Assembly: GCA_027008705.1 (NCBI GenBank)
Contig: JALVEB010000224.1
Span: forward strand, 1-56,542
Length of the DNA stretch: 56,542 bases
Direction of reading: 5' to 3'
From: Sedimenticola sp.
GTDB lineage: Bacteria; Pseudomonadota; Gammaproteobacteria; Chromatiales; Chromatiaceae
Shown: positions 1-56,542 of the stretch, in pieces
How positions within the stretch are numbered: the first letter of the stretch is position 1
How the letters are laid out: every line of letters starts with the position of its first letter
Notes under the pieces: generated by a model
What the model was told of the DNA's origin: nothing
What the model saw: only the letters and a program-made list of their open reading frames with translations
Databases searched by the model: none
Position numbers and translations under genes: made by a program

Positions 1-116
1 GGGGCCGCAAAACCGCGTCGCGGCCCGATCCGCGGTACTTGATCGGGCTTACGCCCTGTCAGGTCAATATTATTTCAGCGGTTGGCTGGGTAGTTACCGT
101 ATTTCCACATTAAATA
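1..116 (-). repeat. B-family interspersed repeat, copy B1
   Basis: This stretch is the reverse complement of 6206-6330. Shared blocks are GCCCGATCCGCGGTACTTGA, an ATTTCAGCG/TTGGC..GGGTAGTTAC block and TATTTCCACATTAA. Further copies or pieces occur at 27838, 31501 and 36367. It is non-coding and is cut by the window edge, so the true left end is unknown. B1 and B2 are in opposite orientation and bracket the oxidase/copper-ATPase block. Confidence 0.8.
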
Positions 117-376
117 ATCCGGAAATAGGTGTTTTCCCTAGCTGATTTTCCTGTTATTTGTCAAAGAAACGAATTAACATTTGTTAAGGATGGGCGTATC
201 TTGTCAATGCAAGAATAGCGCGAAAATAACAATAGCCCGGCATAATCGGTCCCTTATATGGGTGGGTCGCCGGGTATACTCGTCTTGATTTTCAGATCCC
301 CTGCGCGTGAACCTGGGTTCCCGCGGGATCTGTTGATTCCGTCATTCCCGAATTCAAGTCAACCAGGAGAATCGAT
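117..376 (+). other. AT-richer leader region upstream of the ba3 oxidase operon
   Basis: No gene is visible here. The region must hold the promoter of the oxidase operon, but I see no clear -35/-10 pair, sigma-54 site or FNR palindrome. A short TATACTCGTC at 275-284 matches the terminus of the 164-bp MITE-like family and may be a remnant. AGGAGA at 364-369 is the ribosome binding site of the first small gene. Confidence 0.5.
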
Positions 377-529
377 ATGCCTCAACTGACCCCGGAGCAG
401 GAGCGACAGGCCATCGCGGAGGCGCCCAAGGGCACCTGGGCGATTCTGATCGTCTATGCGTTGATCATGTCGGCGGCCTGGGCCTATATGTTTTTCGGGC
501 TTTTTCTGTCTCACGGTCCGGTAAACTGA
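377..529 (+). CDS. Small single-span subunit of ba3-type cytochrome oxidase (50 aa)
   Basis: This 50-residue protein starts MPQLTPEQER and has a polar N-terminus of about 20 residues, then one hydrophobic span at about 21-45 (WAILIVYALIMSAAWAYMFF) and a short polar tail. It has a good AGGAGA ribosome binding site 7 bases before the ATG and stops 12 bases before the subunit II gene. Size, topology and position match the tiny subunit IIa-like peptide of ba3-type heme-copper oxidases, the counterpart of Thermus CbaD, although I see no clear sequence identity. The likely role is stabilising the subunit I/II contact in the inner membrane. It is short enough to be missed by length cut-offs. The assignment rests on context and topology. 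Confidence 0.75.
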   Translation: MPQLTPEQERQAIAEAPKGTWAILIVYALIMSAAWAYMFFGLFLSHGPVN

Positions 530-541
530 TGGAGTCGGCTC

Positions 542-1036
542 ATGCATATTGATGCCACAGAGAAGAAATGGATCTATCTGACGTTCTTGATGACCTTCGC
601 CGGCATCGGCGTGCTCGCGGCCTACGCCATCAAGGACAACATCTATCCACCCAGCAACGTCGAAACCATCGACTCCGCCGCGTTGCACCTGAGTGACGAG
701 TTCAACGAGGACGCGATCGGCGTGCGGCGCGAGAAGGACGGCAGTATCCGCGTGACCATGGTCGCCGCGCGTTATGGTTTCTTTCCGCAAGGAATCACCG
801 TGCCGGTGGATACCCCAGTGAAGATCCGCATCGCCAGCGCCGATGTATTGCACGGCATCCATACGGTCGATACCAACTTCAACACCATGGTCGTGCCCGG
901 CTATGTCTCGGAGGTCAACACCACCTTCAAGAAGACAGGAACCTTCCCGATGTTCTGCAACGAGTACTGCGGTCTCGGGCATGATTTCATGTGGGCGCGC
1001 CTGACCGTCGTGCCGAAAGAAAAATTCAAGCTCTGA
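542..1036 (+). CDS. ba3-type cytochrome c oxidase subunit II (CuA)
   Basis: This 164-residue protein is the electron entry subunit of a ba3-type heme-copper oxidase. It has one N-terminal membrane anchor at about 10-31, then a periplasmic cupredoxin domain. The CuA site is complete by eye: His104 (in LHGIH), Cys139, Glu141, Cys143, His147 and Met150 in CNEYCGLGHDFM. The length and single anchor fit the short ba3 form rather than the two-anchor aa3 form. Cytochrome c should deliver electrons to CuA, and the diheme cytochrome encoded two genes downstream is the obvious candidate. The gene sits 12 bases after the small subunit and 15 bases before subunit I, so the set is one transcription unit. 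Confidence 0.93.
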   Translation: MHIDATEKKWIYLTFLMTFAGIGVLAAYAIKDNIYPPSNVETIDSAALHLSDEFNEDAIGVRREKDGSIRVTMVAARYGFFPQGITVPVDTPVKIRIASADVLHGIHTVDTNFNTMVVPGYVSEVNTTFKKTGTFPMFCNEYCGLGHDFMWARLTVVPKEKFKL

Positions 1037-1051
1037 GTGAGGGGGCGCGAC

Positions 1052-2677
1052 ATGCAAAGTTACTCCGATGTGGCAAAACTGGGCCTGGCGAACTTCTGGA
1101 TTGCCTTTCTCACGTTCACGCTCGCCGCGCTGCTCGGCCTCTACCAAGTCCTGGAGCGCGCGGGGATGATCCCGCAATTCGAATCGGTCGAGCTGTATTT
1201 CGGCTCGGTTTCCGCCCACGGCGTCATCATGGGCTTCGTGCTGACCACCTTCTTCATCATGGGGTTCGGCTACTGGGCCGCCGGCACCAGCCTGAAGATG
1301 CCGGTCTGGAACAAGGGGCTGGCCTGGTTCGGTTTTCTGCTCAGCCTGACCGGGACGGTGATGGCGGCGGCGATGCTGTTCACCGGTCAGGCCTCGGTGC
1401 TCTATACCTTCTACCCGCCGCTGAAGGCCAGTCCGGTCTTCTATATCGGCGCGACGCTGCTGGTGGTCGGCTCGTGGATCTGGGTGCTCGAGATGGTCAT
1501 GATGATGCACCGGTGGAAGCAGGCCCATCCCGGCGAGCCGGTGCCGCTGATCATGTTCGGCACCACCGCCAATGCCTTGTTGTGGTTCTTCACCAGCCTT
1601 GGGGTGGCGTCTGAGGTGTTGTTTCAACTGATTCCGTGGTCACTGGGCTGGATCGAGACGATCGACGTCGGTCTTGCGCGCACCCTGTTCTCGTGGACGC
1701 TGCACGCCATCGTCTATTTCTGGCTGATCCCGGCCTACCTGGCGATGTACACCCTGCTGCCGAAACTCGCCGGCGGCAAGCTGTTCAGCGACGAGATGGC
1801 GCGCATCTCGTTCATCATGCTGCTGGTGTTCTCGGTGCCGATCGGCTTTCATCATCTATATGTCGATCCGATGCAGGCCGATGGCTGGAAGTTTCTGCAC
1901 ATGATCGGCACCTTCATGGTCGCGGTGCCGACCCTGTTCACCGGTTTTACGGTGATCGCCTCGATGGAGGTCGCCGGTCGCATGCGTGGCGGCAAGGGGC
2001 TGTTCGGTTGGATCAAGACGATCAACTGGGACGATCCGTTGGTGCTCGCCGGCGGCCTGGCGCTGCTGATGCTGACCATCGGTGGCTGGGGCGGGCTGGT
2101 CAACGCCAGCTATTCGATGGATGTGATGGTCCACAACACCCAGTGGATTACCGGTCATTTTCACCTGATCTTCGCTGGCACCACGGTCATCATGTACTTC
2201 GCGCTGGCCTACCACATCTGGCCGAAGATGACGGGCCGGCCGCTGATGTCGAAGGGCCTGGCAAAGCTGCAACTGTGGCTGTGGTTCATCGGCATGTTGG
2301 TGCTGACGCTGCCGTGGCACATCATGGGGTTGCTCGGTCAGCCGCGCCGGATCAGCGTCGCGCCCTATGGCAACGAGGTCGCCAAGAGCTGGATCCCGTA
2401 TGAGATCGCGATGGTCGTCGGCGGTGCGATCCTCGCGGTTTCGGCCTTGATGGTGCTGATCATCCTGTTGGGCACGCATCTGCGCCGCGCCACCGTGGAG
2501 GATCGGGAGATGGCCTATGCCGAGCCGGTCGAGCCGGTGCTGCGTCTGCCGGCGCTGCTGAACGGCTTCGGTTTCTGGGCCGCGGTTATCGTCGTCTATC
2601 TGATTGCGAGCTACGGCTATCCGATCCTGCAGTTCTTCCTGATGGACACCCATGGCGCCTTCCCGTGGAGTATTTGA
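1052..2677 (+). CDS. ba3-type cytochrome c oxidase subunit I
   Basis: This 541-residue polytopic inner-membrane protein reduces oxygen to water and pumps protons. Metal ligands are visible: His56 (SAHGVIMGF) for the low-spin heme; His218 with Tyr222 (HAIVY), the usual cross-linked His-Tyr pair; His267/His268 (GFHHLYVDP) for CuB; His369 and His371 (TGHFHL) for the high-spin and low-spin hemes. These motifs are of the B-type (ba3) class, usually high-affinity oxidases. I chose the ATG at 1052, with GAGGGGG just upstream, over an in-frame GTG at 1037. It is translationally close to subunit II and to the cytochrome c gene that follows. Confidence 0.95.
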   Translation: MQSYSDVAKLGLANFWIAFLTFTLAALLGLYQVLERAGMIPQFESVELYFGSVSAHGVIMGFVLTTFFIMGFGYWAAGTSLKMPVWNKGLAWFGFLLSLTGTVMAAAMLFTGQASVLYTFYPPLKASPVFYIGATLLVVGSWIWVLEMVMMMHRWKQAHPGEPVPLIMFGTTANALLWFFTSLGVASEVLFQLIPWSLGWIETIDVGLARTLFSWTLHAIVYFWLIPAYLAMYTLLPKLAGGKLFSDEMARISFIMLLVFSVPIGFHHLYVDPMQADGWKFLHMIGTFMVAVPTLFTGFTVIASMEVAGRMRGGKGLFGWIKTINWDDPLVLAGGLALLMLTIGGWGGLVNASYSMDVMVHNTQWITGHFHLIFAGTTVIMYFALAYHIWPKMTGRPLMSKGLAKLQLWLWFIGMLVLTLPWHIMGLLGQPRRISVAPYGNEVAKSWIPYEIAMVVGGAILAVSALMVLIILLGTHLRRATVEDREMAYAEPVEPVLRLPALLNGFGFWAAVIVVYLIASYGYPILQFFLMDTHGAFPWSI

Positions 2678-2679
2678 AC

Positions 2680-3342
2680 ATGAGAACGATGAGAAATTTG
2701 TGTGTTCTGCTGGCGATGCTCGGTAGCGGTGTGGTTTCGGGCGAGCCTTCATCGACCGTGGTGTGGGATTCGGCCACGCGCCATCTGGTTGCGAATGGCG
2801 ATCCAGTCAACGGCAAGGAGGTCGCCGATCCCTGTTCCGCCTGTCATGGCGAGACCGGCAAGGCCAAGGTGCGCCCGAACTTCCCGCTGCTCGCGGGACA
2901 GACCGCGCCCTATATCTACAAGCAGATGATGGACTACAAGGAAGCGCGGCGCGGTCATGGCATCATGCAGAATTTCGCGTCGTCGCTGAGCAAGAAGGAG
3001 ATCGCCGACGTTGCCGCGTACTTTCAGAGTCAGGCGCTGCCTCCGCCGGTGCCGGCGAAGGTGAGCGAACGCGCCGCCCGGCTGGTCGACAAGGGCGATG
3101 GCCCGCGCCTGCTGCCGCCTTGTTCCGCCTGTCACGGGCGCGATGGCAAGGGCGCGGTGGTCGATGTGCCGGCGCTGGCCGGTCAACGCGCCGATTACTT
3201 CATCGTCACGATGCAGGCCTACAAATCCGGCGAACGCGCCAACGATATCTACAATCGCATGCGTTTGATCGCGCAATCGCTGAGCGATGACGAGATCGAC
3301 GAACTGGCCGCCTATTACGCGGCGCTGGATGCGGGCGACTGA
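2680..3342 (+). CDS. Diheme c-type cytochrome (cytochrome c4-like), oxidase operon
   Basis: This 220-residue exported protein has an N-terminal signal peptide (MRTMRNLCVLLAMLGSGVVS) and two CSACH heme motifs at Cys52 and Cys148. Each lies in a c4-like lobe with the downstream PxLAGQ pattern (PLLAGQTAPYIYKQ and PALAGQRADYF). It probably donates electrons to CuA of the oxidase just upstream. The ATG at 2680 lies 2 bases after the subunit I stop with GGAG nearby; an in-frame GTG at 2665 would overlap subunit I and lacks a better site. A strong terminator follows at 3367, so this looks like the last gene of the oxidase transcript. Confidence 0.9.
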   Translation: MRTMRNLCVLLAMLGSGVVSGEPSSTVVWDSATRHLVANGDPVNGKEVADPCSACHGETGKAKVRPNFPLLAGQTAPYIYKQMMDYKEARRGHGIMQNFASSLSKKEIADVAAYFQSQALPPPVPAKVSERAARLVDKGDGPRLLPPCSACHGRDGKGAVVDVPALAGQRADYFIVTMQAYKSGERANDIYNRMRLIAQSLSDDEIDELAAYYAALDAGD

Positions 3343-3366
3343 CGCGCCTCCGCGATGGTTTGTCTC

Positions 3367-3402
3367 GCCCCTCGGTCGGCTTGTCTGAGGGGTTCTTTTT
3401 TC
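3367..3402 (+). terminator. Rho-independent terminator after the oxidase operon
   Basis: The stem CCCCTC (3368-3373) pairs with GAGGGG (3387-3392) and is followed directly by a T-rich run (TTCTTTTTT). It separates the oxidase genes from the copper ATPase, which therefore depends on read-through or on its own promoter in 3403-3444. Confidence 0.75.
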
Positions 3403-3444
3403 TGGACAGGACGGCCTTTGCGTCTGTTCCACGCGGGGGTCTGA

Positions 3445-5937
3445 TTGAGCGGCGACTGTTTCCATTGCGGTACGCCGGTGAGCGAGCGACGGCCGCCGGT
3501 ATTCGAGGTGTCGGGCGCGCCTCGCCGTTTCTGTTGCGAGGGCTGCGCCGCGGTATGTCGCGCGATTGTCGAATCCGGGAATGAGGACTACTACCGTTAT
3601 CGCGACGCGCCGGCGCGGGTGGTCGATGCCAGCGAACTCGATGCCCTGGATGAGCGTTTCGGTCTCTACGATCATCCGGGCATACAGAAGGATTTCGTTC
3701 GTGGCGGTGGCGACTGGAAGGAAGCCTCGCTGATCCTCGAGCAGATCGAATGCGCGGCTTGCCTGTGGCTCAACGAGCGCCACTTGCGCAAGCTCGATGG
3801 CGTGCTCGACGTCGAGATGGATTACACCAGCCAGCAGGCGCGGATCCGCTGGGATCCCCGGCGTCTCCAGTTGAGCGACATTCTGCGCGCGATCGCGGCG
3901 ATCGGCTATGTGGCCCATCCGTATGATCCGGCTCGTCGCGAGCAGCTCGCGCGCGAGCAGAAGCAGCGCTCGATCCAGCGTCTGATCTTTGCTGGCGTGC
4001 TCGGCATGGTGGTGATGAATTTCTCGCTGAGCAGCTACCTCTTCGGCGCGCCGGATGCCCGCGGGGATTACCCGATGTGGATCGACATCGGGCGCTGGAC
4101 CAGCCTGTTCGTCACCGCGCTGCTGCTGGCCTATCCAGGGCAGGTCTTCTTTCGCGACGCCTGGCGTGAATTGCGCTCCAGGCAGCTGGGCATGGACATT
4201 CCGGTGGCGCTTGGATTGACCTTGGCATGGCTCGCCAGCCTGCATGCCACGCTGACTCAGCGCGGCGAGGTCTATTTCGAGTCGATCGCGATGTTCGTGC
4301 TGTTCCTGCTCGCCGCGCGTTATGCCGAGTTGCGCGCGCGCCTGCGCGCCGCGGCGTTGCTCGATCGGGTCGCGACCATCGTGCCGCGGGAGGTGGTGCG
4401 CGTCGACGCCGATGGCGAAGAGGAACGCGTGCCGTTGTTCGAGATCGCGCCGGGCGATGAATTGCTGTTGTCGCCCGGCGAGGTGGTGCCGGTCGATGGC
4501 ATCCTCGTCGAAGGCGAGGGCGGGATCGACGAATCCCTGCTCAACGGCGAAGCGACGCCGCGCCACAAGATGCCGGGGGATCGGCTCGCCGGCGGGGCGG
4601 TGAATATCGACCAGCGGATTCGCATGCGCGCCACCGCCGATGCGGGGGATTCCACCCTGGAGCGCATTCAGCGCCTCACCGAGGTGGGGCTGCACAGCCA
4701 ACCGCCGATGGTGCGGCTGGCTGACCGGGTGGCGGCCTGGTTCGTTCCCGGGGTATTGCTGGTGGCCCTGCTGACCGGTCTGTACTGGTGGTGGGCGGAG
4801 CCCGCCCGTGTGTTGCCCAGCGTGATCGCGGTGTTGATCGTCACCTGCCCCTGCGCGTTGGCATTGGCCGCGCCGGTGGCGACCACGCTCGGCGCCGCCG
4901 GCTTGTCGCGGCTTGGCGTCGTCGCCTTGCGCATGGCCGCGATTGAGCGCGTGCACCATCTCGATACCCTGGTTTTCGACAAGACCGGCACATTGACGCG
5001 GGGCGAGCCGGAAGTGGTTGCGATCGAGGCGGTCGAAGGGATCGATGTCTCGCGTTGCATTGCGTTTGCGGCGGCGCTCGAAGAGGGCTCGGAACACCCG
5101 TTCGCGCGCGCGATTCGTCGTCGCGCGGAGGGTTTGCCGAAGGTTACGATGACACGCCATGCCAATCATCCAGGCGAGGGGATCGAGGCTGAGCGGGATG
5201 GCGAGATCTGGCGCATCGGCAGCGCGGGCTTCGCCGGGGGCGCAGCGGCGCCGGCGGAGTGCGCGCGTGCTGGTGACAGCTTTCTGTTTCTGAGTCGAAA
5301 CGGCGAATGGGTGGCGCGCTTTCGGCTGCGTGATCCGTTGCGTGACGGGATCGACGAGGCCCTGGCGGGCTGGAGGAAACTGGGAATCGGCCGATTCGTG
5401 GTATTGAGCGGCGACGCCGCCGGCGCGGTCGAGGCGCTGGCCGCGCGCCTTGGCATGGATCTCGCCTTGGGTGAGATGTCGCCGGAAGACAAGCTGCGTT
5501 GGCTGGAGAGCGAGCAGCGGGGAGGATCCCGGCTGGCGATGTTCGGTGACGGCATCAATGATGCGCCGACCCTGGCGATGGCCGACGTTTCGTTTGCATT
5601 CTCGAACGCCACTGATCTGGCGCGCGCGAGCAGTGATTTCCTGCTTCTGAATCCGGGTTATGCCGGCCTGCCCGAGGCGTTCGCCCTGATGCGTTCGACG
5701 AGGCGGGTGATTCTCGGCAACCTGTCATGGGCGCTGGCCTATAACCTTGCCGCGATTCCGTTGGCGGCGGTCGGTCTGGTGCCGCCATGGGCGGCGGCAA
5801 TCGGCATGTCGCTCAGTTCGACCCTGGTCGTGGCCAATGCGATGAGACTGCGTGGGTGGGTCGCCGCCGGCGCGCGGGGACGCACCGGCCCGGCGGAAGA
5901 AAAACCGATGCGAAAAATGCGGCCGGCCGTGCGCTAA
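3445..5937 (+). CDS. Copper-transporting P1B-type ATPase, FixI/CcoI family
   Basis: This 830-residue inner-membrane P-type ATPase has the FixI/CcoI layout. An N-terminal cysteine cluster (Cys5, Cys8, Cys30, Cys31, Cys34) is followed by a heavy-metal-associated domain with CAAC at Cys103-Cys106. Membrane spans follow, including the CPC transport motif (Cys468-Cys470), then the DKTGT phosphorylation site (Asp512), an SEHPF motif and the GDGINDAP hinge. Members of this family export copper for assembly of heme-copper oxidases. Its place directly after a ba3 oxidase fits supply of CuA/CuB. The start is TTG at 3445, supported by a GGGGG stretch upstream and by in-frame conservation of the Cys cluster. 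FixI is usually tied to cbb3 oxidase, so pairing with ba3 is notable. Confidence 0.92.
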   Translation: MSGDCFHCGTPVSERRPPVFEVSGAPRRFCCEGCAAVCRAIVESGNEDYYRYRDAPARVVDASELDALDERFGLYDHPGIQKDFVRGGGDWKEASLILEQIECAACLWLNERHLRKLDGVLDVEMDYTSQQARIRWDPRRLQLSDILRAIAAIGYVAHPYDPARREQLAREQKQRSIQRLIFAGVLGMVVMNFSLSSYLFGAPDARGDYPMWIDIGRWTSLFVTALLLAYPGQVFFRDAWRELRSRQLGMDIPVALGLTLAWLASLHATLTQRGEVYFESIAMFVLFLLAARYAELRARLRAAALLDRVATIVPREVVRVDADGEEERVPLFEIAPGDELLLSPGEVVPVDGILVEGEGGIDESLLNGEATPRHKMPGDRLAGGAVNIDQRIRMRATADAGDSTLERIQRLTEVGLHSQPPMVRLADRVAAWFVPGVLLVALLTGLYWWWAEPARVLPSVIAVLIVTCPCALALAAPVATTLGAAGLSRLGVVALRMAAIERVHHLDTLVFDKTGTLTRGEPEVVAIEAVEGIDVSRCIAFAAALEEGSEHPFARAIRRRAEGLPKVTMTRHANHPGEGIEAERDGEIWRIGSAGFAGGAAAPAECARAGDSFLFLSRNGEWVARFRLRDPLRDGIDEALAGWRKLGIGRFVVLSGDAAGAVEALAARLGMDLALGEMSPEDKLRWLESEQRGGSRLAMFGDGINDAPTLAMADVSFAFSNATDLARASSDFLLLNPGYAGLPEAFALMRSTRRVILGNLSWALAYNLAAIPLAAVGLVPPWAAAIGMSLSSTLVVANAMRLRGWVAAGARGRTGPAEEKPMRKMRPAVR

Positions 5938-6205
5938 AACGGGTAAATATTATCATTTTATTATGGAGCTGGCTCATTTTAAGTGATTGATATATGTTAA
6001 AGACTCGATATCCATTGAACGATCATACTGAAATCGTCTGTTTATATGGGATTATCCTATCCGATCAGTGGAAAGGCCTTTTTTATCCGTGAATCGGTGC
6101 GGTTTGGCGAGCATTTTCGGTCAGGGAATCCGGACAGAGACCGCGTGCCGAAAAACAACGTAAAAATCGGCGGTTTTGCTCGCGCCATGGTTATTATCCC
6201 TATAA
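5938..6205. other. AT-rich non-coding spacer after the copper ATPase
   Basis: No gene and no convincing terminator are visible. Base composition is clearly lower in GC than the flanking genes, for example the AT-rich stretch at 5940-6060. It leads into repeat copy B2, and the MITE-end remnant at 6425 follows before the heptaheme cytochrome gene. Confidence 0.5.
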
Positions 6206-6360
6206 ATTAATGTGGAAATACGTAACTGCCCGGCCAATCGCTGAAATGGTATTGACGCGAATAAGGCGTAAGCCAGATCAAGTACCGCGGATCGGGCAGC
6301 GGCGCAATTTCGCGGCAGCGCCGTAGCCGGTTCCGCTACGCTTGAACCGGCCTGCGCAGG
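6206..6360 (+). repeat. B-family interspersed repeat, copy B2
   Basis: It aligns with B1 (1-116) in inverted orientation and shares GATCAAGTACCGCGGATCGG with B3 (27838) and most of it with B4 (31501). Its right part carries an inverted repeat, GCCGGTTC / GAACCGGC, separated by about 10 bases, which is also present in B3. It is non-coding. I see no transposase or target duplication. Confidence 0.8.
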
Positions 6361-6424
6361 TGGAAATGTGCAAGCAGGCCAAGTCGTTGATATTTTCATG
6401 ATCTGGGGTGATGCCACCCCGCGT

Positions 6425-6441
6425 CATGGGCGACGAGTATA
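6425..6441. repeat. Solo terminus of the 164-bp MITE-like element
   Basis: CATGGGCGACGAGTATA is identical to the right terminus of the full-length elements at 13067, 32590 and 32752. No matching left end is seen nearby, so it is a remnant or a solo end. It lies about 100 bases before the heptaheme cytochrome gene. Confidence 0.7.
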
Positions 6442-6539
6442 GAGAAATCGACAGAGCCTGATTTCATGCCTGGTCCGGCGAAACCGTCCGGGCCGGTCGA
6501 TTCATCCATTTACTTTGCCCTGTTCCCTGGAGGAAGAGA

Positions 6540-8954
6540 ATGACCAGCAGACACCCCCGCCGGTCGGCGTTTCCGATGTTGTCCGCTCTTGTCGGGCTTG
6601 CCTTGGCGCTTGGCGCCCAGGCCGGCTCGCCGGAAACGACGGCGACCAAGCCGATCAACGATTACAATATCACGATCAACTACGAGCTGGGCATGCATTG
6701 CACCGGCTTCGATTTCACCTATTGCTGCATTCTTCCGCCGTACAACTCGATCCAGAGCCAAGTCATCAAGACCGCCGACGCGCCGGACAAACTGCCGCGT
6801 CTGCTCGCCGCGGCCGAGGACGACCCCAGCGTGCTGGTCGATGGCGATCGGCGCATGAAGCTGGCCTATACCCACGTCAATAACACCTTCTCCGAGGGCG
6901 CCAAGCTGAACTACTGGCGCATCCCCTACGATGTCGATGGCGATGGCGAGTACGGTCCGAACGAGAACGTCGGCAACGCCTACTTCACCCAGCTCTATAT
7001 CTACAAGGATCTGGAAGGCAGCAATCCGAGTGGCACCAGCAAGGACAGCGAGAAGAAACGCGTCGGCATCGAGCTGCCGATCCCGGTCGACCACGGTCCC
7101 ACCGGGCAGCCGCTTGGGGGCGGCACGCTGAAATTCTCCGGTCGCACCGGCACGGTCGTCTTCTCCAAGTCGCCGGTGCTCGACAATGTGCCGATCGTGC
7201 TCACCAACCCGGGCATCTGGGAGGCGCTGGGCCTGCCATTGACGCCGTTCGACGACAGCATCGCCGACCAGGATCCGCTGACCATCGTCGAATCCCAGAT
7301 CTCGCCGTATCAGCAGGCGCAGGTCTCGCTGGTCGATGCCGACAGTGGCAAGCCCATCATCGACAGTCACAGCGGCAAGCCGATCTCGTTCATCGGCACC
7401 AACCCGATCGACGTGCCGAACTGCGCCAACTGCCACTCCAACGACAACGCCAACGGCAAGAAATACCACCTGTACAAGCAGGAAAAGGCTTTCTGGAAAT
7501 CGCTTGGCGCGACCGACTATATCGCCAACCTGAAAGCCACCTCGGTTTCGGTGCTCGAGATTCATGACGGTAAGTTCGGCACCGACTTCCTCGCGAAATA
7601 CAACCCGAAGAGCCGTTCCAAGGACAACCGACTGGGGCGTGATCCCATCCTCTGTCAGAAATGCCATGCCGACAATGTCATCGGCGTGCTGAAATCGCGT
7701 GGCACGGTCGAATCGGTGACCGGAAAGATCAAGAAGAAGGACAAGCCGCTGGAGCCGCTCAGCCAGGCCATGCATCGAGGCCATCTCCAGGTGCGCGCGC
7801 TGTCCGATTCCCAGGGGCGCACCGGGATGTGCCAGGGCTGCCACCCGGCGCATCGTCAGGACCATGACATGGTCGGTTATCCAATCACGCCGAAGGGTCG
7901 CAATGCCTATGCCCGTCGCGACAATCGCGACTCCAAGGGTGGCTGTTATGTCGGCCGCGACGTGCATTCCAACCCCGGCAAGGACCAGGACGGCGCCGAA
8001 ACGCCCGAGCATCTGAACGCGATCGGTCAATGGTTGCAGAACAACATCTCGAAGATCGGCAACGGCGAAGGCGGCAAGGGGCTGTGGTGCACCAACTGCC
8101 ATAACCAGCTTGCGCGCGTGCTCTATCAGTACGACAACATCGAGCAGGCCTTCTGGCAGAAAGGCAAGACCCTGCGCAACAAGTCGTTGAAAGAGATCGC
8201 CGCCTACATGGGCATCAGCGTCGACGAGCTGACCAGCGACTGGATGGACCCGAAGACCAAGCCCAGCACCTTCATCCCGAAGCAGGCCGACATGAAGAAC
8301 ATCCTGCGCGTATGGGATCGCGATCGTCTGGTGCCGGATATCGCGGTGATCGCCACCAAGGACGGCAAGCCGGTGATCCACAAAGACGAAGACGGTGATC
8401 CGAACGTGGTCATCCTGTCCGCGAACCCGGCGGTCGATCTCGCGTCGCTGAAACTGCCGGAGGGTGCCGATGGCGCGTTGGCGGTGCCTTATAGCGCGGC
8501 CGATCATGGGCGGGACTATTGGTTGTCTCCGGGCGTGCCGCATTGCGCGGATTGCCATGCCGCTCCATACGTCGAAGGGCAGGGCGGCGTCGCCTTCCCG
8601 ATCAACCAGCCGGGCAAGTACAGCCAGGTACGCTACACCAAAGGGCATGCCGGCATCTCTTGCCAGGCTTGTCATGAATCGATCCACGGCCTCTACCCGG
8701 TCACGCCGCGCATCGATACGACGACCTACAAGCAGCCCACCCAGTACAACCCGGATGGCAGCCATGGTCCGTTGAAATGCGCGGCCTGTCATGAGACCAA
8801 CGAGCACGGTGTGCCGCTGATCGCCCGGAACAAGACCTACGAAGGCAAGCCGATCAAGGACGATTTCGATGCCGCGGTCAGCTGGATCCACGCCAACGCG
8901 CCCGATCTGGGCGGCAGGATCCCGCCGATCAACGACGATCGCCCCGTAGACTGA
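6540..8954 (+). CDS. Heptaheme c-type cytochrome, orphan paralogue near the oxidase
   Basis: This 804-residue exported protein has a signal peptide ending near residue 29. A long heme-free N-terminal region contains an unusual motif, GMHCTGFDFTYCCILPPYNS (Cys54, Cys62, Cys63). Seven CXXCH motifs follow at Cys295, 372, 431, 517, 669, 708 and 747. It should be a periplasmic or surface electron carrier; partners are unknown. It is a close paralogue of the protein at 22644-25046, with the same heme order and near-identical N-terminal and C-terminal blocks. Here it stands alone, with a GGAGGAAGAG ribosome binding site and a probable terminator after it. Whether the N-terminal cysteines bind a metal or form disulfides cannot be told. 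I do not recognise a named family. Confidence 0.9.
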   Translation: MTSRHPRRSAFPMLSALVGLALALGAQAGSPETTATKPINDYNITINYELGMHCTGFDFTYCCILPPYNSIQSQVIKTADAPDKLPRLLAAAEDDPSVLVDGDRRMKLAYTHVNNTFSEGAKLNYWRIPYDVDGDGEYGPNENVGNAYFTQLYIYKDLEGSNPSGTSKDSEKKRVGIELPIPVDHGPTGQPLGGGTLKFSGRTGTVVFSKSPVLDNVPIVLTNPGIWEALGLPLTPFDDSIADQDPLTIVESQISPYQQAQVSLVDADSGKPIIDSHSGKPISFIGTNPIDVPNCANCHSNDNANGKKYHLYKQEKAFWKSLGATDYIANLKATSVSVLEIHDGKFGTDFLAKYNPKSRSKDNRLGRDPILCQKCHADNVIGVLKSRGTVESVTGKIKKKDKPLEPLSQAMHRGHLQVRALSDSQGRTGMCQGCHPAHRQDHDMVGYPITPKGRNAYARRDNRDSKGGCYVGRDVHSNPGKDQDGAETPEHLNAIGQWLQNNISKIGNGEGGKGLWCTNCHNQLARVLYQYDNIEQAFWQKGKTLRNKSLKEIAAYMGISVDELTSDWMDPKTKPSTFIPKQADMKNILRVWDRDRLVPDIAVIATKDGKPVIHKDEDGDPNVVILSANPAVDLASLKLPEGADGALAVPYSAADHGRDYWLSPGVPHCADCHAAPYVEGQGGVAFPINQPGKYSQVRYTKGHAGISCQACHESIHGLYPVTPRIDTTTYKQPTQYNPDGSHGPLKCAACHETNEHGVPLIARNKTYEGKPIKDDFDAAVSWIHANAPDLGGRIPPINDDRPVD

Positions 8955-8977
8955 TTCCATTCGACGGCGACGGAACA

Positions 8978-9000
8978 GGGGGCGTCAGGCGCCCCCCTTG
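8978..9000 (+). terminator. Probable terminator after the heptaheme gene
   Basis: GGGGGCG (8978-8984) pairs with CGCCCCC (8990-8996) across a 5-base loop, 24 bases after the stop codon. The following T-run is very short (TT), so termination strength is uncertain. Confidence 0.5.
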
Positions 9001-9183
9001 TATGCGGGGCCACGTCATCTAACCCGGACATTTCATGAATTCATGGGGTGATCGCGCAGGAGAGGGTTTTCACAAGGAATTTTCTGAAGGCGTCCCGTAT
9101 CGGGGATTACGGGCAACGGAAGAAAATGTCTTGTGGGAACAAGAAGCCAGCGAGGGCGCGTGTAATTCATGAATGTTCCGGGC

Positions 9184-9347
9184 TATACTCGTCGCCCATG
9201 AATTGTTGGGTTTTCGAGGCCGTTCCTCGCGCCCGTGGGCCAGGCGCGGAAGCGAGTCATAGCCCATTCCAAGACGAGTTTCCGCAACGACGCCCACGGG
9301 TGCGAGGGGCGGTGGCAGTGGCCGAAAATTCATGGGCGGCGGATATA
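9184..9347 (+). mobile_element. MITE-like 164-bp element, copy A1
   Basis: It begins TATACTCGTCGCCCATG and ends with a diverged copy of the inverted terminus (CATGGGCGGCGGATATA). It is the same length as the copies at 13067, 32590 and 32752 and lies in the same orientation as 32590/32752. Internal arms pair along most of its length. It lies between convergent genes (heptaheme cytochrome and PLD lipoprotein). The open frames it contains recur in every copy and are not genes. Confidence 0.85.
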
Positions 9348-9450
9348 ACCGATTGATAAAGTCAGAGTGGCGTCGGCTTGGAAAACCTCGGAGGCATGGA
9401 TGCCGGAGCCCTGCTTTGTTATGCCTGACGCATTCCCATTGCCGGGGCGT

Positions 9451-10992
9451 CTACAGCTCCTTTTCGAACAACTGGCCAAAGGATTTCCGCAGGCTTTGCA
9501 AGGCATCGGCGGGTCGTTCGAAATCACAGGCCTTCTCGTCACTCACCGGCTCGCTTTTGGGCAGGTCGTTGGATTCGAACAGATGGGCGAGTTGCCTGGC
9601 AAGCATCGGGCTTTCGAACACCAGCGCGCTTTCGCTGTTCAGGCGCGCGCTGCGTGGATCCAGATTGAACGAACCCACCAGGGAGATGCGGCGGTCAAAA
9701 ACCGCATACTTCGAATGCATCGTACCTTCGCGCGGCGCCTTGCCGTCGGGTGTATGACCGACCCATTCGAAGATGCGCAGCCCCGCGTGCCGGTGGCCGC
9801 AGCGTTGGACGCGGGGTTCCTGATTCACTGCCAGCAGGGTTTTGTAGTAGCCGCGACCGACCAGGGTGATCTCGGGCAGGTCATTGGTGCCCGGGCTGTT
9901 GCTGATCAGGGTGATGCGCACGCAGCGCCGCGCGGCGTCGCTTAGGGCGTCGATGATCGGGACGCTGGGCACGAAATAGGCGTTGGCGATCAGAACCTCT
10001 TTTTTCGCGGCATGAATCAGTTGCAGGTAAGCCTGCTCGATATAGCTTTCGCGAAAGCGCGGCCGGCTTTGGAAAAAACGCGCGCGCGCCGGATGATAAT
10101 CGGGCTGTATGCGGCGCGCGGCGAGCTCTTTCACGCGTGCCACCAGGCGTGGCCGGGTATCGTAGTGGAAAGCGAAGCGCCCGGTCTTGTCCAGCAGGCC
10201 GCGGGTCGCGGACCAGTACAGATTGGTATTGAGGATGCCGCGGCTCTTCTTGATCTGGGTGAAGTAACGGAAGTTTCGGTCGAAGGCTTCGGTCATGTCC
10301 TTCACTACCGCGCCCTTCGCGATCACGTCTTGATCGCGCCAATAGCCTCCAGGATGTTTCGGATCGATGCGGAAGTACTCGTTGCCGACGTTCAGGCCGC
10401 CGGTGATCGCGACGCCATGATCGGTCTCGCCGTCGACAATCCACATCTTCTCGTGGAAGCGTTTGTCGAGCCGGCCGGGGTCGTAATGGGGCATCAGGAA
10501 CGGAATCGGGATCTCGTTGAGCCATTGCAGCAGCATGGCTTCGTAGCCTTCCACCTCGATGCCCCATTGCTTCAGGTCGAAATACAGGCGCTGCGTCTGT
10601 AGCGAGGGATTGGAGAAGGCGTCGACGATCACGCGTACATCCAACCCGGCCTGTTTCTTGCGTTTCAACAGCTCGGCGATGTAGAGCCCGGACTCGTCGC
10701 CGGAGAAGATCAACGCCTGGATACGGATCGAGGTGTCGGCCTGTTCCAACGAGCGCACGCGCGCGGCGAAGGCGTCATCGCCGTTTCGCAGGATCGCGAT
10801 GCGGTTGGCTTTCGCGGGCCGCACGGGAAACAGCGCCGATGTGCCGACCTCCGGGAAGGGGCTGCCGATGAAGTCCGAGGCTGGGCCGAATACCGATGAG
10901 CCCGGTCGCCAGTGGAGCGGTTCGGAATCGGGTTCGGGGAGACTGGCGCAAGCTGTCAGCAGGAGTGCCGCGAGCAGGGCGGATTTCTTCAT
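9451..10992 (-). CDS. Phospholipase D-fold (cardiolipin synthase-like) lipoprotein
   Basis: This 513-residue protein has a lipoprotein signal (LLLTAC, Cys17). It contains two PLD-type HKD regions: HEKMWIVD in the first half and HSKYAVFDRRISLVGSFN in the second. A typical N-terminal IRIQALIFSGDESG stretch is also present. Two HKD motifs in one chain form a single active site in this superfamily, which transfers or hydrolyses phosphatidyl groups. Because it is a lipoprotein it should act in the periplasm, unlike the cytoplasmic-membrane ClsA. It is the last of three minus-strand genes with overlapping ends, after an LssY-domain lipoprotein and a lipase-like hydrolase, which suggests envelope-lipid remodelling. 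The substrate is inferred from family only. Confidence 0.88.
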   Translation of the reverse strand: MKKSALLAALLLTACASLPEPDSEPLHWRPGSSVFGPASDFIGSPFPEVGTSALFPVRPAKANRIAILRNGDDAFAARVRSLEQADTSIRIQALIFSGDESGLYIAELLKRKKQAGLDVRVIVDAFSNPSLQTQRLYFDLKQWGIEVEGYEAMLLQWLNEIPIPFLMPHYDPGRLDKRFHEKMWIVDGETDHGVAITGGLNVGNEYFRIDPKHPGGYWRDQDVIAKGAVVKDMTEAFDRNFRYFTQIKKSRGILNTNLYWSATRGLLDKTGRFAFHYDTRPRLVARVKELAARRIQPDYHPARARFFQSRPRFRESYIEQAYLQLIHAAKKEVLIANAYFVPSVPIIDALSDAARRCVRITLISNSPGTNDLPEITLVGRGYYKTLLAVNQEPRVQRCGHRHAGLRIFEWVGHTPDGKAPREGTMHSKYAVFDRRISLVGSFNLDPRSARLNSESALVFESPMLARQLAHLFESNDLPKSEPVSDEKACDFERPADALQSLRKSFGQLFEKEL

Positions 10993-11708
10993 CGTGGGGT
11001 CTCTCGGGCTGGAAAGCGTCCGTGACGCAGGAAATGGATGACGGCGTTGCTGATATATCGGCTGTAGCGCATCAGGCCATGGCCGCTGGGGGCCACCAGG
11101 AAATCGCGCATGCCGGGCAGGCGGGTGCTGGCGACCGAAACCACGCCATCGTCGGGACCGGGCAGCAGCCAGGAGCCGAACGGGTTCAGACTGTGATCCC
11201 CGGCAATGATGCCGAGCTCGTATTCCGGTGGCGGCAAGCGTTTGGGAAAGCTGTCGCCGGCGGTGCCGAGACGGGTCGCGGTGGGGCCGGCGAGACGGCG
11301 CGCCCAGCGCCACGCGGGGCGTTCGAGCAGATCGGCCAGTTCGCTGCCCTGGTTCGGCGTGCCGAGAAGCACGACCCGTCCGAGATGCTGTACCGGCTTG
11401 CGCGCAAGCAGGCCGCGCAGCAGCAGTCCGCCGAGGGAATGACCAACGAAGTGTACACGGGCTTTGTAGCGGCAGCATTGGATGACCTGATATCGGAGCA
11501 AGGCGATCAGCGCGTCGGGTGGCAGACTTCGTGACGGATAGTCCAGCGCGATCACCTCGAAGCCCGCGCGGCGCAGTTCCCGTCCGATGAAGGACATCGC
11601 GCCGGCATCACGTCCGAGGCCGTGCAGCAGGACGACGGTTTCGCCGGGCGCCGCCGCGTTATTCGCGCTCAGCGCGATCAGGCAGAGTAGCTGGATGGCC
11701 CGTGTCAA
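10989..11708 (-). CDS. Secreted alpha/beta hydrolase (lipase/esterase-like)
   Basis: This 239-residue protein begins at a TTG that overlaps the stop of the upstream gene, followed by a signal peptide (MTRAIQLLCLIALSANNAAA). The hydrolase core shows VLLHGLGRD (oxyanion region), the nucleophile elbow GHSLGG and a plausible C-terminal acid/histidine pair in DGVVSV and SGHGLM. The class resembles small acyl-ester lipases and palmitoyl-thioesterase-like proteins. It lies between two lipoproteins and shares 4-base overlaps with both, so the three are surely co-transcribed. The start is uncertain because no upstream ATG in frame is free of the neighbouring gene. Substrate unknown. Confidence 0.82.
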   Translation of the reverse strand: MTRAIQLLCLIALSANNAAAPGETVVLLHGLGRDAGAMSFIGRELRRAGFEVIALDYPSRSLPPDALIALLRYQVIQCCRYKARVHFVGHSLGGLLLRGLLARKPVQHLGRVVLLGTPNQGSELADLLERPAWRWARRLAGPTATRLGTAGDSFPKRLPPPEYELGIIAGDHSLNPFGSWLLPGPDDGVVSVASTRLPGMRDFLVAPSGHGLMRYSRYISNAVIHFLRHGRFPARETPR

Positions 11709-13045
11709 TGGCGTACCGCCGTCGGATCGATGTGGCGTGGGGCCTGATCGGGATGGAGTGCCCCATGATCCCAGTCGAGAAAGCGGATTTCGCGGCGTTG
11801 CAACACGCGGCGCGTGGGAAGCTTGCCGTGATCGACCACCAGGATCGCGCGCAATCCGTCGCTCCAGTAGGGATCGCCGGTGAGATTGTGGCGGGGCTTG
11901 TCGGGTGACGAGGCGCCGAGCCCCTCGATATAGCCGAACGCTTCGATCTGCCCGGACAGTAGCAGATCCTCGATCAGGTAATTGCGCGCCTCGTCGATGT
12001 CCGGATCGATCTTGTGCGTCACCAGGAACGGGCTTTTCAAGGTGAAGCGCACGCCGATATCCCGGCTGATCTGGCCGATCCAGACCGGTTTGTCGCCGAC
12101 TGACCAGGGAGTCAGCCACAGGCGCAAGTGATTGCGTTGGTTGATTGAAGCGCGGGCCTTCTGCATCGCCAGATCCTGCTTGCGCCCGAAGGCATAGAGC
12201 GGACTGACGGGGGAATAGTCATATCTGGAGCCGAACAGAAACGAAGCGATGGTTTTGCGAATCGATTCCGCATGGTTCTTTTCGGCCGGGTGCCATCCTC
12301 GTGATGTGAACACCCGACGCAGGTCTTTCGGACGGGCGATGATGACCAGGTTCAATGGATCACCGCTGGCGCGCTGTTTCGCGTCGGTGGTGCAGCAACC
12401 GACGGCCGGCAGGCGGTTGCGCAGTGCCTCCAGGCTCAGTTTTTCGATGGCCCCGGTCGGATAGAGCGATCGGGCGTCGGGCAGCTTGTCGGTCAGCAAC
12501 TCGGGGCGGGGGAGAAAAATCGGGAGCTCGAGGAGATCGTGACGGCCGATAACGATGGCGGCGGCTTCGCGGTCGAGGCTGTCGGTACTGACGAACACGA
12601 AACCACGCCGGCGTTGTCCGGCATGAACCGGGTTGTGGAAATTGCCGGCTTCCAGCCGCGCCACCAGGGTATCGTAATCGGCCTGACTCAGACCCACGCG
12701 AAAACGGTAAGCGACTTCCGCTGGGGACAGGTAACCCGGTGCCAGGGATGGCAGCAGCAGCCAGTGCGGATGATGGCTGCGGCGATTGTCCAGGTCTACC
12801 CACAGCGCATGCACCCAGCGCGATCCGAGATCGACGCCGAACAACGCCTTGGCGCGTTCCCGCGGCACCACGGTGACCGCGAGCGACAGCTCGTTCATGC
12901 GTTCCACCTGTGCATCGCGTGACAGGTCATCGACCGGGAAGGTCTCGATGGACGCCAGCGGTACCGGTTGCGTGGTGGCGCAGGCGCTCAGCAGCAGGGC
13001 AAGGAGGGCGGGCAGAGCAGGACGCGGGTTACGGAGCGGATGCAT
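11705..13045 (-). CDS. LssY C-terminal domain lipoprotein
   Basis: This 446-residue protein has a lipoprotein signal (LLLSAC). The C-terminal part matches the LssY C-terminal domain pattern by eye: FGSRYDYSPVSPLYAFGR, then a PVWIGQISRDIG segment and a THKIDPDIDEARNYL segment. In many bacteria this domain follows PAP2 phosphatase or DedA-like membrane proteins; here it stands alone as a lipoprotein. Function is not established, though the usual partners point to membrane lipids. It is the first gene of the three-gene minus-strand unit. An upstream in-frame extension to 13216 is encoded by the MITE-like element and is rejected as a start. Confidence 0.8.
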   Translation of the reverse strand: MHPLRNPRPALPALLALLLSACATTQPVPLASIETFPVDDLSRDAQVERMNELSLAVTVVPRERAKALFGVDLGSRWVHALWVDLDNRRSHHPHWLLLPSLAPGYLSPAEVAYRFRVGLSQADYDTLVARLEAGNFHNPVHAGQRRRGFVFVSTDSLDREAAAIVIGRHDLLELPIFLPRPELLTDKLPDARSLYPTGAIEKLSLEALRNRLPAVGCCTTDAKQRASGDPLNLVIIARPKDLRRVFTSRGWHPAEKNHAESIRKTIASFLFGSRYDYSPVSPLYAFGRKQDLAMQKARASINQRNHLRLWLTPWSVGDKPVWIGQISRDIGVRFTLKSPFLVTHKIDPDIDEARNYLIEDLLLSGQIEAFGYIEGLGASSPDKPRHNLTGDPYWSDGLRAILVVDHGKLPTRRVLQRREIRFLDWDHGALHPDQAPRHIDPTAVRH

Positions 13046-13066
13046 GGGTTCGTTTTCCCTTGTGTA

Positions 13067-13230
13067 TATACTCGCCGCCCATGAATTTTCGGCCACTGCG
13101 ACCGCCCCTCGCACCCGTGGGCGTTGTTGCGGAAACTCGCCATAGAATGGGCTATGACTCGCTTCCGCGCCTGGCCCACGGGCGCGAGGAACGGTCTCGA
13201 AAAACCGAAAACCCATGGGCGACGAGTATA
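13067..13230 (-). mobile_element. MITE-like 164-bp element, copy A2
   Basis: Its perfect termini are TATACTCG at the left and CGAGTATA at the right. The orientation is opposite to A1, A4 and A5. If the element proper is TACTC...GAGTA (160 bp), each side is flanked by TA. It sits between the divergent genes for the LssY lipoprotein and the M50 protease, so it may occupy or alter their promoters. Confidence 0.88.
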
Positions 13231-13272
13231 CAATAGCGTTTTTCTTTTGGTCGTTGCACGGGAAAGCGCCGC

Positions 13273-13932
13273 ATGCTCGAACAACTCACGATCGCCCAGA
13301 AGATCGCGGTCTTCGCATTGCCCCTGATCTTCGGGATCACCCTGCACGAGGTCGCCCATGGTTGGGTCGCCTGGAAGCTCGGCGACGATACCGCATATGC
13401 CTCGGGCCGCCTGTCATTGAATCCGCTGCGCCATGTGGATCCGGTCGGAACCCTCGCGCTGCCGCTGCTGATGTATCTGCTGACCGGTTTCGTCTTCGGT
13501 TGGGCGAAGCCGGTACCGGTAAATTTCGCGCGCTTGCACAATCCGCGCCGCGACATGGGCTTGGTGGCCGCCGCCGGACCCTTGTCGAACCTGGCGATGG
13601 CCATCCTGTGGGCGCTGGCGATGCGCATCGGTCTCGGTCTGGAGGCCGGGCTGGCGTGGCTGGGACAGCCCTTGGTCTACATGGGCTACGCCGGGATCCT
13701 GATCAATGCCTTCCTGATGATCCTGAACCTGATCCCAGTGCCACCGCTCGACGGCGGTCGGGTGATGACCGCGTTGCTGCCGCCGGCGCTGGCGGAGAAG
13801 TATGCCCAGATCGAGCCGCTGGGCATTTTGATCCTGCTGGCGTTGTTGATGACGGGTCTGCTGGACTGGTTCCTGTGGCCGGGAATCCGCTTCGTCATGC
13901 GCCTGTCGGCCCAGGTCGCGGGTTTGGGATAG
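13273..13932 (+). CDS. Site-2 protease family (M50) membrane metalloprotease
   Basis: This 219-residue polytopic membrane protein has the zinc motif HEVAHG (His25, Glu26, His29) in its first hydrophobic segment and the second-site motif NLIPVPPLDGGR (Asp160), both diagnostic of M50 peptidases. It lacks PDZ domains, so it belongs to the small core-only group, not RseP. Such proteases cleave within the membrane; the substrate is unknown. In many proteobacteria this gene precedes trpS and scpA/B, as here, with about 95 bases to trpS. A GGGAAAG stretch lies before the ATG. Confidence 0.9.
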   Translation: MLEQLTIAQKIAVFALPLIFGITLHEVAHGWVAWKLGDDTAYASGRLSLNPLRHVDPVGTLALPLLMYLLTGFVFGWAKPVPVNFARLHNPRRDMGLVAAAGPLSNLAMAILWALAMRIGLGLEAGLAWLGQPLVYMGYAGILINAFLMILNLIPVPPLDGGRVMTALLPPALAEKYAQIEPLGILILLALLMTGLLDWFLWPGIRFVMRLSAQVAGLG

Positions 13933-14027
13933 AGGACCCGGCTGTCCGCGGGCCGCACATTTTGCTTGATCTGGCGGAATATCCCGGTAGTCTGATGGGT
14001 TCGCCTTGAAACTGGAGGGAATAGAGC

Positions 14028-15245
14028 TTGTTTTCCGTTGCCGCACAACATGCGCGCGTGCTTTCCGGCATGCGGCCGACCGGTCGGTTGCACCTCGGCC
14101 ACTACCACGGCGTCCTGAAGAACTGGATCGAGCTTCAGCACGAGTACGAATGCTTTTTCTTCGTTGCCGACTGGCATGCTCTGACCACCCATTACGATGA
14201 TCCGACGATCATCGCCGATAACGTTTGGGATATGGTGATCGACTGGCTCGCCGCCGGCGTCAACCCGGGCGAGGCCAGGTGTTTCATCCAGTCGCGCGTG
14301 CCCGAGCATGCCGAGCTGCATCTGCTGCTGTCGATGATCACGCCGCTGAGCTGGCTCGAGCGCGTGCCGACCTTCAAGGATCAGCAGGAAAAACTCAAGG
14401 AACGGGACCTCTCCACCTATGGTTTTCTCGGTTATCCGTTGCTGCAAAGCGCCGATATCCTGATTTATCGCGCCGGCCTGGTGCCGGTGGGCGAAGACCA
14501 AGTGGCCCATGTCGAGCTGACCCGCGAGATCGCGCGGCGCTTCAACCATATCTACGGTCGCGAACCCGGCTTCGAGGACAAGGCGCGCGCCGCGATGAAG
14601 AAGATGGGCAAGAAGGCCGCGAAACTTTACGCGCGTTATCGCACCGCCTGGCAGGAACAGGGCAATCAGGAATCCCTGAAAGCGGCGCGGGCCTTGCTCA
14701 AGGAGCAGAAGAATCTCACCCTGGCCGATCGCGACCGCTTGTTCGGCTACCTGGAAGGTGGCGGCAAGGTGATCCTGCCGGAGCCGCGTCCCTTGTTGAC
14801 CCGGGCGCCGAAGATGCCCGGGCTGGATGGTCAGAAGATGTCCAAATCCTATCACAACACCATCCCGTTGCGGGCCGATCCCGCGGAGGTCGAGAAAGCC
14901 CTGCGCACGATGCCGACGGACACCCGGCGCGTGCGGCGTACCGATCCCGGTGATCCGGCGCGCTGTCCGGTATGGCAGTTCCATGAGATCTACTCGGACG
15001 AAAAGACCCGGGAGTGGGTCATCGAAGGCTGCACCAGCGCCGGCATCGGCTGTCTGGAATGCAAACAGCCGATCATCGACGCGGTGCTGGCCGAACTGCA
15101 ACCGATTCAGGAACGCGCGCGGGAATACCAGGAACAGCCCGATCTGGTGCGCAACATCCTGGCCGAGGGCAGCGAGGCGGCGCGCGAGGTGGCGCGCGAC
15201 ACGCTGGATGAAGTACGCCACGCAATGGCGCTGGACTATCGATGA
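14028..15245 (+). CDS. trpS: Tryptophan--tRNA ligase (long form)
   Basis: This 405-residue class Ic aminoacyl-tRNA synthetase attaches tryptophan to tRNA-Trp in the cytosol. The HIGH-type motif is HLGH at residues 22-25 and the KMSKS loop is at 270-274. It is longer than E. coli TrpS (334 residues); the extra length includes a Lys-rich segment at about 185-245, between the Rossmann core and the KMSKS loop. The start is TTG at 14028, with GGAGGGA 8 bases upstream, which keeps the conserved GMRPTG motif near residue 14. It overlaps the scpA start by 4 bases, so the chain trpS-scpA-scpB-rluB is translationally coupled. Confidence 0.95.
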   Translation: MFSVAAQHARVLSGMRPTGRLHLGHYHGVLKNWIELQHEYECFFFVADWHALTTHYDDPTIIADNVWDMVIDWLAAGVNPGEARCFIQSRVPEHAELHLLLSMITPLSWLERVPTFKDQQEKLKERDLSTYGFLGYPLLQSADILIYRAGLVPVGEDQVAHVELTREIARRFNHIYGREPGFEDKARAAMKKMGKKAAKLYARYRTAWQEQGNQESLKAARALLKEQKNLTLADRDRLFGYLEGGGKVILPEPRPLLTRAPKMPGLDGQKMSKSYHNTIPLRADPAEVEKALRTMPTDTRRVRRTDPGDPARCPVWQFHEIYSDEKTREWVIEGCTSAGIGCLECKQPIIDAVLAELQPIQERAREYQEQPDLVRNILAEGSEAAREVARDTLDEVRHAMALDYR

Positions 15246-16069
15246 GCGATTCTCCGGGCGCGTTGGAGCAAGCGCCGCCGGTCGATGGGGGCGGGGTCCC
15301 ATTGGCGGTGGTGCGAGGCGAGCCCCAATTCGAGTTGCCGGAGGATCTCTACATCCCGCCGGACGCGCTCGAGGTGTTTCTCGACGCCTTCGAGGGGCCG
15401 CTCGATCTGCTGCTATACCTGATTCGTCGCCAGAATCTGGATATCCTCGACATCCCGATCGCCTCGATCACCCGTCAGTATATGGAATACGTCGAGCTGA
15501 TGCGCGAGCTGCGCCTCGAGCTGGCGGCGGAATACTTGGTGATGGCGGCGATGCTGGCCGAGATCAAGTCGCGCATGCTGTTGCCGCGCCCGGTCAGCGA
15601 GGAAGAAGAATCGGAAGACCCGCGTGCCGAACTGATCCGGCGCCTGCAGGAATACGAGCGTTTCAAGCAGGCGGCCGAAGAGATCGAGGCCCTGCCGCGC
15701 CTCGGGCGCGATGTCTTTCAAGCCGTGATCGCCTTCCCCGACCGCCAGGTCCGGCAATGTCAGCCGGATGTCGGGCTCGACGAGTTGATGCGCGCCTTGC
15801 ACGAGGTGCTGCGCCGCGCCGACCTGTTCAGCAGCCACCATGTGGAAAAGGAAACCCTGTCGGTGCGCGAGCGCATGGCCAGCGTGCTGGAGCGGCTCGA
15901 CGGCGAAGGCTTCACCGAATTCACCCGCTTGTTCGATCTTGCCGAGGGACGCATGGGCGCGGTCGTTACCTTCATCGCGGTTCTGGAGCTGGTCAAGGAA
16001 TCGCTGATCGAGTTGGTGCAGTCGGACAACTTCGCGCCGATCCATGTGCGTGCGCGGAGCGCCGCATGA
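15242..16069 (+). CDS. scpA: Segregation and condensation protein A
   Basis: This 275-residue kleisin links SMC heads and, with ScpB, forms the condensin that organises the chromosome. The FEGPLDLLLYLIRRQNLDI segment near residues 55-75 and the C-terminal winged-helix region with FIAVLELVKESLIEL are typical. An N-terminal extension of about 50 residues precedes the kleisin core. The ATG overlaps the trpS stop and the TGA overlaps the scpB start. No smc gene is in the window. Confidence 0.93.
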   Translation: MSDSPGALEQAPPVDGGGVPLAVVRGEPQFELPEDLYIPPDALEVFLDAFEGPLDLLLYLIRRQNLDILDIPIASITRQYMEYVELMRELRLELAAEYLVMAAMLAEIKSRMLLPRPVSEEEESEDPRAELIRRLQEYERFKQAAEEIEALPRLGRDVFQAVIAFPDRQVRQCQPDVGLDELMRALHEVLRRADLFSSHHVEKETLSVRERMASVLERLDGEGFTEFTRLFDLAEGRMGAVVTFIAVLELVKESLIELVQSDNFAPIHVRARSAA

Positions 16070-16764
16070 GCGTGCAAGAACCGCTCAAGAACATCCTCGA
16101 GGCGGCCTTGCTGGCGGCCGGAAAGACCCTTTCGCTGGAACAGATGGCGGCCCTCTTCGCCGCCGGCGGCGAACCGGACAAGGCCGCCCTGCGCGAGGCG
16201 CTGGAAGCCCTTCGCGGCGATTACGAGGGCCGCGGGATGGAGCTCAAGCAGGTTGCCGGCGGTTACCGGATCCAGGTGCGCGCCGAGTATGCGCAATGGG
16301 TTTCTCGTCTGTGGGATGAAAAGCCCGGGCGCTATTCGCGGGCATTGATGGAAACCCTGGCGCTGATCGCCTATCGTCAGCCGATCACGCGCGGCGAGAT
16401 CGAAGAGATCCGCGGCGTTTCGGTCAATACCTATATCATCAAGACCCTGATGGAACGCGAATGGGTGCGAGTGGTCGGACATCGGGATGTCCCGGGGCGG
16501 CCGGCGCTCTATGCCACCACGCGCGCCTTTCTCGACTACTTCGGCCTGCGTTCTCTCGATGAGTTGCCGACCCTGGCCGAGATCCGCGACCTCGGCGAGA
16601 TCGACCGCGAGCTGCAACAGCAGGCCGCCGAGGCCTCCGCTCCGCGCAGCGGCCTGCCGCTTGCCGGAGAAGAGCCGGAACCCGGCCTTCCCGACGCTGC
16701 CAATGAGCCTCCGGATGACAGGAACCGTGAAAAACAAGACATCGAAAAACAAGGCGCGGAATAG
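16066..16764 (+). CDS. scpB: Segregation and condensation protein B
   Basis: This 232-residue protein consists of two winged-helix domains that dimerise and bind the ScpA linker. The diagnostic stretch [20 protein letters not shown] lies in the second domain, followed by [19 protein letters not shown] and [11 protein letters not shown]. The C-terminal 60 residues are low-complexity and charged, and they overlap the start of rluB in another frame. It begins inside the scpA stop (ATGA), so production of the two subunits is coupled. Confidence 0.93.
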
Positions 16765-17599
16765 CCTGACCGTCACCCAGGACCGACAGCGGGTGCAAAA
16801 GCTGCTGAGTCACGCGGGCTATGGTTCCCGCCGTGAGATCGAAGGCTGGATCGCCGAAGGCCGGGTGCGTATCAATGGCCGCGTCGCGCGTCTCGGCGAT
16901 CGTGCCGGCATCGAGGACGCCTTGGAGATCGACGGTCGGCCGGTCAGCCGCAAGCGCATCCGCGCCAGCGAGCCGCGCGTCATCCTCTATAATAAACCCG
17001 AGGGCGAGCTGGTCACGCGGCACGACCCGGAAGGCCGGCCGACCGTCTTCCAGGCCTTGCCGCGTCTGCCGAGCGGGCGTTGGATACCGGTAGGCCGGCT
17101 CGACATCAACAGCTCCGGGCTGTTGCTGCTGACCAACGACGGCGAACTGGCGAATGCGCTGATGCATCCGTCGAACCAGGTAGAGCGCGAGTACGCGGTG
17201 CGCGTCAACGGCCGGGTCGACGACGAGGCGATCCGGCAGCTGGTCCACGGCGTGCGGTTGGAAGACGGCCCGGCGCGCTTCGAGGATGTCGTCGATGTCG
17301 GCGGGGAAGGGGCCAATCATTGGTTTCATGTCGTCATCGTCGAAGGGCGCAAGCGCGAGGTGCGGCGCATGTGGGAAGCCATCGGACTGCTCGTCAGCCG
17401 CCTGATCCGTGTGCGCTATGGCCCGATCGAGCTGGGCGCGCGCTTGAAGCCGGGCCGCTGGCGCGAGCTGGACAAGGAGGAATTCAAACGCCTCTACCAA
17501 CTCGTCGGCCGACGCCCGCCGCGCATGCCGGCGCGCCCCTTGCGCAACCCGATCATCAAAAAGCAGGGTCGCGTGGCCAGTCCGTGGAAAAGGCGGTGA
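16715..17599 (+). CDS. rluB: 23S rRNA pseudouridine synthase, RluB family
   Basis: This protein of about 294 residues has an N-terminal S4 RNA-binding domain ([20 protein letters not shown]) and a RsuA/RluB-type catalytic domain with the active aspartate in [17 protein letters not shown]. It should isomerise a uridine of 23S rRNA (position 2605 in E. coli). The gene follows scpB as in many gammaproteobacteria. The start is uncertain: an in-frame ATG at 16703 and a GTG at 16727 are alternatives, and all overlap the end of scpB. The tail is basic (Arg/Lys/Pro rich), probably contacting RNA. Confidence 0.9.
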
Positions 17600-17624
17600 A
17601 GCGGCCCCTGGCGAGGAGCGTCGA

Positions 17625-18212
17625 ATGACGGTTTTTCCTTTTTCTTCCGTGACCGCGCGGGTCGCCGGACTGGCTTCGCTGGCGCTCGTCGGCGTCGTCC
17701 ATGCCGCGCCGTTCGACAAGACCTTGTGGCGCAACGGCATCACCTTCCATGTTCACGCCAGCGACCATGGCTCGCTGAACCGGCTTACCGTTCGGCCTTC
17801 CGGATTACGGCTGAAAGAGGCCAACCGGCCGTTCTCGCAAACGATCGAGGGCGGCGTCAGCGGCGCCGAGATCGCGGACCTCGATCACGACGGCTGGCCC
17901 GAACTCTATGTTTTTCTATCGGCTTCCGGGTCAGGGAGTTACGGCGAGGTCCTGGGCTGGCATGTCGACAAGGGGCGGTCGCTCAGCGAGATCTACCTGG
18001 CGCCGCTGAGCGATGATCCGGTCAACAGCGAGGGCTACCTCGGCCACGATCGTTTTCGCATCGAGGGGGATCGCCTGGTGCGCAGCTTTCCCGTCTACCG
18101 CGAGGGCGATGCCACGGCAACGCCGGGTGGTGGCACGCGCACCCTGCGTTACCGCCTGGTGGCCGGTCCGGCCGGCTGGTCGTTGCGTTCCGACAGCGGC
18201 TGCGATCGCTGA
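17625..18212 (+). CDS. Exported protein of unknown function with Asp-rich loop
   Basis: This 195-residue protein has a signal peptide ending near HAAPFDK. The mature part shows one DLDHDGWPELYVF segment, an FG-GAP/EF-hand-like calcium-loop pattern also seen in some periplasmic lysozyme inhibitors. I do not recognise the family with confidence. Gly/Ser-rich and beta-strand-like sequence follows. It starts 25 bases after rluB and ends 5 bases before the HhH-GPD gene, so it is likely co-transcribed with both. Function unknown. Confidence 0.8.
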   Translation: MTVFPFSSVTARVAGLASLALVGVVHAAPFDKTLWRNGITFHVHASDHGSLNRLTVRPSGLRLKEANRPFSQTIEGGVSGAEIADLDHDGWPELYVFLSASGSGSYGEVLGWHVDKGRSLSEIYLAPLSDDPVNSEGYLGHDRFRIEGDRLVRSFPVYREGDATATPGGGTRTLRYRLVAGPAGWSLRSDSGCDR

Positions 18213-18217
18213 GCCCG

Positions 18218-18931
18218 ATGGCTGTCGACCGGCTCGCCAACGCCGCCTCGATCTACCAGCAGTTGCATACCCGCTATGGCGTGCGTCACTGGTGGCCGGC
18301 GGATACCCCGTTCGAGGTCATGCTCGGCGCGATCCTGACGCAGAATACCGCGTGGACCAATGTCGAGAAGGCCCTGGCCAACCTGAAAGCCGCCGACTGC
18401 ATCGATCCCGAGGCCATCCTGGCGTGCCCGCTGGTGGAGCTTGCCCGGCGGATTCGTCCCTCCGGTTACTATAACCAGAAAGCCGCGCGCTTGAAGCGGA
18501 TCGCCGCGTTCGTGCTTCAGCATGGCGGCATCGGGCGCTTGCGCGGGCAGCCGCTGGAAGAACTGCGCCCACGCCTGTTGGCGCTGAACGGCGTCGGCCC
18601 CGAAACCGCCGATTCGATCCTGTTGTACGCGCTCGAGAAGCCGGTGTTCGTCATCGATGCCTACACCCGGCGCATCTTCTCGCGCCTCGGCGCGCTGCGG
18701 GGAGACGAGCGCTACGAAACCCTGCGTGCGTTGTTCGAACGCTCGCTGCCGGCGCGCGATACCGCCTTGTTCAATGAATACCATGCCCTGATCGTCGAGC
18801 ATGCCAAACGCCACTGCAAGGTCAAACCCCTGTGCGCCGGCTGCCCGCTGGCGGCCGATTGCGCCGAGGCCCGGCGTGTCGCCGACGAACCTCGTCGCGA
18901 GCCGACCGGGTTCGACCGCTTGGGGCGGTGA
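18218..18931 (+). CDS. HhH-GPD base-excision DNA glycosylase (endonuclease III-like)
   Basis: This 237-residue protein has the helix-hairpin-helix motif LNGVGPETADSILLYA, the catalytic-Asp region VIDAYTRR and a C-terminal iron-sulfur loop (C-x5-C-x2-C-x5-C in CKVKPLCAGCPLAADC). At the position of the Schiff-base lysine of E. coli endonuclease III (GVGRKTAN) this protein has Glu (GVGPETAD). It is therefore probably a monofunctional glycosylase of the kind often annotated as endonuclease III domain protein, possibly acting on alkylated bases as H. pylori MagIII does. That substrate is an inference. It closes the trpS-to-glycosylase run. Confidence 0.87.
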   Translation: MAVDRLANAASIYQQLHTRYGVRHWWPADTPFEVMLGAILTQNTAWTNVEKALANLKAADCIDPEAILACPLVELARRIRPSGYYNQKAARLKRIAAFVLQHGGIGRLRGQPLEELRPRLLALNGVGPETADSILLYALEKPVFVIDAYTRRIFSRLGALRGDERYETLRALFERSLPARDTALFNEYHALIVEHAKRHCKVKPLCAGCPLAADCAEARRVADEPRREPTGFDRLGR

Positions 18932-19155
18932 ATGGGGCGAAGTCGTCCGATTGACAGCCGTGGATGCCCCCTGCCAAGCTGGCAGTCAGGAATGTTTATC
19001 GAAAGCGACTGATTATCCTGGACTTTTTTTGAAACTTCGGGTTTTTACCCAGACAGATTGGCAGGAAAACACCGCGCTGACCGCCGCCCGGGAGATGCCG
19101 CTATCCTTAGGAAAATTCCTTTCGAAACCATGACTTGAGTTTCTCTTTCTCGTTC

Positions 19156-19171
19156 TGGCCCGCTTCTTGCT
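19156..19171 (+). promoter_or_regulatory. Sigma-54 (-24/-12) promoter of the Mo/multiheme operon
   Basis: TGGCCCGCTTCTTGCT matches the RpoN consensus TGGCACGNNNNTTGCW at all but one fixed position, with the required GG-N10-GC spacing. Transcription should start near 19182, leaving about 60 bases of leader before the pentaheme start. It lies in the 310-base spacer 18932-19241, in which I see no other feature. Sigma-54 promoters need an enhancer-binding activator, and none is encoded in the window. Confidence 0.75.
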
Positions 19172-19241
19172 TCGGTGTATCGAACAAGTACAACAAGCGT
19201 GCCGCGCGCCAGCTTGCCGCTGACGCGGGTGGAGGAGAACG

Positions 19242-20063
19242 ATGAACCGACCCCCTGACCGCATCGCGTCCGCGATGCGCCTGCTTCTTTGTTGTTGGCT
19301 GCTCGTGCTGGGCGGTGTCGCGCTCGCGGCTTCCGGTAACCCGAAGGATGCCGCGCGGGCCTACCACGATGCGCGTTGGAACCCGTTGCACTTCGCGCCG
19401 GCGATCGACCACGCCAGCGATGCGCAATGCCTGCAATGTCACGGCGAGATCGAGCAGCGTCGTCCGCGCGACCGCAGCCCGGCCGGGGTGCCGGCCGATG
19501 AGACCCTGGCCTGGTACCAGACGCTGGATACCTATCGCGGCCCCCAGGACAGCTTTCATCGCCGCCACCGCGACACGCCGCTGGCGAAGCGGCTGATGAG
19601 GCTGCGCTGCAACAGCTGCCACCGGGGGCATAACCCGGATCGCGAGGTCGCCGTCGATGGCGATCCCCTGCGTCACGACCCGGCGTTGCGCAAGGACGTT
19701 GACAGCGACATCTGTCTGATGTGTCACGGTCGCTTCGATTACACCGTGATGCCGGGCCTGAGCGCGCCGTGGAGTGAGAGCCGCGAGCGTTTTCAGAACA
19801 ACTGTCTGGCCTGTCACCGCGCCTTTCGCACCCAGCGTCATCAGTTGAATTTCCTGAATGCGAAAGCGATCGAGGAGGCCGGAGAAGCCGATGGCGATGT
19901 CTGCTATGGCTGTCATGGCGGTCGTGCCTGGTATGCGCTCGCCTATCCCTATGTGCGTCGTCCGTGGCCGCGCATGCCGTCGGTCACGCCGTCGTGGGCC
20001 GCCGGTCGTCCCAGCCAGTATCCCGCCCGATTCCTGAACAACGAGGCCGACAACAATGAATGA
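19242..20063 (+). CDS. Pentaheme c-type cytochrome
   Basis: This 273-residue exported protein has a hydrophobic signal (LLLCCWLLVLGGVALA) and five CXXCH motifs at Cys63 (CLQCH), 123 (CNSCH), 158 (CLMCH), 188 (CLACH) and 221 (CYGCH). Heme spacing and His-rich linkers recall the NrfB/DmsE-like family of electron-transfer cytochromes, but the heme number is not the usual 5-in-compact or 10-heme pattern and I do not assign a name. It is the first gene behind a sigma-54-type promoter, with a GGAGGAG ribosome binding site, and it overlaps the molybdoenzyme gene by 8 bases. It is the most likely direct redox partner of that enzyme. Confidence 0.88.
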   Translation: MNRPPDRIASAMRLLLCCWLLVLGGVALAASGNPKDAARAYHDARWNPLHFAPAIDHASDAQCLQCHGEIEQRRPRDRSPAGVPADETLAWYQTLDTYRGPQDSFHRRHRDTPLAKRLMRLRCNSCHRGHNPDREVAVDGDPLRHDPALRKDVDSDICLMCHGRFDYTVMPGLSAPWSESRERFQNNCLACHRAFRTQRHQLNFLNAKAIEEAGEADGDVCYGCHGGRAWYALAYPYVRRPWPRMPSVTPSWAAGRPSQYPARFLNNEADNNE

Positions 20064-22629
20064 CGAAAAGACGCTCCCCCGGCGCATCGCCTCCGCGTTG
20101 AGCATGAAGCGACGCGATTTTCTGAAGACCACGACGCTGACCGGCGCGGCGGCGCTCGCCGGTGGCGGCCTGTTGCGCGCGCGGCGCGCCGAGGCCTACG
20201 CCTACGCTCCGCATCCCACGGACGACGAGATGGAGACCGTGGTCACCAGTTGCGCGCACAACTGCGGCTCCCGTCATGTGCTGGTGGCGCACAAGAAAGG
20301 GGATGTCATCGTGCGCCTGTCGTCGGACGACGGCCGCTTCCAGAAGGGTGGCTTCTATGGCAAGGACACCCGCGACGAGCCGCAGTTGCGCGCCTGCCTG
20401 CGTGGACGATCGTATCGCGAGCGGATCTACTCCTCCGAGCGATTGCTGTATCCGATGATGCGCGTCGGCGAGCGCGGCTCCGGGCGCTTCCGTCGCGTTT
20501 CCTGGGACAGCGCGCTGGATTTCGTCGCCACCAAGATGCAGGAGATCAAGGAGAAATACGGCTCGCAGGCGATCCTCGATCAGGCCTATGCCGGATCTTC
20601 CTATGGCGTGCTCCACAAGTCGGACCAGATCGACGGATTGCAGGCGCGCCTGCTCGGGATGTTCGCCTGTCGCACCAGCTCCTGGTCGGTGCCGTCGTAC
20701 CAGGGCACCACGACCAGCTCGCGCTGGACCTTCGGCACCATCGAGGACGGCAACGAGGACGACACCTTCGAGCACTCCAGATTGATCATCATGTGGGGTT
20801 GGAACCCGGCCTACACCTTTCACGGCGGCAATACCGTCTACTATATGCGGCGCGCGCGCCAGAAGGGTTGCAAGTTCGTCGTCATCGATCCGCAGTACAC
20901 CGATTCGGCCGCGGTCTACGATGCCTGGTGGATCCCGATCAAGCCGAACACCGACGCCGCGATGATGGCGGCGATGGCGCATGAGATCTTCAGCGAGAAC
21001 CTTCAGGACCAGTCGTTCATCGATCAGTTCACCCAGGGCATGGATGCCGGCACCATGCCGGAGTGGGCGCGCAATGCCCCGAACGGCGGCGAGAACTTCA
21101 AGGACTATATTCTCGGCAAGTACGATGGCCAGCCCAAGACGCCGGAATGGGCCGAGCCGATCTGCGGCGTCAAGGCCGCCGATATCCGCAAGCTCGCGCG
21201 CATGTACGCCACCACCAAGCCGGCTGCGTTGAAGGCCTGCTGGGGGCCGGGGCGCAACTCCTACGGCGAGCAGTACAACCGCATGGCCGCGGCCTTGCAG
21301 GCGATGACCGGCAACATCGGCGTGCTCGGCGGCTGCGCCGAGGGCGTCGGCAAGGCTTGGCACGCCGAGGCCGTCGCCTATCCCTACGATGGTTACAGCA
21401 ACATCTGGTTCGGCTCGATCAAGTCCGATCGCTGGGCGCATCTGGTCAACAACTACCCGAACGTGAAGCGCGAGGAGATCGGCCTGTGGCCGCGCGACGA
21501 TGAGTTCGACGGCGTGATTCCGAATATCAAGGGGATCTTCTGGCAGGGCTCGGACTGGTTCAACCAGCTCACCAATATCAACAAGGAGATCGCCGCGATC
21601 AAGAAGCTGGAGCTGGTGGTCTGTCTGGATCAGACGATTACCCCGTCCGGCTTGTTCGCCGACGTGCTGCTGCCGATCTGCACCCATTTCGAGCGCCATG
21701 ATGTCGCGTTGCCCTGGTACAAGGGGCACTACTACATCCACCGGCCGAAGGTCATCGAGCCGCTGGGCGAGTCGAAGACCGATTTCCAGGTCTTCACCGA
21801 GCTCGCCTGGCGCATCGGCGGAGAGCGTTTCGGCAAGGCCTACAACCCGCGCGCCGAGCGGGACTATTGGGAGCATCCGGACGCCACCGACGAGGCCTAT
21901 CTGAAGGCTTGGTGGGAAGAGGGCGTGATGGGTCGCCAGGGCGCGACCATGAGCTGGGACGAGTTCAAGCGCCATGGGATCTACAAGGTCAAGCTGGATC
22001 GGCCGCATGTGGCCTTCCAGGATCAGATCGAAAAGGGCGAGCCGTTCCCGACGCCGTCCGGCAAGATCGAGATCCTGTGCGGCGAGCTGGCGAAGATCGA
22101 CGACTGGACGCGCACCCGCTACGGCGCCCACATCCCGTCGATCCCGAAGTGGATCGAGCCGACCGAATCGCTGAATCACCCATTGCGCGAGCGTTTTCCG
22201 TTTCACCTGATCACCCCGCACCCACGTCAGCGCACCCACTCGATTTTCAACAACAGCAAGTGGCTGCGCGAGACCTACGAGCAGGATGTCACGATGAACA
22301 CCGCCGACGCGCGCCGCCTCGGCCTGAAGGATGGCGACACCGTCGAGGTATGGAACGACCGCGGCATGGTGGTGGTGCCGCTGCGCACCACCGAGCGGCT
22401 GATGCCCGGGGTGCTGGTGATCTACGAAGGCGCCTGGCTGGACATGGACCAGCAACAGATCGACCGCGCCGGCAATCCCAACGTACTGACCGCCGACCAG
22501 CCGAGCCCGGCCGGCGCCTTCGTCTACAACACCATCCTGGTCGCGGTGCGCAAGAGCCGGCGCGCGCACTGGCCCGGCTGGGACGAAACCGCGAACGCCC
22601 GCGCCCAGGTCTTCCGGCGCGATCTGTGA
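20056..22629 (+). CDS. Tat-exported molybdopterin oxidoreductase, DmsA-like
   Basis: This 857-residue DMSO-reductase-family catalytic subunit has a twin-arginine signal (MKRRDFLKTT at about residue 17). The order of motifs follows DmsA: the RACLRGRSYRERIY segment, a GNEDDTFEHSRLIIMWGWNP segment and the C-terminal molybdopterin-binding LGLKDGDTVEVWNDRGMVVVP. Ser214 aligns by eye with the Mo-ligand serine of DmsA. The iron-sulfur motif is Cys66-x3-Cys70-x3-His74 and Cys114, so the third cysteine is replaced by His. No DmsB-type ferredoxin subunit and no DmsC anchor are encoded nearby; multiheme cytochromes flank it instead. It should act in the periplasm. Substrate and direction are unknown. 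Confidence 0.92.
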   Translation: MNDEKTLPRRIASALSMKRRDFLKTTTLTGAAALAGGGLLRARRAEAYAYAPHPTDDEMETVVTSCAHNCGSRHVLVAHKKGDVIVRLSSDDGRFQKGGFYGKDTRDEPQLRACLRGRSYRERIYSSERLLYPMMRVGERGSGRFRRVSWDSALDFVATKMQEIKEKYGSQAILDQAYAGSSYGVLHKSDQIDGLQARLLGMFACRTSSWSVPSYQGTTTSSRWTFGTIEDGNEDDTFEHSRLIIMWGWNPAYTFHGGNTVYYMRRARQKGCKFVVIDPQYTDSAAVYDAWWIPIKPNTDAAMMAAMAHEIFSENLQDQSFIDQFTQGMDAGTMPEWARNAPNGGENFKDYILGKYDGQPKTPEWAEPICGVKAADIRKLARMYATTKPAALKACWGPGRNSYGEQYNRMAAALQAMTGNIGVLGGCAEGVGKAWHAEAVAYPYDGYSNIWFGSIKSDRWAHLVNNYPNVKREEIGLWPRDDEFDGVIPNIKGIFWQGSDWFNQLTNINKEIAAIKKLELVVCLDQTITPSGLFADVLLPICTHFERHDVALPWYKGHYYIHRPKVIEPLGESKTDFQVFTELAWRIGGERFGKAYNPRAERDYWEHPDATDEAYLKAWWEEGVMGRQGATMSWDEFKRHGIYKVKLDRPHVAFQDQIEKGEPFPTPSGKIEILCGELAKIDDWTRTRYGAHIPSIPKWIEPTESLNHPLRERFPFHLITPHPRQRTHSIFNNSKWLRETYEQDVTMNTADARRLGLKDGDTVEVWNDRGMVVVPLRTTERLMPGVLVIYEGAWLDMDQQQIDRAGNPNVLTADQPSPAGAFVYNTILVAVRKSRRAHWPGWDETANARAQVFRRDL

Positions 22630-22643
22630 GGGAGTCCGACGAG

Positions 22644-25046
22644 ATGACTAGCCACAAGCGACACACCCTGTTTCTTCTGTTGTCGATGGCGCTGCTGCCG
22701 GTTGCTCCGGCGCTCGCCAGCGTGCGTCCGCTGCACGAGTACAACATCACCATCAACTACGAGCTCGGCATGCACTGCACCGGCTTCGATTTCACCTACT
22801 GCTGCATCCTGCCGCCGTACAACTCGATCCAGAGTCAGGTGATCAAGACCGCGCTCGCTCCAGATGCCAAACCGCGCCTGTTGGCCGCCGACCCGAAGGA
22901 CTCGAGCGTGGTCATCGACGGCGCTCGGCGCATGAAACTGAACTACGGCCACATGGACAACAGCTATTCCGAGGGTTCCAAGCTGGCCTACTGGGAGGTG
23001 CCCTATGACGTCGATGGCGATGGCCGGTACGGCCCCCATGAGAACGTCGGCAACGCCTATTTCACCCACCTCTATGTGTACAAGGGCCTCGAAGGCGAGA
23101 ACCCAACCGGCGGTAGTCGCGACAGCGACAAGAAGCGCGTCGGCATCGAGATCCCGATCCCGCGCGACAACGGTCCGGCCGGCGGCGCGGTGCCCAGCCC
23201 GATGCATGGCGGTCATCTGCATTACACCGGCGACAGCGGCACCGTCGTCTTCACCAAGTCCCCGGTGCTCGACAATGTGCCAATCATGCTCACCCATCCC
23301 GGGATCTGGGACGCGCTCGGTCTGCCGCTGACGCCGTTCAACGACAGCACCATGCGGCGCAGCCCGTTGACCATCGTCGAAAGCGAGATCCGCCCGTACC
23401 AGGAGGCCTGGGTCGCGCTGGTCGACGCCGACAGCGGGCGGCCCGTGATCGATCGTGTCACCGGCCGTCCGGCCTACTTCATCGGCACCAACCCGATCGA
23501 TGTGCCGAACTGCTCCAACTGCCACTCCAACGACAACGCCAACGGTGAGGCCTATCAGCTCTACAAACAGGAGAAAACCTTCTGGAAGAGCCTGGGCGCG
23601 AGCGACTACATCGCCAACCTGAAAGCCACCTCGGTATCGATTCTGCAGATCCATGACGCCAAGCACGGCACCCGCTTTCTGAAGAACTATCGTCCAGAGA
23701 GCCGCGCCACCGCCAACCGTCTCGGGCGCGATCCGGTGCTGTGTCAGAAATGTCATGCCGACAACGTCATCGGCGTGCTGCGCTCGAAGGGCGTGATCGA
23801 ATCGATGACCGGCCAGGCGATCGACACCGACATCCCGATCCCGCCGCTGAGTCAGGCCCTGCACCATGCCCACCTCGTCAACCGGCCGTTGCCGGACTCG
23901 TTCGGTCGCACCAATGCCTGTGCCGGCTGCCACCCGTCGCACCGTCAGGACGGCTCGATGGACGGCTACCCGATCACCCCGGACGGCCGCAATACCTACG
24001 CCGATTCCGACAACCGCGACACCGCCGGTGGTTGCTTCGCCGGACGCGACGTGCATTCCAACCCGAACAAGGACCGCGACGGCGTGGAAACCCCCGAGCA
24101 CCTGACCGCGATTGGCAAGTGGCTGCAAGAGAACGTTTCCCAAATCGGAAACGGCAAGCACGGCAAGGGGCTGTGGTGCACCAACTGTCACAACCAGCTC
24201 TCGCGCGAACTCTATCAGTACGACCGCATCACCCAGGCCTTCAAGCAGCAGGGCCGCACCCTGCGCAACCGCTCGCTGGATGAGATCGCCCAGGCGATCG
24301 GCGTGACGCGAAAGGAACTCGAAGAGCGATACCTCGATCCGAAAGTAGTGCTCGACGAGAACGGTCGCAACACCGAGGGCCGCTCCGGGGTGCTGTTGCC
24401 GTGGGCGCAGCAGCGCCTGGTCGCCGACATCGGCGTCATCGCGTTGAACGGCAAGGCTCCGCTGATCCGACGGGATGCCGACGGTGATGTCAACGTCGCG
24501 CTGCTGTCGCCGAACCCCGGGGTCGAGCCCGCCAGCCTGCCGCTCCCGGCCGGTGCCAGCGGCGCCGCGGCGGTCTCCTACGATGCCGCCGATCACGGCC
24601 GCGATTACTGGCTCTCTCCCGGCGCGCCGCACTGCGCCGACTGCCACGCGCCGCCGTTCGTCGAAGGGCAGGGCGGCGCCGCCTTTCCGATCAACCAGCC
24701 CGGCAAGTACAGCCTGATGCGCTACAGCAAAGGCCATGCCGGACTCGCCTGTCAGGCCTGTCACCAGTCGATCCACGGTCTCTACCCGGTGACCCCGGAT
24801 GTCGACACCACGACCTACCGACAGGCGCCGCAATACAACCCGGATGGCAGTCATGGCCCACTGAAGTGCCCGGCCTGCCACCTGAGCAATGACAAGGGCG
24901 TGCCCCTGATCGCCAGAGACAAGGCCTGGAAAGGGCGGCCGATCCGCGATGATTTCGACGCGGCGGTCTCCTGGATGCATGCCAGCGCGCCTGATCTCGG
25001 CGGCCGCAACCCGCCGCCCGACACCAAAATCCCGTCCCGCATGTAG
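22644..25046 (+). CDS. Heptaheme c-type cytochrome of the Mo operon
   Basis: This 800-residue protein has a signal peptide (LFLLLSMALLPVAPALA). The same N-terminal GMHCTGFDFTYCCILPP motif is present as in the protein at 6540-8954, and seven CXXCH motifs lie at Cys290, 367, 426, 512, 664, 703 and 742. The ATG at 22644 is chosen because the signal peptide begins there, 14 bases after the molybdoenzyme stop with GGGAG upstream; a much longer frame running back to 21867 is only overlap with the previous gene. The protein should carry electrons to or from the molybdoenzyme and pentaheme protein. The heme-free first 280 residues are as long as the heme part is distinctive and may be a separate domain. 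Confidence 0.9.
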   Translation: MTSHKRHTLFLLLSMALLPVAPALASVRPLHEYNITINYELGMHCTGFDFTYCCILPPYNSIQSQVIKTALAPDAKPRLLAADPKDSSVVIDGARRMKLNYGHMDNSYSEGSKLAYWEVPYDVDGDGRYGPHENVGNAYFTHLYVYKGLEGENPTGGSRDSDKKRVGIEIPIPRDNGPAGGAVPSPMHGGHLHYTGDSGTVVFTKSPVLDNVPIMLTHPGIWDALGLPLTPFNDSTMRRSPLTIVESEIRPYQEAWVALVDADSGRPVIDRVTGRPAYFIGTNPIDVPNCSNCHSNDNANGEAYQLYKQEKTFWKSLGASDYIANLKATSVSILQIHDAKHGTRFLKNYRPESRATANRLGRDPVLCQKCHADNVIGVLRSKGVIESMTGQAIDTDIPIPPLSQALHHAHLVNRPLPDSFGRTNACAGCHPSHRQDGSMDGYPITPDGRNTYADSDNRDTAGGCFAGRDVHSNPNKDRDGVETPEHLTAIGKWLQENVSQIGNGKHGKGLWCTNCHNQLSRELYQYDRITQAFKQQGRTLRNRSLDEIAQAIGVTRKELEERYLDPKVVLDENGRNTEGRSGVLLPWAQQRLVADIGVIALNGKAPLIRRDADGDVNVALLSPNPGVEPASLPLPAGASGAAAVSYDAADHGRDYWLSPGAPHCADCHAPPFVEGQGGAAFPINQPGKYSLMRYSKGHAGLACQACHQSIHGLYPVTPDVDTTTYRQAPQYNPDGSHGPLKCPACHLSNDKGVPLIARDKAWKGRPIRDDFDAAVSWMHASAPDLGGRNPPPDTKIPSRM

Positions 25047-25061
25047 AGAGGTGGCCAGACC

Positions 25062-26378
25062 ATGAAAGCGACAGCATCCATTCATCCGCCGCGCGGCGCG
25101 CGTCGCCGCTTCCCGCCAGGCCGCCTGCTGGCGCTGCTGGCCCTGCTTGCCTGTCTCGGCGGCGCGATGGCGCAAGAGGTCATCGTCTCGGTCGGCCAGC
25201 GTGACTTCACCGACGACGATCTCAAGCGCCTGATCAACAGCTCGACGCTGGCGGTGGCTTTCCCGACCTTCTCGAAGGATCAGGCCGCCGGCGTGCGTGG
25301 CGAACTGCTCAAGCGCGTGATCGCCTCCGAACTGCTCTACCACGAGGCCAAGCGGCTCGGACTCGACAAGACGCCGGAATACCGTAACGAGATGAAGCGC
25401 TTCGAACAGACCCTGCTGTACCAGCGCTACCTCGACCGGCTGCGCAACCAGATCGAGGTGCCGAAAGAGGTCCAGGAGCGTATCCAGTCGCAGTTCAAGG
25501 ACCGTCCGGCCGACCAGCTCGCGGCGCGCGACATCTATATCGGAAAGCGCTTCCCCGAGCTCAAGGCCAAGCGTCTCCAGGAGCTGAGGAAACGCTACCA
25601 CCTGACCCTGGACGAAAAGGCCCTGCGCGCGCCGCACTGCGCCGGCGACACCGTGCTGGCCAAGGGAGACGGCATCCGCATCACCTACAATGACATCGGC
25701 GGCGCGCGCAAGCCCAACCTCGCCGAGGCGATGCTGCGCCTGCAACGCGCCAGCGAGGCGGCGGTGTTTGCCCGCGCCGCGCGCGACGAGGGCATCGATA
25801 TCCGCGGCCCGCTCGACGATTACAGCCACAGCCTGCTGTCGCGCATGCTGTTGGCGCGCAAGCAGAAGGAATGGGTGCCGGACCAGAAGACCCTGCGCGC
25901 CTGGCTGGTCCGACATCCCGAGATCGCCTACGCCCCGGCCAAGTGGCACCTCGGCGAGATTGTACTGAAGAACGCGGAACAAGCGGTCGCGCTGCGCGAT
26001 ACCATCCGCAACGGTGCCAGCCTCTTCGAACTCGCCGGCCAATACAGCATCGACCCGGTCGGGCGCGCCAACTATGGCGATATCGGCTGGGTCACCGAGG
26101 GCGCGATCGACCCGAAGATCGAACAGGCCCTGCGCAAGCTGCGTCCCGGCGAGGTCAGCGAGGTCATCCGCACCCCGCGTGGCTATGTACTGGTCACCGT
26201 GATCGATGCCCGTCCCCGGGTCAAGAAACCATTCTCGGCAGTGGCCGACCAGGCGCGTCGGGCGTTGACGAATCAGCGCCTGGCCCGGTATCTGTCGAAG
26301 CTTCAGGAACGCTATCCGCTGCGCTGGCGCATCCCGGTCTATATCCGTTCATACGAAGACTTCTTCAACATGCAATAG
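25062..26378 (+). CDS. Parvulin-type peptidyl-prolyl isomerase (PpiC/SurA-like)
   Basis: This 438-residue exported protein has a hydrophobic signal at about residues 18-38. A SurA/PpiD-like helical chaperone part follows (about 40-280, Lys/Arg rich), then a PpiC rotamase domain at about 290-385 with WHLGEIVLKN, YSIDPVGRANYGDIGWV and VIRTPRGYVLVTV. It should assist folding of exported proteins in the periplasm. Its position directly after a heptaheme cytochrome, 16 bases apart, suggests it is dedicated to folding these large cytochromes or the molybdoenzyme. Dedicated prolyl isomerases also occur beside some extracellular multiheme cytochrome genes. Confidence 0.88.
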   Translation: MKATASIHPPRGARRRFPPGRLLALLALLACLGGAMAQEVIVSVGQRDFTDDDLKRLINSSTLAVAFPTFSKDQAAGVRGELLKRVIASELLYHEAKRLGLDKTPEYRNEMKRFEQTLLYQRYLDRLRNQIEVPKEVQERIQSQFKDRPADQLAARDIYIGKRFPELKAKRLQELRKRYHLTLDEKALRAPHCAGDTVLAKGDGIRITYNDIGGARKPNLAEAMLRLQRASEAAVFARAARDEGIDIRGPLDDYSHSLLSRMLLARKQKEWVPDQKTLRAWLVRHPEIAYAPAKWHLGEIVLKNAEQAVALRDTIRNGASLFELAGQYSIDPVGRANYGDIGWVTEGAIDPKIEQALRKLRPGEVSEVIRTPRGYVLVTVIDARPRVKKPFSAVADQARRALTNQRLARYLSKLQERYPLRWRIPVYIRSYEDFFNMQ

Positions 26379-26407
26379 CGGGGTGCCCGCTGGATACAGG
26401 AAACGCC

Positions 26408-26890
26408 ATGAAACCAGACAAGCTCCATGCCGATATCGCCACGATCATCGACGCGCCCGCGCCCGGCGCCGCGCGTTGTCAATTGGTGCTGTACGCCGAA
26501 TACCGCCTCGATCTCGCGCGCCAGTTGGCCGACGAAACCGGGCTGGCGTTTCGTGACTTCCGCCGTGAGGTGCTGTCCGGGCAAGGCAAGCGGGCTCACG
26601 AGCAGCCGCTGACACTGCTCGACCAGGATCTGAGCGCGCAAGGCCGGCTGACCGGCACGGTGATCGCCAATGTCGAAGCGCTGCTGGCGACGCGGCCGGT
26701 CGACGAGCGACGGCATTGGTTCGCCGATGTCCTCGATCGTCGCTTCGATTACCCGCTGCTGCTGCCGCTGACGCTGTTCGCCGACGAGGCGCCGACGGAC
26801 CATCCCGGCGTCATCGATCTGCGCGAGCGTGCCCTGCCGCCGCAATCCCTGATCAGCCGTCTGGCATTGTCCGGGGCGGCGCGCGGCTGA
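26408..26890 (+). CDS. Uncharacterised 160-residue cytoplasmic protein
   Basis: This protein has no signal peptide, no heme motif and no membrane span. The pattern of short hydrophobic strands and helices (CQLVLYAEY, then a GTVIANVEALLAT segment and YPLLLPLTLF) recalls a small P-loop-type alpha/beta fold, but there is no GxxxxGK[ST], so a nucleotide site is not evident. Small proteins of the BrxF type came to mind, without enough similarity to claim. It lies 29 bases after the isomerase gene with an AGGAAA ribosome binding site and is the last gene of the operon before a MITE-like copy. It could be a maturation chaperone for the molybdoenzyme or a regulator. Function unknown. Confidence 0.75.
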   Translation: MKPDKLHADIATIIDAPAPGAARCQLVLYAEYRLDLARQLADETGLAFRDFRREVLSGQGKRAHEQPLTLLDQDLSAQGRLTGTVIANVEALLATRPVDERRHWFADVLDRRFDYPLLLPLTLFADEAPTDHPGVIDLRERALPPQSLISRLALSGAARG

Positions 26891-26925
26891 CCGCGGTCGC
26901 GAAGCCGCCGGTGAACGGGGGGGGG

Positions 26926-27073
26926 TATACTCGTCGCCCATGAATTCTCGGCCACTGTGACCGCCCCTCGCACCCGTGGGCGTCGGTGCGGAAACCCGCC
27001 TCGGAATGGGCTATGACTTGCTTCCGCGCCTGGCCCGCTCGAAAATCCGAAAACTCATGGGCGACGAGTCATA
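26926..27073 (-). mobile_element. MITE-like element, internally deleted copy A3
   Basis: This is a 148-base relative of the 164-bp element in the A2 orientation. It has lost about 17 bases around GGCCCGCTCGAAAA and has one inserted C in the right terminus (GAGTCATA). The left end TATACTCGTCGCCCATG is intact. It lies between the convergent last gene of the Mo operon and lexA. Confidence 0.82.
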
Positions 27074-27119
27074 GCGTGGCAGCTTCGGGGGATACGGCGG
27101 TCTTCAAGGCCGGCGGGAA

Positions 27120-27731
27120 TCAGTGATAACGCCGCATCTGGCCGATCAACACGCCCTGTATGCGGACCTCTTCTGGTGCGAATTCCATCGCCTTCATGTT
27201 GGCATTGGCCGGGTGCAGGAGGATCCTGTCCGGCTGCTTCTCGAGCCGTTTCAGGGTGGCGTTCTCGCCGTTGATCAGGGCCACGACGATCGCGCCTTGC
27301 GGGGCTTGCGAGCGTTGCTCGATGATGACGTAATCGCCGTCGAGAATACCCTCCTCGATCATCGAATCGCCGCGTACCCGCAACACATAGCAGGGGTGGG
27401 TGGAGCGCAGCGTTGGAGGGATCTCGATCGGCTCCGGATTCTCGATCGCCTCGATCGGCTCGCCGGCGGCGATATAGCCGAGCAGCGGCAACTCATTCGG
27501 GTGGTCGTGATGGTGACGCAAGCGCACGCCACGATGCTGGTGATTCATCGGCTCGACCAGGCCGGCCTCGATCAGCGCGCTGATCTGCTTGTGCATGGAA
27601 CCGCGCGAACTCAGCCCGAGCCGTTCGCACAACTCGTTCAGGCTCGGCGGATGGGGGAAGCGGCACTCGTTCTCGCGCAGAAAATCGTAGATCTCCCGCT
27701 GCCGGCGGGTGAGCCGGGATCGATTGGACAT
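27120..27731 (-). CDS. lexA: LexA repressor
   Basis: This 203-residue SOS repressor and self-cleaving serine peptidase has an N-terminal winged helix (LTRRQREIYDFL...), the cleavage site Ala89-Gly90 in GYIAAGEP, and the catalytic pair Ser123 (RGDSM) and Lys161 (ATLKRLE). Under DNA damage RecA promotes its cleavage. The recognition helix differs from that of E. coli LexA, and I see no CTG-N10-CAG box upstream, so the operator may differ in this organism. It is monocistronic, in convergent orientation to the Mo operon. Confidence 0.95.
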   Translation of the reverse strand: MSNRSRLTRRQREIYDFLRENECRFPHPPSLNELCERLGLSSRGSMHKQISALIEAGLVEPMNHQHRGVRLRHHHDHPNELPLLGYIAAGEPIEAIENPEPIEIPPTLRSTHPCYVLRVRGDSMIEEGILDGDYVIIEQRSQAPQGAIVVALINGENATLKRLEKQPDRILLHPANANMKAMEFAPEEVRIQGVLIGQMRRYH

Positions 27732-27837
27732 CGTGGCGCTCCGTTCTGTCTTCGCTCTCTTTTCCGCATTCTAGCAAACTCCCCGGTGGAGGACGAGAAG
27801 GGAACTGCTGTCGTCAGGGCAATCGCGCTTACATTTC

Positions 27838-27938
27838 CTTGACTTGGCAAGGCGTAGGCCCGATCAAGTACCGCGGATCGGGCAACGGCGCGGTTTCGCG
27901 GCACCGCCTGCCGGTTCCGCCGCGCTTGAACCGGCCTC
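27838..27938 (+). repeat. B-family interspersed repeat, copy B3
   Basis: It contains GATCAAGTACCGCGGATCGG and the GCCGGTTC...GAACCGGC inverted repeat, and aligns with B2 over about 100 bases in the same orientation. It lies in the 434-base spacer between divergent lexA and ilvI; apart from this repeat I see no gene or clear promoter there. Confidence 0.8.
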
Positions 27939-28165
27939 AAAGGTTTTTTTCCATGTAGGCATGGGTCCGATGCAAGGTGGCGGATCGGGCAATCGCGCCA
28001 AGCTTTTGAAATCAGGAAACGTCAAGCGAAGTTGCGCGCGATTGTCCTGCTGCTGTCGCGCGGTGTCTTGACCTTCCATCATATTATTAGTAAGTTCCCC
28101 GGCTTGCATGAATTTTCTGTCTGGCGTGGCCGCCGGGCATGTTGGGGCCGTTGTGGAGGTTATCC

Positions 28166-29896
28166 GTGGAATTGAGTGGTGGCGAGATCGTCATTCGCGC
28201 GCTGAGGGACGAAGGCGTCGAGTATGTGTTCGGTTATCCGGGTGGCGCCGTGTTGCATATCTACGATGCGCTGTTTCAGCAGGATGAGGTGCGCCATATC
28301 CTGGTGCGTCACGAGCAGGCGGCCGCCCATGCCGCCGACGGCTATGCGCGTTCCACCGGCAAGCCCGGCGTGGTGCTGGTGACCTCGGGCCCTGGCGCCA
28401 CCAATGCGGTGACCGGCATCGCGACCGCTTACATGGATTCGATCCCGATGGTGGTGCTGACCGGCCAGGTGCCACGGGCGGTGATCGGCAGCGATGCCTT
28501 CCAGGAGGTCGATACCGTCGGTATCACGCGGCCCTGCGTGAAACACAACTTCCTTGTGAAGAGTCTTGATGAGCTCGCGCTGACATTGAAGAAGGCTTTC
28601 TATATCGCCACTTCGGGCCGGCCCGGCCCGGTCGTGGTGGATATTCCGAAAGATGTCACCGATCCGAACGTCAAGATCCCCTATGAGTATCCGGAGAAGA
28701 TCGAGATCCGTTCATACCACCCGGTCGAGAAGGGACATCACGGACAGATCCGTCAGGCGATAAAACTGATGCAGCAGGCCGAGCGCCCGATCATCTACAG
28801 CGGCGGCGGCGTGGTCTTGGGCGAGGCATCGGAAGAACTGACCGAGCTGACCCGCCTCAGCGGCTTCCCGATCACCAATACCTTGATGGGGCTGGGCTCG
28901 TATCCGGCCACCGATCGCCAGTTCCTCGGCATGCTCGGGATGCATGGCACCTATGAGGCCAATATGGCGATGCACAAGGCCGATGTGCTGGTTGCCATCG
29001 GCGCGCGTTTCGATGACCGGGTGACCGGCAAGATCGAGCAGTTCTGTCCGAACGCCAAGATCATCCATGTCGACATCGACCCGGCCTCAATCTCGAAGAC
29101 CATTCGTCCGGACATCCCGATCGTCGGCCCGGTCAAGCAGGTGCTCGGCGACATGATCGAGACCTGGAAGGAAAACGCCCGCGAGCTCGAGCCGAAGCCG
29201 CTGGACAAGTGGTGGGAGCAGATCGAGGCGTGGCGCGCGATGCACTGCCTGAAGTACGAGACCAACAGCGAGAAGATCAAGCCGCAGGAGTGCGTCGAGA
29301 CCCTGTACCGCGTGACCGGCGGCGAACTCTTCCTGACCTCCGATGTCGGTCAGCATCAGATGTGGGCGGCGCAGTACTACAAGTTCACCCAACCGCGTCG
29401 CTGGATCAATTCCGGCGGTCTCGGCACCATGGGGTTCGGCTTGCCGGCGGCGATGGGCGTGCAGTTGGCGCATCCGGATGCCGAGGTGGCCTGCATCACC
29501 GGTGAGGCCAGTATCCAGATGTGCATCCAGGAGATGGCCACCTGCATGCAGTACGGCCTGCCGATCAAGGTCGTGCTGATGAACAACGGTTATATGGGGA
29601 TGGTGCGCCAGTGGCAGGAATTCTTCTATGAGAGCCGCTATTCCCATTCCTATGTGGATGCCTTGCCGGACTTCGTCAAGATGGCCGAGAGCTACGGCCA
29701 CATCGGGATGCGCGTCGAGAACCCGGCTGACCTCGAGGCCGCGATGAAAGAGGCCTTCGGCAGGAAGGACCGCTTCGTGTTCCTCGACGTGGTCGTGGAT
29801 CCGGCCGAGAATGTCTATCCGATGATCGAGGCCGGCAAGCCGCACAACCAGATGCATCTGTCGCCCTACCTGAGCAGTGAGCGGGAGCTGGCCTGA
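28166..29896 (+). CDS. ilvI: Acetolactate synthase large subunit
   Basis: This 576-residue thiamine-diphosphate enzyme condenses pyruvate with pyruvate or 2-oxobutyrate, the first common step of valine, leucine and isoleucine synthesis. The ELSGGEIVIRALRDEGV start, GYPGGAVLHIYDAL, GPGATNAVTG and the C-terminal TPP motif region (GEASIQMCIQEMAT with NNGYMGMVRQWQ) are typical. In the usual GDGSF-type TPP motif the second Asp position reads GEASI here. The start is GTG at 28166, because GGAGG lies 6 bases upstream; an ATG at 28139 would add 9 residues not expected in the family. It forms an operon with ilvH and ilvC. Confidence 0.95.
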   Translation: MELSGGEIVIRALRDEGVEYVFGYPGGAVLHIYDALFQQDEVRHILVRHEQAAAHAADGYARSTGKPGVVLVTSGPGATNAVTGIATAYMDSIPMVVLTGQVPRAVIGSDAFQEVDTVGITRPCVKHNFLVKSLDELALTLKKAFYIATSGRPGPVVVDIPKDVTDPNVKIPYEYPEKIEIRSYHPVEKGHHGQIRQAIKLMQQAERPIIYSGGGVVLGEASEELTELTRLSGFPITNTLMGLGSYPATDRQFLGMLGMHGTYEANMAMHKADVLVAIGARFDDRVTGKIEQFCPNAKIIHVDIDPASISKTIRPDIPIVGPVKQVLGDMIETWKENARELEPKPLDKWWEQIEAWRAMHCLKYETNSEKIKPQECVETLYRVTGGELFLTSDVGQHQMWAAQYYKFTQPRRWINSGGLGTMGFGLPAAMGVQLAHPDAEVACITGEASIQMCIQEMATCMQYGLPIKVVLMNNGYMGMVRQWQEFFYESRYSHSYVDALPDFVKMAESYGHIGMRVENPADLEAAMKEAFGRKDRFVFLDVVVDPAENVYPMIEAGKPHNQMHLSPYLSSERELA

Positions 29897-30387
29897 TGAG
29901 ACATGTGATCGCGGTATTGATGGAGAACGAATCGGGTGCCTTGTCGCGCGTTGCCGGGCTTTTTTCGGCGCGCGGCTACAATATCGAATCGCTCACGGTG
30001 GCGCCGACGGACGATCCGACCCTGTCGCGCATGACCATCGTCACGCGTGGCAGCGAAGCGGTCATCGAACAGATCAAGAAGCAGTTGAACAAACTGATCG
30101 ACGTGGTCAAGCTGCTCGATCTGTCCGAGGGACCGCATATCGAGCGCGAGCTGATGCTGATCAAGCTCAACGCCGAGCGGGACTACCGTGACGAGGCGCA
30201 ACGCCTGGCCGACATCTTTCGCGGCAATATCGTCGACGTGACGCCGAGCAGTTTCGTCATCGAGATGACCGGCGACAGCCGCAAGCTCGATGCCTTCATC
30301 CGCGCGGTCGATAAAGACCGCATCGTCGAGGTCGTGCGCACCGGCCCCTCCGGCATCTCGCGCGGCACGCGCGGCCTGGTCATTTGA
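29896..30387 (+). CDS. ilvH: Acetolactate synthase regulatory subunit
   Basis: This 163-residue small subunit has an N-terminal ACT domain (HVIAVLMENESGALSRVAGL). It activates the large subunit and confers feedback inhibition by valine. The GYNIESLTVAPT and VVRTGPSGISRG segments are conserved family signatures. Its ATG shares one base with the ilvI stop, so the two subunits are translationally coupled. Confidence 0.95.
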   Translation: MRHVIAVLMENESGALSRVAGLFSARGYNIESLTVAPTDDPTLSRMTIVTRGSEAVIEQIKKQLNKLIDVVKLLDLSEGPHIERELMLIKLNAERDYRDEAQRLADIFRGNIVDVTPSSFVIEMTGDSRKLDAFIRAVDKDRIVEVVRTGPSGISRGTRGLVI

Positions 30388-30394
30388 ACCTTGT

Positions 30395-30420
30395 GCATCC
30401 GCCGCCTTGGCGGCGGATGC
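30395..30420 (+). promoter_or_regulatory. Perfect 12-bp hairpin between ilvH and ilvC
   Basis: GCATCCGCCGCC pairs perfectly with GGCGGCGGATGC across a 2-base gap. There is no T-run after it, so it is more likely an mRNA-stability or partial-attenuation element than a full terminator. It would set the ilvC level relative to ilvIH. Confidence 0.6.
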
Positions 30421-30444
30421 TGTTCCATCTTCATCGAAAACTAG

Positions 30445-31473
<1,029 letters not shown>

Positions 31474-31500
31474 TCCCAGGGCGATCGCGCCTTAAACGCC

Positions 31501-31570
31501 ATTGACATAACAAGGCGCCGGCCCGGTCAAGTACCGCGGATCCGGCACCAGCGCTAATGCGTGGCAGCGT
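31501..31570 (+). repeat. B-family interspersed repeat, partial copy B4
   Basis: It carries ATTGAC and AAGGCGCCGGCCCGGTCAAG with TACCGCGGATCCGGCA, aligning with the central part of B2 and B3. It is shorter and more diverged, and lies just after ilvC. Confidence 0.65.
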
Positions 31571-31603
31571 TGCTGATCCTTCCCGGGCATGTCTCGAACG
31601 AAG

Positions 31604-31640
31604 AAAAGCCCGGGCCGGGTGTACGGCTCCGGGCTTTTTT
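31604..31640. terminator. Terminator between convergent ilvC and HDOD gene
   Basis: AAAAGCCCGG (31604-31613) pairs with CCGGGCTTTT (31629-31638) and runs into TTTTTTATTTTT. The A-rich left side makes it usable from both directions, serving ilvC (plus) and the HDOD gene (minus). Confidence 0.85.
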
Positions 31641-31661
31641 ATTTTTCCGTCGCGCGGAGGA

Positions 31662-32507
31662 TCAGGTGATCTGACTCAGCATCTGTTCGACCTCGCTGAT
31701 CTCTTCGGCGTGGCACTCCATCTCGATGATATTGGCGTCGGGCGCCAGGCCGACCCGGGTGAACGCGGGCGCCTTGGTCCAGGCTTCCGGGCTTTCGGCG
31801 GATTCGCTGCCGAGTTGGTGTTGCAGACGGGATACCAGCACCAAGTCGGAGTAATCCGCCGGTCCTTCGTGATCGTAGTCCAGTTTCACCGAGTTGCCGG
31901 GCACCTCGCGCAAGCCGCTTGGAAACTTCCATAGCTTCAAAATGTAGCTGCCAATGACCGGCGCGATCACCTGAACGTATTGATCGAGGCGCTCGGCATC
32001 GTTGCTGAGTACCGGATCCTCCTCGGCCAGGGTCAACACCGGCAAGGCGCCGATGTTGTGGATCAGTCCGCCGAGCATTGCCTGTTCCCGGTCCAGGTGC
32101 GGCAATCCGGAAGCCAGCACCCGCGCAATCGCCGCGACCTGCACGCTTTGTTCCCACACCGCCCGCATCTTGCGGTCCAGCGCATCGGAGGTGGCCTGGA
32201 ACATCTGTTTCATCGCCAGGCTGACGACCAGATTCTTGACCAGCCCCAGGCCAAGCCGGGTGACCGCCATCCTGACGCTGTCAATCTCGCTGCGTCCACG
32301 ATACAACGGGCTGTTCGCCACTTGCAGCAGTCGCGCGCTGAGCGCCGGATCGCTGGAGATCAACTCGGCCAGGCTCTCGGCCGAGGCCATCTCGTTTTCC
32401 ACCTCATCGCGCACGCGCAAGGCAATCTCGGGCAGTGTCGGCAGCCGGATTTCGTTGTTCGCGATCGAGCTCTTCAGGGTATCGAAAAACTGTTTTGTCG
32501 TGCTCAT
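31662..32507 (-). CDS. HDOD domain signalling protein
   Basis: This 281-residue protein has an HDOD domain over most of its length: LPTLPEIALRVRDEV, then ISSDPALSARLLQVANSPLY and a GGLIHNIGALPVL segment in place of the HD metal site. HDOD proteins are non-catalytic relatives of HD phosphohydrolases and act in signalling, motility or stress responses. It has no added output domain. Longer frames reaching 32858 are made by the tandem MITE-like copies upstream and are not used. The ATG at 32507 starts a typical N-terminus. Confidence 0.88.
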   Translation of the reverse strand: MSTTKQFFDTLKSSIANNEIRLPTLPEIALRVRDEVENEMASAESLAELISSDPALSARLLQVANSPLYRGRSEIDSVRMAVTRLGLGLVKNLVVSLAMKQMFQATSDALDRKMRAVWEQSVQVAAIARVLASGLPHLDREQAMLGGLIHNIGALPVLTLAEEDPVLSNDAERLDQYVQVIAPVIGSYILKLWKFPSGLREVPGNSVKLDYDHEGPADYSDLVLVSRLQHQLGSESAESPEAWTKAPAFTRVGLAPDANIIEMECHAEEISEVEQMLSQIT

Positions 32508-32589
32508 GTCGGTCCCGCGTCGGTGGCTTGCTCTTATAGCGGCGGGAGGGCGGATGGCTTGATCCTTCGGAGGCGCCGATGTGTCAAGG

Positions 32590-32753
32590 TATACTCGTCG
32601 CCCATGGCTTGTCGGATTTTCGAGAGCGTTCCTCGCGCCCGTGGGCCAGGCGCGGAAACGAGTCATAGCCCATTCCATGGCGAGTTTCCGCAACAACGCC
32701 CACGGGTGCGAGGGGCGGTCGCAGTGGCCGAAAAGCCATGGGCGACGAGTATA
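32590..32753 (+). mobile_element. MITE-like 164-bp element, tandem copy A4
   Basis: Perfect termini TATACTCGTCGCCCATG and CATGGGCGACGAGTATA are present. It shares a TA with the next copy: the junction reads GAGTA-TA-TACTC. The two copies differ at only a few positions, so the duplication or double insertion is recent. It lies between the HDOD gene start and the metA stop. Confidence 0.9.
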
Positions 32754-32915
32754 TACTCGTCGCCCATGGCTTTTCGGATTTTCGAGAGCGTTCCTCGCGC
32801 CCGTGGGCCAGGCGCGGAAACGAGTCATAGCCCATTCTATGGCGAGTTTCCGCAACAACGCCCACGGGTGCGAGGGGCGGTCGCAGTGGCCGAAAAGTCA
32901 TGGGCGACGAGTATA
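32752..32915 (+). mobile_element. MITE-like 164-bp element, tandem copy A5
   Basis: It is the same length, orientation and termini as A4. Together they fill most of the 560-base spacer 32508-33068, in which I see no gene. Internal arms pair again (GCGGAAAC..CATAG on one side against CTATGGCGAGTTTCCGC on the other), giving a near-full-length hairpin. Confidence 0.9.
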
Positions 32916-33068
32916 TATCTTCCCCACAACCCTCGTCGTCTCGCTAGTGTGGTGTTGCGCGCTGTGTGGAGCGCCATAATCAGCGGGAATTACGGGTGAG
33001 ACTGAACTCTTGTCCCTTATTCCCGGGGACCATGGCCGGCGTTTGCGCACCCGTCTCGGCGAGCCGGG

Positions 33069-34139
33069 TCAGGCGTCGCGGAGGCCCAGCGGGTCGCGTG
33101 GATCGATGCCGTCCATGAACGGCTTGTTGCGGTCGCTGTTGGTGATTTGATAGACCAGCCCGATCCAGTCGCCGACGATGGCCTCGGCGGTGTCTCGCCA
33201 GGTGTTGTCGAGGCGCTCCGCGACCAACGGTTCGGGGAATTCCGGCGCGTTTTCGCCACGCTCGCGCGCGGCCAGCAGGCGCAGGCGGTATTCGTTCAGG
33301 ATGGCTTGTTCGCGTGGGCGCAGATAAGCCCGGGGAAACTCCGGGTAGTCGTCCCGCTGGCCATGCGCGTGGCGCAGGACCTCGCGCTTGTATTCCTTCA
33401 GCAGAGAAACGGTGTCGTATTCCGGATGTCCCTGGAAAAACACGAAGCGAAAACCGTCTTCGCTGGTTGCCAGGTGCACGCCGGCGTTTTCGCTCTCGAC
33501 CAACACGGGCAGACCGGCGGCATCGAATTGCGAGCGCAAGATTGCGTTCCAGCGTGAATGAGGCACATCGAAACAGGTGTTGACCGCGACCACCAGTGGG
33601 TGATGCGAGACCACACGGTGTGGATAGACGCCCCAGATCTTGCGGGGTTGGGGCACGCGCTTCTGGCCGTATCGGTATTCCAGCACGGCGTGCGTGGCCA
33701 GGCATGAACACAGGGTCGAGGTCACGGCCCCGGCGGCCCAGTCGATGACTTCGGTCAGCGGTTTCCAGAACGGTTGTTCGCTGAGGTTTGGCCCGGTGAC
33801 GTTGGCACCGGTGACGATCAGGGCATCGAGCCCTTGTGCACGCAGTTGCTCGAAGGATTCGTAATAGCGCGCGATGTGCTCGCGCGCGGACTCGCCGCGC
33901 GGCAGTTGCGGCAGGGTGAATGGATGGACGTAGAACTGCGCGATGGGGTTGCTGACGCCGATCAGGCGGAAGAACTGGCGCTCGGTCGCCGCCAGCGCGG
34001 CGTCCGGCATCATGTTCAGCAGACCGATATGCAGTTCACGGATATCCTGGGAGCGGGCCTTCTCCGGTGGCAGGATGGTGTGGCCTTCGCGGCGCAGGCG
34101 TTCGAAGGCGGGCAGGTCGTTGTGGGCTACCAGAGGCAT
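33069..34139 (-). CDS. metA: Homoserine O-acyltransferase, MetA/HTS family
   Basis: This 356-residue enzyme acylates homoserine in the first committed step of methionine synthesis. Family marks include GLLNMMPDAALAATERQF near residue 40, the nucleophile region CSCLATHA, WGVYPHRVVSHHPL and the catalytic-His region FQGHPEYD. Whether the acyl donor is succinyl- or acetyl-CoA cannot be told by eye. It has longer N- and C-terminal tails than E. coli MetA (309). The gene follows a P-loop ATPase gene after 3 bases, so the two are co-expressed. Confidence 0.9.
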   Translation of the reverse strand: MPLVAHNDLPAFERLRREGHTILPPEKARSQDIRELHIGLLNMMPDAALAATERQFFRLIGVSNPIAQFYVHPFTLPQLPRGESAREHIARYYESFEQLRAQGLDALIVTGANVTGPNLSEQPFWKPLTEVIDWAAGAVTSTLCSCLATHAVLEYRYGQKRVPQPRKIWGVYPHRVVSHHPLVVAVNTCFDVPHSRWNAILRSQFDAAGLPVLVESENAGVHLATSEDGFRFVFFQGHPEYDTVSLLKEYKREVLRHAHGQRDDYPEFPRAYLRPREQAILNEYRLRLLAARERGENAPEFPEPLVAERLDNTWRDTAEAIVGDWIGLVYQITNSDRNKPFMDGIDPRDPLGLRDA

Positions 34140-34142
34140 GAT

Positions 34143-34991
34143 TCAATCCTCCCGTTCGATCGCGGTTTCGAGCAGATCGAGGAAGTCGGCTTCGTCGCGC
34201 ACCCCGGCGACCTCGTCCGAGGTCACGGTGTAGCCGTGCGGCCTGGCGATCGCCTCGTAGCGCGGGATGCGCGAGTGGAACAGATGGGGGAAGATCCAGC
34301 GCGTGAAATCGTCCGGATCCATCTGCGCGGCGTATTCCAGCCCGTTCTCGTCGAGATAGCGTTGCAGATGCTCATCCAGGAACGTTGGGCGGTAGTAGAG
34401 CGGCTTCGGCGCACTTTGCGCGCGGCGGATCAGCTTGCGCTCTTCGTCCTCGTTGGTGACCTGGATATACAGCAGCAGGGTGTGTTTCGCCAGCAGATTG
34501 GTTACTCCGGGTTCCTCCAGCTCGCACAGGCTGCCGCCGACATCGTTGACGAAATGGTTGTAGCCGTAGATCCTTTGTGCCTTGCGGATGAAGTCGGGCA
34601 CGTCGTACATTGCCGCGATCTCCGCCTCGCGGTAGCGTGCCTGGCGCTCGCGGAAGTCTTCCAGCGGCACGCCGCCTCGTTCCGGATCGCCGAGTTTGCC
34701 GACATAGCTCAGCACCGGGCCGAGATCCTGCACCTTGATGTTGTTGCGTATGTAGATCCAGTCGTTGCGCAGCAGCTCGCGTAAGAACGGCACCTGCATC
34801 GCCTGTTGCTTGATGATGTCCAGGATGGACTCGTCGAGGTAGCGCGTGCCGATGCGGTAGTCCCCGGAATAATGGAACCAGTCATGATTGCGCAACATGG
34901 CCGAGAGGTAGGTCTTGCCGACCCCGGACATGCCGAGCAGGGTGACCTTTTTGTGCTTCCAGGCGCGGAATTCGTCCAGGGTAAACTTCAC
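34143..34991 (-). CDS. P-loop ATPase/kinase-like protein linked to metA
   Basis: This 282-residue soluble protein has Walker A GMSGVGKT at residues 20-27, right after an N-terminal strand, as in small-molecule kinases such as shikimate or adenylate kinase. Later segments (HTLLLYIQVTNEDEERKLIRRAQ and PKPLYYRPTFLDEHL) are not assignable. It lies directly upstream of metA with a 3-base gap, which suggests a link to methionine or one-carbon metabolism, but no function is established. The RBS is AGGAGC, 6 bases before the ATG. Confidence 0.8.
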   Translation of the reverse strand: MKFTLDEFRAWKHKKVTLLGMSGVGKTYLSAMLRNHDWFHYSGDYRIGTRYLDESILDIIKQQAMQVPFLRELLRNDWIYIRNNIKVQDLGPVLSYVGKLGDPERGGVPLEDFRERQARYREAEIAAMYDVPDFIRKAQRIYGYNHFVNDVGGSLCELEEPGVTNLLAKHTLLLYIQVTNEDEERKLIRRAQSAPKPLYYRPTFLDEHLQRYLDENGLEYAAQMDPDDFTRWIFPHLFHSRIPRYEAIARPHGYTVTSDEVAGVRDEADFLDLLETAIERED

Positions 34992-35301
34992 TCGATCGCT
35001 CCTTGTGGATGCCGTGGCATGGATAGGCGCCGGGCGCTTGCCGGCGGGATTCGCCGTTATTCTGCCATAATCGCCGGGAACGATCGCGATGATCCCGCGG
35101 ATCCGGTCACCTGTGTCATTCCCAAGCGAGCGGAAACCAAGCTCGGCCCGGGTTTGGCGCTGAGACGCTCCGGTGAGGTTGAGAACAGATATCCTTTTTC
35201 GGGATAGAAAATAATTTTATGTGTCACATATTTTTACAAATAGAGTTTAGGGAGTCTATGGAATCCATATAACTATTTGATAAATAAAGATATGACTAGG
35301 T
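34992..35301. other. Non-coding spacer upstream of the PEP-CTERM gene
   Basis: No gene is visible. The right half (35200-35300) is AT-rich, as expected upstream of an activator-dependent sigma-54 promoter. The left half must hold the promoter of the divergent ATPase-metA unit, but I cannot point to it. Confidence 0.4.
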
Positions 35302-35317
35302 TGGCACAGAGCGTGCT
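35302..35317 (+). promoter_or_regulatory. Sigma-54 (-24/-12) promoter of the PEP-CTERM gene
   Basis: TGGCACAGAGCGTGCT has the exact TGGCAC block, a GC at -12 and GG-N10-GC spacing. The predicted start is near 35328. PEP-CTERM protein genes are known to be driven by RpoN together with the PrsK/PrsR two-component pair in exosortase-bearing bacteria, which supports the call. No exosortase or PrsR is in the window. Confidence 0.75.
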
Positions 35318-35323
35318 CCTCAT

Positions 35324-35382
35324 AACGCAACCCTTTGGGACGCTGAAAGCCTGGGCAGGTGGCAACTGGCGGACTATGACTT
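35324..35382 (+). ncRNA. Candidate structured leader, GEMM-I-like pieces
   Basis: The predicted transcript begins almost exactly at GCAACCC. The sequence then reads CCC-TTT-GGG, GGGACGC, TGAAAGCC and a GC-rich GGTGGCAACTGGC hairpin region. GCAA..CC/GGGACGC..AAAGCC recalls the core of the c-di-GMP-I (GEMM-I) riboswitch, but there are two extra bases in the conserved ACGCAAAGCC block and the second helix looks short. It may be a variant, a different leader RNA, or chance. Confidence 0.3.
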
Positions 35383-35394
35383 ATGAGGACGAAG

Positions 35395-36201
35395 ATGAAG
35401 AAAAACTTGAACTGGCTTGCCATCGGGATGGCCTGCGTGTTGACGAAGCCACTTTGGGCCAGCGGTTTGCCGTTGCAGAGCGCGGCGCAATACGATGAAC
35501 TCGGTCCCTATCTGACCGACTGGACGACCAACGCCTTGTTGATCGATTCCGCGCAGAGCCTCGATGGGCCAATGGAATTCGCCAGCTTCGACAGCACATT
35601 GGGCCAGCTGACCGCGGTCCATATCGAGGTGACCGGAAGCTTTGAATCGACCCTGCGCTTGGTGACCCTGGGTGGTCCGGGTGCGTTGAACAGCGGACGA
35701 GTGGACGTCGAGGTTCTGATCGACGTATTCAACGATGGCAGCGCGGAAACCACCTTGGCGATGAGCGAGGCGGTGCCCGCCGCGCTGTTGCCGGTTCCAG
35801 CGATGCAGGACATCTCACTGAACGGTTCGCGCGCCGACAGCCTGTGGATTACCGATCACTTGGCGGAGTTCACCACCGATGCCGCGGCCAGCTTCTCGAT
35901 CGGCTGTGCCAGCACCTCGCTGCATTTCGGTGACGTGACGCCGGACGATGGCACCGCATTGCTGACCCATCACGCCAGTTCGAGCTGTAGCGCGCAGGTT
36001 GTCTTCGAATACCTTGCCAGCGCTGGCGGTGCAGGTGGTGCAGGTGGTGCAGGCGGTGCAGGCGGTGCAGGCGGTGCAGGCGGTGCAGGCGGTGCAGGCG
36101 GTGCATCGACAGGGCTGGATCAGCCGTTGCCGTTGCCTGGCACTCTGCTATTGATGTTGTCCGGGCTGCTGGGTTCCGGGGTTCGCCGCGCGCGGCGTTG
36201 A
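35395..36201 (+). CDS. PEP-CTERM-type exported protein with Gly-Gly-Ala repeat
   Basis: This 268-residue protein has a signal peptide (LAIGMACVLTKPLWA), then a beta-rich domain resembling choice-of-anchor E (FDSTLGQLTAVHIEV). A nine-fold Gly-Gly-Ala repeat follows, and the sorting tail is PLPLPGTLLLMLSGLLGSGV plus RRARR. That tail is the VPLPG/PEP-CTERM layout: motif, hydrophobic span, basic end. Exosortase should process it for secretion or surface display, often within exopolysaccharide matrix. The ATG at 35395 is preferred over 35383 because GAGGA lies 5 bases before it. It is monocistronic, with a sigma-54-type promoter and a hairpin after the stop. Confidence 0.87.
   Translation: MKKNLNWLAIGMACVLTKPLWASGLPLQSAAQYDELGPYLTDWTTNALLIDSAQSLDGPMEFASFDSTLGQLTAVHIEVTGSFESTLRLVTLGGPGALNSGRVDVEVLIDVFNDGSAETTLAMSEAVPAALLPVPAMQDISLNGSRADSLWITDHLAEFTTDAAASFSIGCASTSLHFGDVTPDDGTALLTHHASSSCSAQVVFEYLASAGGAGGAGGAGGAGGAGGAGGAGGAGGASTGLDQPLPLPGTLLLMLSGLLGSGVRRARR
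36025..36105 (+). repeat. Nine-unit 9-bp tandem repeat in the PEP-CTERM gene
   Basis: The unit GGYGGTGCA is repeated nine times and encodes Gly-Gly-Ala each time. The last six units are identical and an early pair carries GGT for GGC. The pure repeat can gain or lose units without shifting frame, so length variation between strains is expected. It forms a flexible linker before the sorting signal. Confidence 0.92.
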
Positions 36202-36224
36202 AGCGTTCCCCCGCAGTTTGGCGT

Positions 36225-36254
36225 GGACCCGATCTCACTCACTGGGTCGGGTCC
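36225..36254 (+). terminator. Probable terminator after the PEP-CTERM gene
   Basis: GGACCCGA (36225-36232) pairs perfectly with TCGGGTCC (36247-36254), 23 bases after the stop. A T-run is lacking, so it may act with Rho or only stabilise the mRNA. Confidence 0.5.
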
Positions 36255-36366
36255 GTCCGATTGAAAAATTTCAGTAACTACTCAGCTCACCACTGAAATG
36301 TGCCAGATCTGCGTTCAAAAATGGTCATTTACCCTCGTAAACTCACATTTCTTGCCTTGATCTGAC

Positions 36367-36503
36367 GCATTTCAGCGGCGATCTGGGCAGTTACCTTAGA
36401 ACTGCTCGCTGAGTAATTGCAAATTTCACTCGCTCGTGCTCTTTGCTTTCATGATCGAATGGTCAAGTCTCGATAAAAAACGCGCTGTCGGGCGACGAGT
36501 ATA
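36367..36503. repeat. Remnants of B-family repeat and MITE terminus
   Basis: 36367-36395 (GCATTTCAGCGG, CTGGGCAGTTACC) matches one end of B1/B2. 36491-36503 (GGCGACGAGTATA) matches the right MITE terminus. Both lie in the 304-base spacer 36202-36505, which otherwise holds only the hairpin after the PEP-CTERM gene. Confidence 0.6.
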
Positions 36504-36505
36504 AT

Positions 36506-38035
36506 TCAGCCGGGCATCGAGACGATCGGGATATCGCCGAAGCGGCCGCGCCATTGCGCCGGGCCGCTGGCGTGAATGGAGTCGCCACGGCTGTCGACGG
36601 CGACGGTAACCGGCATGTTCTCCACGGTGAATTCGCGGATCGCTTCCATGCCGAGGTCCTCGAAGGCGACGATGCGCGCGGCGCGGATGGCCTGGGCGAC
36701 GAGCAGGGCGGCGCCACCGACGGCGATCAGGTAGACCGCGCGGTGGCGGCGGATGGCTTCGATGGCCTCCGAGCCGCGCTCGGCCTTGCCGATCATGCCG
36801 ATCAGGCCGGTTTGCGCGAGCAGGGTTTCGGTGTAGCCATCCATGCGCGTGGCGGTGGTCGGGCCGGCCGGGCCAACGACCTCGTCGCCGACCGGATCGA
36901 CCGGGCCGACGTAGTAGATCATGCGGTTGTGGAGGTCGACGCCGTCGGGCAACGGCTCACCGCGTTCGAGGCGTTCGACGATGCGCTTGTGGGCGGCGTC
37001 CCGCGCGGTCAGCAGGCGGCCGGAGAGCAGCAGGCGGTCGCCGGGTTTCCAGTCTTGGATCTGTTCGCGGTCGAGGTGTTCGAGGTCGACCGGGATGGCC
37101 TCGTCTCCGGGGCGCCAGGTGATCTCGGGCCAGTCTTCCGGGCGCGGTGCTTGCAGGCGCGCCGGGCCGCTGCCATCGAGCTCGAACTCGATATGCCGGG
37201 TGGCGGCGCAGTTCGGTATCAGGCCGACCGGCAGCGAGGCGGCGTGGGTCGGGAAGTCCAGCAGCTTGACGTCGAGCACGGTGGTCAGACCGCCGAGCCC
37301 TTGGGCGCCGATGCCGAGGTCGTTGACGCGGCGGTAGATCTCGATGCGCAGTTCCTCGGCGCGATTGGAGGGGCCGCGTTGGAGCAGCGTGGCCATGTCG
37401 ATCGGCGCCATCAGCGATTCCTTGGCCAGCAGCAGGGCTTTTTCGGCATCGCCGCCGACGCCGATGCCGAGCATGCCGGGCGGGCACCAGCCGGCGCCCA
37501 GGGTCGGCACGATGTCGACCACCCAGTCGGCGAGGCTGGCGTTGGGGTTGAGCACGGTGAAACGGGCCTTGTTCTCGGAGCCGCCGCCCTTGGCGGCGAT
37601 GCGCACGCGCAGGCGGTCGCCCGGAACCAAGCGTGTGTGGACGATGGCAGGGGTGTTGTCGCCGGTGTTGCGGCGCGCGCCGAGCGGATCGGAGACCATC
37701 GAGGCGCGCAGCGGGTTGTCCGGGTTGGTGTAGGCGCGCGCGACGCCGATATCGATCAGTTCATCGAGGCCGCGTCGGCTCTCGATGCGCGCCTCGACGC
37801 CGATGTCGACGAAGGCGACGACCATGCCGGTGTCCTGGCAGATCGGGCGCCGGCCCTGGGCGCACAGCCGTGAGTTGTAGAGGATCTGCTCGATGGCGTC
37901 CTTGGCCGCTGGCGAGGATTCGATCTCCCAGGCGCGGGTGAGCGCGCGCAGGTAGTCCGGCGGGTGGTAGCAGGCGATGTATTGCAGGGCGTCGTGGATG
38001 CTTTGGATGAGGTCGTTTTCATGGATGGTGCGCAT
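36506..38035 (-). CDS. Fumarate hydratase, class I (iron-sulfur)
   Basis: This 509-residue oxygen-sensitive [4Fe-4S] hydro-lyase interconverts fumarate and malate in the TCA cycle. Cysteines for the cluster are in CQDTG, GWCPPGM and NCAATRH. The C-terminal beta half shows VGPAGPTTATRMDG, typical of FumA/B-type single-chain enzymes. It starts 1 base after the sucB stop, so it is part of a sucA-sucB-fum unit, an arrangement that joins three TCA steps. A tartrate dehydratase is an alternative for the fold, but the length and context favour fumarase. Confidence 0.93.
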   Translation of the reverse strand: MRTIHENDLIQSIHDALQYIACYHPPDYLRALTRAWEIESSPAAKDAIEQILYNSRLCAQGRRPICQDTGMVVAFVDIGVEARIESRRGLDELIDIGVARAYTNPDNPLRASMVSDPLGARRNTGDNTPAIVHTRLVPGDRLRVRIAAKGGGSENKARFTVLNPNASLADWVVDIVPTLGAGWCPPGMLGIGVGGDAEKALLLAKESLMAPIDMATLLQRGPSNRAEELRIEIYRRVNDLGIGAQGLGGLTTVLDVKLLDFPTHAASLPVGLIPNCAATRHIEFELDGSGPARLQAPRPEDWPEITWRPGDEAIPVDLEHLDREQIQDWKPGDRLLLSGRLLTARDAAHKRIVERLERGEPLPDGVDLHNRMIYYVGPVDPVGDEVVGPAGPTTATRMDGYTETLLAQTGLIGMIGKAERGSEAIEAIRRHRAVYLIAVGGAALLVAQAIRAARIVAFEDLGMEAIREFTVENMPVTVAVDSRGDSIHASGPAQWRGRFGDIPIVSMPG

Positions 38036-38036
38036 G

Positions 38037-39272
38037 TTACAGGTCCAGTAGCAGCCGCGCCGGGCTTTCGAGGAATTGTTTGATCGTGACCAGGAATCGT
38101 ACCGCCTCCTGACCGTCGACCAGGCGGTGATCGTAAGAAAGCGCCAGGTACATGATCGGTCGGATCACGACTTCGCCGTCGCGCGCGACCGGCCGCTCGG
38201 TGATGTTGTGCATGCCGAGGATGCCGCTTTGCGGCGGGTTCAGGATCGGCGTCGAGAGCATCGAGCCGTAGATCCCCCCGTTGGAGATGGTGAAGGTGCC
38301 GCCGGTGAGGTCTTCGTAGCCGAGGCTGCCATCGGCGGCCTGTTTGGCGAAACGTGCGATGGTTTTCTCGATCTCGGCGAAGCCGAGGCGGTCGGCGTCG
38401 CGGATCACCGGCACGACGAGGCCGCGCGGCGAGCCGACGGCGACGCCGATGTCGTAGTAGTCATGATAGAGCACATCGTTGCCGTCGACCGAGGCGTTGA
38501 TCGCGGGGAAGCGTTTCAGGGCTTCGATCGAGGCCTTGACGAAGAATGACATGAAGCCGAGACGGATGCCGTGGCGTTGCTCGAAGGCCTCGCGGTATTG
38601 CTTGCGCAGATCGATGACCGCCTGCATGTCGACCTCGTTGAAGGTGGTCAGGATGGCGGCGTTGCGCTGCGCCTCGACGAGACGCTCGGCGATGCGCTGG
38701 CGCAGGCGGGTCATCGGCACGCGCCGCTCGGTGCGCGCCGGCGCGGTCGGCTGGGCGCTGGCGATCGCGGCCAGCTCGTCGTCGTGACGGGCTTCGTCCG
38801 GTTCGTGCTCATCGAGGTAGCGCATCACGTCGGATTTCAGCACGCGGCCGTGCTTGCCGCTTCCCGGGATGTGCGTCGGATCCAGGTTCAGTTCCTTGAT
38901 CAGACGGCGTACCGCTGGAGAGGGCGGTGGCGGGCTGGCATCGCCGCTGGGCTCTTCGGAGGCCGGCGCCGGTGCGGCGGGGGGGGCCGGCGTGGCTTCG
39001 GATGCGGGTGGCGGCGCGCCGCCGCCGATGCGCTCGCCGCGTTCGTCGAGCAGCGCGAGCAGATCGCCGGCCTTTACGCTGTCACCGGCGGCGCGCTTGT
39101 GTTCGACCAGTGTGCCGTTGGCCGGCGCGGGTACGTCCAGCACCACCTTGTCGGTTTCCAGTTCGAGCAGGGTGTCGCCCAGCCCGACGGCGTCGCCGGG
39201 CTGCTTCTGCCACGACAGGATGACCGCGTCGCTGACGGATTCCGGCAACGGGGGGACAGTGACTTCAATCAT
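38037..39272 (-). CDS. sucB: 2-oxoglutarate dehydrogenase E2, dihydrolipoyl succinyltransferase
   Basis: This 411-residue core enzyme of the 2-oxoglutarate dehydrogenase complex has one lipoyl domain ([16 protein letters not shown], lipoyl Lys in ETDKV), a Pro/Ala linker, a peripheral-subunit-binding domain ([18 protein letters not shown]) and the acyltransferase domain ending in [18 protein letters not shown], with catalytic His/Asp in HRLVDG. The start is the ATG at 39272 inside the end of sucA (8-base overlap). The E3 gene (lpd) is not adjacent. Confidence 0.96.
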
Positions 39273-42081
39273 GGGGTTCGTCCAATGCCTGGTTGATGAG
39301 TTGTTCCTGCTGCGCAAGATGCAGCGGGTAGTAGCCGACCGCCGGCGCGGCCGAGATCGGGCGTCCGGCATAGCGGATCTCCAGCCCGCGCGCGGCGAAC
39401 GGCTCGAAACGGTGCTTGATCTGGTCCCAGGCGCCCTGGTTGCGCGGTTCTTCCTGGCACCACACCCAGTCGCGCGCGTTCGGGTAGCGTGTCACCAGAG
39501 AATGGAAGTCGGCCCGGGGAAAGGGATAGAGCTGTTCGATGCGCGCGATGGCGATGCGTTCCAGGCCGCGTGCGCGGCGTGCCTCGAGCAGCTCGTAGTA
39601 GACCTTGCCGCTGCACAGGATGACGCGTTCGACGGATTCGGGGGGGGCGATCTCGTCGCTTTCGTCGATGATCGGCAGGAAGCGGCCGTGGGCCAGCTCG
39701 TCGAGCGAGGAGACCGCCAGCTTGTGGCGCAGCAGGCTCTTGGGCGTCATCACCACCAGCGGTTTGCGCACCGGGCGGATCATCTGGCGTCGCAGCAGAT
39801 GGAAGATCTGCGCCGGCGTGGTCGGCACGCAGACCTGGATGTTGTGCTCGGCGCACAGCTGCATGTAGCGTTCGATGCGCGCCGATGAGTGTTCCGGACC
39901 CTGGCCCTCCTGGCCATGCGGCAGAAACAGGGTGAGGCCGCAGTAGAGACCCCATTTGGCGCCGGCCGAGCTGATGAATTGGTCGATCACGACCTGCGCG
40001 CCGTTGGCGAAATCGCCGAACTGCGCTTCCCAGATGGTCAGCGCGTTCGGCTCGGCGGTGGCGTGGCCGTATTCGAAGCCGAGCACGGCCTCTTCCGACA
40101 GCAGTGAGTCGATCACCTCGACATGCGGTTGACTCTCGGAGAGGTGACGCAGCGGCGTCCATTCCTCGCCGCTGCGTTGGTCGTAGAGCTTGGCGTGGCG
40201 ATGGAAGAAGGTGCCGCGACCGCTGTCCTGGCCGCACAGGCGCACCGGGTAGCCCTGGTCGAGCAGGGTCGCATAGGCGAGGATCTCGGCGAACCCCCAG
40301 TCGGCCATCTGGTCGCCGGCGGCCATCTTGCGGCGCGCCTCGATGATCTTCTCGACACGCGGATGCAGCTCGAAGCCTTCCGGCAACGTGTGCAGGCGCT
40401 CGCACAGTCGGGTGATGCTGTCGGGCGCCACGCGGGTGTCGCAGGGCATGTCCCAGGGGTGGTCTTTATATGGGCTCCAGTCGACCGCGTAGGGGTTCTT
40501 CAGGCCGCAGACCACCGGACGCGTGTTGACGCGGCCCAATTCGATGGATTCACGGTATTCCTCGATCAGGCGTTGGGGCTCGTCCGGCGCGATCACCCGT
40601 TCGGCGATCAGTCGCTCGGCGTAGATCGCGCGCGGGGTCGGGTGACGGCGGATCTTCTGGTACATGATCGGTTGGGTCACCGCCGGCTCGTCGGCCTCGT
40701 TGTGTCCGTGGCGGCGGTAGCATACCAGGTCGATGATGACATCGCGGTGGAAGCGGTTGCGATAGTCCAGCGCCAGCCGGGTGACGAAAGTGACGGCCTC
40801 CGGATCGTCGCCGTTGACGTGGAAGATCGGCGTCTGCACCATCTTGCCGACATCGGTGCAGTAGGCCGAGGAGCGGGTATCGAGCGGGTTGCTGGTGGTG
40901 AATCCGATCTGGTTGTTGATGACGATGTGCAGTGTGCCGCCGTTGTGGAACCCACGGGTTTGCGACATGCTGAAGGTTTCCATCACCACACCCTGTCCGG
41001 CGAACGCCGAATCGCCGTGCAGCAGCAGCGGCAGCACCTGGCTGCCGTCGTGGTCGTTGCGACGGCGCTGACGCGCGTGTACCGAGCCTTCGATCACCGG
41101 GTCGATGATCTCCAGGTGCGATGGGTTGAACCCCAGCGCTACATGCACCAGCCCCCCCGGGGTGTCGATGTCGGTCGAGAAACCCATGTGGTACTTCACA
41201 TCGCCGGCGGTCATGATGCCGCGCGCCGATTTCCGCCCCTCGAACTCGTCGAAGATCTCGGCCGGCGGCTTGCCGAGGATGTTGGTCAGAACGTTCAGAC
41301 GGCCACGGTGCGCCATGCCGATGACGATCTCGCGCATGCCACCGCGCCCGGCGCGCTGGATGATCTCGTCGAGCATCGGAATCAGCGCATCGCCGCCCTC
41401 CAGCGAAAAACGCTTCTGACCGACGTAGCGGGTATGCAGGTATTGCTCCACGCCCTCGGCGGCGGTCAGCAGGGTGAGCAGCCAGCGGCGGTCCGCCGGT
41501 TCCAGCTCGGGGCGCGCCTGGTAGCCTTCCAGGCGTTTCTGGATCCAACGTTTCTGCGCGGTTTCGGTGATGTGCATGTACTCGCTCCCGATCGCGCCGC
41601 AGTAGACGGTTTTCACGAAATCGATGATCTCGCGCAACGTCATGCGCTCCGGACCGTACAGCGAGCCGGTGTTGAACGTGGCGTCCATGTCCTCGGCGCC
41701 CAGGTGGTGGAACGCCGGATTCAGGTCGGGGATCTCTGGTGGCGGATTCAACTCCAATGGATCCAGTCGCGCCACCTGATGGCCGCGCACGCGGTAGGCG
41801 TTGATCAGGCGCAGCACCGCCGCCTGTTTCTCGGCGGCGCGGCTCGACAGGCTGGGACAGATCGCCGGTCCGCGCGCGCGCGCCTCGCGCGCCAGCGTCT
41901 CGCGCAGCGGCTGGTGGGGTTGGTCGCTGTCGGGTGTGCCGATCGCCGAGAATCGCTCGCGCCAGTGCGGCGGCACGCTCGCGGGATCGGCGAGGTATTG
42001 TTCGTAGAGCGCCTCCAGGTAAGCGGCGTTGCCGCTGGAGAAGGCAGAGCTGGCGCGAAGCTGGGCGATATCGGTCGGCAT
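39265..42081 (-). CDS. sucA: 2-oxoglutarate dehydrogenase E1 component
   Basis: This 938-residue thiamine-diphosphate E1 subunit decarboxylates 2-oxoglutarate and passes the succinyl group to SucB. It has the family start ([23 protein letters not shown]), [27 protein letters not shown] (TPP/Mg region) and the C-terminal [11 protein letters not shown]. Length is as in E. coli. It is first of the minus-strand sucA-sucB-fum run. The 456-base spacer upstream (42082-42537) holds its promoter, which I cannot define, and a degenerate MITE-like copy. Confidence 0.96.
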
Positions 42082-42397
42082 CGGGCGTCAGTCGAGCGTC
42101 ACGGCGGGAGCGGATGGGCTTGGCTGTCGGTTTCCGCTCCGGTACCGCGATCCGCCGGACCATTGCCGGTGTCGCGCATTCCGGGTGGACAGCCTCCGGC
42201 CTGGATGTCGATTGGGAAAACAAGGATTCGAGGGCATCTTTTATTTCTCCTCCAAAAAAACAGTGGGAAAACCGTCGGCATCGGCCGGTCGCCCCGGTTT
42301 TTGGGGGTTGGCTGGTCCCATGAGGGTGGTCTGCTGCATGGGAGTGTCTTGTGTTAACGACCTGTATAGGCGAAGTTTATTTTCTTTCCCGCTATAC

Positions 42398-42497
42398 TAT
42401 ACCCGTGGCGCGGGAGTTTTCGACTGTCGCGGGCGCGGCCCGCGCCTTGGGAGCGGGGTGGTCGCGAAAAACCAACGCTCCATGCATGACGAGTATA
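42398..42497. mobile_element. Degenerate MITE-like element, about 100 bp
   Basis: It starts TATACCCGT and ends CATGACGAGTATA, so its termini are inverted and related to the 164-bp family, but the interior is different and shorter and contains its own palindrome (GGGCGCGGCCCGCGCC). It is probably a deleted relative. It lies between sucA and the small coiled-coil gene. Confidence 0.55.
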
Positions 42498-42537
42498 GAT
42501 GCGTCGGGCTGCAAGCGGAGACCGGGAATTGCCAACG

Positions 42538-42762
42538 ATGGCGGATAACAAGAAAGATGATCCAGATAAGCTGCGCAAGAGCGAGCTGGAGGCCGATGTC
42601 GCCTATTTCGAGGCGCGTCTGTCGATGCTCGACGACGAGGTGGAAACCAATTATCAACAGGCGCAGAAAAAGATCTACAAGCTGCTTGGCGATGCCTTGA
42701 GCCGATCGCTTTCCGAACTCGACAAGAAGAAGGCGCGAGACGATCGTGGCAACGAGGATTGA
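42538..42762 (+). CDS. Small coiled-coil protein (74 aa), unknown
   Basis: This 74-residue protein is very rich in Lys, Asp, Glu and Ala, with a heptad-like helix at about 12-65 (LRKSELEADVAYFEARLSML then DEVETNYQQAQKKIYKLLG). It has no signal and no membrane span. It may be a small structural or DNA/RNA-associated protein; I do not recognise the family. The ATG at 42538 is preferred to an upstream in-frame ATG at 42499, which lies next to the MITE-like end. No strong ribosome binding site is seen. It is convergent with ycgN. Confidence 0.65.
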   Translation: MADNKKDDPDKLRKSELEADVAYFEARLSMLDDEVETNYQQAQKKIYKLLGDALSRSLSELDKKKARDDRGNED

Positions 42763-42780
42763 GGTGTTCTCTGCTCGTTT

Positions 42781-42825
42781 CCCATGAATTTCCGGATACC
42801 GCGATCGCCTCTCGCACCCGGGGAT
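42781..42825. repeat. Half copy of the MITE-like element
   Basis: CCCATGAATTTCCGGATACCG and CGCCTCTCGCACCCGGGG follow the left-arm order of A2 (CCCATGAATTTTCGGCCACTG, CGCCCCTCGCACCCGTGG). No right arm is present. It lies between the convergent small gene and ycgN. Confidence 0.55.
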
Positions 42826-42855
42826 GACGAGCGTGCCCGCCGCGATGCCGCGCTG

Positions 42856-43299
42856 TCATATCCAGTCGACCAGATGGAACTCCAGCTCATCGGCATCCGT
42901 TTCCCGCACCACCCGCCCGCGAAGGCCCTTCGCGGAAAGAAAAACGGCTTCGCCGTCGGCCACCAGAGGGTGCCAGTCGGGCAGCGGCCGGCCCTCGGCG
43001 AGCCGGCGGTAGGCGCAGCTCGGCGGCAGCCAGTAGGGGTCGTCCAGTTCCGCGGGCGTCAGGGTGACGCAAGCGGGCACGCGCGTCGAGCGGTTTGGGT
43101 AGTCGCGGCAACGGCCGCTGTCGAGGTCGAGCAGGTCGCACACCACGTTGGTGAAATGGATCTCGTGGGTTTCTTCGTCCTCGAGACGGTGCAGGCAGCA
43201 TTGCGCGCAGCCGTCGCACAATGATTCCCATTGCTCACGGCTCATGCGGTCGAGCGGGATGCGCTCCCAGAAGCGGTCGGGATGGCTGGTTTTGTTCAT
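42856..43299 (-). CDS. ycgN: YcgN/UPF0260 cysteine-cluster protein
   Basis: This 147-residue cytosolic protein has the conserved cysteine pattern CDGCAQCCLHRLED, then CDLLDLDSGRCRDYPNR and a further Cys in VPACV, typical of the zinc/iron-chelating CxxCxxCC family. The N-terminus FWERIPLDRMSREQWESL is strongly conserved in YcgN homologues. Its function is not known experimentally. The ATG at 43299 is chosen because this conserved start begins soon after it. Confidence 0.9.
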   Translation of the reverse strand: MNKTSHPDRFWERIPLDRMSREQWESLCDGCAQCCLHRLEDEETHEIHFTNVVCDLLDLDSGRCRDYPNRSTRVPACVTLTPAELDDPYWLPPSCAYRRLAEGRPLPDWHPLVADGEAVFLSAKGLRGRVVRETDADELEFHLVDWI

Positions 43300-43594
43300 G
43301 TCGGAATGATAGCAGCCCGCTGGAACGAGTGGGGAATCGGCCGCCCCGCGAGGATGCGCATTCCACGCGGATGATCGCTGTGCACCGGTGTTTGTCAAGA
43401 CTTGACAACAGCGGCTATGCACACCAAGACCAGGGACCGTGGGCGCGCGGCTCACGGCCAGAGCAAGAATTCGCTTGATTTTGTAATATTCTTTATAATC
43501 AGCTACTTATCTTGCTGTATCAAAATTGGACAATCTAAAACGAGGCAAGCAATGATGCGGCCTGGCAGCGTATTTCCGCATTTTGCCCACAGAC

Positions 43595-43617
43595 TTATCC
43601 ACAGAAGTTGTGGATTG
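43595..43617. promoter_or_regulatory. Inverted pair of DnaA boxes upstream of the MGMT gene
   Basis: TTATCCACA at 43595-43603 is a perfect DnaA box. TGTGGATTG at 43609-43617 is the same box inverted with one mismatch. They lie 63 bases before the methyltransferase start, just right of an AT-rich tract (43473-43560). The spacer 43300-43679 shows no gene. Direct DnaA control of the downstream unit, or an accidental pair, are both possible. Confidence 0.45.
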
Positions 43618-43679
43618 TCGGCAAGTGTTTGAATCCCCGTCAGGAGGCCTGTTCGCTTGTCGCCCGGCTGGGGAAACCG

Positions 43680-44144
43680 ATGCCTGTATTGAGTCTGGAT
43701 GCGCCGCCGGCGCGCTTCTATTTCCACTGGCGCAGTGGCCGCCTGCGGGCGGTCGGCTGGCATCCTCCCGAGCGGGGGATTGCATCGCCCTGGCCAACGG
43801 AGCTGAGCGGGCCTATGAACGCGATTCGCGACTATTTCACGCGACCGACGCGACTGGAACGGGTGCCATTGGCGCTGGAAGGCAGCGCGTTTCAGTTGCG
43901 TGTCTGGGAGGCGTTGCGTGCTATCCCGCCGGGCGAAACCCGGACCTACGGCGAGCTGGCGGTCTTGCTTGGCAGCGGCGCGCGCGCGGTCGGCAACGCC
44001 TGCCGGCGCAATCCCTGTCCGATCGTGGTGCCGTGCCATCGCGTGCTTGCGCGCAATGGCATCGGCGGCTATGCCGGGGCGCGGGGCGGCGAGTTGTTGG
44101 CGATCAAGCGTTGGTTGCTGCGCCATGAGGGCGTCGGGATATGA
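43680..44144 (+). CDS. ogt: Methylated-DNA--protein-cysteine methyltransferase
   Basis: This 154-residue suicide repair protein removes methyl groups from O6-methylguanine in DNA. The acceptor cysteine is Cys119 in VVPCHRVL; the helix-turn-helix and Arg-finger region FQLRVWEALRAIPPGETRTYGELA is typical. It lacks an Ada-type N-terminal regulatory domain. The ATG at 43680 has GGGGAA upstream; an in-frame TTG at 43608 would add 24 non-conserved residues. Its stop overlaps the xerD start, so the two genes are coupled. Confidence 0.93.
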   Translation: MPVLSLDAPPARFYFHWRSGRLRAVGWHPPERGIASPWPTELSGPMNAIRDYFTRPTRLERVPLALEGSAFQLRVWEALRAIPPGETRTYGELAVLLGSGARAVGNACRRNPCPIVVPCHRVLARNGIGGYAGARGGELLAIKRWLLRHEGVGI

Positions 44145-45031
44145 ATGAGGACGCGCTGATCGAAGACTTCCTCGACAAGCTGTGGATGGAGCGCGGGCTG
44201 AGTCGTAACACGCTGGCGGCCTATGGCTCCGATCTGCGTTTGTTTCTGCGTTGGCTGGTCGCGCGCGGCGGCACCTTGCTCGCGGCGGACGCCGCCGATC
44301 TGCAAGCCTGGCTGGCGACGCGTCTCGACCAGGGAGGCAGCGCGCGCGCCGGGGCGCGGATGCTTTCGTCGCTGCGCCAATTCTACCAGTATGCGCATCG
44401 CGAGGGCTTGATCGCGCGCGACCCCAGCGCCGCGATCGAGATGCCGCGTCTCGGCCGTCCCCTGCCGAAGAGCCTGGGTGAGTCCGAGGTCGAGGCGCTG
44501 CTCGCCTCGCCGGATGTCTCGCGAGCCGAGGAATGTCGCGACAAGGCGATGCTCGAACTGCTGTATGCCACCGGTCTGCGGGTATCGGAACTGATCTCTC
44601 TGCGTCTCGGCGACCTCGATGCGCATCAGGGCGTGGTCCGGGTGACCGGCAAGGGGGGGCGAGAGCGCCTGGTGCCGGTGGGTGAGGAGGCGCTGCACTG
44701 GATCACCCGTTTTCTTTCCGGGAAGCGCGCGGAGTTGTTGCGCGGACGGGCCTGCGATGCGCTGTTTCCCACCCGGCGCGGTAGTGCGATGACGCGCCAG
44801 GCCTTCTGGTACCGGCTGAAGAAGTACGCCGCGCGCGCCGGCATCCGGCAGTCTTTCTCGCCGCATACCCTGCGCCATGCCTTCGCCACCCACCTGGTGG
44901 ATCACGGCGCCGATCTGCGCGTGGTGCAACTGTTGCTCGGCCACAGCGATCTGTCGACCACGCAGATCTATACCCATGTCGCCCGCCAGCGCCTGCGAGC
45001 GCTGCACCAAGCGCATCATCCGCGCGCCTGA
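44141..45031 (+). CDS. xerD: Site-specific tyrosine recombinase XerD
   Basis: This 296-residue recombinase resolves chromosome dimers at dif together with XerC. The catalytic motifs are ATGLRVSEL (Arg), HTLRHAFATHL (His-x-x-Arg) and QLLLGHSDLSTTQIYTHV (His and nucleophile Tyr). The HGADLRVVQLLLGHSDLS stretch is closest to XerD rather than XerC by eye. It starts inside the MGMT stop codon (ATGA). Confidence 0.92.
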   Translation: MNEDALIEDFLDKLWMERGLSRNTLAAYGSDLRLFLRWLVARGGTLLAADAADLQAWLATRLDQGGSARAGARMLSSLRQFYQYAHREGLIARDPSAAIEMPRLGRPLPKSLGESEVEALLASPDVSRAEECRDKAMLELLYATGLRVSELISLRLGDLDAHQGVVRVTGKGGRERLVPVGEEALHWITRFLSGKRAELLRGRACDALFPTRRGSAMTRQAFWYRLKKYAARAGIRQSFSPHTLRHAFATHLVDHGADLRVVQLLLGHSDLSTTQIYTHVARQRLRALHQAHHPRA

Positions 45032-45062
45032 AGCGGGCTTCGTCCGCGGCGACCGGGCGTCG

Positions 45063-45749
45063 CTACCCGCCGCCGCAGCGCTGGTTACCGGGCACCGCTT
45101 CGTCGATGCGTTTGGGTTTTGGCAGATCCATTCCGTTCATCAAGGCAATGTAGTCTTCGCGGCTCTTGGCGAGGCGCGGATTCGCGCGTTTCTCCTCTCC
45201 GATCGTCGAGACGGTCAGGCCATTGTAATCGTGGCCCGGCCAGACGCGGGTTTCATCCGGCAGCCTGAACAGCTTGCCGGTGATCGAGTCCCAGGCCTTG
45301 CCCGGATCGCCCGACTGAAAGTCGGTGCGACCGCTGCCGCGGATCAGCAGGGTGTCCCCGGTGAACACCGCGCCGTCGACCAGGTAGCTGATGTCGGTAT
45401 CGGTGTGTCCCGGGGTGTGCAGCACCCGGATTGTCTGTTCGCCGAGCTCCAGCTCGTCGCCATCGTCGAGCAGCCGGTCGGCGCAACGGCTGTGGCTGTT
45501 TCGATGCAGCGCGATTCCTGGTTTGCCTCCGAAGCGTTCGCGCAGATCGCCCGCGCCGGTGATGTGATCGGCGTGGATATGGGTTTCCAGCAGCCACTTC
45601 GGTTTCAGCCCGAGCTCGCGGATCAGGCGCTCGTCGCGCTCGACCTGTTCCTTGACCGAGTCGATCAGCGCCGCCTCGCGGCTCCTCGGATCCCACAGCA
45701 GGTAGCTGTAGGTGCTGCTGGCCGGGTCGAACAGTTGACGGATCTCCAT
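45063..45749 (-). CDS. Persulfide dioxygenase, ETHE1-like metallo-beta-lactamase fold
   Basis: This 228-residue protein has the ETHE1 signature set: FDPASSTYSYLLWD, LLETHIHADHITGAGDLR (metal-binding THxHADH), HTPGHTDTDISY, FTGDTLLIRGSGRTDFQ and VWPGHDYNG. The family uses a mononuclear iron to oxidise glutathione persulfide to sulfite, detoxifying sulfide. It lies 11 bases after a rhodanese gene in one transcript, a common sulfide-handling pair. The ATG at 45749 has AGGAGAG before it; an extension to 45764 is possible but has no better site. Confidence 0.92.
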   Translation of the reverse strand: MEIRQLFDPASSTYSYLLWDPRSREAALIDSVKEQVERDERLIRELGLKPKWLLETHIHADHITGAGDLRERFGGKPGIALHRNSHSRCADRLLDDGDELELGEQTIRVLHTPGHTDTDISYLVDGAVFTGDTLLIRGSGRTDFQSGDPGKAWDSITGKLFRLPDETRVWPGHDYNGLTVSTIGEEKRANPRLAKSREDYIALMNGMDLPKPKRIDEAVPGNQRCGGG

Positions 45750-45760
45750 CCGGACTCTCC

Positions 45761-46060
45761 TCATTGGCTCGCCTGGCAGGCCGCCAGTCGGTGCGCCGCG
45801 CCGGCATCGATCACCTGTTGGTAGCCGGCTCGTTCCAGGATGCGCCGCGCCATTGCGCTGCGTCGGCCAGAGGCGCAGTAAAGAACCAGCGGCTGATCTT
45901 TTGCAAACAGGCTTTCCGCCTGACCAAGCAGGTGCAGCGGCAGGTTGATCGCGTTGCGCAAGGCGCCCCGCAGGAATTCCTCGTGGGAGCGTACGTCCAC
46001 CAGGCGCGCGCCACGCGCCAGCAATGCCCGGGTTTTTTCACAGAGGTTTTTGTCTGTCAT
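45761..46060 (-). CDS. Single-domain rhodanese (sulfurtransferase)
   Basis: This 99-residue rhodanese has VDVRSHEEFLRGALRNAINLP and the active-site loop CASGRRSAM. It should accept a sulfane sulfur on the loop cysteine and pass it to an acceptor. Next to an ETHE1-like dioxygenase it probably exchanges persulfide with thiosulfate or glutathione. There is no signal peptide, so it is cytosolic. It is first in the two-gene unit, with a GGAGACA ribosome binding site and a clear promoter upstream. Confidence 0.9.
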   Translation of the reverse strand: MTDKNLCEKTRALLARGARLVDVRSHEEFLRGALRNAINLPLHLLGQAESLFAKDQPLVLYCASGRRSAMARRILERAGYQQVIDAGAAHRLAACQASQ

Positions 46061-46092
46061 GGGGTGTCTCCTGTTATTTTCATAAGCTATAT

Positions 46093-46106
46093 TGATATGG
46101 GTATCA
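46093..46106 (-). promoter_or_regulatory. Candidate operator of the rhodanese-ETHE1 unit
   Basis: TGATATGGGTATCA is a perfect 5-bp inverted repeat with a 4-base centre, extended imperfectly to ATTGATA/TATCATT. It lies just downstream of the -10 box, over the predicted start site, where a repressor would block transcription. Sulfide-sensing ArsR-type repressors (BigR/SqrR) control such gene pairs in other bacteria; the identity here is inference. Confidence 0.5.
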
Positions 46107-46134
46107 TTCTATAAAAACCAAGTAAAATAGTCAA
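46106..46134 (-). promoter_or_regulatory. Sigma-70 promoter of the rhodanese-ETHE1 unit
   Basis: On the minus strand, TTGACT (46134-46129) and TAGAAT (46111-46106) are separated by exactly 17 bases. This is a near-consensus promoter about 40 bases upstream of the rhodanese start. Confidence 0.72.
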
Positions 46135-46200
46135 GAATTGAGGTATCGAGGGCGGCGGGCCTTCGCAAGGGACGACAGTGGCTGCTTCGGGTAGGCGGCC

Positions 46201-47271
46201 TTACAGCCCTGGCAGCGGGAGCTGGCCATGACCGGCCAGCGGCGGGCGGAAGAGATCGCTTCGCAGCGTCGCAGGGGGCTGGTAAGCGAGCCGCTTGCGG
46301 GCCAGTTCGAAGCGGCGTGCAAGCAGTTGTGCGTAGGCGCCGCTGCCTTGCATGCGTTGGCCGAAGCGGCTGTCGTAGAGCCTGCCCTGGTGGCAGTCGC
46401 GAAGGCGATTCAATACCGAGTCGGAACGATCGGGGTAGTGCGCGCGCAGCCATTCCTCGAATAGCCCGGCCACTTCATGGGGCAGACGCAACAAGACCAT
46501 TGAGGCCGAGCGGGCGCCGGCTTCGCGCGCGGCGGCGAGCAGGTCTTCCAGCTCATGGTCGGTCAGTGCGGGAATCAGTGGCGCGACCATCACCGTGACC
46601 GGCACGCCGGCCTCGCTCAGACGGCGGATGGTCTTCAAGCGCCGCGCCGGCGCGGCGGCGCGTGGCTCCATGCGTCGCGTCAGGGTTTTGTCGAGACTGG
46701 TCAGCGAAACCGCGCAGGCCGCCAGCCCCTGGGCCGCCATCCCGGCGAGCCGCTCGAGGTCGCGTTCGATCAACGCGGACTTGGTGACGATATGCACTGG
46801 ATGACGGGTCTCGTGGAGTAGATCGAGCAGGCGGCGCGTCAGGCCCAGTTGCTTCTCGATCGGTTGGTAGGCGTCGGTGTTGATGCCGAGCGCCAGAGGC
46901 GCCGGGGTGTAGCCGGGCCGCGCGAGTTCGTCACGCAACCGTTCCGGCGCTTCGGGCTTGTGGAACAGCCGGGTTTCGAAATCCAGCCCGGGGGAGAGAT
47001 CGAGCCAGGCATGGCTGGGCCGCGCGAAGCAGTAGATGCAACCATGCTCGCAGCCCCGATACGGGTTGATCGAGCGGTCGAACGGCACGTCCGGCGACTG
47101 GTTGTAGCCGATCGCGCGGCGGCAGGCCATGGGCTCGAGGCGACGGCCGGGCGCCGCCGGTGGTTCGTGATCCCCGGGCCAGCCATCGTCTATCGTTTCG
47201 CGGTGGGTGGCGTGGTAACGGTTTGCCGGGTTGTCACGCGCGCCGCGCGGTGTAGCGGGTGATTCGTCCAT
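46201..47271 (-). CDS. PA0069-type radical SAM protein (SplB-like)
   Basis: This 356-residue protein has the radical SAM cluster motif CEHGCIYCF, preceded by SPDVPFDRSINPYRG. ARPSHAWLDLSPGLDF, NTDAYQPIEK and HIVTKSALIERDLERL follow. These fit the PA0069/SplB-related family, in which spore photoproduct lyase repairs UV lesions; for the PA0069 branch the substrate is not established. It is a single gene. No partner is visible nearby beyond the general redox and stress genes. Confidence 0.88.
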   Translation of the reverse strand: MDESPATPRGARDNPANRYHATHRETIDDGWPGDHEPPAAPGRRLEPMACRRAIGYNQSPDVPFDRSINPYRGCEHGCIYCFARPSHAWLDLSPGLDFETRLFHKPEAPERLRDELARPGYTPAPLALGINTDAYQPIEKQLGLTRRLLDLLHETRHPVHIVTKSALIERDLERLAGMAAQGLAACAVSLTSLDKTLTRRMEPRAAAPARRLKTIRRLSEAGVPVTVMVAPLIPALTDHELEDLLAAAREAGARSASMVLLRLPHEVAGLFEEWLRAHYPDRSDSVLNRLRDCHQGRLYDSRFGQRMQGSGAYAQLLARRFELARKRLAYQPPATLRSDLFRPPLAGHGQLPLPGL

Positions 47272-47384
47272 TCCGTCAGTCTAGGGGCTGGTAAGGCATG
47301 GATCAACAGGGGAACGTTCGACGGGGCTCGCGGACTTGGTCGTGATTCGCCACGGAGCGCGTTCCCGAAAACGCAAACCTTTTC

Positions 47385-48782
47385 TCAAGCGGCATCGGCA
47401 TTGCGCGCACTGCGCCGCACGCGGTATTCGACCACGGCGATATCGTCGGAGGAGGGCGCGGATCCGATGAACGCGAGCAGTTGTTCGCGCAGCCGGCCGA
47501 GGCGTCCTTCTTCCTCGTCCAGCGGGGTTTCGAGCAGACGCTCGAGCGGCGCTTGTCCCCACATTCCGCCATCGGGCGCTTTGGCCTCGGTGAGGCCGTC
47601 GGAGTAGGCATAGAGGCAGTCGCCAGGTTCCAGCGCTACCATGACGCCGGGGCGGACGTCGGGGGAGTGGCCGTCGGCGATGACGCCCAGTGGCAGCTGT
47701 TCGGAATCGATGCGATGCTTCAGTCGGCCGTCGCGGCGGGTGATCAGTACCGCTGGCAGGCCGGCGTTGTAGATGCAGGCGTGGCGACGGTCGGCGGATA
47801 CCTGGATCAGCACCGCGCAGCAGAAGTAGCCGGTCGGCAGCAGTTCGTGCAGCTTGCGGTTCAGCTCGGCGGCGATGCGCGCCAGCGGCAGCCCCTTGCG
47901 CGCCATCGCGAGGAATACCGAGGAGGCCGGTACCGCGCCCATCGCGGCGGGCAGGCCATGGCCGGTGAAATCGCCGAGCAGAATGTAGTCATCGCCGCTG
48001 GGTCCGTTGGTCATCTGGATCAGGTCGCCCGAGAAAGCGCCCATCGGGCGGATCCAGGTGGCGCAGTGTTCGAGCGTGGCGTTCCCCTGGGTGAGCTGGC
48101 GGAACACATGCTGGGCGACCTCTTCCTCGCGGTCGAGCAGGGCCTGCTTCTCGCGCAGACGGGCGTTCGATTGGCGCATGCGCTCCAGCAGGCGGCGTTC
48201 CCGCCGCCGTGCGAGCAGCGCGCGGATCTGGTCGCGCTGGAAACGCCACGCCAGTGGCAGCAGGAAGGCGGCGAGAACGAGGATCACGAGCGCCGATCCG
48301 AATCGCTCCGGTTGCGCCAGGGCGATGCCGAGACCATAGGAGATGGTGACGCCGGCCACGAAGCCGGCATAGAGCCTCGCCACCGGGATGTATCCGGGCA
48401 GCGCCGCGATCAGGGTCACGCTGAGCGCGATCGGCGGCAGGGCCTGCATGGCGTCGGGCAGGCGGGTGACGGGGTACAGACCGATGGCGCCCCAGAGCAG
48501 GCCGGAGACGAAGACCTCGGCGAGGAACAGACGGTACCAGGCACAAGGCGAGAGCCGCCCGGGCCGGCGTTGCCAGGCTTTGGCGGTGAACAGACGCAAT
48601 GCATTCCACCCGATCAGGCCGAGCAGCCAGGGCAACAGTACCGGATGGCCGCCGTACAGGCGCAGGAAGCCGAACAGCGCCAGCGCGGTGAACAGGGAAT
48701 AGTCGTGGAGCCTGCGGGCCTGGCCGATAAACAGGGCCAGGCGCTGCTTCCACGTGGCCAATGTAGCTCGATCGGGTCTCAT
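47385..48782 (-). CDS. Membrane SpoIIE-type serine phosphatase
   Basis: This 465-residue protein has five or six N-terminal membrane spans (about 30-190), a short coiled coil (about 200-235) and a PP2C/SpoIIE phosphatase domain with MGAFSGDLIQM, DFTGHGLPAAMGA, LYAYSDGLTEAKAP and SSDDIAVV. It probably dephosphorylates a protein, such as an anti-sigma antagonist, in response to a membrane signal. The sensor part is of unknown type. It is followed on the minus strand by the spacer before the radical SAM gene and preceded by a diguanylate cyclase gene 36 bases away, perhaps in one unit. Confidence 0.88.
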   Translation of the reverse strand: MRPDRATLATWKQRLALFIGQARRLHDYSLFTALALFGFLRLYGGHPVLLPWLLGLIGWNALRLFTAKAWQRRPGRLSPCAWYRLFLAEVFVSGLLWGAIGLYPVTRLPDAMQALPPIALSVTLIAALPGYIPVARLYAGFVAGVTISYGLGIALAQPERFGSALVILVLAAFLLPLAWRFQRDQIRALLARRRERRLLERMRQSNARLREKQALLDREEEVAQHVFRQLTQGNATLEHCATWIRPMGAFSGDLIQMTNGPSGDDYILLGDFTGHGLPAAMGAVPASSVFLAMARKGLPLARIAAELNRKLHELLPTGYFCCAVLIQVSADRRHACIYNAGLPAVLITRRDGRLKHRIDSEQLPLGVIADGHSPDVRPGVMVALEPGDCLYAYSDGLTEAKAPDGGMWGQAPLERLLETPLDEEEGRLGRLREQLLAFIGSAPSSDDIAVVEYRVRRSARNADAA

Positions 48783-48818
48783 GCCGAGCTTGGCGTCCGG
48801 CGGTCACCGGACTTGAAT

Positions 48819-50297
48819 TCAATGAACGATGCAGCGGTTCTTGCCTTCCGCCTTGGCCTGGTAAAGTGCCGCGTCGGCGCGCTCGAAGACCTGGTCGGGG
48901 GTGTCGCCGGAACGGAATTCGCTGATTCCGCACGAGACCGTGACCCGGACGCTCCGGCCGCCGGAGTGGAAGCCGCTGGTCTCGATGGCATGGCGCATCT
49001 CCTCGGCTACCTTGCGCGCGTCGGTCAATGGCGAGCCGACCAGCAGGGTGGCGATCTCCTCGCCGCCGTAGCGTCCGATGAAGTCGGTCTCGCGGATGCG
49101 GGATTCGAGAATGCGGGCGATGATGCGCAGGGTTTTGTCGCCGGCCTGGTGGCCGAAGCGGTCGTTGATTTTCTTGAAATCGTCGATGTCCCACAGCATC
49201 AGCACCAGGAAATGGTTGTGCCGCCTCCAGCGCTTGTATTCTTCTTCGAGCCGCTCCTCGTAGGCCATGCGGTTGGGGATGCCGGTGACCGCGTCCTGAC
49301 GGGCGCGGTGGTGGGCCTCGCGTAGCTGTTCGCGCACCTGTGCGAGTTCCCGTTCCAGGTGTTGCGTGCGCTGGCGCAGGTCGTTTTCCAGTCGTTCGGT
49401 CTTGGCATGGCGCTTGTGTTCGCCCGCAAGGTGATCGCGCACATGCCGCCGGATGGTCGCCAGCGAGCGGTCGAGTTGCTCGCGTAGTTGCGCCAGGTCG
49501 TTTCCGCTGGCGGCGTGGGCATGCATCTGGCGCATCTCGTCATCCACCGCGCGGCCGAGCCGCTGGCCGCTTTTCAGCGAGGCCTGGCGGGCATCGCGCG
49601 CGCCGCTGACATAGCGGTCCAGCTCTTTCAGTTGCGAGGTGACCTGGGTCAACAGGTCTTCGGTGGCCTTGACCTGTTGGTCGGCCTCGCCGGCGATCCC
49701 GCCGAGCAGTTCCGCCAATTGCTCGAGCGCGCTTTCCCAGGCGTCGTCTCGCTCCGACGACAGCAGGCGTTCGCGCAGTGCATGCAGGTCTTGTTCGATG
49801 CGGCGCGGCCATTCCAGGTTTTTCAACAGCTCGGCCAGGCGTTCGGCGGGTCGCTGTCGGGCGCGCGGGGCAAGCGTATCGAGCAGACGGTCGATGTCGC
49901 CGGCCGACAGTTGTTCGGGCTGCTCGCGCAGGCGCTGGATGAGCGGCGCCAGCGCTGGGATGCCGGCGCCGCGTTGTTCGATCGCCGCGACCAGCCGCGC
50001 ATGAGCCGATTCAGTGACGGGCGCGGCGGCCGGCGGCGCGCTCTCTTCCTGGCGCAGCAGGGCATCGTCGAGGGCGCCGACCTGTTCGATCAGCTCGCGA
50101 AATCGCTGCTTGCGCGCGAATCGTCGGATCTGACCGAGGTGCTGGTCCAGCAGCGGCTCGAAGCCGCTGGCGGCGATGCACAGATGCACGATGGCGCGGG
50201 CGAGCTGGGAAAGCTGCTCGGCATGCACCCGTTGGGCTTCTTCCTGCCGCGTGGCCAGGTCCAGATACTCCTGACGCCAGTTTTCTTGGTTTGCCAT
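48819..50297 (-). CDS. GGDEF-domain diguanylate cyclase
   Basis: This 492-residue soluble protein has a long helical N-terminal region (about 1-310, with coiled-coil repeats rich in Leu, Arg, Gln and Glu) and a C-terminal GGDEF domain. The active site is RYGGEEIATLL, so it should make c-di-GMP from GTP. The N-terminus NQENWRQEYLDL resembles the conserved start of a pseudomonad-type cyclase family, so the ATG at 50297 is preferred to one at 50318, which would overlap the neighbouring gene. Which signal reaches the helical part is unknown. Confidence 0.88.
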   Translation of the reverse strand: MANQENWRQEYLDLATRQEEAQRVHAEQLSQLARAIVHLCIAASGFEPLLDQHLGQIRRFARKQRFRELIEQVGALDDALLRQEESAPPAAAPVTESAHARLVAAIEQRGAGIPALAPLIQRLREQPEQLSAGDIDRLLDTLAPRARQRPAERLAELLKNLEWPRRIEQDLHALRERLLSSERDDAWESALEQLAELLGGIAGEADQQVKATEDLLTQVTSQLKELDRYVSGARDARQASLKSGQRLGRAVDDEMRQMHAHAASGNDLAQLREQLDRSLATIRRHVRDHLAGEHKRHAKTERLENDLRQRTQHLERELAQVREQLREAHHRARQDAVTGIPNRMAYEERLEEEYKRWRRHNHFLVLMLWDIDDFKKINDRFGHQAGDKTLRIIARILESRIRETDFIGRYGGEEIATLLVGSPLTDARKVAEEMRHAIETSGFHSGGRSVRVTVSCGISEFRSGDTPDQVFERADAALYQAKAEGKNRCIVH

Positions 50298-50307
50298 CGC
50301 GGCGGGC

Positions 50308-51150
50308 TCAGGCGGCATGGTCTTCGCTGTCGGCCGGCCAGCACACCTCGAGACCGACCGGCAGGTGGTCGGAGAGGGGGTAATCGAGCACCCGGGCGTT
50401 GCGCACGCCGAGGTTTTCGGAAACCAGGATATGGTCGATCTTGCGCTGCGGGCGCCAGCTCGGGAAGGTCATCATGCCGCTGATCGGCTCGCGCAGCGCG
50501 GCGGCCTTCATCAGGCGGCGCACCTCGATGCTGTCGCTGCCGGAATTCATGTCGCCCATCACGATCAGGCGCTCGTGGTCGGCGACGAGCTCGCGGATAT
50601 AGTCGAGCTGCATCGAACGCGAGCGCCGTCCCAGCGCAAGGTGCACGATGCACACCGCAAGGCGCCCTTGTTCCGCACCGAACTCCAGCAGCAGCGCGCC
50701 GCGTCCGGGCAGGCCGGGCAGGCGGTGTTCGCTTACGCGTTCGGGACGATGGCGGCTGAGCACGCCGTTGCTGTGCTGGGCGATCGGTCCGATGTTGCGG
50801 TTGATCTGTTTGTACCACCACGGAAAACCGGCACGGTGGGCGAGGTACTCGGTCTGGTCGATGAAGCCGGTGCGCAGGCTGCCGGCATCGACCTCTTGCA
50901 GACCGACCAGGTCGTAGTTTGCGAGCATGCTCGCGATGCGATTCAGATTCTGTACACGTTCCTTGTGCGGCAGAATCTGTTTCCAGCTGTTGGTGACGTA
51001 TTCGCGGTAGCGTTGCGTATAGATGCCTCCCTGGATGTTGTAGGTCAGGATGCGCATCCGTCGCCGCTGGGCCGGATCGTCGCAACGGTAGCGCGGATCG
51101 TCTGGGCTATCCATATCGAAGGCGGCGTTCCAGAGGAGTTGTCCTGGCAT
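50308..51150 (-). CDS. Endonuclease/exonuclease/phosphatase-fold protein
   Basis: This 280-residue protein has the EEP fold motifs in order: ILTYNIQGG, DLVGLQEVDAGS, NGVLSRH, VIMGDMNSGSDS-like GDMNSG, RKIDHILVS and PLSDHLPVG. These include the metal-binding Glu and the catalytic Asn and His. Homologues act on DNA, phospholipids or sphingomyelin; the true substrate cannot be told. There is no signal peptide. It lies 10 bases before the cyclase gene, so the two are probably co-transcribed. Confidence 0.87.
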   Translation of the reverse strand: MPGQLLWNAAFDMDSPDDPRYRCDDPAQRRRMRILTYNIQGGIYTQRYREYVTNSWKQILPHKERVQNLNRIASMLANYDLVGLQEVDAGSLRTGFIDQTEYLAHRAGFPWWYKQINRNIGPIAQHSNGVLSRHRPERVSEHRLPGLPGRGALLLEFGAEQGRLAVCIVHLALGRRSRSMQLDYIRELVADHERLIVMGDMNSGSDSIEVRRLMKAAALREPISGMMTFPSWRPQRKIDHILVSENLGVRNARVLDYPLSDHLPVGLEVCWPADSEDHAA

Positions 51151-51174
51151 TGATCACCCTTGTGTCATCGTGAG

Positions 51175-51822
51175 CTATTCGCCGCGTTCCTTCTTGATTT
51201 TTTCGATCAGGGTATCGGCCACCACCAGCATGCCGTGCATGCCCGCAACCCCACTGCCGGTGCGGTAGGCGCCGTCGATGACCAGGGAAGGCACTCCGTT
51301 TACCCCGTAGCGCTTGGCCAGGTTGGCGGCGCGTCGCACCTTGGTCTTGACCGCGAAGGAATTCAGCGTCTTGCGGAAGGTAGCGACATCGATGCCCTTG
51401 TCCTTTAGAAATTCCTCGATGCCGGCCTGGGTACTCATGCGCCGACGGTCATGCTGGATGGCATCGAACAACTGGGCATGCAACTCGTCGTTCAGCACGC
51501 CCATCAGCTGCAAGGCGTAGAACATCTCGGCATGCAGCGCGGCGTAGCGGTTGAAGACGACAGGGGTGCGGATGAACTCGACGCCCTCGGCTTTTTTCTT
51601 TCTTGCCCAGGGCTCGACATAGGGTTCGAAATGATAGCAATGCGGGCAGCCGTACCAGAAGAACTCCTGGACGACGATGTGGTCGTCCGCCTTTCCGGCC
51701 TCCTGGTCCGGGAACAGTTCGGTGTAATGAACGCCTTCCTCGACGTCGGCGGCGGTTTTGGGCTCCCCCGCGTACAGCATCGCGGGAAGCAGGCAGATCA
51801 GCATCAGGGCGAATTTCTTCAT
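51175..51822 (-). CDS. dsbA: Thiol:disulfide interchange protein DsbA
   Basis: This 215-residue periplasmic oxidase introduces disulfides into exported proteins. It has a signal peptide (LMLICLLPAMLYA) and the active site CPHC in FFWYGCPHCYHF, with the cis-Pro loop GVPSLVID. Downstream of the cytochrome c4/c5 genes in the same orientation, it may also assist export of c-type cytochromes. The AAGGAG ribosome binding site 5 bases before the ATG at 51822 fixes the start. Confidence 0.94.
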   Translation of the reverse strand: MKKFALMLICLLPAMLYAGEPKTAADVEEGVHYTELFPDQEAGKADDHIVVQEFFWYGCPHCYHFEPYVEPWARKKKAEGVEFIRTPVVFNRYAALHAEMFYALQLMGVLNDELHAQLFDAIQHDRRRMSTQAGIEEFLKDKGIDVATFRKTLNSFAVKTKVRRAANLAKRYGVNGVPSLVIDGAYRTGSGVAGMHGMLVVADTLIEKIKKERGE

Positions 51823-51944
51823 GGATACTCCTTGGGTTCGTGCATCGGGTACAGCATAGGCGAATCGACGTGGCTTTGGTAGCCGGGTCCTCGTTTCAGA
51901 CCGGCCTTGGGGCGCCGGGTTCAAATCGAACGATCGCGGATACG

Positions 51945-51967
51945 AAAAAGCGGCCCGTGGGCCGCTT
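51945..51967 (-). terminator. Rho-independent terminator after cytochrome c4
   Basis: AAGCGGCCC (51948-51956) pairs with GGGCCGCTT (51959-51967). On the minus strand the stem runs into TTTTT, 21 bases after the cytochrome c4 stop. It separates the cytochromes from dsbA. Confidence 0.85.
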
Positions 51968-51987
51968 GATCGCGATCGGCGTGGGAT

Positions 51988-52596
51988 CTACGGTTGCAGG
52001 CCCTGGATGTACTGGGCGACTGCCGCGATCTCGTCATCGCTCATGCGCGCGGCGATGTTGCGCATCATCTGACCGGCGTCGTTGGCGCGCGCGCCGGAAC
52101 GGAAGTCCTTCAGCGCCTTCTCGATATAGGTCGCGTGCTGGTTGGCCAGGCGTGGGAATTTGGCCTGCGGGTTGCCCATGCCGGTCGGTCCGTGGCAGGC
52201 GGCGCAGGCGGTGACGCCGCGCTTGGTGTCCCCGCCGCGGAACAGCATCTCGCCCTTTTTCGCCAATGCGGCGTCGGTGGCCTGAGCCGGCTTGGTCTTC
52301 TGGCCCGAGAAGTAGGCGGCCAGGTTCTGGATGTCGGTTTCGGTCAGCGGAGCGGCCTGGGCGGTCATCAGCGGGTCCTTGCGCGCGCCGGCCTTGAAGT
52401 CGCGCAGCTGTTTCATGATATAGCTGGCGTGCTGTCCGGCCAGCTTGGGCCATTGCGGGTTGACGCTGTTGCCGTCCGGGTTGTGGCAGCCGGCGCAAGG
52501 CGCCGAGCGGGTCTTGCCGGCGGCGGCGTCACCGGCGGCCTGTGCGGTGCCGGCGATGGCCAGCAGCAGTGCGGAGCTCAAAAGCCACTTGTTCAT
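51988..52596 (-). CDS. Diheme cytochrome c4
   Basis: This 202-residue periplasmic or membrane-attached electron carrier has a signal peptide (MNKWLLSSALLLAIAGTAQA) and two lobes with CAGCH and CAACH heme sites. Each has the conserved Q-H-A-S/T-Y-I pattern (LAGQHASYIMKQL and LANQHATYIEKAL). Cytochrome c4 carries electrons to terminal oxidases. It follows a monoheme cytochrome gene in the same orientation, with a strong hairpin between them. It is similar in layout to the diheme protein at 2680, but closer to classical c4. Confidence 0.93.
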   Translation of the reverse strand: MNKWLLSSALLLAIAGTAQAAGDAAAGKTRSAPCAGCHNPDGNSVNPQWPKLAGQHASYIMKQLRDFKAGARKDPLMTAQAAPLTETDIQNLAAYFSGQKTKPAQATDAALAKKGEMLFRGGDTKRGVTACAACHGPTGMGNPQAKFPRLANQHATYIEKALKDFRSGARANDAGQMMRNIAARMSDDEIAAVAQYIQGLQP

Positions 52597-52630
52597 AACG
52601 AGTCGGTCCTGTTGCGTGTGACGGATAGGG

Positions 52631-52664
52631 ACGCGCCCCGCTGGCGGAGACCAGCGGGGCGCGT
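52631..52664 (-). promoter_or_regulatory. Perfect 14-bp hairpin between the two cytochrome genes
   Basis: ACGCGCCCCGCTGG and CCAGCGGGGCGCGT pair perfectly around a 6-base loop. There is no T-run on the minus strand, so it is likely to modulate relative expression (partial termination or mRNA protection) of the monoheme gene over cytochrome c4. Confidence 0.6.
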
Positions 52665-52680
52665 GGTGACGGCGCCGGGC

Positions 52681-52986
52681 TTACTTCAGGCTGCTGAAGT
52701 AGGCGGCGACGTTCTCGATATCGGCATCGCTCAGTGGGGTGGCCATCGGCGACATCAGCGGATCCTTGCGCGTGCCGTCCTTGAAGGCCTTCAGTTGCTT
52801 GATGATGTATTGCTCTTTCTGGCCGGCCAGGTTCGGGTAGACCGGAGCGACGCTGATGCCGTTGGCGCCGTGGCAGGCCGCGCACATCTGTGCCTTGGCC
52901 TTGCCGGCGGCGATATCACCGGCGACGGCGGAACCCAGGGCGCTGGCGAGCGCGACGGCGGTAAGATGGATTGCGATTTTCTTCAT
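52681..52986 (-). CDS. Monoheme class I cytochrome c (c5/c553-like)
   Basis: This 101-residue exported cytochrome has a signal peptide, one CAACHGANG heme site at about residue 35-39 and Met ligand candidates in [11 protein letters not shown]. It resembles one half of cytochrome c4 ([15 protein letters not shown]). It should act as a small periplasmic electron shuttle. It is upstream of cytochrome c4 in the same transcript. The spacer 52987-53239 upstream holds no gene I can support. Confidence 0.92.
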
Positions 52987-53239
52987 GACAGTTCTCCAAG
53001 GTATCGTTCGATAGAAGTCCGCGGGTCGGCCGCGGTATCCCGGCTGTTTCGTTTCCGAGCGGGCGGAGACCGTTGTACATCCGCCGGGTCTGGTTGTTGG
53101 ATTCGCACGAAAAACAGCTGTATGTAACAGTAAATGCTAATAAAAGTCAATGCCGGCCTAGGGTTTTCCCTTAACCTGGATCAATTGGCCTGGTTCATTC
53201 CGCGCTCTCGACACAACGAAGGTCGATTCATGGATCGCA

Positions 53240-53680
53240 TCACCGCTGGCGGAGTGGAAACGGCGGTGGATACGGCCTTATTCCATTTTCTTCTTTCTTC
53301 CCTGGCGTGGCTTCGTGAACGGCGAGGGCGGTCTCCAGGACCAGCCCGGCGATGCCGGCGGCGGATCCGAGCCACGGGGTGAGCCGGATCGGGATGTCCG
53401 GATGCTGCCGCTGCTTGACCGCGACCGCGGCTGGGATGTCCTGACTCACATGGCGTCCGGCGGAGAGGAAGTAGGGCAGCACGAGGATCTCGCGCGCGCC
53501 GGCGTCGATGCAGGCCTGGATGCCTTCCGGGATCGACGGTTCGGCGAGTTCGAGGAAGGCCGCGCGGGTGCTGTCGAAGACGCCGTTGTCCAGGGCATCG
53601 ATGCGCCGCGCCAGGGCGCGGACTTCGTCGTTGGATTCCTCGCGGCGGCTGCCGTGGGCGACGATCAGCAGGTGCTTCAT
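53240..53680 (-). CDS. CbiX/SirB-family chelatase
   Basis: This 146-residue single-domain protein begins MKHLLIVAHGSRREESNDEV, with the metal-binding His in VAHGSR, and has LPYFLSAGRHVSQDIP with a second His. The small CbiX-type enzymes insert Co or Fe into sirohydrochlorin, for cobalamin or siroheme. The last 20 residues are a proline- and arginine-rich tail. It overlaps the pepN stop by 4 bases and is co-transcribed with pepN, though no metabolic link is obvious. Confidence 0.88.
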   Translation of the reverse strand: MKHLLIVAHGSRREESNDEVRALARRIDALDNGVFDSTRAAFLELAEPSIPEGIQACIDAGAREILVLPYFLSAGRHVSQDIPAAVAVKQRQHPDIPIRLTPWLGSAAGIAGLVLETALAVHEATPGKKEENGIRPYPPPFPLRQR

Positions 53681-56331
53681 GCATCGTCGCCAAGGCTTTT
53701 GACGACGATTTCATAGACGTCGCGCGAGAGCCCGGGATGTTCGAGCAGGCGCTCGAGCTGGGCCTGGATCAAGGCCTGGCGGTGGTCATCGTAGTGACGC
53801 CAGCGCGACAGCACACGGATCTGGCGCGCCGCGACCTGCGGGTTCAGCTCGTCGAGTTCGAGCACGCGGTCGACCAGGAAACGATAGCCCTCGCCGTCGG
53901 CGGCATGGAAGCGCACCGGATTGCCGCTGGCGAAGGCGCCGATCAGGGCGCGCACCTTGTTCGGGTTTTCGATCGAGAAGGCGGGGTCGCTCATCAGCGC
54001 CTCGACGCGCTCCAGGGTGTCGGGCCGGCTCGACAGGGCCTGGACGCTGAACCATTTGTCGAGCACCAGCGGATCATCCGACCAGCGTTGACGGAAGTCG
54101 GCCAGTATCTCCTCGCGTTGTGGCAGCGTGCCGTCGGCGATCAGGCTCAGCGCCGCCATTACATCGGTCATGTTGTGGGCGGCGTGGTATTGGGCCAGCA
54201 GCAGGTTGCGGGTTTCAGCGTCATCGAGGCTTGCGAGGTAGTCCAGGCAGCGGTTCTTCAGCGCGCGGCGCGCGATCGAGGCTGGTTCCAGGTCGTAGGG
54301 GCCGGGTTCGGCGCAGCCGTGATAGACCGCGATCAGTTCGTCGCGCAGGCGTTCGGCCAGCTCGCGGCGGGTTGCCTCGCGCGCGGCGTGGATGTTGTCG
54401 ACATCGATCGGTTCCATCTCTTCCGCGAGCAGGCTTTCACCCGGCAGTGTCAGCACCTCGGCAAGCAAGGCCCGGTCGGCCTCGCGGTCGAGCAGGGCGT
54501 GGCGGAAGGCCTCGATGAAGCCATCGGCCGGGGGCAGCGGCAAGCCGTGGGCAAGCGCCCCGACGCGCGCCAGCAGCAGCCGGAGGGCCAGGGTCTGGGC
54601 GGCGTCCCAGCGGCAGAAGTCGTCGCTGTCGTGGGTCATCAGGAAGCGCAGTTCGCTCTCCTCGTAGGGGTACTCGATGCGTACCGGGGCGGAGAAACCG
54701 CGCAGCAGCGAGGGCACAGGGTGTTCGCCGATGTCTTCGAAGACGAAGGTCTGTTTGGTCTCGGTCAGCTCGAGTAGCGCGGTGGTCTCGATGCGTTCGG
54801 AGCCAGCCTGGCGCAATGGCATCTCCTGGCCGTGGGCATCGAGCAGGCCGACCGCGATCGGTAGATGGAACGGCAGTTTCTCCGCTTGTCCGGGTGTTGG
54901 CGGGCAGTGCTGGGCGACCCGCAGGCGGTATTGGCGCGTGGCGGCGTCGTATTCGCCGCGGATCTTCAGCTCGGGCGTGCCGGCCTGCGAGTACCAGCGT
55001 TTGAATTGCTCCAGGTCGCGACCGGAGGCATCGGCCATGCATTGCACGAAGTCGTCGGTGGTCACCGCCTGGCCGTCGAAGCGCTCGAAGTAATAATCAG
55101 TGGCCCTGCGGAAGGTCTCGGGACCGAGCAGGCGTGCCAGCATGCGCACCACCTCGGCGCCTTTCTCATACACCGTGACGGTGTAGAAGTTGTTGATCTC
55201 GATATAGCTTTCCGGGCGCACCGGGTGGGCCATCGGGCTTGCGTCCTCGGCGAACTGGTGGGCGCGCAGCAGGCGCACGTCCTCGATGCGCTTGACCCCT
55301 CTAGAGCCCATGTCGGCCGAGAATTCCTGGTCACGGAACACGGTGAAGCCTTCCTTCAGGCTGAGCTGAAACCAGTCGCGGCAGGTGACGCGGTTGCCGC
55401 TCCAGTTGTGGAAGTATTCGTGCGCGATGACGCCTTCGATGCCCTGGAAATCGCGATCGGTGGCGGTGTCCGGGCGCGCCAGCACGAACTTGGCGTTGAA
55501 GATGTTCAGGCCCTTGTTCTCCATCGCGCCCATGTTGAAATCGCCGACCGCGACGATCATGAAGATATCGAGGTCATATTCGCGTCCGTAGCGCTCCTCG
55601 TCCCAACGCATCGCCTTCTTCAGCGAGCGCATCGCGTGTGCGCATTTGTCGAGATTCTCGGGCTCGACGAAGATGCGCAGCGTCACGTCGCGCCCCGAAG
55701 CGGTGATGAAATGGTCCTCGACCACGGCGAGATCGCCGGCCACCAGCGCGAACAGGTAGGCGGGTTTCGGGAACGGATCCTCCCAGGTGGCGAGATGACG
55801 GCCATCCTCCAGTGGTTCGCTGGCGATCGGATTGCCGTTCGACAACAGTACCGGGTAGCGCTTGCGGTCGGCGCGCAGCGTGACCCGGAACGGGGCCATG
55901 ACATCGGGCCGATCGAGGTAATAGGTGATGCGGCGAAAGCCCTGGGCCTCGCACTGGGTGCAGAACTTGTCGCCGGAGCGGTACAGCCCTTCCAGCGCGG
56001 TATTCAGTTGGGGCTGAATCTCGACCTCGGTTTCCAGCAGCAGGCGGTCCGGCGGGGCCGGCAGGGTCAGTGACTCGGCATCCAGGCGGTACTCGGCGGG
56101 GGCAAGCGCGCGGCCATCCACGGCGATATGCAGCAGCTTCAGCGCCTCGCCGTCAAGGCGCAACGCGGCCCGCGGGTCGGGGTGCGCCGGGTTGCGGCGC
56201 AGCCGGAGGCGTGAGCGTACCCGGGTGTCGCGCTCGCGCAGATCGAAATCGAGCTCGACCTGATCGACCAGAAAGGCCGGCGGTTGGTAATCCTTCAGAT
56301 GGATGGGTTTCGGACTGGCGTCACGGGGCAT
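53677..56331 (-). CDS. pepN: Aminopeptidase N
   Basis: This 884-residue M1 zinc aminopeptidase removes N-terminal residues from peptides in the cytosol. The substrate loop GAMENKGLN and zinc motif VIAHEYFHNWSGNRV (His, His and downstream Glu in SLKEG) are intact. The C-terminal half is the long alpha-helical domain of PepN-type enzymes. The ATG at 56331 is chosen because it begins just before the conserved HLKDYQPPAFLVDQ; a frame open back to 56385 adds 18 residues with no family support. The remaining 56332-56542 is upstream region without a visible gene. Confidence 0.95.
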   Translation of the reverse strand: MPRDASPKPIHLKDYQPPAFLVDQVELDFDLRERDTRVRSRLRLRRNPAHPDPRAALRLDGEALKLLHIAVDGRALAPAEYRLDAESLTLPAPPDRLLLETEVEIQPQLNTALEGLYRSGDKFCTQCEAQGFRRITYYLDRPDVMAPFRVTLRADRKRYPVLLSNGNPIASEPLEDGRHLATWEDPFPKPAYLFALVAGDLAVVEDHFITASGRDVTLRIFVEPENLDKCAHAMRSLKKAMRWDEERYGREYDLDIFMIVAVGDFNMGAMENKGLNIFNAKFVLARPDTATDRDFQGIEGVIAHEYFHNWSGNRVTCRDWFQLSLKEGFTVFRDQEFSADMGSRGVKRIEDVRLLRAHQFAEDASPMAHPVRPESYIEINNFYTVTVYEKGAEVVRMLARLLGPETFRRATDYYFERFDGQAVTTDDFVQCMADASGRDLEQFKRWYSQAGTPELKIRGEYDAATRQYRLRVAQHCPPTPGQAEKLPFHLPIAVGLLDAHGQEMPLRQAGSERIETTALLELTETKQTFVFEDIGEHPVPSLLRGFSAPVRIEYPYEESELRFLMTHDSDDFCRWDAAQTLALRLLLARVGALAHGLPLPPADGFIEAFRHALLDREADRALLAEVLTLPGESLLAEEMEPIDVDNIHAAREATRRELAERLRDELIAVYHGCAEPGPYDLEPASIARRALKNRCLDYLASLDDAETRNLLLAQYHAAHNMTDVMAALSLIADGTLPQREEILADFRQRWSDDPLVLDKWFSVQALSSRPDTLERVEALMSDPAFSIENPNKVRALIGAFASGNPVRFHAADGEGYRFLVDRVLELDELNPQVAARQIRVLSRWRHYDDHRQALIQAQLERLLEHPGLSRDVYEIVVKSLGDDA

Positions 56332-56542
56332 GCTTTCCGGCTCCGAGTGAACGAAAGCGGCATGGTATACCGTGATGGTCGGCAAAGAAAAGCGTTGCGC
56401 GATGCGGGTGGAGAATCCCGCTGTACTGAAGGAAACGCTTGAAGTGGGACGGCGGGCGGGTTTATAAAGAACGACGCGACAACCATCCGTTGCATACGGG
56501 TTTTCGCGAAGCGGCTGCTCGGGGAGCAGCGAGGGGGTGATG

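Follow-up and report, generated by a model that had tools for sequence, protein, structure and literature searches.

Heptaheme cytochromes of a Sedimenticola genome, encoded beside a ba3-type oxidase and a DmsA-like molybdoenzyme, as candidate electron-transfer subunits

The Sedimenticola contig analyzed here encodes two related seven-heme c-type cytochromes, designated as A and B, which are exported and probably act as exchangeable periplasmic electron-transfer subunits. A lies behind a gene cluster for a ba3-type oxidase, and B is flanked by genes for a DmsA-family molybdoenzyme and a PpiC-type peptidylprolyl isomerase (PPIase); both contexts, already recognized in the original prediction, are kept in other genomes. 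A third copy, C, is encoded elsewhere in the genome. Given that the same cytochrome fold is found with an oxidase, a molybdoenzyme, and a quinol dehydrogenase as partners, it is best read as an electron-transfer module. We infer both the function of A, B, and C and the direction of electron flow through them. For the genus, we suggest more tentatively, as a possibility rather than an expectation, that a seven-heme cytochrome replaced the iron-sulfur subunit of a DmsA-family molybdoenzyme, that its sister protein feeds the ba3 oxidase, and that the N-terminal LGMHC domain is a general docking or catalytic module plugging the scaffold into unrelated respiratory enzymes. If this is true, an iron-sulfur subunit has given way to a cytochrome in a molybdoenzyme operon of which the same genomes keep both versions, and an uncurated multiheme family from metagenome-assembled genomes (MAGs) of methane, sulfur, and iron oxidizers gains a link to a defined oxidase. 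The coexistence of standard and swapped operons would allow a direct comparison of the roles of the two electron-transfer subunits.

Cytochromes A and B and the oxidase cluster

The window (the whole 56,542-nucleotide stretch of DNA analyzed) is an entire contig of a 2.9 Mb draft genome that is 99% complete. The features of the two cytochromes are as follows.

6540..8954, + strand: heptaheme cytochrome A (oxidase-linked copy); 69% identical to B; AF2 model with pLDDT 80.9 and pTM 0.84
6651..7409, + strand: heme-free N-terminal domain of A, residues 38-290; predicted to be beta-rich
6687..6746, + strand: invariant loop of A, residues 50-69 (LGMHC..LPPYN); L50, G51, M52, H53, C54, L65, P67, and N69 invariant in 55/55 N-terminal rows
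7422..8792, + strand: seven-heme region of A, residues 295-751; CXXCH at 295, 372, 431, 517, 669, 708, and 747; PF22113 and PF14522 above cut-off
22644..25046, + strand: heptaheme cytochrome B, found where DmsB follows the molybdoenzyme in 6/6 standard operons read

As predicted, both reading frames are complete (804 and 800 aa), each protein has seven CXXCH motifs in the same order, and a heme-free N-terminal stretch of about 250 residues containing GMHCTGFDFTYCC is present in both. The identity (531 of 771 aligned residues) extends over nearly the full length and is therefore not due to chance. The signal sequence, which had been described as shared, is not: each protein has a Sec-like hydrophobic leader by eye, but the leader sequences are unalike.

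Upstream of A, the following genes were found.

542..1036, + strand: ba3-type oxidase subunit II (CuA); PF00116
1037..2677, + strand: ba3-type (B-family) oxidase subunit I; PF00115, 313 bits
2665..3342, + strand: diheme cytochrome c, overlapping the oxidase gene; PF00034, two stretches
3445..5937, + strand: copper-translocating P-type ATPase; TIGR01511, 428 bits (cut-off 397)

In a phmmer search of the PDB, subunit I scored 382 bits to Thermus ba3 oxidase, as against at most 52 bits for chains from 2yev down, and the short subunit II (164 aa) scored 89 bits to ba3 subunit II, which fits a B-family heme-copper oxidase. Judged by these scores, the oxidase is of the ba3 type. It resembles the Thermus enzyme in subunits I and II and differs in what follows, namely the genes for the diheme cytochrome, the copper ATPase, and the heptaheme cytochrome.

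A had been regarded as an orphan, but L013, L015, L072, and L073 show the full order COX2-COX1-diheme c-Cu ATPase-heptaheme, which in L012 (beginning at COX1) and L014 (beginning at the ATPase) is truncated by a contig end. A version with PpiC behind the heptaheme gene and without the Cu ATPase (COX2-COX1-diheme c-heptaheme-PpiC) occurs in nine Methylococcales loci (L026, L027, L031-L035, L044, and L062), and L059 has an oxidase cluster close by, encoded on the other strand. Counted against our preferred reading is the 602-bp gap between the copper ATPase gene and the start of A, which bears on co-transcription. One FNR-like box lies in this gap, at 5987-6000; FNR-like boxes were not taken as a signal, since the 24 matches at up to two mismatches exceeded the 11 expected but were scattered across the whole window. 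As a separate observation, in a methane-oxidizing endosymbiont of Gigantopelta aegis (L032, 4748-8417) the oxidase subunit I frame is in several pieces, and the heptaheme and PpiC matches are continuous.

B in a second version of a molybdoenzyme operon

B is accompanied by the following genes.

19242..20063, + strand: pentaheme c-type cytochrome; five CXXCH in the translation; PF14522
20056..22629, + strand: DmsA/YnfE-family molybdoenzyme with a TAT-type leader; TIGR02166, 617 bits (cut-off 777.7); PF00384 and PF01568 above and PF10518 just below cut-off
25062..26378, + strand: PpiC/SurA-like peptidylprolyl isomerase; PF00639

The pentaheme and molybdoenzyme homologs adjoin each other in all 15 loci found, the window included, two of them from the window genome, with the order reversed in L132. 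All six longer stretches (L189-L194), including contig 142 of the window genome, have the standard order pentaheme-molybdoenzyme-DmsB-like-NarJ-like; the DmsB identity, given by HMM for L189 and L190, is below the TIGR02951 cut-off (214.1 bits; 196.7 for the standard sister operon). The three genomes of the genus that were examined (G000, G001, and G002) each possess a standard operon and, elsewhere, a pentaheme-molybdoenzyme pair directly followed by a heptaheme gene and then PpiC. G001 is 62% complete, and the second operon of G002 is split over two contigs and was pieced together from the two ends.

The B operon is a second version of the pentaheme/DmsA-like/DmsB-like/NarJ-like operon: it lacks the DmsB-like and NarJ-like genes and has heptaheme and PpiC genes instead. 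A tblastn search with DmsB gave no match in the 56.5 kb window, and DmsB is present in the sister operon on contig 142. Because the standard and swapped operons stand side by side and the window holds no DmsB match, we read B as a stand-in for DmsB; the gene order is observed, and B would carry the electrons. The DmsB from contig 142 could also serve the B-operon molybdoenzyme in trans.

The operon can be compared with two known systems. Like DmsABC/YnfEFGH, it has a DmsA-family catalytic subunit, and its standard sister operon includes a DmsB-like subunit; unlike them, it has a pentaheme gene upstream and no adjacent DmsB, and its catalytic subunit scores below the TIGR02166 cut-off. TorA/TorC is a TMAO reductase fed by a pentaheme cytochrome, and here too, judging from gene order, a multiheme cytochrome would feed a molybdoenzyme of the DMSO reductase family in place of an iron-sulfur subunit. 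TorA-type enzymes lack an N-terminal Fe-S cluster, whereas the B-operon molybdoenzyme keeps a C-x3-C-x3-H...C motif and scores best as a DmsA-family protein. This motif was seen in 6/6 sequences (window 20056-22629, L189-L191, L193, and L194). E. coli DmsA has a third Cys where these enzymes have His, and the cluster may therefore have a His ligand.

Further copies, distribution, and phylogeny of the family

The original prediction spoke of two paralogs, but the genome also encodes C, a third close copy (65% identity, seven CXXCH) on the minus strand of contig 156 (L009, 12039-14483), as well as two remote nine-heme homologs on contigs 34 and 55, the frame on contig 34 running off the contig start. 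C has a lipoprotein-type leader with a lipobox. Downstream of C come its own PpiC gene and a TlpA-like gene. The opposite strand carries two diheme cytochrome genes, and the same contig also has a NapC/NirT tetraheme gene, which is adjoined by a gene for an ankyrin-repeat protein (L009, 16524-17540). The C-type context, heptaheme-PpiC and often TlpA, NapC, and diheme genes, recurs in many other loci.

Of the 77 rows with at least 600 bp of downstream sequence, 66 have a PpiC homolog no more than 1.2 kb behind the heptaheme gene (9/14 oxidase-linked, 2/2 molybdoenzyme-linked, and 55/61 others). None of the five judgeable rows of the A clade has one, and PpiC is therefore not obligatory. The isomerase encoded beside so many copies is probably a folding helper. 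PPIases have been reported in electron-transfer gene clusters of iron oxidizers (MofB and UetB; available portions of PMC5566968 and PMC10734462).

The nearest named relatives of A are L012 and L073, from MAGs called Sedimenticola sp. (87 and 86% in the best segment). G407, of the same genus, contains L073 and, by MAG name, L028, and gives three heptaheme-strength and two nine-heme-strength matches. Since the match places are those of G002, we took the two as one genome; the third heptaheme match, which was left out of the tree, lies behind NapC and diheme genes on the L028 contig and was therefore taken for the C type.

Counting the window genome itself, nine of its 55 relatives carry the heptaheme family. 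The scan of named genomes, among the best 80 of 155 relatives kept, found Chromatiales, Sedimenticolaceae, Methylococcales, Thiotrichaceae, Gallionellaceae, Rhodocyclaceae, other Pseudomonadota, and Nitrospinota, nearly all of them MAGs. With a profile of the N-terminal domain, 36 of 370 Gammaproteobacteria genomes gave a match; for Methylobacter marinus, 41 of 151 genomes from its family and 51 of 151 from its order did so, these two sets overlapping. Plasmids gave no match. In 11 of the 13 Gammaproteobacteria genomes with a profile match above 400 bits, that match was single, the cultivated Methylobacter marinus A45 (L034) has one match, and among the loci whose gene neighbors were read no heptaheme gene adjoined both an oxidase and a B-type molybdoenzyme. 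A literature search, of coverage far from complete, with motif strings and with heptaheme combined with ba3 oxidase or DMSO reductase found no paper on the family. Nor is it described in the available portions of PMC5566968, PMC10734462, PMC4831470, and PMC517821, or in those of a Methylobacter electrode study (PMC13322032). The family is widespread, little described, and uncurated.

The original prediction explained A and B by duplication with specialization. Phylogenetically (83 rows; quick tree search, SH-aLRT support only), A, B, and C fall into three clades, each common to other taxa. A is placed with the other oxidase-ATPase rows (8 rows including the long-branched L016, support 97). L028 and L093 group with B (100), within an 18-row set that includes the Methylococcales (95), and the clade of C has 10 rows (98). 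A recent duplication inside the lineage, modeled as a single clade of A, L012, L073, B, L028, and L093, was rejected (p-AU 1.8e-7). Placing all 16 oxidase-linked rows, a group named after the tree was seen, in one clade was likewise rejected (p-AU 0.0023), and the link with the oxidase therefore arose twice or is old with losses in some lineages.

The N-terminal domain, electron routes, and alternative readings

The N-terminal segment is not predicted to be disordered: modeled alone, it reached pLDDT 83 and pTM 0.81, with lower confidence in the motif loop (blocks of 64 and 51 over fragment residues 11-30). The models carry no hemes. No Pfam or NCBIfam model covers this domain in A or B. Neither the full model nor the domain matched a PDB entry in Foldseek at E <= 0.001, and in a second structure comparison the best Z scores (2.7 for the full model and 5.7 for the domain) were below the tool's own background; within that background, the nearest solved structures of the domain are mostly beta sandwiches. 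A sequence search of solved structures was not convincing either (best E 0.14 for A and 0.016 for alignment A2).

Thirteen residues, among them a single His and a single Cys, are invariant in all 55 N-terminal rows, at identities to A down to 23-30%. The words MHCTGFD and CQKCHAD served as seeds in the scan of named genomes, so that invariance inside these words among its loci is partly due to selection; the profile searches had no such seeding. When the domain alone was used as the query, as the original prediction had proposed for finding heme-free copies, 29 of the 30 best-scoring loci from the 370-genome search had the LGMHC motif, and 28 of these 29 had at least five CXXCH in the stretch covered, the exception being L117 (a 462-aa frame with one). 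We regard the beta domain at the N terminus as belonging to the cytochrome itself.

A disulfide (C54-C469 in A) probably also ties this domain to the heme region. From the motif on, 85 of 88 heptaheme rows have four non-heme cysteines; L050 has three, C63 being Arg, and the other two rows are the larger forms L097 and L098 (see below). In the 29 rows of the nine-heme type, the count is even in 22/22 complete nine-heme frames, ten of which have exactly two, the GMHC Cys and the Cys of C-x-R-G-x-M in the heme region. The short L117 has three. Six frames are truncated at the end of the locus; five of these have even counts, and the sixth, L127, has nine. Given the even counts and the ten frames with exactly two, a disulfide between the N-terminal and heme parts is the simplest reading, with C62-C63 as a second pair in the heptaheme proteins. 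C469 would correspond to the C-x-R-G-x-M cysteine of the nine-heme forms, a match that the alignment does not settle; the apparent invariance of C469 in the nine-heme rows L010 and L011 (alignment A2) is an artifact, a heme cysteine being aligned there. Larger forms were also seen: L097 and L098 (G009 and G026, of the window genome's family) are nine-heme proteins of about 1,130 aa with LGMHCTGFEFAYCC and with 19 and 18 non-heme cysteines, L186 and L187 (order of Methylobacter marinus) are nine-heme LGMHC proteins of about 1,000 aa with an extra N-terminal part, and L185 is a related nine-heme protein without the motif.

A would hand electrons to the diheme cytochrome, from where they would reach CuA in the ba3 oxidase and finally oxygen. 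B would substitute for DmsB and, with the pentaheme cytochrome, deliver electrons to the DmsA-like molybdoenzyme or take them from it, and the lipoprotein C may link the NapC-type quinol dehydrogenase and the diheme cytochromes to a further partner. The invariant LGMHC..LPPYN loop would lie against a heme or shape the face on which partners dock.

The main rival, which we consider unlikely, gives this loop an enzymatic role: with a nearby heme it would form the active site for a small compound, and the neighboring proteins would only supply or remove electrons. The 13 invariant residues at such low overall identity are consistent with this, as are the low confidence of the loop in an otherwise confident model, as for a ligand-bound site, and the retention of the domain with several hemes in nearly all motif-bearing loci. 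The conservation of this heme-free loop exceeds the needs of a plain wire, and catalysis could be involved. Set against this, no named multiheme enzyme family in Pfam or NCBIfam was matched, the GMHC cysteine resembles half of a disulfide, and the partner modules differ in kind, which is better suited to a carrier.

Copper binding by the N-terminal domain, which had been proposed for the GMHC..CC region and would make it a sensor, a carrier, or a cupredoxin-like electron site beside the copper-containing oxidase, appears improbable. M52, H53, and C54 are invariant, a copper ATPase gene lies upstream of A, and the weak structural neighbors include the copper proteins P19/FetP (Z <=5.4) and CrdA (Z 4.5), but Z scores below 6 are within the tool's stated background. 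A type 1 copper (cupredoxin) site consists of two His and one Cys, of which the domain's one invariant His and one invariant Cys fall short. The cysteine counts favor the interdomain disulfide over a copper site at GMHC, and the window's Cu ATPase, used as a tblastn query, had no homolog next to B or at any other place in the window, nor in the 19 kb surrounding C (L009).

Equally doubtful is a family of outer-membrane cytochromes for extracellular electron transfer of the MtrC kind, with the window copies as soluble derivatives. MtrC and OmcA also combine a beta domain with CXXCH heme regions; PF22113 (MtrC/MtrF domains II/IV) is just over the cut-off for A (32.7 against 30), MtrC domain III is among the weak structural neighbors (Z 4.5), and the CX8C spacing of that domain is found at C54-C63 in A. 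A strict lipobox, never followed by Asp, is present in 35 of the 69 rows outside the oxidase- and molybdoenzyme-linked groups; some of all the rows surveyed are near copies, and the pattern misses leaders that are lipoprotein-like by eye (e.g., L065). MtrC and OmcA, however, have ten c-type hemes and not seven, PF22113 is below the cut-off for B (25.7) and C (29.2), the fold match is not significant, and the lipobox present in C is absent from A, B, and all 16 oxidase-linked and three molybdoenzyme-linked rows. By description only, the family can also be compared with the multiheme cytochrome c553O family of another gammaproteobacterium, Methylococcus capsulatus, which according to the available portions of the reports has six members in one genome (PMC517821), several of which were located on the cell surface (PMC4831470). 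Nine-heme LGMHC proteins occur in genomes of the order to which Methylobacter marinus belongs (see above).

Two further features of the window were noted. A short stretch (ARGPGAEASHSPF..QRPRVRGAVAVAE and its complement) recurs between genes at 32581-32979 and nearby, 9048-9356, 11705-13216, and 12910-13236, where it gives several mechanical ORFs, and looks like a dispersed intergenic repeat. At 35383-36201, a protein is encoded that by eye has a Sec-like leader, a glycine-alanine repeat of the GGAGGAGGA type, and then a hydrophobic C-terminus.
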